Assembly: GCA_029582155.1 (NCBI GenBank)
Contig: CM055906.1
Coordinates: 14,823,291-14,887,290, forward strand
DNA length: 64,000 bases
Direction of reading: 5' to 3'
Origin: Panopea generosa
Taxonomy: Eukaryota; Mollusca; Bivalvia; Adapedonta; Hiatellidae
Every line of letters begins with the position of its first letter. Within the stretch, counting starts at the first letter, position 1. The position numbers and the translations under genes were made by a program. Below the pieces are notes generated by a model. It saw only the letters and a list, made by a program, of their open reading frames with translations. It did not search any database and had not been told where the DNA came from. Positions 1 to 64,000 of this stretch are shown one piece after another.

Positions 1-112
1 TATACATTAGTTAGTAAATGCAAGGTAATATATGTTTAGTAATATGAAAGATTACTAACAAGAACAATCTTCACCTCAGTAAAACGGTACATATGTAAAA
101 TGAGATTCAAAC

Positions 113-259
113 CTTGATTGTTGGAGCAAATAACAGCAGCTACAGAATCCCATGAGCAGACGCCTATCTGACCCAAGTTATGGGGTCCACAGTACCTTAT
201 GGAAGTCTCTGTTCCTTTACAGCCCAGTCCCCGTAACCACCGGATACGATGTGTAAGAT
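113..259 (-). CDS. SRCR domain 8, second-half exon
   Basis: Exon of 147 nt (phase 1 in, phase 1 out). Acceptor CTTCAG|AT, donor CAAG|GTTTGA. It carries the GCKGTETSIRYC core and ends AAVICSNNQ, giving the last four cysteines of D8. Joined to the 5117-4968 exon the split codon becomes GAT (Asp). The next exon of the gene lies outside the window. Confidence 0.85.
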
Positions 260-3200
260 CTGAAGTGGAAGAACTTAATGTTTCACACAATTAAAACAGT
301 GCATTCTACTTCCTTGCATTCAGGATAAGGATATCTGCATTTTTACTGGGTAGATATTTCTATCTCTGATGGAACATATAAAATACACGGCGTAAATCAT
401 AACTTAAACGTCAAAAGAGTGACTGGTGTAAAAATACAATGATGAATTAAGGTAAAATACCTGTTCAATGTGTTTGAAAAAGAACCATTCATGGCAGGTT
501 CCATTCAGATAAAAAAATTCTGTCTCTTGCAACAACTGTTACCACAGGAACTCGATTCCGCCAAAACAGTTATTCCTCAGGACAGAATTTTCTATGTGAA
601 CCTCAAACCCATGTAAGATCTTATCTACCAACCATGCTAGTACCTGGCAAAGTGACTGTGTAAGATCTTATCAACCATCGATGCTGGTACCTGGCAAAGT
701 GACTGTTTAAGAGCTTATCAACCATCCATGCTGGTACCTGGCAAAGTGACTGTGTAAGATCTTATCTATCATCCATGCTGGTACCTGGCAAAGTGACTGT
801 GTAAGATCTTATCTATCATCCATGCTGGTACCTGGCAAAGTGACTGTGTAAGATCTTATCTACCATCCATGCTGGTACCTGGCAAAGTGACTGTGTAAGA
901 TCTTACCTACCATCCATGCTGGTACCTGGCAAAGTGACTGTGTAAGATCTTATCTACCATCCATGCTGGTACCTGGCAAAGTGACTGTGTAAGATCTTAT
1001 CTACCATCCATGCTGGTACCTGGCAAAGAGACTGTGTAAGATCTTATCTACCATCCATGCTGGTGCCTGGCAAAGTGACTGTGTAAGATCTTATCAACCA
1101 TCCATGCTGGTGCCTGGCAAAGTGACTGTGTAAGATCTTATCTACCATCCATGCTGGTGCCTGGCAAAGTGACTGTGTAAGATCTTATCTACCATCCACG
1201 CTGGTGCCTGGCTAAGTGACTGTGTAAGATCTTATCTACCATCCACGCTGGTGCCTGGCAAAGTGACTGTGTAAGATCTTATCTACCATCCATGCTGATG
1301 CCTGGCAAAGTGACTGTGTAAGATCTTATCTACCATCCATGCTGGTACCTGGCAAACTGATTGTGTAAGATCTATCTACCATCCATGCTGGTACCTGGCA
1401 AAGTGACTGTGTAAGATCTTATCTACCATCCATGCTGGTACCTGGCAAAGAGACTGTGTAAGATCTTATCTACCAACCATGCTGGTACCTGACAAACTGA
1501 CTGTGTAAGATCTTATCTACCATCCATGCTGGTGCCTGGCAAAGTGACTGTGTAAGATCTTATCTACCATCCATGCTGGTGCCTGGCAAAGTGGCTGTGT
1601 AAGATCTTATCTACCATCCATGCTGGTACCTGGCAAAGTGACTGTGTAAGATCTATTTACCATACATGCTGGTACCTGGCAAAGTGACTGTGTAAGATCT
1701 TATCTACCATCCATGCTGGTACCTGGCAAAGTGACTGTGTAAGATCTTATCTACCATCCATGCTGGTATTTACCTGGCAAAGTCACTGTGTAAACCATGA
1801 TTGCAGATGTAAAGAGATGTATATAAGGAAAAGCACTGGCTCCACAAGAAATGAGATGAATCTTATTTCAGCAAGTACATGTACATATATTTTGGAACAA
1901 CCACAGACTACATTTTGAAAAAAAAAAACTTGCTGAAAAAAAAAGTGTTTATTGTGAATGTTTTTAAAAAGTGACATTGTACAATGATTAATAAATTGTA
2001 TACAGACACTGTAGAGGAAATGTGGTAGTCCCATAATGGCAGTTATAAAATACTCTTGTTTATTGTAATTTAAAAATGCTTTTTCCTTATTTTGCTCATC
2101 TTTTATTTGAATGATACATTATATTTTTGTTATATATTTTGACAGCATTGTCATGTTTGATTAGTGAATTTTGAAAGAAAAATATATGCTTATGTCAAGT
2201 ACTTTCACTTTGTCAACAGTACACACACTGGTCAGAAAAAACAAGAGGCCCAAGAGGGCCTAAGGATGCTCTATTGACTCACAGTGGCTATAGCCCTTTT
2301 TGAAATTTCACAAGATTTACCCTCTTTGGGGGGGTCGTCTTAACAACTTTTGGATAAATACCCCCAACACACCCATACTGAACAAAAACTTAATTGCTTG
2401 GGTATGAAAAGTAAATACTTTAAATTCCCATACCATTCATCTGTTGAAAAATATAGTCCCCTGTACATAACCCTTATGATTCAAATTATTCTAATTTTAA
2501 AGAGAAGTTGTTTTTTGTGCACAGTCATGGATGCAAAATGAATAAAATTCAGTTTTCCCTATAAAATTCTAATGTAAATTTAGCCCCTAAATTCTTATCT
2601 GCAATCAAACCCCTACACATAGGTATATTTTTATGCCAAATATGAATAAATCTGACATACCGGTTCTTAAGAAAACAGTTTTTGTAATTCCCAATTTTTA
2701 CCCTTTTGGGGCCCTCCTGACCACATAAGACAGTGAAACCCAATCATTTTACAAAACTGATCCACCTTTACCAAACAATACTTCTGTGAAGATATAGGCA
2801 AAATCATTTCCATTTAAAAAAAAAATTAATATAATGACATGTGTCCCCTAAATGAACCCTCAGGGCAGGGTCATTTTTAACCCTAGGGACACAATTTGAA
2901 CCGTAAAACACTATTCATTCATTGAACAAATCTAACAAAACTGTAGTTGGTCATCATTACTGCATAAACATTTTGAAAATCTGTTGAGCCTTTCATGAGA
3001 AGAAGATTTTTTAAGTTTTGGACTATTTTTAGTAATGGTAGCCATCTTGAATTTCATATATAAAAAAATCTTTTGTATAGTCTCCTATGCAAAAGAAACA
3101 TCCATGTGAAGTTTCAGTTTAATTGGCCTAGTGGTTTCAGAGAAAGTGTTGCTAACAGATGACAGATGACAGACAACGGACAACGTGCCATCGCATAAGC

Positions 3201-6200
3201 ACTTCTGGCCTTTGGCCAGCAGAGCTCAAAATTCAGTTTTCCCTATAATATTCCTATGGTAAAGACACATTACAGGGCTCCAATATATCCAAGCCCTTTA
3301 ATATGCAGAGTCTTCAATCCTTGCTGATGCAAGAAATATGAGCTAGTTTGACAAAAAGGTTATTGAGAGGAAATTTGTGAAAATTCCCAATTTTAACCTT
3401 ATTGCCCCATCCACCCCACTGGCCACTTATGGAAATTCAATCCTCTTTATTGAACAAAATCCAATTTCTTGTTACTAGACAATGCTTTAGATCTCAAATT
3501 GAACAACATATTTACCCAAATGGGCAAAAAAATGTGAATTTTCCATTATCCCATAGTATTCCTATGTAAAAGTCAAAGACCCTTACAGGGCCTCTATACA
3601 TCCCAGTGTCCCTTGATTTGTACAAACTTAGATTTCTTAATCATAGGGAAAATTTATATCAAATATGTACAAATTTGACTGACCGGTTGTTGAAAATAAG
3701 ATTGATGACAATGTTCAATTTTAATCATTTTGTGACCCAACCTGGCCCCTTTTAGAAAGTCAATCCTTTGTATCAAACAAAATAATATTTGTTATGACTA
3801 AAAGTTGCTTCAAAACTCAACCTGAATAAAACAAGCCATAAAGGAATGATAAAAAAGAGAATTTTCTGTTTTCCAATAATATTCCTATATAAAACTCCAA
3901 GTTCCCCTACAGGACCCTATAACACAAGATCCTTGATTTGTACAATTTTTAAACCCATACTCATTGGGATAATCCATAACAAATATGAACAAATTTGACT
4001 GACTGGTTGTTGAGAAGAAGATTTTTGAAAACTTTTAATTTAACCCTATTTTGACCCACCCTGGCCCCTTATTGAAAGTCAATTCTCCTTATTGAGCCAA
4101 ATCTTATTTCCTATGACTAGATGATACTTCAGAACTTTAACTGAATAATAATTTTGCCTAAATAGATGAAATAAAAGAGAATTTTCCGTTTTCCAATTTT
4201 CCATTGCATAAGCACTTCTGGCCTTTGGCCAGTAGAGCTAAAAATCTTTTGGAAGACACATGAACCTACTTTTCTCATCATATTTTGTAAGTTTTGAGGT
4301 AAACAAACAATAAAATGTAAAGTTTTACTTCTTTCGTTTGAGTCTTTCTATAAATAACAAGCTGCTTGAAGCTTGGACACTTTTTTAATTTACTACAGAA
4401 TAAAGAACAAAAAGCAATGATGGGCTTACACCTATACAAGTATATGGCACATTCTGACTGTAGCAGCAAAATCTAGAAATGTAATGTATATAATTAAAGA
4501 GACAAGAACCATGACAACCTTGAATCTTGGTGAAACATTAACCTTCTGCAAGTAACTGGCAAACTTTCTCACATAAGGTTTTTAACCCAGTCTTGAACCT
4601 ATGTTCTCATTAGTAAGAGGTAAGTGGTTATTAAATGGCGTTGCCTTAGACAGCTCAACTGCTGAGGGTTCTATGTGGTGATCATTATTTAACCAAGTAC
4701 ATGCGTGTTAATTAACTATCTGTCTGTCAATTTGTTTTATCTTCTTGGAAAATGTGTACTGGTATATTATATTGTAATAAAATATACAAACACTCAACAC
4801 CAATATGTGATAGAATAGCAAATATTTGAAAATGGTATTAATTATTGATTATGATTTCATGAAAAGAAAATATCTTCCATAATCATTTATATAGATGCAG
4901 GATTACATTTATTATTCATCAAGATTATATAATATGAATGTTTTATAAACGTTACATAAACTGTTACCTTTGGCTGAGGATTTAAATGCTCTCCCGTAAA
5001 TGAGGTTTGCAGTTTCTTTACAAACCACTTTTGCATCTTCGTGTGTGAAGTTCTCCGAACAAACTAGACCATCATGAGTATAATTAGATATCTCTACCAC
5101 AGGGTTTGCTTTTATATCTGTAAGAAAATGCAGAAATGATCAATAATAACAGTTATATATCACAACTACTGTTAAATCGTACAGGCACCTCAATTCGTAT
5201 ACTAATTTATTTAAGCTTGATTGTGCAGAAGGAGGCTCACAGTTTATATGAGCCGCTCTAGCCCTTAACTTTATATAGATGCCTTTGGACACTTCTAATA
5301 TAGATGCCTTTGGACACTTCTAATATAGACACCTTTGGACACTTCTAATATAGACCCCTTTGGACACTTCTAATATAGACGCCTTTGGACACTTCTAATA
5401 TAGACGCCTTTGGACACCTCTAATATAGACGCCTTTGGACACTTCTAATATAGATGCCTTTGGACACTTCTAATATAGACGCCTTTGGACACTTCTAATA
5501 TAGACCCCTTTGGACACTTCTAATATAGACGCCTTTGGACACTTCTAATATAGACGCCTTTGGACACCTCTAATATAGACGCCTTTGGACACTTCTAATA
5601 TAGACCCCTTTGGACACTTCTAATATAGATGCCTTTGGACACTTCTAATATAGACGCCTTTGGACACTTCTAATAAAGACGCCTTTGGACATAGAAGGCT
5701 TTTGAATTATTAGGTGAATTATGTTTATATTAACTGACAGAGTGGAAAACAGTGCAGGAAATGTTCAGATTGCTTGTTACGAGCAATCTGAACTCTTCCT
5801 GCACTGTTTTCAAAGGCCTTCTGTGTTTGGTGTGAGAAAATGCGTATCAATGGAGTAAAGGGTTAAAGTCTGCTTCCAGGGTAGAATCAGTACGGAGTGT
5901 TGTTTTTTGAGAGGTATCAAGTCAAACTGGGAATTGAGATTGAAACTTCAACTTTTTGCGTGAAAGCAAACACTTTATCCATTACAGTACCATCCCACCT
6001 CAATTTAGAGAAACATTTCACAAATTGCTGTTTTCCTACTTATAAACATGTTAATTATAGGCAGTACATCAGATAAAATGACAACAAATGTGTAAAAAAA
6101 AAAGATTGGAAATAAATACTGAACATCTTATTTATAACTAAAACACAAAAATTTAGAAGTTCAAACTGACCAAACCATGAAAAAAATGATATTTTGATTA

Positions 6201-9200
6201 GAGTTGTGAGACTGAAATAGAATTCTAGTTATAAAAATAGATATAACACCTGTACTACTTGACAACCTTCATCTTGTCATTGCTGCTCTTTCTGAGATCA
6301 TCCAAATTTACTAATATGCAACCAATTTAACAGATCAAATTGAAATCAAATTGAATTCACATGATTCATATAATACATTATATAGTAAATTCCACATATA
6401 ACAACTCTGGATATAATGGAATTCTGGATATAACAAACATTTTTTGGGGCCCCAGATTCTAATCCTTCTTTATTTAATATATAGTCCGGTTATAATAAAT
6501 CTTCAAATATAAAAAAAAAATGAACAGTAAAGTGCTTGTTAATAATGTACTTCAAATATGTTCTAATAAATCAATATTTTGTGTATACTCTAATCCATGG
6601 TTAAGGGTTGCACAGGTAACAGAATATTAATTGGAACAATCGGTCACCTATCATCAGGCAATTTTTGGCATATGAGTTCACATAATATTGGTTGCTAGGC
6701 AACGTAATTGTTTGGTTAATCAAGATCATTACAACTCACATAATGATAGGAAAAAGATCAATCAATATAAACAATGTAAATTTCCACTCATGAGGCTAGA
6801 ATAATCTTACACAAGATAACTGATGTTAATGAATTTTATTACTTTTGACTTAACCCTTTACTCCATAGATACGCGTTGTCCAGCACCAATTACAGAATAC
6901 CTTTACGAGCAATCTGAACACTTCCTGCACAGTTTTCCACTCTGTCAGTTAATATAAACATAATTCACCCATTGCTGATACGTGGTGAATTAATGCTTTC
7001 AATATAAGAGGTGTCTAAAGGCGTCTTTATGAAGTAAAGAATTAAGAATCTTACTCATTATGGAAATCGTTTTTTATTTGGAATAACTAACACCGGATAT
7101 AATTATGAACAAATTTGAGGAGTTAGTTAAAAACAGCATTTACTGTAGAAGGTTTTGCAATTTTAAGTTGGAAATTTATTTTGATCTAAACTGGATACAT
7201 AGACCAAATTAGGAAATTCTATTTTACTATACTGTTTCGGAATCTATTGATAGACATCCTTATCGCAATAAGGGCTGTGCAGTGAGTGTATTTAATCATG
7301 ATATATTGGCAAATATATAAAATACTTACTTATGTAAGGCCCCTCGTAGTTGGTGCAGACAACAGATGCGTAATGTCCACTTGGACATGTTTGATTTTGA
7401 GCACTGTGCTGACAGTCCATGAGTGAGGATTCACTACCTGTGCACTTTACCTCTGATAAGGTGAATGCTTTAGTCTGAGGGCCAAACGCAGAACAACATA
7501 ATGGTTTCCCGAAACTGTATCCACCAATTTCTTTGCAAACAACTTTTGCTGCATTGGCATCAAAGCCATCTGCACAAACAAGACCATAGCTTTCTCCAGA
7601 GTGGTAAAGTACAGCACCGTAATTGGATTGCAGACTCAGTGACACTACAATAGAAATAAAGTCATTACAAATAAGTGTTGTTATAGTGGAAAGACACTAT
7701 AATGTTTCCATAGACATGAATGTCCCTGTTCCTTACTTTGAAGATAATTTTGAGGCTGTGACATTTTATTTTCATTCTTATACAACTTTTACAAATATAA
7801 ACATATAAAATAGTTTCATAATTTTTAATGCAGAAACAGTATAACTTTACCATAAATGTTACAATATAATTTTACTATAAATGTAACAATATAACTTTAC
7901 CATAAGTGTAACAATATAACTTCACCACTAATGTAACACTATAGCTTTGCAATTAATGTAAAAATATAACTTTACAATTAAAGTAACAATATAAGTGTAC
8001 CATAAATGTAACAACACAACTTTACCATAAGTGTAACAATAAACACCAGCATCTCTGAAGTGATTGGCACATTGGAATGAATATTTCTGATAACCAAGGT
8101 TAGGACACTGGAAGATGGAAGACTCTGTGCCTTCACATTCCATGTCCGAGAAGGCTATCTTCACATCATTATCAGCTCTAGCTGTGAACGCATTTCTAAA
8201 AATCAAGAATTCTACATTATCAAGATATATGTTTTCATATTTGCCTTTGTCAGAGCAAGATGGACACTATGGGTGCTTAGATACATCCAAAATAATCAAC
8301 ATATGTTCAAGTACTTCAAAAACTGACAATTTTCAAACCAACATCTGTTTTAGCATTTATTGACTCAATCAAAGACTTTTTTTGTCAGTAGAACATCAAC
8401 TTAAACAATTATACTTGTCCCTTTTATCTGACATTGTTGTTTTACTTTTTAACTATCAATACACAAATAATGGATTATTATTCTGCCAAATAAGCAACTC
8501 TCACAATATCCAGTATACTCAGAGTTAAAATATGTTCAATCAAGGCATTCATGGTCAATAAGTTCATGGCATTCATGGTTAATCAATTCATGGCATTCAT
8601 GGTTAATCAATTCATGGCATTCATGGTTAATCAATTCATGGCATTCTTCTTGAATTAATCCATGGTGCTCATGTTTTATCAAATTCATGGTGCTCATGAT
8701 TAATCAATTCATGGTGTTCATTATAATTCAATTCATGTTGTTCATGTACAATCAATTCACAGTGCTCATGTGTGATCAATTCATGGTGCTCATGTATTGT
8801 CAATTCACTGCACTCATGTGTGATAAATTCATGGTGCTCATTTATTGTAAATTCATGGTGCTCATGTTTTGTCAATATATGGTGCTCATATTTAATCAAT
8901 TCATGGTGCTTATGTTTAATCAATTCATGGTGTTTATGTTTAATCAATTCATGGTATTCATGTTTAATCAATTCATGGAACTCATGTTATACAATTCAAG
9001 GTGTCCATGTTTAATTAATTCATGGTGTTTATGATTAATCATTTAAACAATTCACTGTGTTAATGTTTAATCAATTCATGGAACTCATGTTTTATCAATT
9101 CATGTTGTTCATGTTTAATCAATCGATGGTGTTCATGTTTACTCAATTTATGGTGTTCACGTTTAATAAATCAATGGTGCTCACATTTAATCAATTCATG

Positions 9201-12200
9201 GTGTTCATGTTTAATCAATCCATGGTGCTCTTGCTTAATCAATTCATGATGTTCTTTTTTGATAAAACAATGGTGCTCATGTTTAATCAATTCATTGTGC
9301 TCATGTTTAATCAATTCATGGAACTCATGTTTGATCAATCAATGGTACTCATGTTCAATCAATCAATGGTGTTCATGTTTACTCAATTCATGGTGCTCAT
9401 GTTTAATAAATTTGTGATGCTCATGTTTAATCAATCAATGGTGCTCATGTTTAATATATTCATGGTGTTCATGTTTAATCAATTCATGGTGCTCATGTTT
9501 AATCAATCAATGGTGCTCATGTTTAATCAATTCATGATGTTCATGTTTAATCAATTCATGGAACCCATGTTTAATCAGTTCATAATACTCATGTTTAATC
9601 AATCCATGGTGCTCATGTTTTATCAATTCATGGAACTCATGTTTAAACAATCCATTGTGCTCATCTTTAATCAATTCATGGTGTTCATGTTTAATCAATT
9701 CATGGAATTCATGTGTGATCAATCCACAGCACTCATGTTTAACCAATTCATGAAACTCATGTTTAATCAATCCATGGTGTTCATGTTTAATCAATCCATG
9801 GTGCTCATGTTTAATCAATTAATGGAACTCCTGTGTAATAAATCCACAGTGCTCATATTTAATATATTGATAGTGTTCATGTTCAATCAATTCATGTTGT
9901 TCATGTTTAATCAATCCAGGGTGTTCATGTTTAATCAATTCATGGAACTCACGATAAATCAATTCATAGTGTTCATGTTTAACCAATTCATGGAACTCAT
10001 GTTTAATCAATCCATGGTGCTCATGTTTTATCAATCCATGGTGTTCATGTTTAATTAATCCATGATGCTCATGTTTAATCAATTCATGGAACTCCTGTGC
10101 AATAAATCCACAGTGCTCATATTTAATATATTTATGGTGTTCATGTTTAATGAATTCATGGTGTACATGTTTAATCAACTCATGTTGTTCATGTTTAATC
10201 AATCCAGGGTGTTCATGTTTAATCAATTCATGGAACTCACGATAAATCAATTCATAGTGTTCATGTTTAATAAATTCATGGTGTTCATGTTTAATCAATT
10301 CATGGAACCCATGTTTAATCAGTTCATGATACTCATGTTTAATCAATCCATGGTGCTCATGTTTTATCAATTCATGGAACTCATGTTTAAACAATCCATT
10401 GTGCTCATCTTTAATCAATTCATGGTGTTCATGTTTAATCAATTCATGGAATTCATGTGTAATCAATCCACAGCACTCATGTTTAACCAATTCATGAAAC
10501 TCATGTTTAATCAATCCATGGTGTTCATGTTTAATCAATCAATGGTGCTCAAGTTTAATCAATTCATAGAATCCATGTTTAATCAATTTATGGAACTCAT
10601 GTTTAATAAATCTATGGTGCTCATGTTTAATCAATTCATGGAACCCATGTTTAATCAATTCATGGACCTCATGTTTAATCAGTCCATGGTGCTCATGTTT
10701 AATCAAGTCATTGAAATCATGTTTAATCAATCCATTGTGCACGTATTTAATCAATTCATGTTGTTCATGTTTAATCAATTCATGGAACTCATGTGTAATC
10801 AATCCATGGTGGTCATGTTTAACCATTTAATGGAACTCATGTTTAATCAATCCATGGTGCTCATGTTTAATCAATCCATGGTGTTCATGTTTAATCAATC
10901 CATGGTGTTCATGTTTAATCAATCCATGGTGCTCATGTTTAATAAATTCATGGAACTCCTGTGTAATCAATCCACAGTGCTCATGTTTAATCAATTCATG
11001 GTGTTCATGTTTAATCAATTCATGGAATTCATGTTTAATCAATCCATGGAACTCATGTTTATTCAATCCATGGTGTCATACCCAGATTCTACACCTGCTT
11101 TGGGGTCTGTTTTCACTATAAACTTCGTAAGTCTTAAGGAATTCATATGGATACATTGTGACATCTAGGAAGGCTTCATTTGCGCAGTATTTTTGCAAAA
11201 TATTTGAAAGAATACTTTTTATAAGGCTAACAAAAGATCATAAAATAAGTGAGCAACACACTAAATGAATTTCCAACTTTTTGTCATTAAATTTAATACT
11301 AGAAATTTGCGAACATATACTGATTAACATAAGCGTAACAACCCCGTGCGTAGATATTATTTATACTTATAAAATGTAAAGTATTAGAAATGAGTTTGAT
11401 ATCAATATAAGAAGTAAAAGGTCATAATAATAATAAAAGTAATACACCATAATAAATGAACACCAATAATAAAACAGCGTACCATTTTGTTCCTTCATAA
11501 TAAAACATGACATGCCTCATATACCACCTCTTCCACCCTATATGACAAACTGTGAAAACATACACAAATTTACTCTCCAATAACAGAACACTTCTGACAT
11601 ATTTTGATTCTACTTCTAATTGTGTAAAAAAAAATGGATTATTTTATGATTTCACAGGTGTATGTATCTACATCTGTTTAATGCATTTTAAATAAAACTT
11701 GATAGTTGTGGAATTAAAAAAAAAAGCATTTCCCCCATTCCAAACCCCACCCCACCCCATTCCAAAATCGCTCATCCAGTGATCACATAGAAGACATAGA
11801 AGATAAAATACAACTAACAAAGGAGTCCACCATGGCCAAGAGGTTTGTTTAACTTACAAGCTTGTGGGTGAGAGTCCAGCCAAATCTAAGTATTGCAATA
11901 TAGAAAATGTTTCAGTTATATGTAGAAGGATAGTAGATCTACTCTTCAAATAAAACTGGGGTCCATTTCACAATCATTTGTAAATGTCCATAAGTTTACA
12001 AACTTCTTAGTGTAAAATTTGAAGTTAAATAATGATCAAAAGTCGGGAAATTCATTTAGTGAATATAAATTTTATTTATTGATATTTTGTAAACCTTACA
12101 AAAAGTATTTTTTTCTAAAATTTGTAAAAATACTGTGCAAATGAAACATTCCTAGATGTCACAATTTGTTTGTACAAAATTCTTAAGAGTTACAAAAATT

Positions 12201-15200
12201 AGTGGAATGGGTCCCTGGTTAGCAATTATAATATAATGTGTTATATGTAATTGTTATTGTATGTGTTGTTGTAAAATGGTTTACAATTATTTATGTGGCA
12301 TTTTCAGTTTTATTGGTGGAGGAAGACCTCAGAATGGTTCTGAACAAAAACACCATCTTTTGGCAAGTAACTGGCACACCACCTTCTCACATAAAGATTT
12401 GGATAAGGACACATTAAAATTTATGACCTCTTTTGTGAGACTGGTAAGTGATTTTGAGACATTGCCTTAAGCCATTTGGCCATAGATGATTCCGAATACT
12501 ACATTATAACGAAAAGGTATAGATGTGTAACATACGAGTCAGGTTGTCCGTCTGCGAAGCCAAGTTCCCTACAGAAGACCTTGGCATCATAACTGCTCCA
12601 TCCTATGTTACAAATTGTTGCCCATCCTGTTGAGCTTTCACCAGTATACACTTCTGCCCGACCCTGATACGAGGTTTTGCTATGTCCTAGACGCACTTTA
12701 GTTACTGAAACAAGTGCGTGTACCAGTAGTGTAACATGCTTAATACATTCATTATGATATATATCAGGGAAGCTGAGTGGATGCTTTAGACATGTGACAT
12801 AATATCCCATCAACTGCTGTGGATATATACTACAGACATGTGACATGATATCCCATCCACTGGAGTGACTGCTACAGACATATGGCATAATATCCCACCC
12901 ACTGTAGTGGATGTTACAGAGACATGACATGATATCCCATCAACTGCAGTGGATATATACTACAGACACGTGACATGATATCCCATCCACTGGAGTGACT
13001 GCTACAGACATATGGCATAATATCCCACCCACTGTAGTGGATGTTACAGAGACATGACATGATATCCCATTAATTGCAGTGGATATATACTACAGACATG
13101 TGACATGATATCCCATTTAATGAAGTAGATGCTACAGACATATGGCATAATATTCCACCCACTGCAGTGGATGTTACAGAGACATGACATGATATCCCAT
13201 CAACTGCAGTGGATATATACTACCGACATGTGACATGATATCCCATCCACTGGAATGACTGCTACAGACATATGGCATAATATCCCACCCACTGCAGTGG
13301 ATGTTACAGACATCACATGATATCCCATCAACTGCAGTGGATATATACTACAGACACGTGACATGATATCCCATCCACTGGAATGACTGCTACAGACATA
13401 TGGCATAATATCCCACCCACTGCAGTGGATGTTACAGAGACATGACATGATATCCCATCAACTGCAGTGGATATATACTACAGACATGTGACATGATATC
13501 CCATCCACTGGAGTGGATGCTACAGACACAAGCCATGATATCCCACCCACTAGACAGGATGCTACAGACACCTGACATGATATCTCACCCACTGGAGTGG
13601 ATGCTACAGACACATGACATGATATACCACCCACTGGAGTGGATGCTACAGACACATGACATTATATCCCACACACTGGAGTGGATGCTACAGACACATG
13701 ACATGATATCCCACCCACTGGAGTGGATGCTACAGACACATCACATGATATCCCACCCACTGGAGTGGATGCTACAGACATATGACATGATATCCCACAC
13801 ACTGGAGTGGATGCTACAGACACAAGCCATGGTATCCCTCCCACTGGAGTGGATGCTACAGACACAAGCCATGATATCCCTCCCACTGGAGTGGATGCTA
13901 CAGACATATGACATGATATCCCAACCACTGGAGTGGATGCTACAGACACATGCCATGATATCCCACCCACTGGAGTGGATGCTACAGACACATGACATGA
14001 TATCCCAACCACTGGAGTGGATGCTACAGACAAATGACATGATATACCACCCAACAGAGTGGATGCAACAGACAAATGACATGATATCCCACACACTGGA
14101 GTGGATGCTACAGACATATAAAATGATATACCACCCACGGGAATGGATGCTACAGACACATGACATGATATACCACCCACTGGAGTGGATGCTACAGATA
14201 CATGACATGATATCCCACACACTGGAGTGGATGCTACAGACACATCACATGATATACCACCCACTGGAGTGGATGCTACAGACACATCACATGATATACC
14301 ACCCACTGGAGTGGATGCTACAGACACATGACATGATATCCCACCCACTGGAGTGGATGCTACAGACACATGACATGATATACCACCCACTGGAGTGGAT
14401 GCTACAGACACATTACATGATATCCCACCCATGGAGTTGATGCTACTGACACATGACATGATATACCACCCACTGGAGTGGATGCTACAGACACATAAAA
14501 TGATATACCACCCACCAGAGTGGATGCTTCAGACACATGACATGATATCCCACCCACTGGAGTGGATGCTACAGACACATGACATGATATACCACCCACT
14601 GGAGTGGATGCTACAGACACATGACATGATATACCACCCACTGGAGTGGATGCTACAGACACATGACATGATATACCACCCACTGGAGTGGATGCTACAG
14701 ACAAATGACATGATATACCATCCACTAGAGTGGATGCTACAGACACATGACATGATATACCACCCGCTGGAGTGGATGCTACAGACACATGATATGATAT
14801 CCCACCCACTGGAGTGGATGCTACAGACACATAAAATGATATACCACCCACTGGAGTGAATGCTACAGACACATGACATGATATTCCACCCACTGGAGTG
14901 GATGCTACAGACACATGACACGATATCCCACCCACTGGAGTGGATGCTTCAGACACATGACATGATATACCACCCACTGGAGTGGATGCTACAGACACAT
15001 GACATGATATACCACCCACTTGAGTGGATGCTACAGACACATGACATGATATACCTCTATTTAGATATAAGCTCAGCCATGTTAGCTGATATGACATTAC
15101 TACATATGACATCATTTTATGTGATGTCATCAGAGTTTCAGGTAACGTTAGTAAACACATACATGAGTAATTGGTCTTTAACCACACACCTTTTTATTTA

Positions 15201-18200
15201 TTTGACTGAAGTAGAAAGTAATTTATTAAATATGTTTCACTAATATTGAATGAGCATCGTATATCACACTCATTGAAGTGGATACTGGAGACATGTGATA
15301 TAAAATTAGAATTAATGATATAGATAATAGGATGAAAATAGTTAGATTTAAATACCTGGTGGCTCTGTTGAATAACACAGGGCTCCTGCTGGAACAAAAT
15401 TGTCTGAGCAAGACCAGTCTGCCGAAAGATCTGATTGGAAGGTACAGTCATTAAGACTGTTTTCTGTTCCAGTACAGGCAAATTCACTAGCCCAAGCTGG
15501 GGATATTCTACCATACAGCCGTGATGCTGCCATTGCAACACCATCTACAAAATTACCGCTAGCTTTACACATCACAGCAGCATCTTTATTGTCCCATCCA
15601 GAACGGCAAATGGTGCCCGCCACACCAAATCTGCTCATTATTATTTCTCCATAGCCTGTATTCTTCAACTCAAACTGATAATCTGAATGAATAAATGAAT
15701 GGATGATTGAATAAATAAGGCTCACACTCAATGTACGAAAACAAAAAATTAATAATAGATTGATAAAGAAACCCACATCACTAAAATGAATATGCAGAAT
15801 GACAGTAAAACCTTGATACCTGGATAACTGCAGAGTTTTAGCAAATTCTATCTAGATACTGTAATTGTCACCAATTATAACATGCATGAGCTGCAGTGGT
15901 CCTTTCTTGCCATCACTCATTTGGCACCCTCGAACCACAAAGGGTTTTGTAATTCCAAAACTATAATCGGCATTACATAATAAACTATAACATGAACAGG
16001 TCACCCAATCAGAGGACTCGCCAAGATCTGCAGTAATACTGTCCTTACCTGAATTCAGACGGTTTATGATAATCTGAAGAAATCAGATGATTATTTGATA
16101 AATATTGCAATTAATTACATATATGTCAGTACATTGATTTCATATAACAGTGTGTGTGTGAAATATCTCACCATCTGAAAGGTTCAGCACTTTACATAAT
16201 ACTGCTGCGGCACGGCTGTGGTTTTTACATCTGCCAGTAGATAGGACACACTCCTGCAGGCTGGTCTCAGTTCCCTGGCACAGTAACCTGTTTACATATC
16301 TTGTTGGTGGACTGTGGAATAGGAAGTAAAAACAAAATAATTTAACAATCGTCTTCTTTCTTTTTTTTTGAATGGGGTTTAATAAAAATGATCATTTATG
16401 GACACAGTACATTAATGGTAAAAAATTATATACATTCATGGTATACGAATCACAAACTTCTCTATATAAGTAGATTCAGTGACGGAGTTGAGCAAAGATA
16501 ATATATTTAAAAATTAGTATTTAAACACTGTCTGATATGCATGAATATTATTTAAAAACCTATCAATCAACATTATCACCTAATATCTCCGTAACTGCCA
16601 GGCATAAGAATCTCTGCTACAGGAAATCCACCAAGGTCATGTTGACAGGCGATGTTGGCAGCTATTTTTGTAAATGTATCAGCACAAATTCCATTTAATG
16701 TGTCGTTAATCTTCATCCTAATTTGGCCCGTGTGCTCTTCATAGGTCTCCAGGTGCTTGTATCGGCTAAGGTAAACTGTAAATTTTAATGTGGAAATGAA
16801 TGTACAGTAGAGCAAACAGAGCAGACATCATACACGTTATTGGGGTGGTCAGTGGTCAAGAGTTCTGAAGGGTCAATGCACTAAAGCTACATGTGTAGTT
16901 ACACATTCTATCTAATATCTAGAAAAATACAAACAACAAGATTGTCATTAAAAACTGGAAATATAGATATTATTTTGAGATTCAGACCTAAATAACTTTG
17001 AATAAATCTATACATAAGCTTAGATTAAATACGTAAGCTTGACCATGACACTTGATCTTGATTTTATCTAAAGTGCAACATCATTTGACATGTGAGCACA
17101 GCGCATAAATAAACCTACTTGTAAACAAATTGAGTCACAGAATTAATGGCTGCATTCGCTTTGAAAATGATGCTAATCTGGAATTGAATTCCAATCCCTT
17201 ACCTTGTTTGGGATAAAAATAAACTTGAAATTATCTGTTCTTGCATAATTATAAGGAACAGCAAATGAAGATTCATTCCTACCAGGAGGAACTCATTGGT
17301 AGGAAAGACCTTCCCTATTTTCACCTCTGAAGAAGAAAATTAACTGTGATTTTTTCTATGTTGCTTCAAGGGTTTCCAAGCTAATTTTGACAGTATATTC
17401 GACATACTACCTGGTTCATATTTGTAGTCTGAAGTAACAAACTTAGCTGCTATATTGTGAACCTTTTCTACATCATCCTGTTTACCTACACAGTGAGGAT
17501 CCCAGACATAACTAGCATACTCTAAAACTGGCCTAACTAAACCCATGATGCTGTTTGTTTGATCTTTGTGGGACATGATCCCAAATTTCTCCGTGGAACA
17601 CCAAAGGTCCTATTTGCCTTTGAATACACTTCACTAATGTGGATATTCCATTTGACATCACTTGTAGTGGTCACCCCCAAGTATTTGATACAGTTAACAG
17701 AGTGTGACCTGCCTTCAAGTGTATAGATAACTGAACTAGATAACCTCACAGTATTACATTTGGATGGCTGAAACCTCATGTCCCATTTACAAGCCTATAC
17801 ACGTAAATTATTAATATCTTCTAATAACCTGTTTCTATCCTCATCACTATTGTTGACCATCTACGGCTATGTCATTAATGTACAGAGAGAACAGAATAGG
17901 TCCTAAAACTGTACCCTGAGGTACACCTGAGTCCACCTTTGCCCAATCTGATTTGATGCAATTTACCATTACAAATTGCTGCTGGTAGCACAAAGGAAAG
18001 AATTGATCCATTTTAACATCTTTCCATGGTGCCATCACTGAATAACTTTCTTTTCAAATAACCCTCACATGTGCAACTACACAAACATGTATATTTAATA
18101 TAAAACATTATGCTGACCCAAAAATATGGCGCAGAGCCCTACATTTATTTCCATACCTGAGGAATAGCAATAGACTGCAGCGGCCATACTGGAATTGCTA

Positions 18201-21200
18201 CAGGACTCGGAGACATTGTTCCAGCCATTGTTACGGCAACCAAAAACAGATTCATCGCTATTGTCACAGGTCATGTCAAGAACAACAGTATCAATACCTG
18301 GGGTCTTCAGTGTATGGTAAAAATCATCCATCCTGTTTGATGATGAATAAATGAATGAATGAATGAATGAATGAATGAATGAATGAATGAATGAATGAAT
18401 AAAAACGTTATATGCTGCTTTCAGGAAGGAAGATTCCAGGCTCACTCTTCATAAAAAAAATATTAACAAATGAAAGAGCAGTATGAACCCAGAACCTTTA
18501 TACCTGCAGAACTGCAGAATATCATACTATTCTATCCAACATTAATTGTTGGAGGGTGTGGTAATTGTATATGTCTTAAAACAGGCCTGGTAGTGCATCT
18601 GATAATCAGTTTGAATCACTGCTGCCCAGTCTCCGTGATAATTGATATGCGACGTAACATCTAATTGACACTTGTCTTTCAGTGTTAATTCAAACAAAAA
18701 AATTATCAGTTACTTGTGAAAATGGGTGTACTTGAGTATTGGTTAACATTCCAAGATCCCAGGAAAGAGCGGTTAGATCGATTGATCGTCTGTTAGCCAT
18801 CGATGGCATAAAAATATTGCAAAATATTCAAACAAAAAAACAAAACAATTTGAAGCACAAACTGTTTATAAAAATACTTCTACCATATCAAATAGTTGTT
18901 TTACAGATACAGCCTTGCTGTATCAGATATATATATATAAAATAACGCACAAATAGTTCAAGTTATGAGTTTTGCATGTGCTGATACGGAAATATTACCA
19001 TGTTCTAGATGTGTTTAAAACTAAAATAAGAACTGTTTGTATTGTCAGATTGTGAATGAATATTGAATTTACTATCTACAAAAAAAAACAAGAGTAGTCA
19101 GAAGACAACAAAGCTCACTGATGGGATAAAACTCACCACCCATGCAAATATTGAGACTGGAGGCAAACATCAAAACTTAAACGCAACTGAATGCAAAAGT
19201 TTAACTTTGGTGTCTACAGACGAAAAATTAGGTCCAAAAGGGCCGTTACTCTGCCAAAATGCAATCCCAAGTTATGGTTCTTGTCTCTGTGTGTTCCATC
19301 GATGATGATGAACACACATGTGAAGTTTCATTCATATCCAATAAGTGGTTGCATAGATATCTTACCTGATAAAAAACTTTAACCTGAAAAATTAAGTTTG
19401 AAAAAGGCCATAACTGTGCCAAAATACAATCCAGAGTTATGGTTTTTATGTCTGTGTGTTCCAATGATGATGGTGAACACACATGCGAAGTTTCATTCAC
19501 ATCCAATGAGTGGTTGAATAGATATCTTAAACTTCAACGCAAAAGTTTAACCTGGGTGTCTACAGACGACGCTGATGACGCCAACAAGGATGATGCCGGG
19601 GTCATGGCAATAGCTCTCCTTGGACTTTGTCCCAGCGAGCTAAAAAAGAATCAATTTAGTACTGGCTTCGTTTAGCAATATATACTTGTACAGTCTTGCA
19701 CATACTAATTCATTGGCTTTTGTGGTTTATCAATAAAAAATGTATTGAAAGTCATTTTATGTCATGCATGATGATTCACTACTTTCCCGATTTCAAATAT
19801 AAAAGAATGAGATAAAAAAACTCAAGGTTCTTCATTCGTTTACCTTTCAGATTTCAGATAGAAATAAAAGAATTAGACAAAAATTACTTATTTTTTTAAA
19901 TCTTTCTAAATGAAATTAAAGAAAGAAACACCTTGCCTTTTCTTATCAGGATTTCCAGTAGTATACCCATAGCCACCAATATAGCCAAGAGTCGTGCATA
20001 CAACGTAGGCATTAGTGCGCCAGTCATCTTGATCTGCCTGGCAGAATAGCCCTTGTACACCATCAACGCTGATAACTACCTTTCCATAATTCTTCTTGCC
20101 ACCAACCAATGAAATCTCTGCAGCTGAAGACATGTAAAAATATCAGAAAATTGTTCTAAAAATGTTATTAATAAATTTTATTTGACTTACAAAATTTAAT
20201 ACAAAAGTTCAATCACAGACAGTTACTGAAATGACACAGAATGTAGACATAATTATATAAATATCCCATAATTTACTCTGCAGGGGTGTAATAAGCCCAT
20301 GTCATATTTGTTTGTATTAACCTTGTAACGATTCATCACCCAGTCATCTTTCAGTGCAACTCTTCTCCCAGACACAACATGAGGAGTCTGTCCAACTTGT
20401 CCAAATATACAGTCAAACCTGTCTAAAGCAGCCAGTCAAAGAAAAGCATGGCCTTTTAAGACAGGTTGTTGCTTAATACAGGTTAATTTGCCCTATACGC
20501 ATGGAAATGAGAAATAGGAAATGTGGCTGCTGAAGACAAGTGGCTGCTTAATACAGTTGACCACTTACACAGGTTTGACTCTATAAAGCATGGCCTTTTA
20601 AGACAGGTTGTTGCTTAATACAGGTTAATATGCCGTATACGCATGGAAATGAGAAATAGGAAATGTGGCTGCTGAAGACAAGTGGCTGCTTAATACAGTT
20701 GACCACTTACACAGGTTTGAGTGTATAAACGATGGTAATTTTTCATGGTAAAATGATGATATTTCGAGATATTGTTATTTTATTTGAATGACAAACAGAA
20801 ACTAATATGACTAAAAAATTTCTGTTCCTTACAGAAGAAATGGTTAATGTACCATTTTTCTGAACGATGTGATAAACAGAAGCTTATATACAGATGCACT
20901 CATTTATTATTTAATTTATTAAACTTGTTGGAATGTAACTATGACTTTTGACAGAGCTTCACACTATATTCATGTCTATACCATAAATGAGTTATACAAT
21001 ATTGCAACATTTGGATGCCAAAATTGAGTTTGTAAGCATTATATGATTATGCTTGTTTTGTATTTTAATGTTTTTATTGCATTGTTGAGTTTCATGTTTA
21101 TTGTACAATCATACAATTGAGGTACACAAGGAAGATTAGTGTAACTATCTGTGTCACCCTCATTAAATAAAATATTATTATTTTTGTTTGTTTTTTGTTT

Positions 21201-24200
21201 TTCTTGTAAAGAAAAAAAATCTTTATGTTTGTACCAGTTGAACAGTGTTTTTCAGTGGTAAATAAAAATACTTCTTTATCAAAATCAGCTGAATGACAGT
21301 ATTGAAATATCAAAAATAAATCAGAAATTAAAATATGATAAAACTTTATTTACGTTGATCTGCCATTGAAACAGGTTTAAACGTAGTAAAATTGTTTTGT
21401 CTCAGAATGAGTCCAAATGACGTCAAGCAGTATTTATGTCCTGTGTATTTGTAGAATGGTTATTTCATTTCAAGTTTACCACTCCAATTTAAATATTGAT
21501 TTTGTCACATTTTGGTGGAGTTGACATATCAAACCATTTAGATTTTATTTATCAATGATAATGAAATGAATTTTATCCATTTCAATATTTTATTTTTTAA
21601 GATATATTCCCTAAAAAGGGACAAATGACATTATGTTGAAATAGAATTCTACTCATGTTTATGTATCAAACCAACCATTAAACTGAGGAACTTACAATCA
21701 CAAGTCAGAGGATTATCTAGATTATTAAACCGAGGAACTTACAATCACAAGTCAGAGGATTATCAAGATTATTAAACTGAGGAACTTACAAACACAAGTC
21801 GGAGGATTATCTAGATTATTAAACCGAGGAACTTACAATCACAAGTCAGAGGATTATCTAGATTATTAAACCGAGAACTTACAGTCACAAGTCAGAGGAT
21901 TATCTAGTTTATTAAACCGAGGAACTTACAATCACAAGTCAGAGGATTATCAAGATTATTAAACTGAGGAACTTACAAACACAAGTCGGAGGATTATCTA
22001 GATTATTAAACCGAGGAACTTACAATCACAAGTCAGAGGATTATCTAGATTATTAAACCGAGAACTTACAGTCACAAGTCAGAGGATTATCTAGTTTATT
22101 AAACCGAGGAACTTACAATCACAAGTCAGAGGATTATCTAGATTATTAAACCGAGGAACTTACAATAACAAGTCAGAGGATTATCTAGATTATTAAACTG
22201 AGGAACTTACAATAACAAGTCAGAGAATTATCTAGATTATTAAACCGAGGAACTTACAATAACAAGTCAGAGGATTATCTAGATTATTAAACTGAGGAAC
22301 TTACAATCACAAGTCAGAGAATTATCTAGATTATTAAACTGATTATAAACAAAGGAACTTACAGTCACAAGTCAGAGGATTATCTAGATTATTAAACTGA
22401 GGAACTTACAATCACAAGTCAGAGAATTATCTAGATTATTAAACTGAGGAACTTGCAATCACAAGTCAGGGGATAATCAAGGTTATTAAACCCAGGAACT
22501 TACAATCACAAGTCAGAGAATTATCTATATTATTAAACCAAGGAACTTACAGTCACAAGTCAGAGGATTATGTAGATTATTAAACTGAGGAACTTACAAT
22601 CACAAGTCAGAGAATTATCTATATTATTAAACCAAGGAACTTACAGTCACAAGTCAGAGGATTATGTAGATTATTAAACCAAGGAACTTACAATCACAAG
22701 TCAGATAATTATCTATATTATTAAACCAAGGAACTTACAATCACAAGTCAGATAATTATCTATATTATTAAACCAAGGAACTTACAGTCACAAGTCAGAG
22801 GATTATCTAGATTATTAAACCAAGGAACTTACAATCACAAGTCAGAGGATTATCTAGATTATTAAACCAAGGAACTTACAATCACAAGTCATAGGATTAT
22901 CTAGATTATTAAACCGAGGAACTTACAATCACAAGTCAGAGGATTATCTAGATTATTAAACCGAGGAACTTACAATCACAAGTCAGAGGATTATCTAGAT
23001 TATTAAACTGAGGAACTAACTGTCACAAGTCAGAGGATTATCTAGATTATTAAACCAAAGAACTTAGTCACAATTCAGAGGATTATCTAGATTATTTAAC
23101 TTAGGAACTTACAATCACAAGTCAGAGGATTATCTAGATTATTCAACCGAGGAACTTAGTCACATGTCAAAATTATCTAGATTATTAATTCAAGGAACTT
23201 ACAATCACAAGTCAGAGGATTATCTAGATTATTCAACCGAAGAACTTAGTCACATGTCAAAATTATCTAGATTATTAATCCAAGGAACTTGCAATCACAA
23301 GTCAGAGAATTATCTAGATTATTTAACTTAAGAACTTACATTCACAAGTCAGAGGATTATCTAGATTATTATACCAAAGAACTTCGTCACATGTCAGAGA
23401 ATTATCTAGATTATTAATCCAATCACAAGTCAGAGGATTATCTGCTGATTGTGTCTCATTTCTATTTGTCTCTTATCGCCGATTCTAATAGGAAAGTTGT
23501 CAGGGACAGAGATGGGTGTGCTCGATTATTGGTTGCAAGGTACAAAACTTAATTTAGAGTAAGTATTGTAAATATATAAATATTAGCTATATATAGCCAT
23601 TGGTTAAACTTCCAGGATCCAAGGAAAGAGTGGTTTTGTTAAACTGATTGTCTGATAGCCCTCCGTTGCATAAAAATAAAGCTAAATAATTATTCAAACC
23701 AACAATAGTGAACTGTATGAACACACAGTTAATACAAGTGTGACATTGTGATGTCATAGAATATTTTGGCATATATGATGCATGATTTTCACAGCGTTAT
23801 GTGATACAGAATCTTAAACTCATTCATGTTTGATATAAGGTTTATAAAACTTGTAAAGAATTAGTTCAATATTAAATTGGCAAATTGCTCCCTAAAATTA
23901 ACCTTCGATAATCTATAACTTATCAATCTTATATCAAAAAGAGTCTCAAGAAGTAAGATACTATCAAAATAAAAATCATTAGGTGTCCATATTTGACAAG
24001 TTTATTGTTAGAAGCAAGGACTAACATATAAAAGGATAGGAAACTTGCACTTGTCCTGACTAAATGTCGATAAATAGCACACGGAGAATTCAATATTTAA
24101 TTGGTAATTAATCATTCATAATACACAGACAACTGATTTCTTGTACATAAACTGTAAGTTGTATATAATCTTAGATGTTTAAACATGTTTCAATCATTTA

Positions 24201-27200
24201 AAATGATCTTAAATTAAAGATATTGAGGTTTGAAGGAAAATTTCTTTTAATTTGCTGTTATTTTAGCTGCAGTATACAAATTTTGTATTAATCAAAAGTA
24301 CTTTTTTAAACAAAAATTTCTGGGAATGGTATTGTTTTGTTGAGAATTTGATTCTGCAATGTAAGAATTTTAATTTGTGTTCCCGAGATGAATGGAAGTT
24401 AAGATAATTGAAAACTAGATATTGCGAGATTTTGTGTGAGTATGTGCGAGTGTTCACAAAATCTTAATTAGCTGCCTTTCCTTCTCTATAAAATTCCTTG
24501 TAAGAAGTTATCATAAGAGGTATTCATTAAAACAATTAGAACTTTTTTCTTTCTAAAGGTTATGAAATGATAAAAGAAAAAATGATACAACCTTGACCTT
24601 GCTTTTTATTGCAGACGACACCAGCAACTCTTCCAGTGTTACAAAGCTCCGGTTTAGTTTCACACTCGGTCAATGCCTGCATACTACCCTCACAGTTTAT
24701 CTCAGTTATCAAAATTGGTTTTGTCCAATCAGATTCAGCTAAAGAGGCCACACCTCCAGCATATCCCAACTGCTTGCATGTGACATTTGCGTCAGAATCG
24801 TCCCAGAACTCTGTACAAACATGTCCCCACATGCCATGCCTATACACAGATACTGCGGAGAAATATCCAGCATCTTCACCACTGCCTTTGTCTAAACTAA
24901 CATCAGAATCTGAAAATAAATGTCACATTACTCAAGCTTAATTCCGATTCCAATTTCAAAATTGTTGCGTATTCTTTTAATTATAAGTGTCACTACAGTC
25001 ACAGTAGACAAAATGAAAGAACAGCATATATCAGAAATTTTAAAATCAGGAAGATTCCAGACTGACAATTATAAGTAAAAGTGATCCCAAGCTGTCCATT
25101 ATATTTTGCCACCTACCTTTATGTCATCAGTTCCTCTCTGTTGCATTAGGGAGGTCACCAAGCTTACGTTGAATTAGTTTAAAATATGCAGTATTTCATA
25201 ATATTAAATGTAAACTATCATATTAACTGATTATAAGAAGCCAGGCCCGATACGCTCAGTCAGTAAAGCTTCTCACTATCAATCCAGGGGTCGTGAATCA
25301 GAATTCCCACCCCACAGTCACAGCGATTATTAATATATGACGTTGTGTTTAACTATCATTCCTTTCTCACCTCTGATTCAAGTTGGGAAAATTATCAGTT
25401 AATTGTGGAGATGGGGTGTGCTCGAGTACTGGTTAACCTTTCAGGATCCCAGGTAACAGTGGTTAACTGATCACCTCTATTATAGTAGTGACTTGCTTAA
25501 ACAGCCACATTTGCTATTTCCATAGGGCCCCTCCCAATACTCAGGTTCAGGACCTGGAAGAACATCCTCATACACTCTCTCCTCAGGTTGGCCCCCCAAT
25601 AATTGAAACGCTTCTATGCCCACGAAATTGGATTTATTTTTATGATGTAACAAATGAGTCATATTTTAACCTATTTATTTTACTTTGATTATGAAACAAG
25701 TTTTTACAAATCACGCTTGAGGTCTTCCCGGGTCATATTTTAACCTATTTATTTTACTTTGATTATGAAACAAGTCTTTACAAATCATGCTTGAGGTCTT
25801 CCTGGGTCATATTTTAACCTATTTATTTTACCTTGATTATGAAACAAGTTTTTACAAATCACGCTTGAGGTCTTCCTGGGTATAACCAGTACTAAGCATA
25901 TGTGGATAAAGTGTTTTACTCAATGTCACTACATAGAGCAGAGACAGAGGACTGACACCATAATCATCCGATCATGTACTTTATGCGATACCACTGGACC
26001 ACCACTACACACATTGTGTCATATCAGTAACACATTGTTTGGTTCAATTTATAAAGGATCCAAATGCTTATAATGATGGTCACCACTCGATGCATACATG
26101 ATATTTATTTTTAGAATTGGAATTTCTTTTCTGATATCACCACTCTAACTGAAATACTTGTATCATAGTTTTCATATTTTGGGGGATTTTATAATTATAT
26201 CCTATTAGTAATTTAGATACAAAATGATAATTCTATGCATTATGTTAATTTTTAACTTTATTTTATTGGCTTGCCTCTACGGAAGACATCCTATGTATCT
26301 AGCTTTTCATAGCCTGTTTAAGGTACCCTGTACAAAATGAAACACGTCGGTACAATGCAATATGGCACAGCTGAGCAGTGACCTAGATAAGGTGATTTTG
26401 GGGGTATTTTACCCTTTATGATTTAGCTAAATAAACCTAGTAAGTTTTCAAAAATGGAGGTAAATTTACCCTTATCTTAATATGTTTTGGGTTAAGTTAC
26501 TCCTCCCAAACCAATTTTCTGAACTAAAATATGAAATAGCTTGTTAAAATATATGACTTTATATTGTGTGTCTTGATCACAATGAAATTCTTAATCAGCT
26601 AATCCAAATAGTATTTTATCTACAAGTAAGTTAAATTTTTTAACTGAAATAAATGAAAATGCTAAACTTTTCAGTAAGTAAGATTGCAATGTATCTTAGA
26701 GTTCATAACTTCTTTGAAAATCTGTGAGTTAAATACCCCCCACCCCCCACCCTCCCTCCATCTGTTCCATTTTGGGTATATATTTCCCTCTTATTGAAAA
26801 ATTATCTGGGGCACTGACAAAAGGCCACCCTTCCCACACACAACCCCCATTTCGTCTCTCCCCAATAATTAAAGTGCTCTTGCACTCATTAAAGTATCGT
26901 GTACCTACAAAATACTTATAATTATGCCAAGTTACTAAAAAGACAAACCATTCTTTTTAAAAGAAAACTTTATATTTCAACACTCACGTCGTTATTCCTG
27001 ACATACTACCTTTAAAAGACATGACTCACCTGTAATTTCAGGACAGTTAAATATTTTACAGATCATTTAATCATGAACAGGAGTGTAAAATTAGAACATA
27101 ATGACTGGTAGCATGTCATGATATACGTGACAATGTTTAATAAACAGGTTACCTTTCTCCATCCCCACCCCTGCACTCCCACCCCTGTTACCCCTACCAC

Positions 27201-30200
27201 CCCAACTCCTAGCTTGTTATTAAAAAACTTTAAAATATTAGTCAAATAAATAACGTTGTACCATATTTAGTCTTGGACAAACATAATGATTGTAACTTTA
27301 AAACTTTTAATCTGTTTGGAAAGTGAAATTATCAACATTAACTGGCCTTGAATAATCTTGTAGTGTCATGATCTTGAATTCGATCATCTGCCTTAACCCT
27401 TTACTCCATAGATACAAGTTTTCCCGCACCAATCACAGAATGCCATTGAAAACAGTGCAGGAAGAGTTCAGATTGCTCGAGCAACCTGAACACTTCCTGC
27501 ACTGTTTTCCACTCTGTCAGTTAATATAAACATATTCAAAAGCCTTCTATATTAGAGGTGTCCAAAGGCGTCTATGTTAGAGGTGTCTAAAGGCATCTAT
27601 ATGAAGTAAAGGGTTAATGCCATTGAAAATAGTGCAGGAAGAGTTCAGATTGCTTGAGCAACCTGAACACTTCCTGCACTGTTTTCCACTCTGTCAGTTA
27701 ATATAAACATATTCAAAAGCCTTCTATATTAGAGGTGTCCAAAGGCGTCTATGTTAGAGGTGTCTAAAGGCATCTATATGAAGTAAAGGGTTAAGTATCT
27801 ATTATTAACAACAACAAATCTGTGATAAGTCTGTAGATGTGTGTGTTTGCTTTGCACAAATAATTCCCAGTGATAATATAAAAAGGTCTGACCCATAGGT
27901 TGGTCACACTTACGTCCTTATTGTAGGGACTCAATATATTATTGATCAGGAGTTGTACATTACAGGGACATAATAATTTATATTAAAGTGTCCTCCATGG
28001 ACGAGTGATCAAATGTACTGTCATCCAATCGCCATTCACCTCTCAGAGTTGAGATTGGGTGTTCAAGCCCAGCTCAGTTCAAAAACAAGTTTACAAGAGA
28101 AAGTTTGCCAGTTTGGTCACTATAAATTAATAACTAGATTATCATCCAAATTTATTTTTTTTTTAAATTTTTTTATTATTTCATAATACATACATTTTAC
28201 AAATATATTTGATATAATACATACAGTTTAACATGAATGTATTCTATGAAATAATGTTATACTAAGAAGAGGTGTATTTGGATTAAATTCTTTATTTATT
28301 TCTATTACTTCTTTCATAGCTTGTTTAACTTTATCCTGATAATCGTTATCTAATATAACACTGTTTTTGAGATTAAAATATCCTGGCCCACATAGTTGTT
28401 TGTCAATAATAAGATTAAAATATACGAGAGAATGGTCCAAACAAAAACCTGTTGTAATTTTACAAACTGTTATTGCTTTTACTAAATTATTTGACACTAG
28501 AAAATAATCAAGTCTACAAAATATTGTTGGTTTGTTGTTTGAATGCCATGTATAGTGTTTAGTGCTTGGATTTAATATTCTCCATATGTCATTTATATCA
28601 TTATTTTGTATTATATTGTTTATTTTATTCCTGTTTTTTTTTTTATTATTATTAACATTGCCATGTATTTTATCTAACTCAACATTTATTACTATATTAA
28701 AGTCCCCTCCTACTATCATGGTTTCACTATCATTTAAATTTATGAAATCTTCAATTTTTGTAAGAAAGTTTAAATTATTGGTACATTGTAGATTTGTGTC
28801 ACCTGATATTTTGATTTATCATGAACATTCTGTGCACAGGGTAAATCAAATACCTTAAGAAATATATTATATAAAAAAAATTTAGTTTGCTAATTTTTAT
28901 TTTAAACCGAATGAATACTAACAGCCATGCAGATATCACATAGCATAATAATGTAAAAGGCAATGTGACACTAAAAATGCCATAAACATATCAAATAAAG
29001 TTTAAAATGAATATAAAGAATCTCATTATCATTAAATCTTACAAGTTCTAAAATATGAATGGTTGGGTAAATCAAATCCTGTAAAACGTCAACAACAAAA
29101 AATGTTCCACGTACATGTATTAAAGTGGTTAAATTGAAATATACACCCAGTTATATAAATATGCACAAACTGCTTGACGACCTTCATCTCATAATAAGAT
29201 GAACTTGATACAAAAGTATCTAACCAAAATGACGATTCCAATCAAACTGAAGTCATTTGTACTCATGTAATACTTCCCAAACTGCATTGCACTCCTAAGC
29301 AGGAATATTACTTTAGTCTTACCTTGGTGCACAGGCCATGATAGGAAACCTTTTTTTATAATATTATTTTGAATGTTTAAATGATGGATATCTTTATGGC
29401 ATTAAGGACTAAGTAAGTATATCTAGAAGACATTTTTTTTTATTCTTCCGTTACTTCCAGCAATCAAGTTCTGATTTTTATAGGAAGCCTCATTTCTGAG
29501 GAAGGTTTATTGGCATCACTGATTAACATAAAAGTTTAGTGAGATATTTTACATATGTGCACTGGGTATGACTCTAACGGTACCCAGACCAACTGCTTTA
29601 ATTCTCCTCCGAAGGATTGCATGCTTTCTCAGCACCGACGTATATATAAATGACGTTGACTTGTCATGGTAAAATGGCATTATTTTGAGACATTATGTCA
29701 ACAGATGGAAACTAATATGTCCGATTTAGTCTCGTTCCTCATAGAGGTGTTCTGTTGTATAAATGGTAAATTTACCATTTTCCTGAGTTATGTGATAAAA
29801 AGAATCTTACATTTGTGCACATTTATAATTGAATTTATTTTACTCTTTGGAAAAAAATATATAATTCTCTATAGACCCTTGCACAATATATTTTGCTAAC
29901 TCGTTAAATAAATTCAATAATAAATGTGCACTTGTGTAAGATCCTCCATATAACTTTTTTACCTTTGTGTTTATCCGTTACCAAAAATGTCACTTTACAA
30001 CTTTGTGAATTCTGTGCATAATTTTGTAAACTTTACAGTTGACATTTTTAACACATATTTAAAAGTTTTAAGTTTTCATTTGGCATTGTGGTCACATATA
30101 GTACAAAACAACACAACATGGATTGCTATTTTCTGTATGTTATGTAAAGCCATTTTTAACACATTTTAGGTTATATATGGAATATCCCGTTTTAGTGGTG

Positions 30201-33200
30201 GAGGAAAACCTCAGACTGAGTCAGACAGTTGAAAACCACCATCCTTCTGTTAGTAACTAGCAACCTTTCTCACATTAAGTTTTTGGAGCGAGTCAGACTT
30301 GAACCTACAACCTTAGTGATGAGAGGTTAGTGATTTTGACCATTCGGCCATGGAGGACTCCCAAAAAAACAGAAATAAACAGTCTACTGAAGCAACAACT
30401 ATGTCAGAATTTAAGGAAATTGGAAATCTCCAAGGTAGTCATACCGTCCTTTCAACCAATCAAAAACTTTATCTGTATCTTTATTCAAAGAACATTAACA
30501 TTTTTATCTGTGCCATTAAGAGTGCTTTGTACCCAGCATTGTATTTTGTAATTAAAGTTAAACCTCCAACTTAATATATACAAACCTGGTATTGCTGCCT
30601 CTACATTGTAACAGTTCACACTTGCATAAGTAAAATCTATCTGTGGGCAAACGGTTTCACCTTCAAAACTGCAGTCTGTCAGTTTAACCTCTTCACCTGT
30701 TGCACAACTCGACAATTTTTCTGGATATACAACACCATTAACAAGCTGTCCATATGCTGACAGAGGAAGCGCTGTTCCATTTTTGAACCCAAGCTGGGTG
30801 CAAGCAACATGGGCTTCTTTATCTGTGAAATCGTTGCCACATAGTGTGGCCCAGCCACTTGTTTCATGATAAAGCTGTACTATACCAGATGTGCTGGTTC
30901 CCCTATACAGCTGTATGTCACCTGAAACCATCAATAGTGAGAGTAATACAATTATTGTGAGTACCCCATACAGCAGACTGCTGTTTGCCACCTGAAACCA
31001 TTGATAGTGAAAAGTGTATAATTATTGTCTGGTCCTCCAATACAGTTGTGTGTCACCTGAAACCATCAGTAAAGAAAATTATACAATTATTGTCTGGTAC
31101 CCTATACAGCTGAATGTGACATTAAACCATCAACAGCTAGAAGGAATTAACAATCACTGCCTGGTTCCCTTGTACAGTTGTATTTCACCTGAAACCATCA
31201 ATAGCAAGAAAAATACAATTATTTTCTGGTACCCAATACAGCTGTTTGTCACCTGAAACTATCAATAGCAAGAAAAATACAATTTTTGGCTGTATGTCAC
31301 CTGAAACCACCAATTGCGAGAAATATACAGTTGTTGTCTGGTACCTCATACAGCTATATGTCATCTGAAACCATCAATAGTTATAGAATAACAATTATTG
31401 TCTGGTACCCCATACAACTGTATGTCACCTGAAACCATCAATAGTTAGAGTAATACAATTATTGTCTGGTACCCCATACAACTGTATGTCACCTGAAACC
31501 ATCAATAGTGAGAGTAATACAATAACTGGCTGGTACCCCATACAGTTGTTTGTCACCTGAAACCATCAATAGTGAGAGTAATACAATTATTGTGAGTACC
31601 CCATACAGCTGTTTGTCACCTGAAACCATCAATAGTTAGAGTAATACAATTATTGTCTGGTACCCCATACAACTGTATGTCACCTGAAACCATCAATAGT
31701 GAGAGTAATACAATTATTGTCTGGTACCCCATACAGCTGTATGTCATCTGAAACCATCAATAGTGAGAGTAATACAATTATTGTCTGGGACCCCCTACAA
31801 CTGTATGTCACCTGAAACCATCAATAGTGAGAGTAATATAATTATTGTCTGGTACCCCATACAGCTGTATGTCATCTGAAACCATCAATAGTGAGAGTAA
31901 TACAATTATTGTCTGGGACCCCCTACAACTGTATGTCACCTGAAACCATCAATAGTGAGAGTAATACAATAACTGGCTGGTACCCCATACAGCTGTTTGT
32001 CACCTGAAACCATCAATAGTTAGAGTAAAACAATTATTGTCTGGTACCCCATATAACTGTATGTCACCTGAAACCATCAATAGTGAGAGTAATACAATTA
32101 TTGTCTGGTACCCCATACAGCTGTATGTCATCTGAAACCATCAATAGTGAGAGTAATACAATTATTGTCTGGGACCCCCTACAACTGCATGTCACCTGAA
32201 ACCATCAATAGTGAGAGTAATACAATAACTGGCTGGTACCCCATACAGCTGTATGTCATCTAAAACCATCAATAGTTAGAGTAATACAATTATTGTCTGG
32301 TACCCCATACAACTGTATGTCACCTGAAACCATCAATAGTGAGAGTAATACAATTATTGTCTGGTACCCCATACAGCTGTTTGTCATCTGAAACCATCAA
32401 TAGTGAGAGTAATACAATTATTGTCTGGGACCCCATACAACTGTATGTCACCTGAAACCATCAAAAGTGAGAGTAATACAATAACTGGCTGGTACCCCAT
32501 ACAGCTGTATGTCACCTGAAACCATCAATAGTGAGAGTAATACAATCATTGTCTGGGACCCCATACAGCTGTATGTCATCTGAAACCATCAATGGCGAGA
32601 AGAAAACAATTATTGTCTGGAAGCCCATATAGCTGTTTGTAACCTGAAACCATCAATAGTGAGAAATATACAATAATAGTTTGGTACCCCATACAGCTGT
32701 ATGTCACTTGAAACCATAAATAGGGAGAAATATACAATAATAGTTTGGTACCCCATACAGCTGTACATCACCTGAAACCATCAATAATGAGAAGAATACA
32801 ATTATTGTTGGTACCCTATACAGCTACTTGTCACCTGAAACCATCAATATTGAGAGTAATACAATTATTGTCTGGTACCCAATACAGCTGTTTGTCACCT
32901 GAAACCATCAAAAGCAAGAAAAATTCAATTATTGTCTGGTACCTCATACAGCTGTTTGTCACCTGAAACCATTAAAAGTAAGAATTATACAATCATTGTC
33001 TGCCCCCTCACCCTTCACACACACACAGCTGTATGTCACCTGAAAACATCAATAATGAGAAATATACAACTATTGTCTGGTACCCCATACAGCTGTTTAA
33101 ATGTCACCTGAAACCATCAATAGTGTGACATATAAAAATATTGTCTGGTTTCCTATACAGCTGTTTGTCGCCTGAAACCATCAACAGTGAGAAACATACA

Positions 33201-34187
33201 ATCATTGACTGCCCCCTCCCCCTTCACACACACAGCTGTATGTCACCTTAAACCATCAATAGCGAAAAGAATACAATTATTGTTTGGTACCCCATACAGC
33301 TGTTTGTCACCTGAAACCATAAATATTGAGAAATATACAATCATTGACTGCCCCCTCCCCTTTCACACACACAGCTGTATGTCACCTGAAAACATCAATA
33401 GCGTGAAATATACAATCATTGTCTAATCCCTCTAAACAGCTGTTTGTCACCTGAAATCATCAATAGTGAGAAGTATACAATTATTGATGGTTTCTCATAC
33501 AGCTGTTTGTCACCTGAAATCATCAATAGTGAGAAGCATACAATTATTGCCTGGTTTCTCCATACAGCTGTGTCACCTGAAACCATCAATAGTGAGAAAT
33601 ATGCAATGATTGTCTACCATAGAAAAACCTTTTAAATATTTAAAAATATTTGTAAAATAGTGTTTTAAACCATTTTCACAGCATTACAGGTTATTAATGG
33701 CATTTGCAGTTATATTGATGGAGGAAACATTGTGTCAATCACCTGAAATTTATGGAAGTAGTTACCACCACAGCAACTGCAATCATGGTTAATACAGCAA
33801 TTTTATTATGTGCAACGACTCTACATTGAATTACAGGTGATTTTTAATTACCTGAGAACAATTGTAAACATTAAAAGGTATCTTATTATTAATTTGGGGG
33901 GTTTCATGGTTAAATACATATGTTAAAACACCTGAAGCATGATTTACCTACTTTACCTACATCAAATCTCATTTGCATTCAAATTTGAATCGACTATAAG
34001 TCATTGTATTTATTTGTGTCACTCACATCAACGCTTGTTATTGACAAATTTTTGCAAAGGTCGATACAGTATCAATCAATAGAAAAAAACTGAATAAATC
34101 AATAAACTTACCTGGGTCCTGGGCTGCAATACCTGCAAGCCATATCTGAATTAAGGCAGACACCCTCAATATCTGTATCATTAACAT
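113..34187 (-). CDS. Multi-SRCR-domain secreted/receptor protein, gene model (13 exons, 3' end outside window)
   Basis: Joined model: 34187-34112, 30921-30586, 24909-24598, 20123-19937, 18332-18157, 16775-16580, 16311-16172, 15682-15356, 12704-12536, 8195-8026, 7644-7330, 5117-4968, 259-113. Every junction is phase-compatible: phase 1 between domains; inside split domains phase 2 in D3, D4 and D6 and phase 1 in D8. The product starts with a hydrophobic signal peptide, followed by eight SRCR domains. Each keeps the six cysteines of group A SRCR domains at the expected spacing (about 27-29 residues from the second to the third); D7 has two extra. SRCR proteins are extracellular and commonly bind microbial or endogenous polyanions, as in DMBT1 or CD163-type receptors; ligand binding here is inference. 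No transmembrane segment or stop codon is seen, so the C-terminus lies left of base 1. All introns except one end GT-AG. RNA reads would be needed to confirm the joins. Confidence 0.85.
260..609. other. Intron, no recognisable feature
   Basis: About 350 bases of single-copy-looking intron between the D8 second-half exon and the 47-bp array. No ORF, RNA gene or repeat is recognised. Confidence 0.6.
610..1790. repeat. 47-bp minisatellite, about 25 copies
   Basis: Head-to-tail units of 47 bp; a typical copy begins GTGTAAGATCTTATCTACC and runs to CAAAGTGACT. Copies differ by a few substitutions, such as TACC/TGCC. It lies in the intron of the D8 domain. The plus-strand 12-mer TGTGTAAGATCT in each unit also occurs across the acceptor of the 113-259 exon (bases 251-262), so the array may have grown from that splice junction. 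Confidence 0.95.
1791..2242. other. AT-rich intron
   Basis: A-rich and T-rich runs only. An 83-codon minus-strand ORF here has low-complexity composition and no recognisable domain. Confidence 0.6.
2243..4242 (+). repeat. Dispersed repeat with internal ~300-bp modules
   Basis: Starts with ACAAGAGGCCCAAGAGGGCC. A terminal phrase, GCATAAGCACTTCTGGCC followed by TTTGGCCAG, occurs at about 3193-3230 and again at 4204-4236. In between, a module (ttttccctataa-type start, then a 'ttgactgaccggttgttgag'-like phrase) recurs several times with strong divergence. A related opening phrase recurs at about 60081. It looks like an old transposon-derived family with no coding capacity; class unknown. Confidence 0.6.
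4500..4690 (-). repeat. tRNA-derived SINE, family S2 (degraded)
   Basis: In reverse orientation it shares the 'aagtaactggcaa..tttctcacat' body with copies at 12305-12490 and 30190-30362. The tRNA-like head is at the right end (around 4590-4690). Confidence 0.55.
4968..5117 (-). CDS. SRCR domain 8, first-half exon
   Basis: Exon of 150 nt, phase 1 at both ends. Acceptor TTACAG|AT, donor CAAAG|GTAACA. It encodes a first SRCR half with GLVCSENFTHEDAKVVCKE, the usual VC...D/E-A-VVC spacing, and the first two cysteines. It is completed by the 259-113 exon. Confidence 0.85.
5261..5866 (-). mobile_element. MITE with internal 25-bp minisatellite and hairpin core
   Basis: Same family as 27393-27617, here in opposite orientation. 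The right end reads ATGGAGTAAAGGGTTAA; the left end, CCCTTAACTTTATATAGAT, is a decayed inverted copy. A 25-bp unit (TATAGACGCCTTTGGACAC plus 6 bp) is present only about twice in the 27.5-kb copies but about 17 times here (5274-5690). A 30-bp inverted repeat, GAAAACAGTGCAGG..., has arms at 5745-5774 and 5782-5811. No transposase is encoded. Confidence 0.8.
5871..6001 (-). repeat. tRNA-derived SINE, family S3
   Basis: On the minus strand a box A-like head (GTACTGTAATGGATAAAGTG) leads into AAACAACACTCCGTACTG and CTACCC(T)GGAAGC. The same order is seen at 45681-45860. The box B region is decayed. Confidence 0.65.
6002..6849. other. AT-rich intron with a decayed repeat
   Basis: No gene. Bases about 6395-6510 contain repeated 'ggatataa' phrases around a GGGGCCCC palindrome, resembling a decayed DNA transposon end. 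Nothing else is recognised. Confidence 0.5.
6850..7045 (+). mobile_element. MITE, partial copy of the hairpin family
   Basis: Begins TTAACCCTTTACTCCATAGA and ends TTTATGAAGTAAAGAATTAA. It keeps one arm of the hairpin (AGCAATCTGAACACTTCCTG) but has lost the other, and has only one copy of the GGTGTCTAAAGGCGTC motif. Confidence 0.75.
7330..7644 (-). CDS. SRCR domain 7, single-exon domain
   Basis: Exon of 315 nt, phase 1 at both ends. Acceptor ATTGTAG|TG, donor ATAA|GTAAGT. It holds an entire SRCR domain: SYGLVCADGFDANAAKVVCKE, then VKCTGSESSLMDCQ, and the terminal ASVVCTNYEG. It has eight cysteines, two of them an adjacent CC pair after GKPL, two more than the other domains. Confidence 0.9.
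7840..8025 (-). repeat. 25-30 bp tandem repeat carrying copies of the D6 splice donor
   Basis: About seven degenerate units directly beyond the D6 second-half exon. On the minus strand the unit is TTGTTACACTTATGGTAAAG followed by TTATA. It matches the end of the exon plus its donor (TTGTTACACTTATG|GTAAAG). The copy at 7893-7917 is nearly identical to the genuine boundary at 8020-8041. Confidence 0.85.
8026..8195 (-). CDS. SRCR domain 6, second-half exon
   Basis: Exon of 170 nt, phase 2 in and phase 1 out. Acceptor GATTTTTAG|A, donor CTTATG|GTAAAG. Encodes KIAFSDMECEGTESSIFQC, a further cysteine in the FQCANHF segment and GVYCY. Joined to 12704-12536 the split codon is TCA (Ser). A second acceptor at 8182-8183 (TTCACAG) would be phase 1 and would not match the upstream exon. 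Confidence 0.85.
8196..8539. other. Intron, no recognisable feature
   Basis: About 340 bases between the D6 exon and the 24-bp array; nothing recognised. Confidence 0.5.
8540..11076. repeat. 24-bp minisatellite, about 100 copies, with higher-order repeats
   Basis: The unit is about TTCATGGTGCTCATGTTTAA plus TCAA. The length is a multiple of three, so long open frames appear on both strands: octapeptide repeats around MFNQFMV on plus and HELIKHEH on minus. These are a by-product; there is no splice or coding logic. Larger segments are duplicated. The variant CATCTTTAATC at 9662 recurs at 10406 (744 bp, 31 units); ACGATAAATC at 9951 recurs at 10239 (288 bp, 12 units). It lies in the intron that splits D6. 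Confidence 0.95.
11100..11345 (-). mobile_element. MITE copy, inverted relative to 11957-12213
   Basis: About 245 bp whose sequence (TTGTGACATCTAGGAAGGCT, GCAGTATTTTTGCAAAATAT, CACTAAATGAATTTCC) matches the reverse complement of 11957-12213. It starts with a GGGGTCTGTTTTCAC end resembling that element's terminal repeat. It abuts the end of the 24-bp array. Confidence 0.7.
11346..11956. other. AT-rich intron with a SINE head fragment
   Basis: Mostly A/T runs and a C-rich patch (11733-11762). Bases 11820-11890 (CCACCATGGCCAAGAGGTTT, then GTGGGTGAGAGTCCAGC) look like the tRNA-like head of an S2 SINE. Confidence 0.5.
11957..12213 (+). mobile_element. MITE with ~50-bp degenerate terminal inverted repeats
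   Basis: The left end GGGGTCCATTTCACAATC is an inverted match to the right end (minus-strand read GGGACCCATTCCACTAATTT). Sub-terminal parts are also inverted-similar. Together with 11100-11345 it forms a roughly 200-bp imperfect inverted repeat about 0.6 kb apart. Non-coding. Confidence 0.7.
12305..12490 (-). repeat. tRNA-derived SINE, family S2
   Basis: On the minus strand the tRNA-like head (ATGGCCAAATGGCTTAAGGC) leads into the shared body TTGCCAAAAGATGG and CCTCCACCAATAAAACTG. Same layout as 30190-30362. Confidence 0.65.
12536..12704 (-). CDS. SRCR domain 6, first-half exon
   Basis: Exon of 169 nt, phase 1 in and phase 2 out. Acceptor TGTTTCAG|TA, donor GACTC|GTATGT. This is the most canonical SRCR start in the gene: VRLG, then GRAEVY, TGWATICNIGWSSYDAKVFC and RELGFADG. 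It is completed by 8195-8026, with an intron of about 4.3 kb containing the 24-bp array. Confidence 0.9.
12760..15060. repeat. 42-bp minisatellite with a 130-bp higher-order block
   Basis: Monomeric 42-bp units from about 13480 to 15055 (GATATCCCACCCACTGGAGT, then GGATGCTACAGACACATGAC and AT). Between about 12800 and 13480, three variant units (46+42+42 bp) form a higher-order repeat; its starts at 12931, 13061, 13191, 13319 and 13449 give offsets of 130, 130, 128 and 130. Units hold near-palindromes such as CCACTGCAGTGG. Open frames with a 14-residue period (HPLEWMLQTHDMI) are a consequence of unit length. Confidence 0.95.
15356..15682 (-). CDS. SRCR domain 5, single-exon domain
   Basis: Exon of 327 nt, phase 1 at both ends. 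Acceptor TCATTCAG|AT, donor CCACCAG|GTATTT. Encodes a full domain: GVAGTICRSGWDNKDAAVMC, FACTGTENSLNDC, and the final GALCYSTEPP. Six cysteines. The acceptor's pyrimidine tract is a short run of TTCA/TTTA repeats. Confidence 0.9.
15683..16048. other. Intron, no recognisable feature
   Basis: About 365 bases of intron; no repeat family recognised. Confidence 0.5.
16049..16073 (-). other. Possible 25-nt frameshifting micro-exon
   Basis: On the minus strand 25 nt are flanked by a good acceptor (TTTCTTCAG|ATTATC) and a strong donor (AATTCAG|GTAAGG). It would enter in phase 1 but leave in phase 2, so inclusion shifts the frame before D5. It may be a chance pair of splice signals or a poison exon. 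Confidence 0.25.
16172..16311 (-). CDS. SRCR domain 4, second-half exon
   Basis: Exon of 140 nt, phase 2 in and phase 1 out. Acceptor TTCCACAG|T, donor AGATG|GTGAGA. Encodes PPTRYVNRLLCQGTETSLQE, then CVLSTGRCKNHSRAAAVLCK. With the upstream exon the split codon is AGT (Ser). Short exon, easily missed. Confidence 0.8.
16580..16775 (-). CDS. SRCR domain 4, first-half exon
   Basis: Exon of 196 nt, phase 1 in and phase 2 out. Acceptor TTTACAG|TT, donor ATTAG|GTGATA. Encodes a divergent SRCR half: GQIRMKINDTLNGICADTF and AANIACQHDLGGFPVAEI. The usual WGTVC core is replaced by LNGIC. Confidence 0.8.
16776..17199. other. Intron, no recognisable feature
   Basis: About 420 bases of AT-rich intron ahead of the LINE fragment; nothing recognised. 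Confidence 0.5.
17200..18050 (-). mobile_element. Degraded LINE, reverse transcriptase C-terminal part
   Basis: Three overlapping broken frames on the minus strand read as one RT: SGVPQGTVLGPILFSLYIND (17847-18038), NCIKYLGVTTTSDVKWNIHI (17537-17779), and GLVRPVLEYASYVWDPHC with AAKFVTSDYKYEPGSMSNIL (17340-17576). These are the conserved blocks after the RT catalytic region of Jockey/CR1-like non-LTR elements. The catalytic YADD block falls in a deleted or shifted part. Dead copy inside the intron before D4. Confidence 0.85.
18157..18332 (-). CDS. SRCR domain 3, second-half exon
   Basis: Exon of 176 nt, phase 2 in and phase 1 out. Acceptor TCAAACAG|G, donor CCTCAG|GTATGG. Encodes VVLDMTCDNSDESVFGC, a further cysteine in NVSESCSN, and AAAVYCYSS. 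The distance between the second and third domain cysteines is about 38 residues, longer than in the other domains. Confidence 0.8.
18350..18401. repeat. (TGAA)n microsatellite
   Basis: About 13 uninterrupted GAAT/TGAA units, 18 bp upstream (gene sense) of the D3 second-half exon. On the minus strand it reads (TTCA)n and lies where the polypyrimidine tract and branch site should be. Confidence 0.95.
18570..18840 (+). repeat. tRNA-derived SINE, family S1
   Basis: Decayed head (AGGCCTGGTAGTGCATCTGA) and the family's body: TTATCAGTTACTTGTGAAAA, GTGTACTTGAGTATTGGTTA, and the tail TGTTAGCCATCGATGGCATA. The order matches 53734-54022. Confidence 0.7.
19080..19665 (+). repeat. Dispersed repeat with ~180-bp modules ('ccataactgtgcc' family)
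   Basis: Modules hold CCATAACTGTGCCAAAATAC, then GATGGTGAACACACATG, then GTGAAGTTTCATTC and AATGAGTGGTTGCATAGATA. They end in GACGACGCTGATGACGCCAA and a CATGGCAATAGCTCTCCTTG tail. Same family as 42260-43250. The class is unknown and nothing is coded. Confidence 0.75.
19937..20123 (-). CDS. SRCR domain 3, first-half exon (GC donor)
   Basis: Exon of 187 nt, phase 1 in and phase 2 out. Acceptor GTCTTCAG|CT, or 6 nt later GCTGCAG|AG in the same phase. Encodes GKVVISVDGVQGLFCQADQ and NAYVVCTTLGYIGGYG. The only frame-compatible end is GAAAAG|GCAAGG, a GC-AG intron donor, giving AGG (Arg) with the next exon. A GT donor 5 nt further (CAAG|GTGTTT) would break the frame. Confidence 0.7.
20406..20728 (+). 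mobile_element. MITE with TACAGTCAAACCTGT ends and internal duplication
   Basis: The left end is ATACAGTCAAACCTGTCTAA. Inverted right ends occur at about 20566-20583 (CACAGGTTTGACTCTATA) and 20711-20728 (CACAGGTTTGAGTGTATA). The inner ~147 bp (from AAAGCATGGCCTTTTAAGAC) is present twice in tandem. TA-flanked ends suggest mobilisation by a mariner/pogo-type transposase. Confidence 0.7.
20729..21684. other. AT-rich intron with a shared dispersed segment
   Basis: No gene. Bases about 20735-20935 (ATGGTAAAATGATGATATTT, then CAGAAACTAATATG) are diverged relatives of 29655-29835. The rest is featureless. Confidence 0.5.
21685..23450. repeat. 47-bp minisatellite, about 37 copies, one GTAAGT donor motif per unit
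   Basis: The unit includes GAGGAACTTACAATCACAAG, TCAGAGGATTATC and TAGATTATTAAAC. Four-unit blocks are duplicated near the left end (variant CAAACACAAGTCGGAGGATT recurs about 186 bp later). Units become irregular after about 23100. On the transcribed strand nearly every unit contains TGATTGTAAGTTCC. It lies in the intron between D2 and D3. It is unrelated in sequence to the 47-bp array at 610. Confidence 0.95.
23440..23710 (+). repeat. S1 SINE, 5'-truncated and interrupted
   Basis: Body phrases GTCTCTTATCGCCGATTC, GAGATGGGTGTGCTCGATTA, and tail GATTGTCTGATAGCCCTCCG. The tRNA head is lost. About 60 unrelated bases sit inside. Confidence 0.6.
23711..24597. other. AT-rich intron, no recognisable feature
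   Basis: No coding exon, RNA gene or known repeat is recognised. Confidence 0.5.
24598..24909 (-). CDS. SRCR domain 2, single-exon domain
   Basis: Exon of 312 nt, phase 1 at both ends. Acceptor ATTTTCAG|AT. The donor is AGCAAG|GTCAAG, or 6 nt later GTCAAG|GTTGTA (same phase, adding two residues). Encodes GMWGHVCTEFWDDSDANVTC, KQLGYAGGVASLAE, INCEGSMQALTEC and RVAGVVC. Six cysteines. A clear WGHVC...D.DANVTC core. Confidence 0.9.
25241..25476 (+). repeat. tRNA-derived SINE, family S1
   Basis: Head CCAGGCCCGATACGCTCAGT with decayed box B (GGTCGTGAATCAGAATTCCC); body AAATTATCAGTTAATTGTGG, GGTGTGCTCGAGTACTGGTT. The last ~60 bp are missing. Confidence 0.75.
25480..25662 (-). CDS. Orphan open frame, possible terminal exon or exon fossil
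   Basis: A 60-codon frame ending in a stop reads VGIEAFQLLGGQPEERVYED, then VLPGPEPEYWEGPYGNSKCG. The composition is polar, Pro/Glu/Gly-rich, with tyrosines in acidic context (VYEDV, PEYWEG), reminiscent of a receptor cytoplasmic tail. It is sense-oriented inside the D1-D2 intron. No good acceptor in the right phase was found, and it sits beside a SINE and direct repeats. I cannot assign a function. Confidence 0.25.
   Translation of the reverse strand: MTHLLHHKNKSNFVGIEAFQLLGGQPEERVYEDVLPGPEPEYWEGPYGNSKCGCLSKSLL
25663..25880. repeat. ~72-bp direct repeat, 3 copies
   Basis: Three near-identical copies of a unit containing TCATATTTTAACCTATTTAT and GATTATGAAACAAGT, ending in CGCTTGAGGTCTTCCCGGGT or a close variant. 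High identity suggests recent duplication. Confidence 0.9.
25881..27392. other. Long intron segment without a recognised gene
   Basis: AT-rich sequence with C-rich patches (26735-26760, 27158-27210). No SRCR exon or RNA gene was found on either strand. Confidence 0.5.
27393..27794 (+). mobile_element. Hairpin MITE with tandemly duplicated body
   Basis: The element at 27393-27617 starts TTAACCCTTTACTCCATAGA and ends ATATGAAGTAAAGGGTTAA, clean terminal inverted repeats with TTAA ends. The core is an inverted repeat (GAAAACAGTGCAGGAAGAG...CTTCCTGCACTGTTTTC). Two copies of the ~25-bp GGTGTCCAAAGGCGTC motif lie near the right end. The body from GCCATTGAAAA is duplicated at 27618-27794. Confidence 0.8.
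27990..28130 (+). repeat. tRNA-derived SINE, family S2
   Basis: Head GTCCTCCATGGACGAGTGAT, box B-like GGGTGTTCAAGCCCAGC, body AGAGAAAGTTTGCCAG. Truncated by about 28130, followed by the LINE. Confidence 0.6.
28150..28860 (-). mobile_element. LINE fragment, APE-type endonuclease domain
   Basis: Minus-strand frame (28228-28719) with GGDFNIVINVELDKIHG, DIWRILNPSTKHYTWHS, CRLDYFLVSNNL and LDHSLVYFNLI: the D-x-N, YTW, R-x-D and D-H-S blocks of the apurinic-type endonuclease of L1/Tx1-like elements. The upstream part (28720-28860) continues the same domain. The RT region is absent. An L1/Tx1 assignment is likely but not certain. Confidence 0.85.
28861..30189. other. Intron with a small inverted repeat
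   Basis: No gene. Bases 29655-29835 are related to 20735-20935. Bases 29805-29850 (AATCTTACATTTGTGCACAT) are an inverted match to 29900-29945, a possible foldback element. Confidence 0.5.
30190..30362 (-). repeat. tRNA-derived SINE, family S2 (best copy)
   Basis: On the minus strand GTCCTCCATGGCCGAATGGT (box A), TTGTAGGTTCAAGTCTGAC (box B), then TTAATGTGAGAAAGGTTGCT and a CCTCCACCACTAAAA end. The head resembles a class II (Leu/Ser-type) tRNA. Confidence 0.75.
30586..30921 (-). CDS. SRCR domain 1, single-exon domain
   Basis: Exon of 336 nt, phase 1 at both ends. Acceptor GGTTTCAG|GT, donor ATACCAG|GTTTGT. Encodes DIQLYRGTSTSGIVQLY, TSGWATLCGNDFTDKEAHVA, CTQLGFKNG, a later TDCSFEGETVC, and ASVNCYN; six cysteines. 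The open frame continues 5' into the last array unit with a hydrophobic stretch, but that begins with GTG in repeat DNA and is not the start. The real 5' exon is at 34187-34112. Confidence 0.9.
30910..33610 (-). repeat. 64-bp minisatellite made of copies of the D1 splice acceptor
   Basis: About 42 units; spacing measured between GTCACCTGAAACC landmarks is 64 bp (31424 to 31488). On the transcribed strand each unit reads ATTGATGGTTTCAG|GTGACA, TACAGCTGTATGGGGTACC, then an AATAATTGTATTACTC tract. So it has a 3' splice site, about 27 bases matching the first bases of the D1 exon, and the pyrimidine-containing intron end. Units are most regular at 31380-32560 and diverge towards 33600. Confidence 0.95.
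33611..34111. other. Intron 1 remainder
   Basis: About 500 bases between the acceptor-copy array and the first coding exon; no feature recognised. Confidence 0.5.
34112..34187 (-). CDS. First coding exon with signal peptide
   Basis: Short exon, 25 codons plus one base (phase 1 out), donor CCCAG|GTAAGT. The ATG at 34187-34185 has a purine at -3 (GATATG) and an in-frame TAA four codons upstream of it; a second ATG follows two codons later. The peptide is a typical signal sequence: short polar start with one Arg, hydrophobic core VSALIQIWLAGIAA, likely cleavage near AAQ/DP. The split codon with the D1 exon is GGT (Gly). Not readable as a long ORF, so easily missed. Confidence 0.75.
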
Positions 34188-34933
34188 ATCCAAAGCATGC
34201 AATTTTTAAAACCTTTCCAAAAACTCGTATGTTTGATATTTTCACCTTTAACACAATTTTTTTTAACCCAGATCAAGCTTTTGAAATATGTAAATTTTAC
34301 TTTTTAAACATTAACACACTTAATTTTCAGGTCAAAATACAGCTATTGAATGAAGAAATTAAACATTTTACAATCAAGTAAATGAAGTATCCCATTTCAA
34401 CTAGTCATTCAAATCATTAAGCAACTTGGCATCTCTTTATATTCCTTCTTTCACTCTATACTCTATACATATCCTGTATAAAAGTGTGTGTGACACAGCT
34501 GACCCTGTTATTATTATTGAAATCCAGGTTTATTTATAAGTTATACTGCATGGTGAACTTTGCAACAAGTTTCAACAATCGTGTCACGCTTCATGGCATA
34601 TGTCTCATTGCTAACTGTGCATTAGATTAGCTTGTGATTTTAAACTGCTCTGAAGAGAATGAATGAATGATGGGTTACGAGACCATCAGTAAACAAGATT
34701 CCAACTCATAGTCCTGGTATAAAAACAAAAAATTAACCTAAAAATGTTAGTTGTGTTTTTCAGTCACCTGGCCATGTTACCTGGTAAACTGTAGTTTTAA
34801 CAAATTTTACTGGATACTCTATTTGTTGCCTTTTGCAAAATGCATGAACAACTGTGGTGCTAATCTTGCTATTACTCATGTAGAACCCAGCAACCATACA
34901 AGGTGGATAATTACCCACCATAATGAACATCCT
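34188..34933. other. Upstream region of the SRCR gene
   Basis: AT-rich sequence that should contain the 5' UTR and promoter. I see no convincing TATA box or initiator; an untranslated first exon further right cannot be excluded. Confidence 0.4.
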
Positions 34934-35110
34934 GGCCAGGCCCGGTTAGCTCAGTTGGTAACTTGTCTTATTATCAATCCAGGGATCGCAAGTTCAAATC
35001 ATTGCCTGGCCATAATTCTCATTGTCATTTATCTTCACCATTGATTCAAGTGGGAGAGTTATCAATTACTTGCAGAGATGGGTGTGCTCGAGTTGTTCGT
35101 TTTCCCCCTC
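34934..35110 (+). repeat. tRNA-derived SINE, family S1, intact head
   Basis: Head GGCCAGGCCCGGTTAGCTCA with GTTGGTAAC (box A) and GATCGCAAGTTCAAATC (box B), then GATTCAAGTGGGAGAGTTAT and GATGGGTGTGCTCGAGTTG; truncated after that. Not a functional tRNA: no acceptor stem closes. Confidence 0.85.
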
Positions 35111-35154
35111 ATCACCATTATAATAATGCCTTCACTTGCTCCACATAGAGTGAT

Positions 35155-36780
35155 CAAATCAAATAAAATAAAATAAATTTTATTTAACGTTGGCATGATA
35201 TATAAACAGTACAACATATTATTATTAAGCTACATATAAAGCTTTGAACTGACAATACATAATCTTAAAAACATTTAGAATACGGTAATAGCATTTGACA
35301 TATACATATATACCAGTAACATTCAGCTGACAATTTAAAACATACAAATAGTTCAGCATAGCACATTAAGAGCATAAACATTAATCTTATCACATCTGAT
35401 ATAATAAGAAAAAAAAAATAGAAAATAGAGTTAATTTAACTTTTAAGGAATTAAATATTTAAATATGGGCATTGTAGTTATGAACACAACTAGCAAACAC
35501 TTTGGAAAATAAACAGTTTAGAAAAAAAGTGAATCATGGATGTCATCATCACCGGTATTATAAGTATTTAAGTTTATTTCATTACTTATGATAATTTACA
35601 AAAAGTTGAGAAACTGAGAAAATAAAGTTAATCTTGACCATAGCTCTAAAATAAATATAGAAGGACAAAACTAAAAACTGAACTGGAAAATAACACTATT
35701 GTGTATACATAAGAAATGTTCTTAAACAACATTTATCACCTCAAATCAGATTTGATGTGACCTGATTAACAACACTCTCTCAGATGCAAGTAAAATTATG
35801 GGAAAAATAGTAAATAAGACACAAGAATATAAGCAAATCACAAAACACAAGTTAGTTTAAAAGGCACTTTATAAATATACTGAAAATTTTTAAACATAAC
35901 AGCACAGAAGCAAAATTTAAGCACATTAAAAAACAATTCAAACATACATGCACACACATATATGCATACAAATGTATACATATGCATGTATACATACCTA
36001 CATGTACACGCATACACATTTACATATACAAACACAAACACACATTAATAATTGAAACTAGAAGAAACAAGAACTGAGTTTGTATACTACCCACAGTGCA
36101 TTGTACTACAGATTTATTTTGACTTACATGCATGACATTTACATGATATTCCATTCCAAGAAGATACTAAAAGCTAAAATTGGTTAAAATTTGACAGGTT
36201 TTTTTTAATTGCTCTGGTAAGGAGTTCCAAAACTCTTGGGCAGCATACCGGAAACTGATCTTACCATAGTTTGTTGTTCAGACACTTGGTATCTGTAATA
36301 AATCAGAGTATCTAAAGTTATATCTAGTTTCTTTTTTTATTTGTATTAAGGAAGATAGAAATGGTGGTGCTATATCATTTAATATTTTAAAAGTGTCTAA
36401 TGCCATACTTCTCATTCTCCTTATATGCAACGTTGGTAATGTAGTGCCTTATTCCAAAAGCTCAAAATAATTTTTGTTGTAATCATTGTACACAAATCTT
36501 AGTGCTCTTTCTTGCATATTTTCTGAACAAAAATGCCAGCTAAAAGGACAAAAATCAAAGTTTGATAAAACAGAAGTGTGGAAAATTGTTAATCTGTTTA
36601 ATTTACAGTACTTAAATTATATTCTATACATTTTAGAACATTCAGTTGTTGTGCAGCTTTTTTACAGATGTTACCAATTTGACATACTGGACTATTTCAG
36701 ACATTTTCCAAGAGTTATCCGATAATTGCCCCTGTGCATCTTGATGATATTGGAGATGACTCCAATTACAGACCGTGATA
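35155..36780 (-). mobile_element. LINE, 5'-truncated, RT C-terminus plus 3' UTR
   Basis: On the minus strand 36560-36200 translates as FDFCPFSWHFCSENMQERAL, RFVYNDYNKNYFELLE, stop, then RRMRSMALDTFKILNDIAPP and YGKISFRYAAQEFWNSLPEQ. These are the conserved C-terminal blocks of CR1/Jockey-type ORF2. Two stop codons break it. 36200-35160 would be 3' UTR, ending in a (TTTTA)-type tail (35160-35180). Confidence 0.8.
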
Positions 36781-37489
36781 AAACACACAGGTATCGTTCC
36801 GCTCTGACACTAAGATCAAGTAGGCATGATGTTTTATATGACCTCGGGATATATCTTATCATTTTTACAAGGACTTATATAAGTCCGTGGTTTTAATAAG
36901 CAAGATTTGATGGTTTTGATGTGTAGTATAAAAATGAAATTAATGAATTTTACTTAAACACTAAAATCGTTTGATTAAATTTAATGTGCAAAATTATAAC
37001 ATAGATTAATGATTTTAATTACAAATTTCAATATACTTTGATAAAGTTTATTTTATTATCAATCAACAGATGAAGATTGGTTATTTTGTGTTACTGTAAT
37101 TAATAAACTTATTTTTAGATTATATAAACTTATATTTGAATGACGATAAAACATAATGTCATAAATCAATCATCACAGAGACTGGTGCCATTGGGGCTTT
37201 GAATTCATGACCCGAGGGTTGATAGTCGGATGCATTACTGTCTGAGTTAACGGGACAAGTACACTGATATTCAAATGATATTTTTAACTTCATGTTGTTA
37301 TTTTTTAAAATATAATTATTATGGTTGTTTGAAACAGACTCTTTATATTAGCGCATGCCTTTTTAATAAAGCTTAAAATGGTATTTGACCAAAATCCATT
37401 TTTAACAACTTCTTTTAAGTACCTCGTGTTATAATATCATAGATTATATTGTTACAACAGATTAATATTATTTGCATACCACTTTGATA
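36781..37489. other. Intergenic, with a SINE head fragment
   Basis: AT-rich. Bases 37163-37257 on the minus strand (ACAGTAATGCATCCGACTAT, CCCTCGGGTCATGAATTC) are a decayed S1 SINE head. Nothing else seen. Confidence 0.5.
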
Positions 37490-37727
37490 TACAGTAGAAC
37501 TTCATTGGCTTGGACACGGATGGCTGGAACATCACACATGGCTCAAACCATTTATCTGGTCCTGGACGAAATACTATTTAAATTATATTATTCTACCTCC
37601 AATGGCTAGAACACCGAGTCGAACTAGAAATTAAGTCCAGCCAACATATTCACCTGTATTCTGACACTTTTCGTTCAAACTATTTTGTTCAGTCCCGTTG
37701 GGTTCGATCCATCGAAGTTCTACTGTA
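37490..37727. mobile_element. MITE with TACAGTAGAACTTC inverted ends
   Basis: A 14-bp perfect terminal inverted repeat: TACAGTAGAACTTC at 37490 and GAAGTTCTACTGTA ending at 37727, about 238 bp apart. The TA at each end fits a TA target duplication of mariner/pogo elements. The ends resemble those common in pogo/Tigger-derived MITEs. Non-coding. Confidence 0.8.
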
Positions 37728-39299
37728 TTCATATTTATATACTTGGAATAAGTTCTATCATTCCGATACAACTCAGGAAGTTAATATATGATTTGCACTT
37801 GCTGTCCAAGATCTCCCAAATATAATGTTTTTCAACCATTTACAAGAGTTATGCACTTTTTTTTAACACAGGAACAAAAGTAGTCTTAATATATGCTATG
37901 TTAATATAACTTTACATAATAAGTATATATACTTTTCAGAAATAGTTTTAAGTGAAAATTGCAGTGTGTCCCTTTAAAGTATTTTAGTAAGTTAATAAAT
38001 GTGAATAGCTGATATAATATGAAGCAGATTTACTAATCTCTTTGCTTTGATTAGTAATACCGCAATTATCTAAAGCTTTATATTCCTTCTAGTGTTTCAT
38101 GTTTAATAAAGTAAGCACTCAAACATTAACAAACTATTTGTTACAGATCATGTCATGTTAGTACGCTATTGATACACATGATATGTTTTAAAATAGATAT
38201 TTAACAAAACAATGTGCAAAATCATTCATATCAATATCAAAACTTTCCTAACTGCAGTAAAGTACAAGGTTAATGTTGGTGTTATTAATTGTCTCTACCT
38301 GTAAACAAGTCAATTATATTATAATTGTAGAGATTTGCATTTTTAAACAGTTTGTCACTTACGGATGTTGTCATTTGAATAAGTAACTTACGAAAGGTGA
38401 TTATATATGTATGAAGTTAAATAAAAAAGTATTATTAACAACACATTTAATTAATAAAGGAATCACATAATTGAGATATACACAAATTTGTATAAAATCG
38501 CTAATATTTCTTTTTATCCCGCTTTATTATCTGTTTATAAAATTTGAATTATTTATCAATTTATCTGAATATCGATGTTAAATCAAATAGCAAATTTAAA
38601 AAAGCTGAACAACAAACTTGTGCTGAAACATAATAACTCAATTACGTTCAAGCAGATTATATTATAACCCCCAATATAATTACAAGTTTTGCCTCCCTGA
38701 CAGGGAAGATAATCAAATTCCCCTTGACCAAACCCTACTGAAAAAAGACATGGGGTTACAGAATACCCTTCATAGTTTTGCAAGGGGTATTATAATCCCC
38801 GCTGTGATTTTAACAGGGCTATCAAAATCCCATTCATGAAAATGCCAGGGCTATCATAATACCATGATCTGTTTTTTTTGTACAATGATTATTAGATTTG
38901 AATATTATTTTACTGATCTTAGGAAAACGTTTAAATTAAAAATTCTGTAATATTTATAAACATCGTTTATCTTACAAAATGAAACATGTTTGCAGTTAAA
39001 ATATTTATTTTGGTTTATCAAACTTTAGGAAGTAATCTCAGTACCATTATATTTCTTTAAATAATTAAATAATTTTATTTCGTGCCATAAAACATCATTC
39101 ATTTTAGGTATTATCTTTCTTTTTGTCTCATCTACACATCATAAAACAAAACATTAAATTATACAAGAACGTTTAAACTAGTATAGAGCCATTCTAAAAG
39201 AATTTCAAAACATAAATTATGAATATCAATACAAAGCACAATTTTTTAACATGATAACGCTCCATGTAAAATATTGCTAATCTTAATACTTAAATCTGC
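37728..39299. other. Intergenic AT-rich DNA
   Basis: About 1.6 kb with no recognisable gene, RNA or repeat family; short ORFs have low-complexity composition. Confidence 0.5.
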
Positions 39300-40530
39300 A
39301 ATAAACTAAGTTTTTAATTAAAAAGATTAATGATTATTGTTTCTGATCAGATCATGTGAGAACTGATTAGCAATATTTTCATATATGTGGAGATAATCAT
39401 TTTGATCCAACGCCTTTTTCCAATCTTTTAATAATTTTAGGAGAGTTTTTTGACAGCACTGACCCTTTCTGAATGCATATAAATAATCATAAAAAATGTT
39501 ATCACAGTATTTTGCTAATTGCTCTGACAAAACATTTTCAAATAATTTTGAATGGATTAGAAGAATGCTTACTGGTCTATAGTTACTTTTGGACATTGCG
39601 TCATTTGTTTTGAAAAGTGTGATTACCTGTGCTTCCTTTAGTCTGTTTTGGAAAACTCCTTCCGATATGGAGTAATTTACTAATTCAGTGAGTGGTTTTA
39701 AAATTGAAGGTTTAAATAATTTATGAGTTTAACAGAACATTTATCAATTCCTGTGGCCTTTTTTATTTTAAATCTATCAAATAGTTTTGGTACAGTCTTT
39801 TCATCTGTTGGCTTGAAAGTAAAAGAATCTTTATCCAGTTATTTTTCATTTATTTTATTAATATTTGGATGATCATTTGGGTTAAAAACATAATCTTTAC
39901 CACTGTTATCTGCTACATTAACAAAAAATGTTGAATACCTCGACTACTTCTTCATTTTGTGAAATTATTCCTTGTATACCTAATACTGCGATATACCTAT
40001 TACCGCAAATGCCTGTAACAATATCCTAGAAATGCGCAATGCTCCAACTTCCGTTAGCGGCGGCATTTGTTTACATTTCGTACAGGCAACTGTTTATTAT
40101 TCAGCACACTTAAGTAACTTTATTACTGTTTATTATTGATGCCATTATTTACATGGTTGACAAAGTTTTAGACTTGCGGTAATAGGTATAACCAGTTTAT
40201 ATTATCATATTCACTTGGGTGGTTTTAGAGTTTTTAGATAAGTAGGGATTTATGGTATTCAAATAGTCAGTCGACTTACAGCCACAGATATTTGTGGAAG
40301 GTCATTCTTTTGTAATAAATTGCTTTTCTTAATTGTTTGTACATGTAAGGTAACTGGTTGCTTCTACTATATGTCTCTTTAGTAGGTATGTGTTTATAAA
40401 ATACCTTTCTTATATTTGTTTCAAATTTGTTATATATCACATTTATGTCTTGATCATATCTCAGTTCATCTTTACATATTTTAATGTCTGCAATATCATT
40501 ATTTAAATCATCTACATTCAATTTTTTAAA
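39300..40530 (-). mobile_element. Degraded LINE ORF2 fragment with a nested MITE
   Basis: The minus strand reads, from right to left: LRYDQDINVIYNKFETNIRK (40276-40521), then after the MITE KIKKATGIDKCSVK, GVFQNRLKEAQVITLFKTND, SNYRPVSILLIHSKLFENVL and YAFRKGQCCQKTLLKL. This is the linker plus the first RT blocks of a CR1/L2-like element. Frames are broken and the catalytic YADD is not reached. It ends near 39300. Confidence 0.85.
39992..40190. mobile_element. MITE with 17-bp perfect terminal inverted repeats
   Basis: TATACCTATTACCGCAA near 39994 and its exact reverse complement ending at 40190. About 200 bp, more GC-rich than the surroundings, inserted into the LINE fragment. TA at the borders suggests a TA target site. 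Confidence 0.85.
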
Positions 40531-40864
40531 ACTTATGTACTAAATTTTCTGCTTTTCATATTTGGGAACAGCATTGTTAATACTTGTACTACTCATATTG
40601 TGACATGCACTCTCCATATATAAGACCAATTGGAAAATTTTAATGTTTTATACATGTACTGCTGTATTATATATTGGCTTTTTTATAAATCAAATGTTAA
40701 TTAAATAAATATAAAAATAAGGTTTGGATGTAAACTAGCACCATGATGGGTTGGCCCTTACGTTGTGAAACAAGTTCTGACAAAGGGTCGTAATAAATAA
40801 CAAAATAAGAGCAGTGGTAAGGTCTTGTCAAATATTTACCATAGTTCGCATTTGTACACAGGGA

Positions 40865-41194
<330 letters not shown>

Positions 41195-41560
41195 TTGCAG
41201 ACAGACACTTCAATCAAAGTGTGATCACCTTTAACCAAGACAATGAGTATGAATGGAGGGTGACTGAGTATCTCATGAGTTATACTTGGTGACATTTACA
41301 AGTATTTCCCATATAGTGCTACCACACATAGGGCAGACATATATACAGACAGACAGACTTGCGGACAGACACTTCAATCAAAGTGTGATCACCTTTAACC
41401 AAGACAATGAGTATGAATGGAGGGTGACTGAGTATCTTATGAGTTATACTTGGTGACATTTACAAGTATATCCCATATAGTGCTACCACACACGAGGCAG
41501 ACATATATACAGACAGACGGACGAGTGGACAAATACTTCTATCAAGTTGTGGTCACTTTT
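41195..41560. repeat. ~164-bp duplicated segment next to the CAGA tract
   Basis: CTTGCAGACAGACACTTCAA at 41194 recurs as CTTGCGGACAGACACTTCAA at about 41358. Both are followed by AGTGTGATCACCTTTAACCA, and each ends in a short CAGACAGA run. A third diverged start lies near 41510. The CAGA expansion probably arose from the short run in this unit. Confidence 0.8.
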
Positions 41561-42259
41561 AAATAAGATACCAGGCTTCAAGAGGACATACAGACAGTCG
41601 GACGGAGGTATGGACCAATGTGTTGTCATCTTTCATCAATATAATGAGAATGACCTGTTGGTGATTAAGTATGCCAGTCATTTTTCAACAGAGTCAAAAC
41701 GGGGAGTCAAAATTGTATAAGGGGAGTGACAATTTCACAGAAAGGAGTCCACATTTCCCGATATCAAATGAATGAATGTGGGCCATTATCATACGGGGGT
41801 AAAATAAAGAAATCCGCTAACCTGATAAGGTTCTTAACTTCACAACAAACTTTTGGATTAGAGTAGAACAGCTGGTGGTGGTTTTACTGTTGTTATAATA
41901 AAACAATACAATTACAACAGGAGATCAGGGAATACATATAAGTTTAAACAAAGCCAATATCAAAGTATTGCCTATAACTATCACTGTTCTGGCAACTAAC
42001 GAGAGAAACATCCATTGCTTCGGAAATATCCAAATGGAATGAGCTATCTAAAACACTTATTTTTGTCTTCACATCGAAATATAAACTCGCATTAGTATGT
42101 TCACTATTCTAGAAAAAAATGAATATGCCGACAAAATATGTCGATAAAAATACTCGTTCGATGAAATAAATATGTTTATTATCAATAGACTAAAAAGCAC
42201 AACTTAATCAAGCTAGAAAATATTGTAACTTGGTGACATTTTAAATCAGCATATCAACA
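41561..42259. other. Intergenic, no recognised feature
   Basis: About 700 bases; a CAGACAGTCGGACGG remnant near 41591. No gene. Confidence 0.5.
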
Positions 42260-43250
42260 AACAAAGAGTTCCCCAATGGGATAAAAATCACTACCAATGC
42301 AAAGATTTAACCTGAAAAATTAAGTCAAAAAAAGGGCCATAACTGTGCCAAAATGCAACCCAAAGTTATGGTTCTTATTTCTGTGTGTTTCAATGATGAT
42401 GGTGAACACACATGCAAAGTTTCATTCATATCCAATGAGTGGTTGCATAGATATCTTACCTGATAAAAAACTTTAACCTGAAAAATTAAGTAAAAAAAAG
42501 GGCCATTACTGTGCCAAAATGCAACCCAGAGTTATGATTCTTGTCTGTGTGTATTCCATTGATGATGGTGAACACACATGTGAAAGTTCATTCTAATCCA
42601 ATGAGTGGTTGCATAGAAAACTGAAACACAACTAAACTCAAAGTTTAACCTGGGTGTCTAAGTCCAAAAAGGGCCATAACTGTGCCAAAAAGCAATCCAA
42701 AGTTATGGTTCTTGTCTTCTGTGTGTTCCATTGATGATGGTGAACACACATGTGAAGTTTCATTCACATCCAATGAGTGGTTGCATAGATATCTTAAACT
42801 AACGCAACTAAACACAAAGCTTAACCTTGGTGTCTAAGTCCAAAAAGGGCCATAACTGTGCCAAAATTCAATCCAGAGTTATGGTTCATGTCTCTGTGTG
42901 TTCCAATGATGATGGTTAACACACATGTGAAGTTTCATTCACATCCAATGAGTGGTTGCATAGAAAACTGAAACACAACTAAATGCAAAGTTTAACCTGG
43001 GTGTCTAAGTCCAAAAAAGGGCCTTAACTGTGCCAAAATGCAATCGAGAGTTATGGTTCTTATCTCTGTGTATTCCATTGATGTTAGTAAACAAACATGC
43101 AAAGTTTCATTGACATCCAATGAGTGGTTGCATAGAAAACTGAAACTTAAACGCAAAAGTTTAACCTGGGTGTCTACAGACGCCGCCGCCGACACCGGGG
43201 TCATGACAATAGCTCTCCTTGGATTTCGTCCCGGCGAGGTAAAAATAATC
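42260..43250 (+). repeat. Dispersed repeat, ~5 tandem ~180-bp modules
   Basis: Each module has GGGCCATAACTGTGCCAAAA, a GATGATGGTGAACACACATG phrase and CATCCAATGAGTGGTTGCAT. The last one ends GACGCCGCCGCCGACACCGG and ATGACAATAGCTCTCCTTGG. Related to 19080-19665, with a diverged relative at 52240-52960. Confidence 0.8.
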
Positions 43251-43789
43251 AGCAAATTGAGATATTTATCTTGTTTCTTCAATAACTATCTCAACAAGTG
43301 GTGGCCATTATAAGTTTCCGTAGGTAGCAGTATTGGGCACTTACAGTAGTTCATTCTAGTACTATTATTTATTTTATGTTAGAAACCTGTCATGTCAGTT
43401 ACCTAGATAACTAGATAATTTTCGCGAAACTTATGTTGTTAACTAGAAACTTATCTAATTAATGAAATGGACAACTGGTGGCAGAAATATGACACCATTG
43501 GGAATATATTAGGATTTTCAAAAAAAAAAAATATATATCGTGCCTATATATACTCACGGACGCTGTATTGCCAAACTGATATCTATTTAAACATGCCAAA
43601 TCAATTCAGGCCAGTAGCTACTCTGAGGCCCAGGGAGGCTCTCTTTTTCGGACTTGCTATGAACAAAAATTGAGGCACTATATTTAACATCCTTGTTGTA
43701 GTTTAAAACAAAACAAATTTTGTATTTTATGTACTGTTTTATTATAGCATTCCCTTTTGACCAAAGGGTCTTGCTTCTAAAAAATTTGA
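43251..43789. other. Intergenic, no recognised feature
   Basis: AT-rich, no gene. Several short overlapping frames show no domain. Confidence 0.4.
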
Positions 43790-44760
43790 GAGAATATAAT
43801 ATTGTAGTCTTCCCCCCCACCCCACCCCACTAGTTAATTATTTCCCCTAGAATTGTTAGCTGATTTCGTCTCCTCCCCCACCCCTTACACAGTTGTTATA
43901 GAATAATATTTAGGACAAGTTCTAGATCTGGCCAAATCGGGTAAAATATGTCTTGAGTTATGGGCCTTAAAACGTCAAATTTTTTTTTGACATTGTGTGC
44001 ATTAATAGCATTGCAGTTTTCATTTAATCTTTGACAGACTTACGCAGTGGGATGGGAGTGTGACAATAAGTGATGGTAATAAGAACATAACATGGAATGG
44101 GGGTGTGACAGAAGGTGATGGTATGACAGGGGATAACTCATCCCCACTCCCAAATCATCCAAATTTGTTTTCGAAATATATGAGAGAAAGGACAGAATCA
44201 GCTAGCAAATTGATTCCCTCCCCCACCCCCCCACCCCATCCCCCTCCACACACACACACAGAAGGTCAAAATATAAGGGGCAAAGAATCAGCTAGCCAAT
44301 TGTTACTCCTTCCCCCACCCCACACACACAAAAAGTCAAAATATAAGGGGGCAAAGAATCAGCTAGCCAATTGTTACCCCCCCCCCCCCCCCCACACACA
44401 CACACAAAGTCAAAATACAAGGGGGGAAAGAATCAACTAGCCAATTTTTCACCCCACACCCACCATCCAAAATGTTTTTCAAAATATATGGGAGTAAGGA
44501 CTCCTCTAGCCTCTTATTTCCACCAGAAAGTCAAAATATAAGTAGGGATGGGGAGAGAATCAGCTAGCCAATTCTCTCTCCCCCAACCCCCACATCCACC
44601 CAATTTTTTTTTTTAAATCAACAAGGCAATTATTTCCACCTGAAAATCAACACATAAGTAGGGATGGGGAAAGAATCAGCTGGGAGAGGGGGTGGGGGAA
44701 TGAATCAACTAGTTGTTTTCTGTTAAATAAGCAAGGAGGGAGGGGGAGAAATTGGCTGTT
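43790..44760. repeat. C-rich degenerate tandem repeat (~75 bp)
   Basis: Repeated AGAATCAGCTAGCCAATTGT with a C-rich tract, CACACACA and AAAGTCAAAATATAAGGGG, about six times. It includes an 18-base C run near 44378-44395. The minus strand has several G-runs that could form G-quadruplexes. Confidence 0.75.
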
Positions 44761-45680
44761 ACACTGGTAGTTAAACGATTTTAACACTATGATCAAATTT
44801 TTTTTAAAGAATTAAAGAATGAACTTGTAAAATGGTAAATGACAGTCAACGTTGTTTGATTTGGTTTACTGACTCAATGGTGATATATGCTTTATGTTAA
44901 TATCAATATAGAAAGGTAAATCAGAGGCCAGATATTGTGTAGAATGTCACACTACAGTACATTTGTAAAGTAAGATGTTTACATATTGAAAGCATTGCAA
45001 ATACATTGTATAGACAGTATCACTTACTCGGGGATAAATAAATCTCCAAATTGTGACTTCAAACTAAATTATTATGGAAACCCATATAGCAAAACTTACT
45101 CTTCTTAGCTTTAACTGTGTCTTACAGAAGCCTGTTAGTGCCAGTGAGTCTTTATAAATAATGTATTTCAATATAAATAAATGAAAATTCAACATTGTAT
45201 AACATTTGGTTGAAAATTCAACAAAAAAAAAAGAAAGAGAATTCCACATTTTAACTGTTTAATTCAACTTCAAAACCCAGGACAATTATGCCTCAATTAA
45301 AAGTATGGAAGCCTTAAAGGGTTTATCTTATAATCTTTATTTTCATAATTTCAGTATAAATTTATATGAAAATTTAACATGGGGAACCCTTCTTTGATAC
45401 ATGTATGTGCTTGAGAAAGACTGATACATGGCACGTCTGGTTTACGTTACCCTCAAAGGGTCGAGGCAATCATAGGGATGTCTTTACCAATAAACATCAA
45501 GAAGAAAAATATATCAGAATAATGTGGTATATTATTAAAGAGGAATTCCATTACAAAGGCGCTTTCCTTTATTGCAAATAAACATAAACCAATAACATGA
45601 TAATATTATAGTTAATCGGTACAAGTATGCATATGCAAAACTAACTATATAATTAGCTCATCAATAAATAAATATCAAAT
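44761..45680. other. Intergenic, no recognised feature
   Basis: AT-rich; no gene or repeat family recognised. Confidence 0.5.
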
Positions 45681-45860
45681 GGAGGCGTTAGTGTAATGGA
45701 TAGAGTGTTGGCCAATAACGAGAGTGGTTGCGGGTTCGATCCCAAGCTGGACCTGATGCCTCTTATAAAACAACACTCCATACTGGTTCTACCCAGGAAG
45801 CGGACTCAAGAGCGGTTCATATAAGCTTTGAGCTTTCATCGCAATATACCTTAAATAAAT
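45681..45860 (+). repeat. tRNA-derived SINE, family S3
   Basis: Box A-like GTTAGTGTAATGGATAGAGT, box B GTTGCGGGTTCGATCCCAAG, then AAACAACACTCCATACTGGT and CTACCCAGGAAGCGGAC. Best copy of this family in the window. Confidence 0.8.
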
Positions 45861-45944
45861 TAGTATAAATCCCCAAATAAATAAAGCATATGATTTTATT
45901 TATGAAAATAATTGGTATCCCATTCCACGTTATCACTTACTACG

Positions 45945-46170
45945 AGGTCCAGTGTGACCCAGTGGCGCCATCTTCATATCACCTCAGTCTCATTGCCGAG
46001 GTCGTGGGTTTGACCCCAGCTTGGTTCAAACACTTTATGTGAGAAAGTTTTCCAGTTACTTGTAGAAGGACATTGGTTCTACTCAGATGTATGCATGATG
46101 CATCCAAGCAGTATTCACCAACCCTTCTTTAGAATATTCTCAGATTTGAACTCAAGAATGAATTTTGAAA
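45945..46170 (+). repeat. tRNA-derived SINE, family S2
   Basis: Box B-like GAGGTCGTGGGTTTGACCCC, then GTGAGAAAGTTTTCCAGTTA, CTTGTAGAAGGACATTGGTT. Head partly decayed. Confidence 0.7.
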
Positions 46171-47379
46171 ATAAACACTATTATTGAGACCAAAATTTGC
46201 AAGCATGTAGGGACACCCACTATATAGTCAAATTAACTCACACAACTATTCTATCTGTCATGGTAAACTTGATATCTAAAGTTGAAATTTGGGATTATCA
46301 AGCTTAAGTGTAAGAATATTCTCAAACATGGTTGGTGAGTACGAACCCAGGAGTCTTCCTCCACCAATAAACTGATTGTCATATTATAACCTGTTTTGTG
46401 TTCAATCTCATAAAACAAACATACTACAAAATATCTATTAAAGGCCCCTTCCATAATAAACAACCGTCCCCATGTCAAATTTCTTAAATAATATGCATAT
46501 GAATAAACCAGAATCCTTCTTTCATGGAAAAACTATACATGTATATACTTACAATTCTGGAAATTATCCTAAATGTTATTTTTAATGCTCATGAGGACTG
46601 GTGTCAAGCTTAGTAAAAAATCATCAAACCAGACTGCAAAAGGGGCAACTAGACCTCGCACTGATCCTTCCAAGGAATTAATTTTGGCTGAATCATGGCA
46701 AGAATGATGAAAAATTTCAGCAGACAAGTTTTTTTTGTGACAGATGGATAGACAAACTGAAAGCACAAAAACAAATGTCACGTATCATTATTCGATATAT
46801 ATATAACCCAAACTTTAAATAAATAAGTGTACCTCTTACTGCAAGCGTTATTTCCCCAAATAATGACTTATTGTCAAAATTGTGTTAAAGTAGTTGATTT
46901 CTTTACAAAAAATATATAACTGTACAAATCTAAATACATGTCATTTCTAGTAGATAATATATGTTAGTAGTATTTGAGATATGTTTTATGTGTTATATAA
47001 TCAAACTGTATTTGGACATTGTATAGATCAATAAAATATTGTAGATTGTACAATATCGTCTTCTGCTTATCTCCAGAGAAAGACTCCGCTATATAGGTCA
47101 CTGTACTTGTTGCTAGAACGCGTGCAAAAGTTGGTCATAATATGTTTCATGAAATAAAATCCACTGACTGTAACCTTAGAGCAACTGAAATTGAAAATTT
47201 CTAATTTTGCTTCATTTAATAAAAAACGTATAAATATTTGCTTTTAAATTTTTTGAAAGACAATGCTTGCCTATATCAACATAATAATTTTCAGTATAGT
47301 ACTAAAAATGGCCAGTAATAATGATAATTAAAAATGAAATTTGAAGTTGAGTAAAAATTTCAATTGAGATGTTAAATAA
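46171..47379. other. Intergenic, AT-rich
   Basis: Short phrases near 46330-46400 (CCTCCACCAATAAACTGATT) are an S2 SINE tail. No host gene. Confidence 0.5.
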
Positions 47380-48490
47380 ATATAGGGCCAGATCCTGTTG
47401 GTATTCTATGATTATAGTCATGCAGCAAGGCGGTTGGTTGGAATGACAGCTATATCCCAAACGCAACATTGCTTCCACAGAAGTGTTAATTCTGGAGCAA
47501 TTGAACTGTTACATAACGTGTGTTTGAAAGACAACTAAATCCAAGCAGGGTTTAACTTTTAAACATTACATGACCTTCAATGGCTACCAGTCGTCAACTC
47601 AATTTTTGTGCACTATATGGTGACATTAATAAAGTTTTCAGAAGAAAGTTTTTCAATTGTCCTGATGGGTGAATATTTGATTGAAGATCCTTCAAAAGGT
47701 GTAATAGAGAGTGGGCAACACTTGTCTTTAAATGTGACCATATTGCCTCGGTGGGGCTACTCAAGTTTCATGAAAAGCCTTCAAGTGGCTTTGGAGAAAC
47801 AATTTAAGAGGACATGAAATAAAGTTTGGAAGCATCTGACCTTGAACTGTGACCTTGACAATGAAACAACATAGTTAAAATATGTATATCTGACCTAAGT
47901 TTTATGAAAATTCTTCAAGGGGTTTGAGAGAAACAGAGCAGAAATGAAATAATGGATAAATCTGTGACTGTGACCCTGCAAGATTGGAATATGGGCTCTG
48001 CACATCATTTTGAAATATGCACATCTGCACAACTTTAAGGGAAGTCCTTCAAGAAATTTAGGACCAAATGGAGGCTTAAATTATTTAACCTTGGACCTTG
48101 ACTACCAGCATGTGGGTTCTGCATATCATCTCAAGATGATGAACATCTGACCAAAGTTCCATAAGACATGAAATAAATGCTGAAAACATCAAAACCTTGT
48201 GACCTTGACCTAACATCAACATGGTTGGAATGTGGTTTTGCAAGTTGTCTCAAGGAGGTGAACATCTTGCCTGAAATTCATGAATATCTAATGGATTTAG
48301 GATACACAAAATCACGGCTGAAAAAATTTGACTTTGAACCAATATAAGAAGGTGGGTTGTCTATAGCAATTTCTTGACGAAAATCCTTCAAGGGATTTAG
48401 GAGATAGAGAGGAGTCACAGAGGATGAAAGGACATGACCAGGTATCTTCCCTTCCCGCTATGCTTGTGGGATCATCAACAAAAACAGTGA
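47380..48490 (+). repeat. Dispersed repeat with 'gaccttgacc' phrases
   Basis: Quasi-periodic module of about 120-180 bp: TGTGACCTTGAC-type phrase, GAACATCTGACC, then AAAATCCTTCAAGGGGTTT and a GGAGATAGAGAGGA-like end. Non-coding relics, family unknown. Confidence 0.55.
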
Positions 48491-49282
48491 TATTTGACTC
48501 AATTTGGTATCATTGTGAATGTAGAAACCTGGGGCTTGATTCATTAACACCTGTAAGTTTATAAAACTCTAAAACAGAAGATCTGATGTTACATAAGATT
48601 TCGGAAATTCCTTTAGTGGGTTTCAGTAACATAACTTTGGAAATTTTCTTTAGCCTGAGAAAAGAAATGATGAAAATCACATTACTGTGCATCGATGAAA
48701 TAGTGTTTAGCTGTTTTAAAGCTGTTTAAAAGTTTGCATGAACTTCTTGGACTCATGAATGTTAATAATACATACGCCCCTTCCCCACACACACCCAGTA
48801 CTAGCGTCTGCAACAGCATGTCTCATTGTAAAACTTTTTTTTCATGTGATTTAATGCGTAAAACATTTTTTTTTTTTATCAATGAAAATTGCCGCGTTGT
48901 TTAGAGCACAGCGAGATAAGTGTATTCTTCTGCATTTAAATGGAAATTGTATGCTTTACATACCGTATCTTTGAATTTTAAATACAGAAAAAAATCTGCA
49001 ACAAATAAAAAAAACTTTGAATCTTTTGTTGTATAATACGCCCTCTTCTACGGCAAATGCGTTTTGAAACTTGTGAACTACTTTATCAGTTGGATGAATA
49101 TGGCAGTTCCTGCCATACGTTACCTTTATAACAGATTGCTAGAGCTGCACGACAGCTAAGGAAGTCAGAGCTTTGCTCGCCTTCCAATAAAAAAGAAAAT
49201 AATTACAGGGACATACAGCAATGCTTAAATCAATGTTTTTTTTTTACCTATCAAATAAATCACTGCATCTATAAACGTATAT
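48491..49282. other. Intergenic, no recognised feature
   Basis: AT-rich, no gene or known repeat. Confidence 0.5.
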
Positions 49283-49570
49283 ACATAGTCAGATAGAGAT
49301 ATCCATTTCACAGTATAACTTTTACATAGTCAAATAGAGATATCCATTTCCAAGTATTACTTTTACATAGTCAAATAGAGATATCCATTTCCAAGTATTA
49401 CTTTTACATAGTCAGATAGAAATATCCATTTCCAAGTATTACTTTTACATAGTCAGATAGAGATATCTATTTCCAAGTATAACTTTTACAAAGTCAGATA
49501 AAGATTTCCATTTCCAAATATTACTTTTACATAGTCAGATAGAGATATCCATTTCCAAGTATTACGTTTC
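49283..49570. repeat. ~42-bp minisatellite, 7 copies
   Basis: The unit contains ACATAGTCAGATAGAGATAT, CCATTTCCAAGTATTACTT. Low divergence, roughly seven copies. Confidence 0.9.
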
Positions 49571-51476
49571 AAAACTTCATATTTAAGAAATCATTAACAT
49601 TTTTTTTTATAAAACTAGCGGATTCCAGCTGGTTTTGAAAATAAGAGACAAAAAAATCTTAAAAACCAAAAAAAAAAAAAATCTGATGTTTCCTTGGAAT
49701 GTTTCTATGATGATGGCAGAAACTATCTACAAGAGTTATGCCCCTTTCTGAACTAAAGAAGCCATCAAAGGTCTGCACATAAACTATGATAGTCTCACTT
49801 CACATTTACCTCATGCAGATAAATTATATAATTTTCAGAAATGGAGTTCAATTACTCCATGTCATTTTTAGCCACCAGACTTTTGTTTCTATATTGGAAA
49901 GGAGCATAGTTCTTGAAAGTGGATGAAAGACGACATATTTCTCATGTATAAAAATACAATTTCAACTTTGCCCTATGTCTCCATCAATACAAAAATCAAT
50001 ATCTCTCAAAGGTGTTTGCTACAATAACAAATAAACATTCTGTTCCGATGGCACGGTCAGGTTACATATAGCTAAAATTTAATCTTATGATGTTTTTGTA
50101 CACATTCCATTACCAGTCTACAAATTGATCATAGAAATTAAAAACTTCCATTTTATTGAATAGAAATAAGACAATAATGCTTGCTTTTAGAAATGTTTAT
50201 TTTTCTCTGCCCAGGAGACTTTAAATAAAAAAAAATAAACAAACCGCACAACAAATAATTTCATACTGTCAGATGTATATTAACCTTGAAATACGTAATT
50301 TTAAACACTCAAGATTTTAAAATAAAAGTTATTAAAAAAAACAAATTACAGTGTTCTATAACAAGATATGAATGTGTTTATGAAAGTTAGTCACCATAAC
50401 ATTAAGTATTTTGTTGAGAAATAGAAAAAAGCTCAGCATAACATAAAACCTTTATAGGACAATGTAAGGCTTAAAATGAACTTGTGAGATAAGGAGAAGT
50501 AGGTGATGTTAAAAGATTTATCATGATGGTAATCAGTTTACAGAAACAGATTTAAAAATATATATAAATATTTAAATATAAAATTCAAACAACAACTAAA
50601 CAAAAAGACTTTTGGAGTCAAAATTTAAAAAATTTCATCACTATGACATAAGTAGTTCGTCTGAAACAAAGAAAAACTGGACAACAATGATGCCAGGGTA
50701 ATGACAATAGCTCTTTTTTGTCTAATAAAAGACGAGCTTAAAACAATAAAACTTTTCCTGTTAGCAAATACACTCAATTAACAATGTGTATGTTGAGAAC
50801 TCTCCACCTTTATATCACACAAAAGCAACTCGGGTTAGAAAAGCTCTCATGGATATGAGAATAAGATAAAGTTTTCCAAGTCTCCATCTTTAAAACAGCT
50901 TTATCCAGCATTTAAATCTGACCATCTCTACTGTATACACAGTACTGAGTCTTGTTCTAGCATACTACTGAGATTTGTTTTTTTTCTACACAAATTTATA
51001 CATTTAATTACAGTCTGCTAAGAATAAAGTCATACTGGCACAGCCACTTTATAAAGTGTAAATTTATGTAGGAAGTGGACTTGAGAGTGGTTCAGAACTC
51101 TGAGACGTCCTCACAATCAGGATAAATAAATTAAAATTTATAAACTAATTACATTTTTCAAGTGCATGAAATTGGTCACAAACTTGATCTTTTCACTGGT
51201 AAAATGGCTGAAAACCTTCTCCAGTATTAAAGAATTCTGGTACACCCTTTTTCCATGTGAAGAATGAATAAACCATAATGTTCACATTGAAGGAATACAG
51301 ATTTAAATGCAAAGTATATTACACAACACTTTTCAAGTTTTCATCCAAATTGATTTTGTAGGCACAACTGGCAACATAGCAACATGTACTGTATTTAAAT
51401 TATGGCACGGTTCTGGTAACGGCAAGAGTGATTACACAGAGGCCTATCACAGTTTACTTTCTATATGACAGCCCTA
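49571..51476. other. Intergenic, 3' side of FBXW2
   Basis: No coding exon recognised. Should contain the FBXW2 3' UTR and polyadenylation site; an ATTAAA on the minus strand at 51008-51003 is one candidate. A short S3 SINE tail is at about 51070-51110. Confidence 0.5.
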
Positions 51477-51642
51477 TCAACCACCCCCGTCTCCTCCTCC
51501 TTCATCACCCCGCCACTTCAGAAGGAGAATATTGTTGTCTTTAAGGCACAGAGCGAGAAACATTCCAAACCTGTTCCTGTCGGTAAATCCATCCAACCAG
51601 TCAGTGTGGCCAAGTGTTGCTGATGCTCCATTTTGTGTAGGT
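51477..51642 (-). CDS. FBXW2: FBXW2 exon 6, C-terminus
   Basis: Phase 2 in; acceptor ATAATTTCAG|A. Encodes PTQNGASATLGHTDWLDGF, then RFGMFLALCLKDNNILLLKW, and ends in an Asp/Gly tail (RGDEGGGDGGG) before TGA at 51479-51477. This corresponds to the SWLNGLDG...LVLWKEHG end of the human protein, with a longer tail. An acceptor 16 nt upstream (TATATTTCAG) would be out of frame. Confidence 0.85.
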
Positions 51643-54600
51643 CTGAAATTATACGAGACTGAAATATAGTCTTTATTATATATATGATGAAATAAGACAA
51701 GATTTATATTGAGTCAACAAGACTGATTAAGAGCAAATGCTCTTCTAGTGAGGTTTTGAACTGATTGTAATTACTAAAAAATGTAAAAAATATTTAGTGG
51801 CAGTAAAATTTAGACATATGGTAAACATGGCTAAACCCGGGCAGGTCAATAAATCTATTTTAAACTAACGTAAAAAAACTTTTATTAGTGATAACTTTAT
51901 TATTGCTATTATTCACAAGTTTTATCCCTTGCAAATTCAAAGATTTCATTAAAATTGCAATTACGTTCAGTCTGACTGTTAACTATATCCGAAATCATGT
52001 CTGTCCAACAAAGACACATTCCATATAGGACAAATCAGAGCAAATTCGCGAAATGAAATTCACGCAAATTTTTAAAGTTTAAACTCGACAGAGTGGATCA
52101 AAATAGTTTGAGTTAAGTATTCTTCAAGATTAGAACATAAAGGTATATCTGTTGAGCAGAAGAAAAAATCCTTTTGGCATTTTGCCAAATTTCGCACCTA
52201 GGTATTAAGACTATTTGAATATTTGTCATGAAAGTATAAATTTGAGTGAGACTGATGACAAATCTAAGCAAACAAGAGTTATCTAACTTACAAAATTGAG
52301 TAAGTCTTATTACTGCAATACTTTGTATGAAGTTTCAATCCAATACATGCAGTGGCAGCTGAGTTATAGAATTTTTAAGTCAAACAAAGATAATATTTTC
52401 AAAAAAACAACTGGCAAGAGTTATCCCACTTGATTAATTTAGTTGGTTTCATGATTACAGAGCCAAATGTGAAGTTTCAATCAACTACACTGAGTGGGTG
52501 TTGTGATATGGACTTGATGGTACTTACACACAAAACTAACCAAAATTTCTAAGTCAAAGAAGAGCCATAATGTTCATGCAAAAGCTATTTCACTTAGTTA
52601 TCTAGTAGGTTTGATACCTTGGAAGTCTTGTGTGAAGTTTTAGCCAAACACATTGAGTGGTTATTCAGATATGGACTTGATGGTACTTGCACACAAATTT
52701 TAACCAGAATGTCTAAGTCAAACAAAGTAAATAATTTCATTATATTCATGCAAGAGTTATCTATCTTAGTTATTTTAGTAGGTTAGATGACTGGGATGTG
52801 TTGTGTAAAGTTTCCAGTCAAAACATGCAATGATAACTGAGATAGGATATTGCACACAAAACTTTCATCAAGGTGTGACACGGACACCAAAGGTGACGCT
52901 GACGCCAAAAGCGACCCCTGGGTGAGTAGAATAGCTCTCTTTATTCTTTGAACAGAATGAAAAATGAAACTATCACCAAAGTTTATTACAATTTGTTATT
53001 TGTTTGATTTTAAATTACTTAATAAATTGATAAATAATGCATTAATGTGAAATAAATAATAAAATGTTTGGGTGCATTAAAAATGTTGATTGTTTTATTA
53101 GTCTTTTATTTTGATTTTGCTATTAGTGGCTGGTTTTCTTTGTGAAAATGTACTTATGCTCCTACTCAACACTGTTGCTGTCTCCTAGTATCATAGTGAT
53201 CAAAGTGAAATAAATCAAGAAAGTAACAATTAATCATTAAACCAAATGAGAACAATGAACTATGAAGTGACCAGAGGTAAAAATATACTGAGGCAAATTA
53301 GGGAGTTCCGTAAAAAGGATTGAGTGGGCAAGTGATTTTGTGCATTCCCAACCTCATTTAGCAGGTGTACATGTAGTGAGGGACATAGTCAATAACTAAA
53401 TAATGTACTTCAAGTTTGAGCAAAAAAAAAAAAAGGTTTTGATTTTGTATTAAAACACAAATTAAATACAGTCAAACCCATCTTAAGCAGCAAGTTATGG
53501 GAATGAACAAAACACCTTTCAAGACACTGTTACTTTATAATAAAGTTGTACACATAGAACTGGTAAATAGCAAATGAAACTGCTTAAGGCAAGTGGCTGC
53601 TTAATAGAGATGACCACTAAAAATAAGAAAATGTGAGATATTATGGCAAATAATTATTAACCCTGTATTAATTAAAGTCACTAAACAATAGATTAAAACC
53701 AATCAGTATTTATAACCACTTTCTAAAACATTAGCCGGGCCCGATTGGCTGTCGGTTACATGTCTGATTATCAATCCAGGGTTCGTCGAGATCGAATCCC
53801 CATCTGGCAACAGTCTCTGTGATGATTTATATACAACATTGTGTCTCATTATCATTCGTCTCTCATCGCTGATTCAAGTGGGGAAGTTATCAGTTACTTG
53901 CAGAGATGGTTGTGCTTGAGTACTGGTTAACCTTTCAGGACCCCAGGAAATATGGTTAGGTTAACTGATTGTCTGTTAGCCCTTGATGGCATAAAAATGA
54001 CGCTAAATAATCATTAATCAATCTAAAACAATACCTGTAGGGTGGTACTGGTATAGAGCACATGATTCTACTGGAATGTATGTCGACAATCACTATGCGA
54101 CTGTATCCTTCATCAACCATATACATGGCAAATTTCTGACCTATACCTAACACAGTCTGCTTTGCAGGAAGATCTTTTGGTAGGACCAGAGTAGAGATAT
54201 GACGTGGTACACATTTGTCTTTTACAGTATCTGTTGTGTATGTTGATATAGACTGTACACGGTCTCTCTTGCTCCATGTGCAGACACTCACACCATACCC
54301 ATGTGTGTCGAAGGGTACGTGCATGCACCAGTCCGCAGTATGAGTTACACTGACATCAATGCGATCATTATTGGTCACAGTCCAGAAACAACATGCTTGT
54401 CTATCAATCGACACCAGCTGTAAAGAGGAATTGTCTAATGTGCCCTGTTCCCCAGCCTGCTCGGAAATTAGAGAGATAATTTTGACTCTTGTTATCCAAT
54501 CATTATGCCAGTCAGATAACGTGTTGAGCAGGAAACCGCTACTCATTTGCCAAATTTTGACAGTTTTATCAGCCGAGCCAGTAACTATAAGATCCAAATC

Positions 54601-57600
54601 ACGTCTTGCATCTAGACTAAACACGGCTGAAATGTGTCCGACATAACGGCACATCAGCTGTCCTGTGTCAATATTCCAGCATGCAGCAGTGTTGTCATAC
54701 GAGGCTGTGTACACATTGATGTCATCAAACTGTAATGCGGAGACGCTGTGTGTGTGAATAACTTTCATACAGTCACCAGTGTGAACATCCCAGAATCTCA
54801 CGGTGTGATCATCAGAACCTGATAAACATATAAATCATTGTCTGACAACTGTAATATCATCTGTGTACACATAAACTTACCAAAACCCAGCTATCATCTG
54901 TGTATACATAAACTTACCCAAACCCACATACCATCTGTGTATACATAAACTTACCCAAACCCAGATATTATCTGTGTATACATAAACTCCCCAAACCTAG
55001 ACATCATCTGTATACATAAACTTACCCAAACCCAGATTGGTTCAATTAAAGTTTCATAACTGAATGTATACAGGAATACAAAATCTAAACATTTAGCTAG
55101 AATTGAAATTATGTGAGACAATAACATGAGCGTGTACACCTGCTATGCTGTTGTATGTTAATTAGCGTTGCTTTCAACAATTGTTCAGTTTCATTGAGAT
55201 GGTATCTACTTGAGACAGTATTCTAGGCACTACCACACTGAATATCATGCCAAAGACACATGGTTGGATACCCCACCCAGTCTCTAACCTCTAAATGCTG
55301 AACACCAAGCAAGGAAAATTCTAGTATAATTTTCCAGGTCTTTGATATAAGCTAACCCATGACCTTTCATGTGCGGTTGTCTACCCCTAGATATAGGTGC
55401 AGTTACACCTGTTATGAAAACAATTATGTTTAGCTCTGCTTTCCTTTTTATTCAGTCATACAACAACAGACAGTTTTCTAAATATTGACAATTAGTTATG
55501 GTGTCTACTTGAGACAATATTCTTAATATTGACAAGTTAGTTATGGTGTCTGCTTGAGACAGTTTTCTAAATATTGACAAGTTAGTTATGGTGTCTACTT
55601 GAGACAGTATTCTAAATATTGACAAGTTAGTTATGGTGTCTACTTAAGACAGTTTTCTAAATATTGACAAATTAGTAATGGTGTCTTCTTGAGACAGTAT
55701 TCTAAATATTGACAAATTAGTAATGGTGTCTACTTGGGACAGTACTCTAAATATTAACAAATTAGTTGTGGAGTCTACTTGAGACAGTACTCAAAATATT
55801 GACAAGTTAGTTATGGAGTCTACTTGAGACAGTACTCAAAATATTAACAAATTAGTTGTGGAGTCTACTCGAGACAGTACTCAAAATATTGACAAGTTAT
55901 TTATGGAGTCTACTTGAGACAGTACTCTCAATACTGACAAATTAGTTATGGTGTCTACTTGAGACAGTACTCTAAATATTGACAAATTAGTTATGGTGTC
56001 TACTTGAGGCAGTACTCTAAATATTGACAAATTAGTTATGGAGTCTACATGAGACAGTACTCAAAATATTGACAAGTTAGTTGTGGAGTCTACTCGAGAC
56101 AGTACTCAAAATATTGACAAGTAAGTTATGGAGTCTACTTGAGACAGTACTCAAAATATTGACAAGTTAGTTATGGAGTCTACCCGAGACAGTACTCAAA
56201 ATATTGACAAGTTAGTTATGGAGTCTACTTGAGACAGTACTCTCAATACTGACAAGTTAGTTATGGTGTCTACTTGCGACAGTACTCTAAATATTGACAA
56301 ATTAGTTATGGTGTCTACTTGAGGCAGTACTCTAAATATTGACAAATTAGTTATGGAGTCTACATGAGACAGTACTCAAAATATTGACAAGTTAGTTATG
56401 GAGTGTACTCGAGATAGTACTCTAAATATTGACAAATTAGTTATGGTGTCTACTCGAGACAGTACTCTAAATATTGACAAATTAGTTATGGTGTCTACTC
56501 GAGACAGTACTCTTAATATTGACAAATTAGTTATGGTGTCTACTCGAGACAGTACTCTAAATATTGACAAATTAGTTATGGAGTCTACTCGAGACAGTAC
56601 TCAAAATATTGACAAGTTAGTTATGGAGTGTACTCGAGACAGTACTCTAAATATTGACAAATTAGTTATGGTGTCTACTTGAGGCAGTATTCTAAATATT
56701 GACAAGTTAGTTATGGAGTCTACTTGAGGCAGTACTCTAAATATTGACAAATTAGTTATGGTGTCTACTTGAGGCAGTACTCTAAATATTGACAAATTAG
56801 TTATGGAGTCTACATGAGACAGTACTCAAAATATTGACAAGTTAGTTATGGAGTGTACTCGAGATAGTACTCTAAATATTGACAAATTAGTTATGGTGTC
56901 TACTCGAGACAGTACTCTAAATATTGACAAATTAGTTATGGTGTCTACTCGAGACAGTACTCTTAATATTGACAAATTAGTTATGGTGTCTACTCGAGAC
57001 AGTACTCTAAATATTGACAAATTAGTTATGGAGTCTACTCGAGACAGTACTCAAAATATTGACAAGTTAGTTATGGAGTGTACTCGAGACAGTACTCTAA
57101 ATATTGACAAATTAGTTATGGTGTCTACTTGAGGCAGTATTCTAAATATTGACAAGTTAGTTATGGAGTCTACTTGAGGCAGTACTCTAAATATTGACAA
57201 ATTAGTTATGGTGTCTACTTGAGGCAGTACTCTAAATATTGACAAATTAGTTATGGAGTCTAATCGAGACAGTACTCTAAATATTGACAAATTAGTTAAG
57301 GTGTCTACTTGAGGCAGTACTCTAAATATTGACAAATTAGTTATGGTGTCTACTTGAGGCAGTACTCTAAATATTGACAAGTTAGTTATGGAGTGTACTC
57401 GAGATAGTACTCTAAATATTGACAAATTAGTTATGGAGTCTACTCGAGACATTACACTAAATATTGACAAATTAGTTATGGTGTCTACTCGAGACAGTAC
57501 TCAAAATATTGAAAAGTTAGTTATGGAGTCTACTTGAGACAGTACTCTAAATATTGACAAATTAGTTATGGAAAATGAAAAAAAAACATATGTGTGGTTC

Positions 57601-60600
57601 TATTTCATATATATTTGAATTTTTATTTATAAAGCTTGTTTGAAAAAAATTTAAATGACCATTTGATGTGGCATCATGACAAATAAAACATTAATATAAA
57701 CAGTAACATATATCTGTATTTGTTAAAAACACAAGTGAACTAATGCTACACTGTATATACTTAAAGAATGTGATTACGGCGATAATTGACAATTACCCCA
57801 TATCTTTAAAGAGGTTATACTCGGACGTCAGTGTATGTGCATGTGTGTGTGCATTGGCCATTAAACGAAAATAAACAACTCTGTGCTGCCTATGTTGAAA
57901 CGCAGAAATGAAGGAATATTTTACCTCCAGAAATAACCCATTAAACCATATGTAAACAATCAATGAACACAACTATAAATATGTTTCAATTATGCACCTG
58001 TAGCCACCATGTCTCTGTTGTAGGTTATAGCCATGACCCGACCCCTGTGACCTTCCAATGTCATCAGCTCAAATGCTGATTTGTTCTTCATTTTTTGCAC
58101 AAGATGTGTTGACTGAATGAAGAGACTTTTGTATTTATGTATTGGTACCCAGGGTTCCATGGTGATACGGGCACCAACTCGCCTAGCCATGTGGATCCAA
58201 ACTTCTCGAAAACTATTGATAAGATGATTCCAGTATCTAAAATAAAACAAGATTTAAAAATGTTAATTAAAACATGAATTAATACCTGGGTACATGGGTG
58301 GATACAGAGGGGTTTGGTGTGTGTGTGAGTACAGGGCATGTCCCTCTTACATTGGGCAAGCATAATTTAAGTAACTTTAAAGGGATTTGAAAGCCATTTC
58401 AAAATACTTTAATAGCGGATTGTTTCTCACTTCACTTGCCAACCTAATGATTATGATATTGAGATAGGCATGTTAGTTGATCTAAACTCATAATGTGAGG
58501 AATACGAAATGGTAATTGTTTTCAAATGTGTTTTCTTACTTGTGAACTCTTTTAAAAATATTACTAGCTTACTTAATTTATCATTCTGAAAAGGTTAAAA
58601 ATAATTATCCTCAAATGCTCATTAGATTGCACCATTTGGCAGCTTTGTTTCAAAACTGTTCAGGAGGAGCATGCACCAAACGTCCCTCACCTCAATATGA
58701 AACGCTGGATCAGCTCTTGATAAACTTTACAGTATGGAAATATTTTAAATCTAAAACATCTGACAACACTATCCATGTATGGTTTTATAAAGGATAGAAA
58801 AAACAAATATATACACTTTTGTATATTTGACTATTTAGCATCATTTTAATGTCATCAAGGTCTAACAGACAATCAGTAAATCTAACCACTCTTCCTTGGG
58901 ATCCTGGGCAGTTAACCAGTGCTTCAGCACACCCATCTTCATAAGAAACTGATATCATTCCCACTTGAATCAGCGGTGAGAGAAGAATGACAATGAGGCC
59001 AATATATCAATCATCACAGAGACCTGGAATTCGAACTCATGACTCCTGGATTGATAACAAGTGCTACCGGCTGAGCTAACCAGGCCGATACAAATATATA
59101 AGATAATTCCACTATGTTAGACAGAAACAACAACAAACTGGTTTGAGCATATCTTACTTGGAAACTAGACAACAATTAAGAAGACTTTTTTCATCAAGCA
59201 TCATAAGGATCCTGATGCTGATCTCTGTCGGCAGAAGACGCAGGAAGTCACGGTACAATAAACTAGGGAGTATGTCTGACATGTGGATAAGCTCCTGAAA
59301 TATAAATATATGTATAGGTTAAAGAGCCTGTGTGTTTCTGAGGTGCCTGATAGAATATTTGACTTAAAATGCAGTTTCCTGAATACCCATGCTACCAATC
59401 TAATGTTCTACTGATATTTTTTTTTGTTAAATTTCTATAAAACCAATAAAACAGACAAAAATAACAATAAGTGATACGTTTTGTCACACATGATCATGAT
59501 TATTATGAAAAATTATGTATTCCAACCATTTAAAAAGTTATACCTTTTCAAAAACACATACGAAATTAAGGGTCAACACATAAACTACGGTCAGGTCTAT
59601 AGCTCTTTGGACTAGAGACTTTCAAAAATTACATAGTCCAAAGTCAGTTCCTATTGTCAGTATATGACAGACCTCAAATTTAAAAAGAAATTATTTCTCT
59701 TTTCTAACTTTTTATCATTTCATCATAATCTTATTTAGTTTCAGCAAAAGAAACTAAGCAAACTCTCCCACCATCTTGCTCTGATTGTTCCATTTCGATA
59801 TAAAGTCATAGAAATAGGAAAACTTTTGTAATCTAGTTAAAAATGACAAAAGACTGGGTCTCGGACTATAATCTGTTTTTCGCACACTGCATGAAATTTG
59901 GTTATTTAAATGCCGTAATCTTGTAGATATGCATTTTATAGGTAAGAAGGAAGATTAAAGAGAAAATTTATGAAAATAACCATGTGCCCCTTTAAATAAA
60001 AACAGTAATAGTACCTTTTGATATAAATCTAATTTTTTAATTAAAATCTAAAATACAATGGAGGAATACAAAATAATAAATGGCCCAAGAGGGTCTGTGA
60101 TCGCTCTTCTTGTCAGCATATGTTCTGAATATTAAAAACAAAATCTGAGCACCACAAGCTTATGATGTTTCTTGATAACTTCATGTAAAGCTCTGAATCT
60201 TCAAAAGTGATATTTATTTTATTACAGAATGGGGTCCTCAGTGACCAAGTAGTCTACGACCCTCTCGTGTAGTGGTCATTTACCTCTTACTGCCGAGGCC
60301 GTGGGTTTGGGCCAAATTGGCCTAAAAGATTTATGTGAGAAAATTTGCTGTTTACTTATGGAAGGACGTTGGTTAAACTCTGATTCATTTTATGATCTGA
60401 CTGAATCTATTTCCACCAATAAAACTGTATAGATCTATATCATATATAACCTGTCGTATGTTGAAATGGTGTTAAACCCAATTAAAAAAGCATTGAAATG
60501 ATTCCATCCTTTACCTGAATATACATATTACCTTAGATCCACATAGGCTCAGTAAATTATCAAGTGTTCGTATTCTCTCTATATCAGACAGCCCTAGAAA

Positions 60601-61602
60601 CTTCACACTGACGCCATGCAACCAAATCAGAAACTGCTTCTCCCTGTCGTTATGAGCCTGAGCTGTAACATCTGTATCATAAAGAATTAGAGAATTACGT
60701 TCCATTTAGAGTAATGTTACAGCACACTAAACACAATGAGAGACATATATATGTATATTAATAGCATGCCCAATGGCTACAATGTTGGGCTGCCCGCCAG
60801 TAGAGACCCGTGAGGGACTGTTGTTTCATTATGGTGAATATTGCATACACTGTAAAAGGTTACTTTTAGGTTAGGCCATATTCTGCAATGAAAACAGTGA
60901 TACTGCAGTTTAAACCATGTCATCAAAATAAATATTCTGCAACAAGATCAGAAAACATAAATAAATATGACATGAACATGAAGTATAATCCATTAAGCGA
61001 TTTACACATACGAATACAACTTGAACTTTATACATGTACTTACCATTAATTGATTTACACATATGGATACAACTTGAACTATATACATGTACTTACCATT
61101 AACCGATTTACACATACGGATACAATTTGAACTATATACATGTACTTACAAGTATACGGTTCTAAATAATTAATAAATCAAACATGTTGGTATAGACCAT
61201 GCACATAATAACATAAATATAAGGATTTTTTTTGAATATTCATGAAATATGAACTTTACTGCATGCAATGAGCAAAGGTTGCATAACCCCCACAGGTGTC
61301 AACATACTTTGAAAGCAATATTAATTAAATTCATATCGCATAAACAAGTTAAAAAATAAAAATTCATTCTTCAAAAAAATCTTTTTAATGATACTAGTAA
61401 AAAAAGATAAATAACATTTTGGATGAAACATTCACCTTGAACAATTTATACCAGTCCTATTCTGGATATAAAATCCTATCGTCTAATGTTTACCTTCACG
61501 TCCTGGGAACAATTTCGGAGGACCTGGGTCTGACGGAGATCGGTAATGTGACAGCTTCATATTGGCACCCTTTGTTGGCATCTCTACCACCCAACTATCC
61601 AT
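51477..61602 (-). CDS. FBXW2: F-box/WD40 protein FBXW2 homologue, complete six-exon model
   Basis: Exons 61602-61494, 60671-60532, 59294-59158, 58236-57998, 54818-54035, 51642-51477 join in frame to 524 codons plus stop (human FBXW2 is about 450). Order: N-terminal helical region (WLHGVSVKFLGLSDIERIRT), F-box (RLLPTEISIRILMMLDEKSL), a linker, then WD40 repeats (TGSDDHTVRFWDVHTGDC, ASYDNTAACW, TGSADKTVKIW). The WD pattern with ACW and GHISAVFSL matches FBXW2 rather than FBXW7 or BTRC, judged from memory of the family. Established role: substrate receptor of a SKP1-CUL1-F-box ubiquitin ligase, the F-box binding SKP1 and the propeller binding substrate. All introns are GT-AG. No regulatory element is identified. 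Confidence 0.9.
51643..52239. other. FBXW2 intron 5, no recognised feature
   Basis: AT-rich; no repeat family recognised. Confidence 0.5.
52240..52960 (+). repeat. Dispersed ~145-bp module repeat, diverged
   Basis: Recurring phrases AAGAGTTATC..ACTTA, TGTGAAGTTT..A, ACATTGAGTGGTTATTCAGA. Ends with ACGCTGACGCCAAAAGCGAC and ATAGCTCTCTTTATTC, the same type of end as 42260-43250. Confidence 0.65.
52961..53733. other. FBXW2 intron with MITE remnant
   Basis: Bases 53468-53615 begin TACAGTCAAACCCATCTTAA and contain TGGCTGCTTAATAGAGATGA, a truncated relative of the 20406 MITE. The rest is featureless. Confidence 0.5.
53734..54022 (+). repeat. tRNA-derived SINE, family S1, full length
   Basis: Head GCCGGGCCCGATTGGCTGTC, box B GTCGAGATCGAATCCCCATC, body TTATCAGTTACTTGCAGAGA, tail CTGTTAGCCCTTGATGGCAT and ATCATTAATCAAT. 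Its 3' end lies only about 12 bp from the donor of FBXW2 exon 5, antisense to the gene. Confidence 0.85.
54035..54818 (-). CDS. FBXW2: FBXW2 exon 5, main WD40 propeller
   Basis: 784 nt, phase 1 in and phase 2 out. Acceptor TTTATCAG|GT, donor CCTACAG|GTATTG. Encodes the core of the propeller: GSDDHTVRFWDVHTGDC, a SYDNTAACWNIDTG blade, GHISAVFSLDARRDLDLIVT, GSADKTVKIW, LVSIDRQACCFW, and divergent later blades down to RIMCSIPVPPYR. By far the largest exon. Confidence 0.92.
54826..55040 (-). repeat. ~37-bp tandem repeat with donor-like GTAAGT units
   Basis: About five units of ATCTGTGTATACATAAACTT and ACCCAAACCCAG. On the transcribed strand four units contain TTTGGGTAAGTTTATG. It starts about 8 bp upstream (gene sense) of the exon 5 acceptor. 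Confidence 0.85.
55041..55464. other. FBXW2 intron, no recognised feature
   Basis: Single-copy-looking intron. Confidence 0.5.
55465..57570. repeat. 45-bp minisatellite, ~47 copies, with 450-bp duplication
   Basis: The unit is TATTGACAAATTAGTTATGG, TGTCTACTCGAGACAGTACT and CTAAA. The segment 56398-56682 is repeated with no visible change at 56848-57132, 450 bp (10 units) later, so a ten-unit block duplicated recently. Open frames with 15-residue period in both strands are artefacts. Lies in FBXW2 intron 4. Confidence 0.95.
57571..57997. other. FBXW2 intron, no recognised feature
   Basis: AT-rich intron between the minisatellite and exon 4. Confidence 0.5.
57998..58236 (-). CDS. FBXW2: FBXW2 exon 4, post-F-box linker and first WD strand
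   Basis: 239 nt, phase 2 in and phase 1 out. Acceptor TTATTTTAG|A, donor GCTACAG|GTGCAT. Encodes YWNHLINSFREVWIHMARR, KMKNKSAFELMTLEGHRGRV and YNRDMVAT. It continues the F-box end (VSK|YWN..REVW, compare VSKQWN..TEVW in human FBXW2). Confidence 0.9.
58237..58830. other. FBXW2 intron 3, no recognised feature
   Basis: No repeat or RNA recognised. A short plus-strand frame at 58615-58797 has no domain. Confidence 0.5.
58831..59090 (-). repeat. tRNA-derived SINE, family S1, near full length
   Basis: Minus-strand head TCGGCCTGGTTAGCTCAGCC, box B GAGTCATGAGTTCGAATTCC, body GTGCTGAAGCACTGGTTAAC and tail TGTTAGACCTTGATGACATT. Sense to FBXW2. Confidence 0.85.
59158..59294 (-). CDS. FBXW2: FBXW2 exon 3, F-box
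   Basis: 137 nt, phase 0 in and phase 2 out. Acceptor TATTTCAG|GAG, donor TTTCCAA|GTAAGA. Encodes ELIHMSDILPSLLYRDFLRL and LPTEISIRILMMLDEKSLLN, CCLVS: the F-box LP.EI...IL..L....L..C..VS pattern that docks SKP1. Confidence 0.92.
59295..60231. other. FBXW2 intron 2, no recognised gene
   Basis: AT-rich. About 60081-60120 holds a GGCCCAAGAGGGTCTG phrase related to the 2243 repeat. Confidence 0.5.
60232..60490 (+). repeat. tRNA-derived SINE, family S2
   Basis: GTAGTGGTCATTTACCTC head, box B-like GAGGCCGTGGGTTTGGGCC, body ATGTGAGAAAATTTGCTG, GGAAGGACGTTGGTT, CACCAATAAAACTG, and a TGGTGTTAAACCCAATTAAA tail. Confidence 0.75.
60532..60671 (-). CDS. FBXW2: FBXW2 exon 2, N-terminal region
   Basis: 140 nt, phase 1 in and phase 0 out. 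Acceptor TTATGATACAG|AT, donor TCTAAG|GTAATA. Encodes VTAQAHNDREKQFLIWLHGV, SVKFLGLSDIERIRTLDNLL. It matches the (F)..WLDNISVTFLSLTDLQ start of human FBXW2. An alternative start exists: an in-frame ATG at 60705 (MERNS..), directly after a TAA, would give a shorter protein if transcription starts nearby. Confidence 0.85.
60990..61150 (-). repeat. ~53-bp tandem repeat, 3 copies, donor-like
   Basis: GATTTACACATACGGATACA, ACTTGAACTATATACATGTA, CTTACCATTAA. Each unit contains GTAAGT on the transcribed strand (ATGGTAAGTACATG in two of them). Confidence 0.85.
61494..61602 (-). CDS. FBXW2: FBXW2 exon 1, start of coding
   Basis: 36 codons plus one base; ATG at 61602-61600 preceded by an in-frame TGA seven codons upstream; donor CGTGAAG|GTAAAC. 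Encodes a basic, Pro-rich lead (MDSWVVEMPTKGANMKLSHY, RSPSDPGPPKLFPGRE). The phase 1 end joins exon 2 as GAT (Asp). No counterpart of this segment is known to me in human FBXW2. An acceptor-like TTGTTACAG|GT at 61671 suggests an upstream 5' UTR exon. Confidence 0.7.
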
Positions 61603-62594
61603 AGCATTATGTACACATCTTCAAATAAACATTCAAAATTAATTCATTTTAAAATAAACAAACACTGTACCTGTAACAAAATAGTTGTTGTGACCTAATT
61701 TAGTATTGGCAGCTAGTACGTGTCCATGGTAGTGATATAGGCTATATTTAGGTCAGGTAGCGTGGAATTGTTAAAACGTATTGATAGCTCGATAGGAGCA
61801 ACGTTTATAAGATATTTTTACATTTTCATTCTTTGATTAAAGAATAAATCATTTTTGAAGTTTAGTTCATCAAATTCCATCAAGTATTAAGAAACTTAGA
61901 ATTATTACACGGGTTTATTTGCATAAAACTAATTTAGGTATACATTGGCCTAATAGCGTAAAATCCGCATCGTACAATGTTTGAGGGTTTGTTATTTCAT
62001 GATTTACACAAATCACTAAAGTATGTGGACGGTTTTGCTATAAATGCCGACTCTGTTATGGAAACAATATCCAGTTAGCAAAATCATCTTTGGGTGTAGT
62101 TGTGCTAGAAAGATTAAGCTTTGTTCCTGATCCAGTACATAACGGCAGATGGTTATGTGAATGTTATATTATGTTGAATTTAAATGTCTGATATATATAT
62201 TTTTGACATAATCAGATCTAAGTAAAGTTGTATAAATTATTCATATCCATTCCGACAGTAATATATGTAATTTAATACACATCCACGGTATTGAAAAGCC
62301 TTTTGTTAGAATATAGACCGAGGAATCTGAGAATCTATTTTGAGCTGTTGATATTGTTTACGATGAAGTATTTGAGATTCACCATGTTAGAATTGATTTA
62401 TATGTGTAGTTAAATTTTGTTGATGCAACTATAAGATGGTTAGAGATGAATGCACTGTTATCATATATTGATAAAAATACCATGAAATTCATAGATGGTA
62501 AGTAATAGACACCATGTCATTACATATTTGAGTAACTAGTAAATCTGAGTTTATATATATATATTGTAGCCATTTTTAGACGTAAGCGAGGAAT
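61603..62594. other. Upstream region of FBXW2
   Basis: AT-rich; expected to hold 5' UTR and promoter. No TATA box or other site is convincing. Confidence 0.4.
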
Positions 62595-62610
62595 GTGTCC
62601 GCTACGTTAA

Positions 62611-62792
62611 CGATGTATAGACGTGACAGGAAGTCAGCTGGTGGCAGTACAGTCATAGGACAGCAATCCACATATTTGTCACATGGACGACTTGACGTTC
62701 CTGACGTCAGAATACGATCGCCAGTCGGTACGGGACGACATAAAGCCATATACTCAGTTCAGAGTTCTAGGGGAGACAATCCAGTTATATAG
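62611..62792 (+). CDS. Unassigned plus-strand small ORF, possible first exon or element relic
   Basis: From ATG at 62611 the frame reads MYRRDRKSAGGSTVIGQQST, then DVRIRSPVGTGRHKAIYSVQ, stop near 62790. The block 62580-62860 is richer in GC and CpG than its surroundings. I do not recognise the product. It could be a divergent-promoter first exon or an ORF1-type scrap of a LINE whose RT scrap lies at 63130. Confidence 0.25.
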
Positions 62793-63124
62793 CCATCACC
62801 GCAAGGGACAAGTGATGCTAAATCTACAATATCCGGACGCGGGAAGTATCTAGTGCATTTTTATAAACATTCAAATGATAAAAGCAGTTTGGATCGCGAT
62901 GTAGGTTACGTACGTGTAAGAGATAGAACTGTGTGAAAAAAAAGTGTTCATACCACCATAGGACTTTTTTTTAACCAGCTGTGTTTTTGTATTGAGTAAT
63001 TATCTTTAATTCGTATATATTGTATACTTGTAAATTTGTAATTTTATTCATGTAAATTTAAAATTGTAAATTTTACTTTGTGTACGATTGTATTCTACCC
63101 TAGTGAGTTGTCAGCCCTTGGTCA

Positions 63125-63240
63125 TTTTGCTACAGAACCTCATAAAAGTCTATTACAGAAGCTGGATAAAAAAGGTGTCAGAGGACCCATACTAACTTTG
63201 GATAACTAACTTTCTGACACAAGGAGATATATCAATGCAT
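63125..63240 (+). mobile_element. LINE reverse-transcriptase scrap
   Basis: The plus strand reads EPHKSLLQKLDKKGVRGPIL, matching the (D)TVPH.RLL.KL..YGIRG.LL block of non-LTR RTs, then breaks down. Up to 63600 other broken coding-like pieces are seen but not identifiable. Confidence 0.55.
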
Positions 63241-64000
63241 TGAATGTCTAAAAATTGTATCAAATTGCAATGTATTGGAAGTTTCATTTATCACCTGATA
63301 CACACATCTGCAGAAAGGTGAATCGCGATGACACCTCTAACATCAAAAATGGAATCCTAAAACAAGTCTATGACAATCATCACTTTTGAACTACCTCATC
63401 ATTCTGAAGACCTGAAATATAAGATGCACTATTGCCAAATCAGTCCAACTTAACCTTAAACAGTATCTTTCAGGCACCAGCCAGTCTTTTAAGACCATAT
63501 CTACCAGATCATCAAGAAATCAGTGAACGTACCACCAACAATCCTTGTTAAGATGGACAATTTTAAACATTCGTTATTTGTGAGGGCAGTCGAGAACTAG
63601 AACATTAGCCATGCATCAATGTGGAATTTGCAGACCTATACAATGAATAACAGTGGTTTCGGCAAACTAACGGTTTGATTTATGTATTGAGCCATAGGAG
63701 GTTTCTCCTTATTTTACATAGTGGTCAACATTATTATAATTGTTATTGGTTTATCAAAACAATTATATATTAATTTATTAGCAGTTTGTGTTTGTATGTG
63801 TAAATTTTCAATTAGTTTGGCAATAAAATCACAACAATCATATATTTTTATTTTTATATATATTAGTTTATTTACTTCCGGTCAAATAGTACGGGTGTGA
63901 TATTTATTCATCTTGAGAAAATGGATATTTAGTTTTTATTTAGGATACTAAAGGCAAGTCATTTTAGTCACGTAAAAACATAAACACACTATGAACACTT
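63241..64000. other. Right end of window, no recognised gene
   Basis: 63240-63600 may be further element debris; 63600-64000 is AT-rich with nothing recognised. Confidence 0.4.

What the first reader, a model, noticed from the sequence alone, without database searches (positions are those of the whole stretch)
30910..33610. Tandem array built from copies of a gene's own 3' splice site
Seen: about 42 copies of a 64-bp unit, each with the D1 exon acceptor (GGTTTCAG|GTGACA), about 27 exon-like bases and the adjoining intron end, all in sense orientation immediately 5' of the real exon. Inference: the unit arose by tandem duplication across the exon-intron junction, leaving about 40 decoy acceptors in one intron. 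In the consensus unit, using an upstream acceptor reads straight into AGG TGA at the next junction, so every decoy would give a premature stop. That would make acceptor choice, and perhaps array length, a dosage control for a defence-type gene. I know of no described class of 'splice-junction minisatellite'.
Basis: partly seen in the sequence, partly recalled or inferred. Interest (0 to 1): 0.85.

Follow-up and report, generated by a model that had tools for sequence, protein, structure and literature searches.

The report
Minisatellite copying an exon's splice acceptor
In an animal gene for a scavenger-receptor-type protein, the junction where an intron meets an exon has been copied about 41 times in a row inside the intron; it looks like a large, probably tolerated example of a repeat type already described in lancelets as "mirages".

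Summary
On the minus strand, intron 1 of an SRCR gene ends in 41 tandem copies of its own 3' junction plus the real acceptor at 30921; spacing is 64 bp in 28 of 41 steps, range 48-77. Of 41 copies, 39 keep AG, and 10 match the real site over 20+3 nt. Polarity is probably exon to array.

"No described class" is wrong: lancelet "mirages" are minisatellite-like duplications of intron/exon boundaries, acceptor side included (PMC3087553). Human F7 intron 7 is a donor-side relative (PMC6627357).

All 41 decoys lead to a stop, but so do all 41 in 286 of 300 shuffled arrays. TTTCAG is the array's coldest window, but other arrays have cold windows too.

Two donor-side junction arrays turned up at other SRCR exons: window 8026 and C13:22514234-22516981. 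Exon edges have local copies less often (5 of 117) than random non-exon positions (251 of 1078), so a tolerated accident of a minisatellite-rich genome is likeliest. Dosage control is untested; no RNA was available.

The parts
34112..34187 (-). Exon 1 from ATG: signal-peptide-like start, donor CAG|GTAAGT
   Evidence: Open frame continuous with exon 2 in phase 1; signal peptide judged by eye; no RNA
30922..34111 (-). Intron 1
   Evidence: Bounded by CAG|GTAAGT and TTTCAG|GTGACA
30922..33613 (-). Junction minisatellite: 41 copies of the acceptor junction, spacing 48-77 bp, 64 bp in 28 of 41 steps
31338..32616 (-). Homogenised core, units 16-35; mean non-consensus 0.049, against 0.106 distal and 0.159 proximal
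30586..30921 (-). Exon 2: first SRCR domain; its first about 27 bases are the exon part of the repeat unit; donor CAG|GTTTGT
   Evidence: Pfam SRCR E 8.1e-11 over residues 9-103 of 111
7842..8038 (-). Second junction array of the window, donor side: exon end TGTTACACTTATG|GTAAAG (last exon base 8026, inferred) plus 7 copies every 25 bp, 6 of 7 with GT
   Evidence: TRF row 7835-8041

Best explanation
This is an acceptor-side junction minisatellite, a 'mirage' in the lancelet literature. A stretch of about 64 bp across the intron 1/exon 2 junction was duplicated in tandem into the intron and expanded by unequal exchange or slippage, which also homogenised its centre. The real junction stayed at the exon-side end, so the reading frame was not broken and the array was tolerated. 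Most likely the spliceosome still uses 30921 because only that acceptor is followed by a full exon with its own donor (exon definition). Decoy use, where it happens, gives frames with an early stop that would be removed by nonsense-mediated decay. Shown: anatomy, reading frames, similarity to the exon, and junction arrays at two other SRCR exons of this genome. Inferred: direction of copying (well supported), duplication mechanism, correct splicing in vivo, decay of mis-spliced RNA, lack of a function.
For: 41 copies plus the real site in one unbroken series. Unit/exon homology, and L005's exon start matches the exon at 16 of 23 aligned positions. The D1 start aligns with the protein starts of paralogues from residue 2. 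The array motif is absent from L005-L019. Exon-like tails in 9 of 40 units, all outside units 10-35. Divergent ends and homogenised centre. Junction arrays also at window 8026 and in L027/L050. Local copies at 5 of 117 exon edges against 99 of 356 and 152 of 722 random non-exon positions. Stops as expected from shuffles. Published precedent.
Against: TTTCAG is the least variable 6-column window (0.020 against a mean of 0.096, rank 1 of 64, tied), which a purely neutral array need not show. 39 of 41 copies keep AG. The real acceptor is the last of 42 and its own downstream donor is weak (1.5 bits with a recalled matrix), so correct choice by exon definition is not self-evident. Several of the 9 exon-like tails win by 0.5 or less. 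D1's exon starts 6 nt earlier than the paralogues' exons, which this account does not explain.
Confidence: 0.78

Rival explanations
1. Splicing rheostat: the 41 decoy acceptors compete with the real one; decoy products carry an early stop and are degraded, so array length sets how much SRCR protein is made.
For: 39 of 41 keep AG and 10 of 41 are identical over 20+3 nt; 41 of 41 give a stop; coldest window at TTTCAG.
Against: Stops are expected by chance. Cold windows occur in six other arrays of the window (minimum/mean 0.00-0.43). The donor hexamer of the L027 array is not cold (rank 24 of 46 and 7 of 48). In lancelets the authors report no sign of disturbed splicing.
Confidence: 0.1
2. Stepping stones: TTTCAG|GTGACA is acceptor and donor at once, so splicing into a decoy regenerates a donor and the intron is removed in steps (recursive splicing) or mistakes are corrected.
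For: 31 of 41 keep AGGT; CAG|GTGACA scores 2.7 bits as a donor, above the exon 2 donor at 1.5 (recalled matrix).
Against: GTGACA lacks the +5 G; 38 of 274 GT sites of the stretch score as high; the +1 G is A in 7 of 41 copies, so the donor half is not kept.
Confidence: 0.05
3. Reverse polarity: an existing minisatellite supplied the acceptor and the first bases of the exon (exonisation).
For: The unit and the exon start are alike, which does not by itself give a direction; D1's exon starts 6 nt earlier than the paralogues' exons.
Against: The copied exon part beyond GTGACA aligns with the exon starts of paralogues that lack the array; exon-like tails sit at the divergent ends of the array.
Confidence: 0.04

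Closest known systems
'Mirages' of lancelets (BflGb6 and BflGb9 globins, Adh3, PGBD5, troponin C)
   Same: Tandem repeats that span an intron/exon boundary; BflGb6 repeats the 3' end of an intron with the 5' part of exon 2; many units carry AG/GT signals; homogenised inside, not at the cluster boundary (PMC3087553 passages; PMC3902484 passage).
   Different: Published globin cases have units of 150-160 bp in 6 and 3 copies; here 41 copies of about 64 bp, in an SRCR gene of a genome that is probably not a lancelet's (1.47 Gb; lancelet size of about 0.5 Gb recalled).
Human coagulation factor VII intron 7, 37-bp repeats
   Different: Donor side, where only the most upstream donor is used; here the acceptor side, with the real site last. 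The L027 and window 8026 arrays are closer to F7.
Internal tandem repeats at exon-intron boundaries of human segmental duplications
   Same: Minisatellites at exon-intron boundaries that may lead to new introns (PMC2812944 passages).
   Different: Units of 30 bp repeated 4 times on average; no long series of decoy acceptors in the passages seen.

Membership tests
Mirage (junction minisatellite) | Tandem repeat unit spans an intron/exon boundary | tested here: met
Mirage (junction minisatellite) | Authentic exon junction lies at one end of the array | tested here: met
   30921 is the last of 42 sites and the only one that keeps the frame open
Mirage (junction minisatellite) | Many copies keep splice signals | tested here: met
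   AG in 39 of 41, AGGT in 31 of 41
Mirage (junction minisatellite) | Concerted evolution inside, divergent cluster ends | tested here: met
   non-consensus 0.049 core, 0.106 distal, 0.159 proximal
Mirage (junction minisatellite) | Length differs between haplotypes | not testable with these tools
   one assembly only
Mirage (junction minisatellite) | Regular mRNA splicing undisturbed | not testable with these tools
   no RNA data
Factor VII intron 7 type (donor side) | Repeated element is a donor, real site first | tested here: not met
   This array repeats an acceptor and the real one is last; the arrays of L027 and window 8026 do repeat donors
Recursive splice site (ratchet point) | Acceptor directly followed by a donor consensus | tested here: inconclusive
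   AGGT in 31 of 41; donor GTGACA scores 2.7 bits with a recalled matrix; no RNA

The most novel reading that the evidence does not exclude
The decoy acceptors are kept by selection and do work: they draw a share of transcripts into stop-containing products, so array length tunes the output of an SRCR receptor, and junction arrays on both exon edges (acceptor side here; donor side at window 8026 and in L027 with 55 decoy GTAAGT sites) are a recurrent, fast-changing dial in this receptor family.
Probability: 0.08. Interest if true: 0.8.

Novelty: new member of a known kind. Interest (0 to 1): 0.42.

Why it matters
It is a natural test of acceptor choice: 42 acceptor-like sites in one intron, 11 of them (the real one and 10 decoys) identical over 20+3 nt, with the real one last. 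If RNA shows that only 30921 is used, exon definition outweighs first-come choice here; if not, a receptor gene carries a length-variable splicing sink. Together with the donor-side arrays in the same family and genome, it suggests that mirages are not peculiar to lancelets and arise where minisatellites are dense.

Tried and rejected
Dispersed satellite or transposon origin: not supported; the search of the own genome with window 31000-33500 matched only this array (very common words are skipped). RNA hairpins hiding the decoys: four 131-nt stretches give z -1.22, -0.79, -0.31 and -0.02. Stops as a sign of design: rejected. Cold TTTCAG as proof of selection: not accepted. Protein search with the ORF that holds D1: 16 candidates, none at E <= 1e-5. 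The organism is therefore not named; a bivalve-like animal is a guess from genome size, repeat content and SRCR abundance.

Survey limits: of five exon edges scoring >= 22, two are not counted as junction arrays: L030, whose 38-bp array stops short of its acceptor, and a window exon whose match is a simple ATTC repeat (judged from the window printed). Edges are ends of HMM hits, so boundaries more than about 70 nt away were missed; one of the three arrays is the finding itself. In the flank test, 4 of the other 11 arrays also had matches above their shuffles (8891-8938, 15261-15301, 23423-23443, 55199-55225). I did not examine these one by one; none of those places was flagged in the edge survey. 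That test missed the 25-bp donor array at 8026, which one search found. The control dropped 12 overlapping or duplicate loci, but some overlap remains (for example L016 with the L027 array).

Literature: ten searches answered. In their listings, and in the passages I read of ten papers (PMC6627357, PMC3778950, PMC3087553, PMC2812944, PMC3902484, PMC3166910, PMC12783039, PMC3862624, PMC6905558 by 'find'; none read whole; that is nine), I saw no junction minisatellite described in molluscs or SRCR genes. The library lacks most subscription journals.

Never answered: surveys of other gene families (PF00084, PF00059), a marker family for the taxon (PF02323), and the distal intron DNA.

Full report
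OBSERVATION. The window lies in a 1.47-Gb, 39-contig genome (G000:C13:14823291-14887290). On the minus strand, exon 1 at 34187-34112 reads like a signal peptide and ends in a strong donor CAG|GTAAGT. Exon 2 (30921-30586) is one SRCR domain behind a phase-1 junction (Pfam SRCR 42.6 bits, E 8.1e-11; the best PDB matches are chains of 'Scavenger receptor cysteine-rich type 1 protein M130'). Of ten ORFs scanned, eight match SRCR at E <= 0.01, five of them over the curated cut-off; that the minus-strand SRCR exons form one gene is inferred. Between exons 1 and 2 the intron holds 41 copies of the junction in front of the real one, 42 acceptor-like sites in all; spacing is 64 nt in 28 of 41 steps, range 48-77. 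TRF reports the array under several periods.

ANATOMY. Each unit holds about 37 nt of intron end, with branch-point-like CTCAC or CTAAC (motif recalled), the hexamer TTTCAG, and about 27 nt of exon start. AG is kept in 39 of 41 copies and AGGT in 31 of 41; 10 of 41 decoys are identical to the real acceptor over 20 intronic and 3 exonic nt. The longest exact shared context is 59 nt, with decoy 31556. The core (units 16-35) is homogenised, most alike at an offset of four units (0.939). Mean non-consensus is 0.049 in the core, 0.106 in units 1-15 and 0.159 in units 36-41.

POLARITY. The copied exon part encodes DIQLYRGT, just before the Pfam-matched stretch (residues 9-103). The D1 protein finds 16 matches in the own genome, itself included. 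tblastn aligns D1 from residue 2 with L005 (38%), L006/L007 (35%) and L012/L013 (25%). In those loci the exon begins straight after a pyrimidine-rich AG, in the same phase, but 6 nt further in than in D1. The array motif TTTCAG[GA]TGACA is absent from L005-L019; TRF finds no such array in L005 or L006. L005's exon start matches the exon at 16 of 23 aligned positions, and the unit consensus less well (score 4.0 against 6.5). Of 40 units with a testable tail, 9 resemble the exon more than the core consensus, several by a narrow margin, and all 9 lie outside units 10-35. The exon most likely came first.

FRAME. All 41 decoys joined to exon 1 run into a stop, 36 of them within 71 nt. This is no sign of design: shuffled arrays give 41 of 41 in 286 of 300 trials with a mean of 34.0 within 71 nt, and 22 of 63 other start points in the unit give at least as many early stops.

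CONSTRAINT. TTTCAG is the least variable 6-column window (0.020, mean 0.096; rank 1 of 64, tied with TGGTTT). By part it ranks 2 (distal), 6 (core) and 3 (proximal) of 64. Six other minisatellites of the window also have cold windows (minimum/mean 0.00-0.43; here 0.21). With the place named beforehand this is roughly a 1-in-30 to 1-in-60 event, suggestive only. In the L027 array the donor GTAAGT ranks 24 of 46 and 7 of 48, so the effect is not repeated. The change of +1 G to A is present in 7 of 41 copies, so the donor half of the overlapping AG|GT is not kept.

RECURRENCE. PF00530 gives 157 matches in the genome, a lower bound. From the loci held and the window, 89 SRCR hits reduce to 60 distinct exons and 117 testable edges; five edges have a local same-strand copy scoring >= 22. 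Reading them gives three junction arrays. The first is the array in question. The second is the donor of a window exon ending at 8026 (TGTTACACTTATG|GTAAAG), with 7 copies every 25 bp, 6 of them with GT. The third is the donor of the L027 exon (GATT|GTAAGT), in 46- and 48-bp units over C13:22514234-22516981, with 56 GTAAGT including the real one; read-through meets a stop 17 nt past the donor. Exon ends in the last two are inferred from frame and homology. The other two edges are an array that stops short of its acceptor (L030) and a simple repeat.

CONTROL. Random non-exon 50-mers have a local copy in 99 of 356 cases in the window and 152 of 722 in the loci (17 low-complexity draws skipped, 12 loci dropped, some overlap left). 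Exon edges, with several windows tried per edge, reach 5 of 117. Junctions are hit less often than non-exon sequence at large. Tolerance of minisatellite births that leave the true junction at the array's end is enough to explain them.

KNOWN KINDS. [quoted passage not shown] 150-160 bp; 6 and 3 units in two haplotypes; 81-100% identity; homogenised inside, not at the boundary), BflGb9, and Adh3 (10-72 bp). The authors say that the Adh3 data and their RT-PCR suggest no interference with regular splicing (PMC3087553, passages). PGBD5 and troponin C are named as further cases (PMC3902484, one passage). The Adh3 paper (PMC117041) is not held. In human F7 intron 7 the donor lies in the first of several 37-bp repeats and only the most upstream donor is used (PMC6627357, passages); its source (PMC1557585) is not held. 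F7 repeat alleles H5-H7 have been tested for heart disease with inconsistent results (PMC3166910, passages). Human repeats at exon-intron boundaries are in PMC2812944 (passages). 'No described class' is therefore wrong, though this array has more copies than the globin cases seen and appears to lie outside lancelets.

MECHANISM. I commit to a tolerated accident plus exon definition (0.78). The real acceptor is last of 42, so neither local sequence nor first-come choice would single it out; the full exon and its donor at 30586 (1.5 bits with a recalled matrix) are what sets it apart. This step is inferred. The rheostat (0.1) and recursive (0.05) readings stay open for want of RNA.

LIMITS. Organism unnamed; no RNA, no second haplotype, no orthologue. 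The genome search was mostly busy, so only SRCR exons were surveyed.

Noticed in passing
L027:1781-3309 and L050:1-1582 (C13:22514234-22516981): Donor-side junction array behind an SRCR exon: 46- and 48-bp units, 56 GTAAGT in 2748 bp including the real donor.
   Followed up: partly
window 7842-8038, minus strand: Donor-side junction array: the real donor plus 7 copies every 25 bp, 6 of 7 with GT.
   Followed up: partly
window 54854-55037: 37-bp array holding GTAAGT-like motifs, directly upstream of a WD40 exon on the minus strand; by eye not a copy of that exon's junction.
   Followed up: partly
window, whole: Dense minisatellites: for example arrays at 612, 5273, 8536, 12775, 21677, 30901 and 55468 with units of 24-64 bp.
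   Followed up: partly
L030: A 38-bp array ends just short of the acceptor of an SRCR exon, and a 30-bp array of 44.5 copies (L030:1-1329) lies on the other side.
   Followed up: no
C13:19.74-19.81 Mb and C13:20.04-20.10 Mb: Paired SRCR matches with equal scores about 293 kb apart suggest a recent segmental duplication (or an assembly duplicate) of an SRCR cluster.
   Followed up: no
window 28228-28815, 17340-17794 and 39327-39728, minus strand: ORFs that look by eye like pieces of a LINE-type retroelement; not tested.
   Followed up: no
window 30915-30921: D1's exon starts 6 nt earlier (two codons, GD) than the matching exons of the paralogues L005-L007 and L012-L013, as if the acceptor had shifted in frame.
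   Followed up: no
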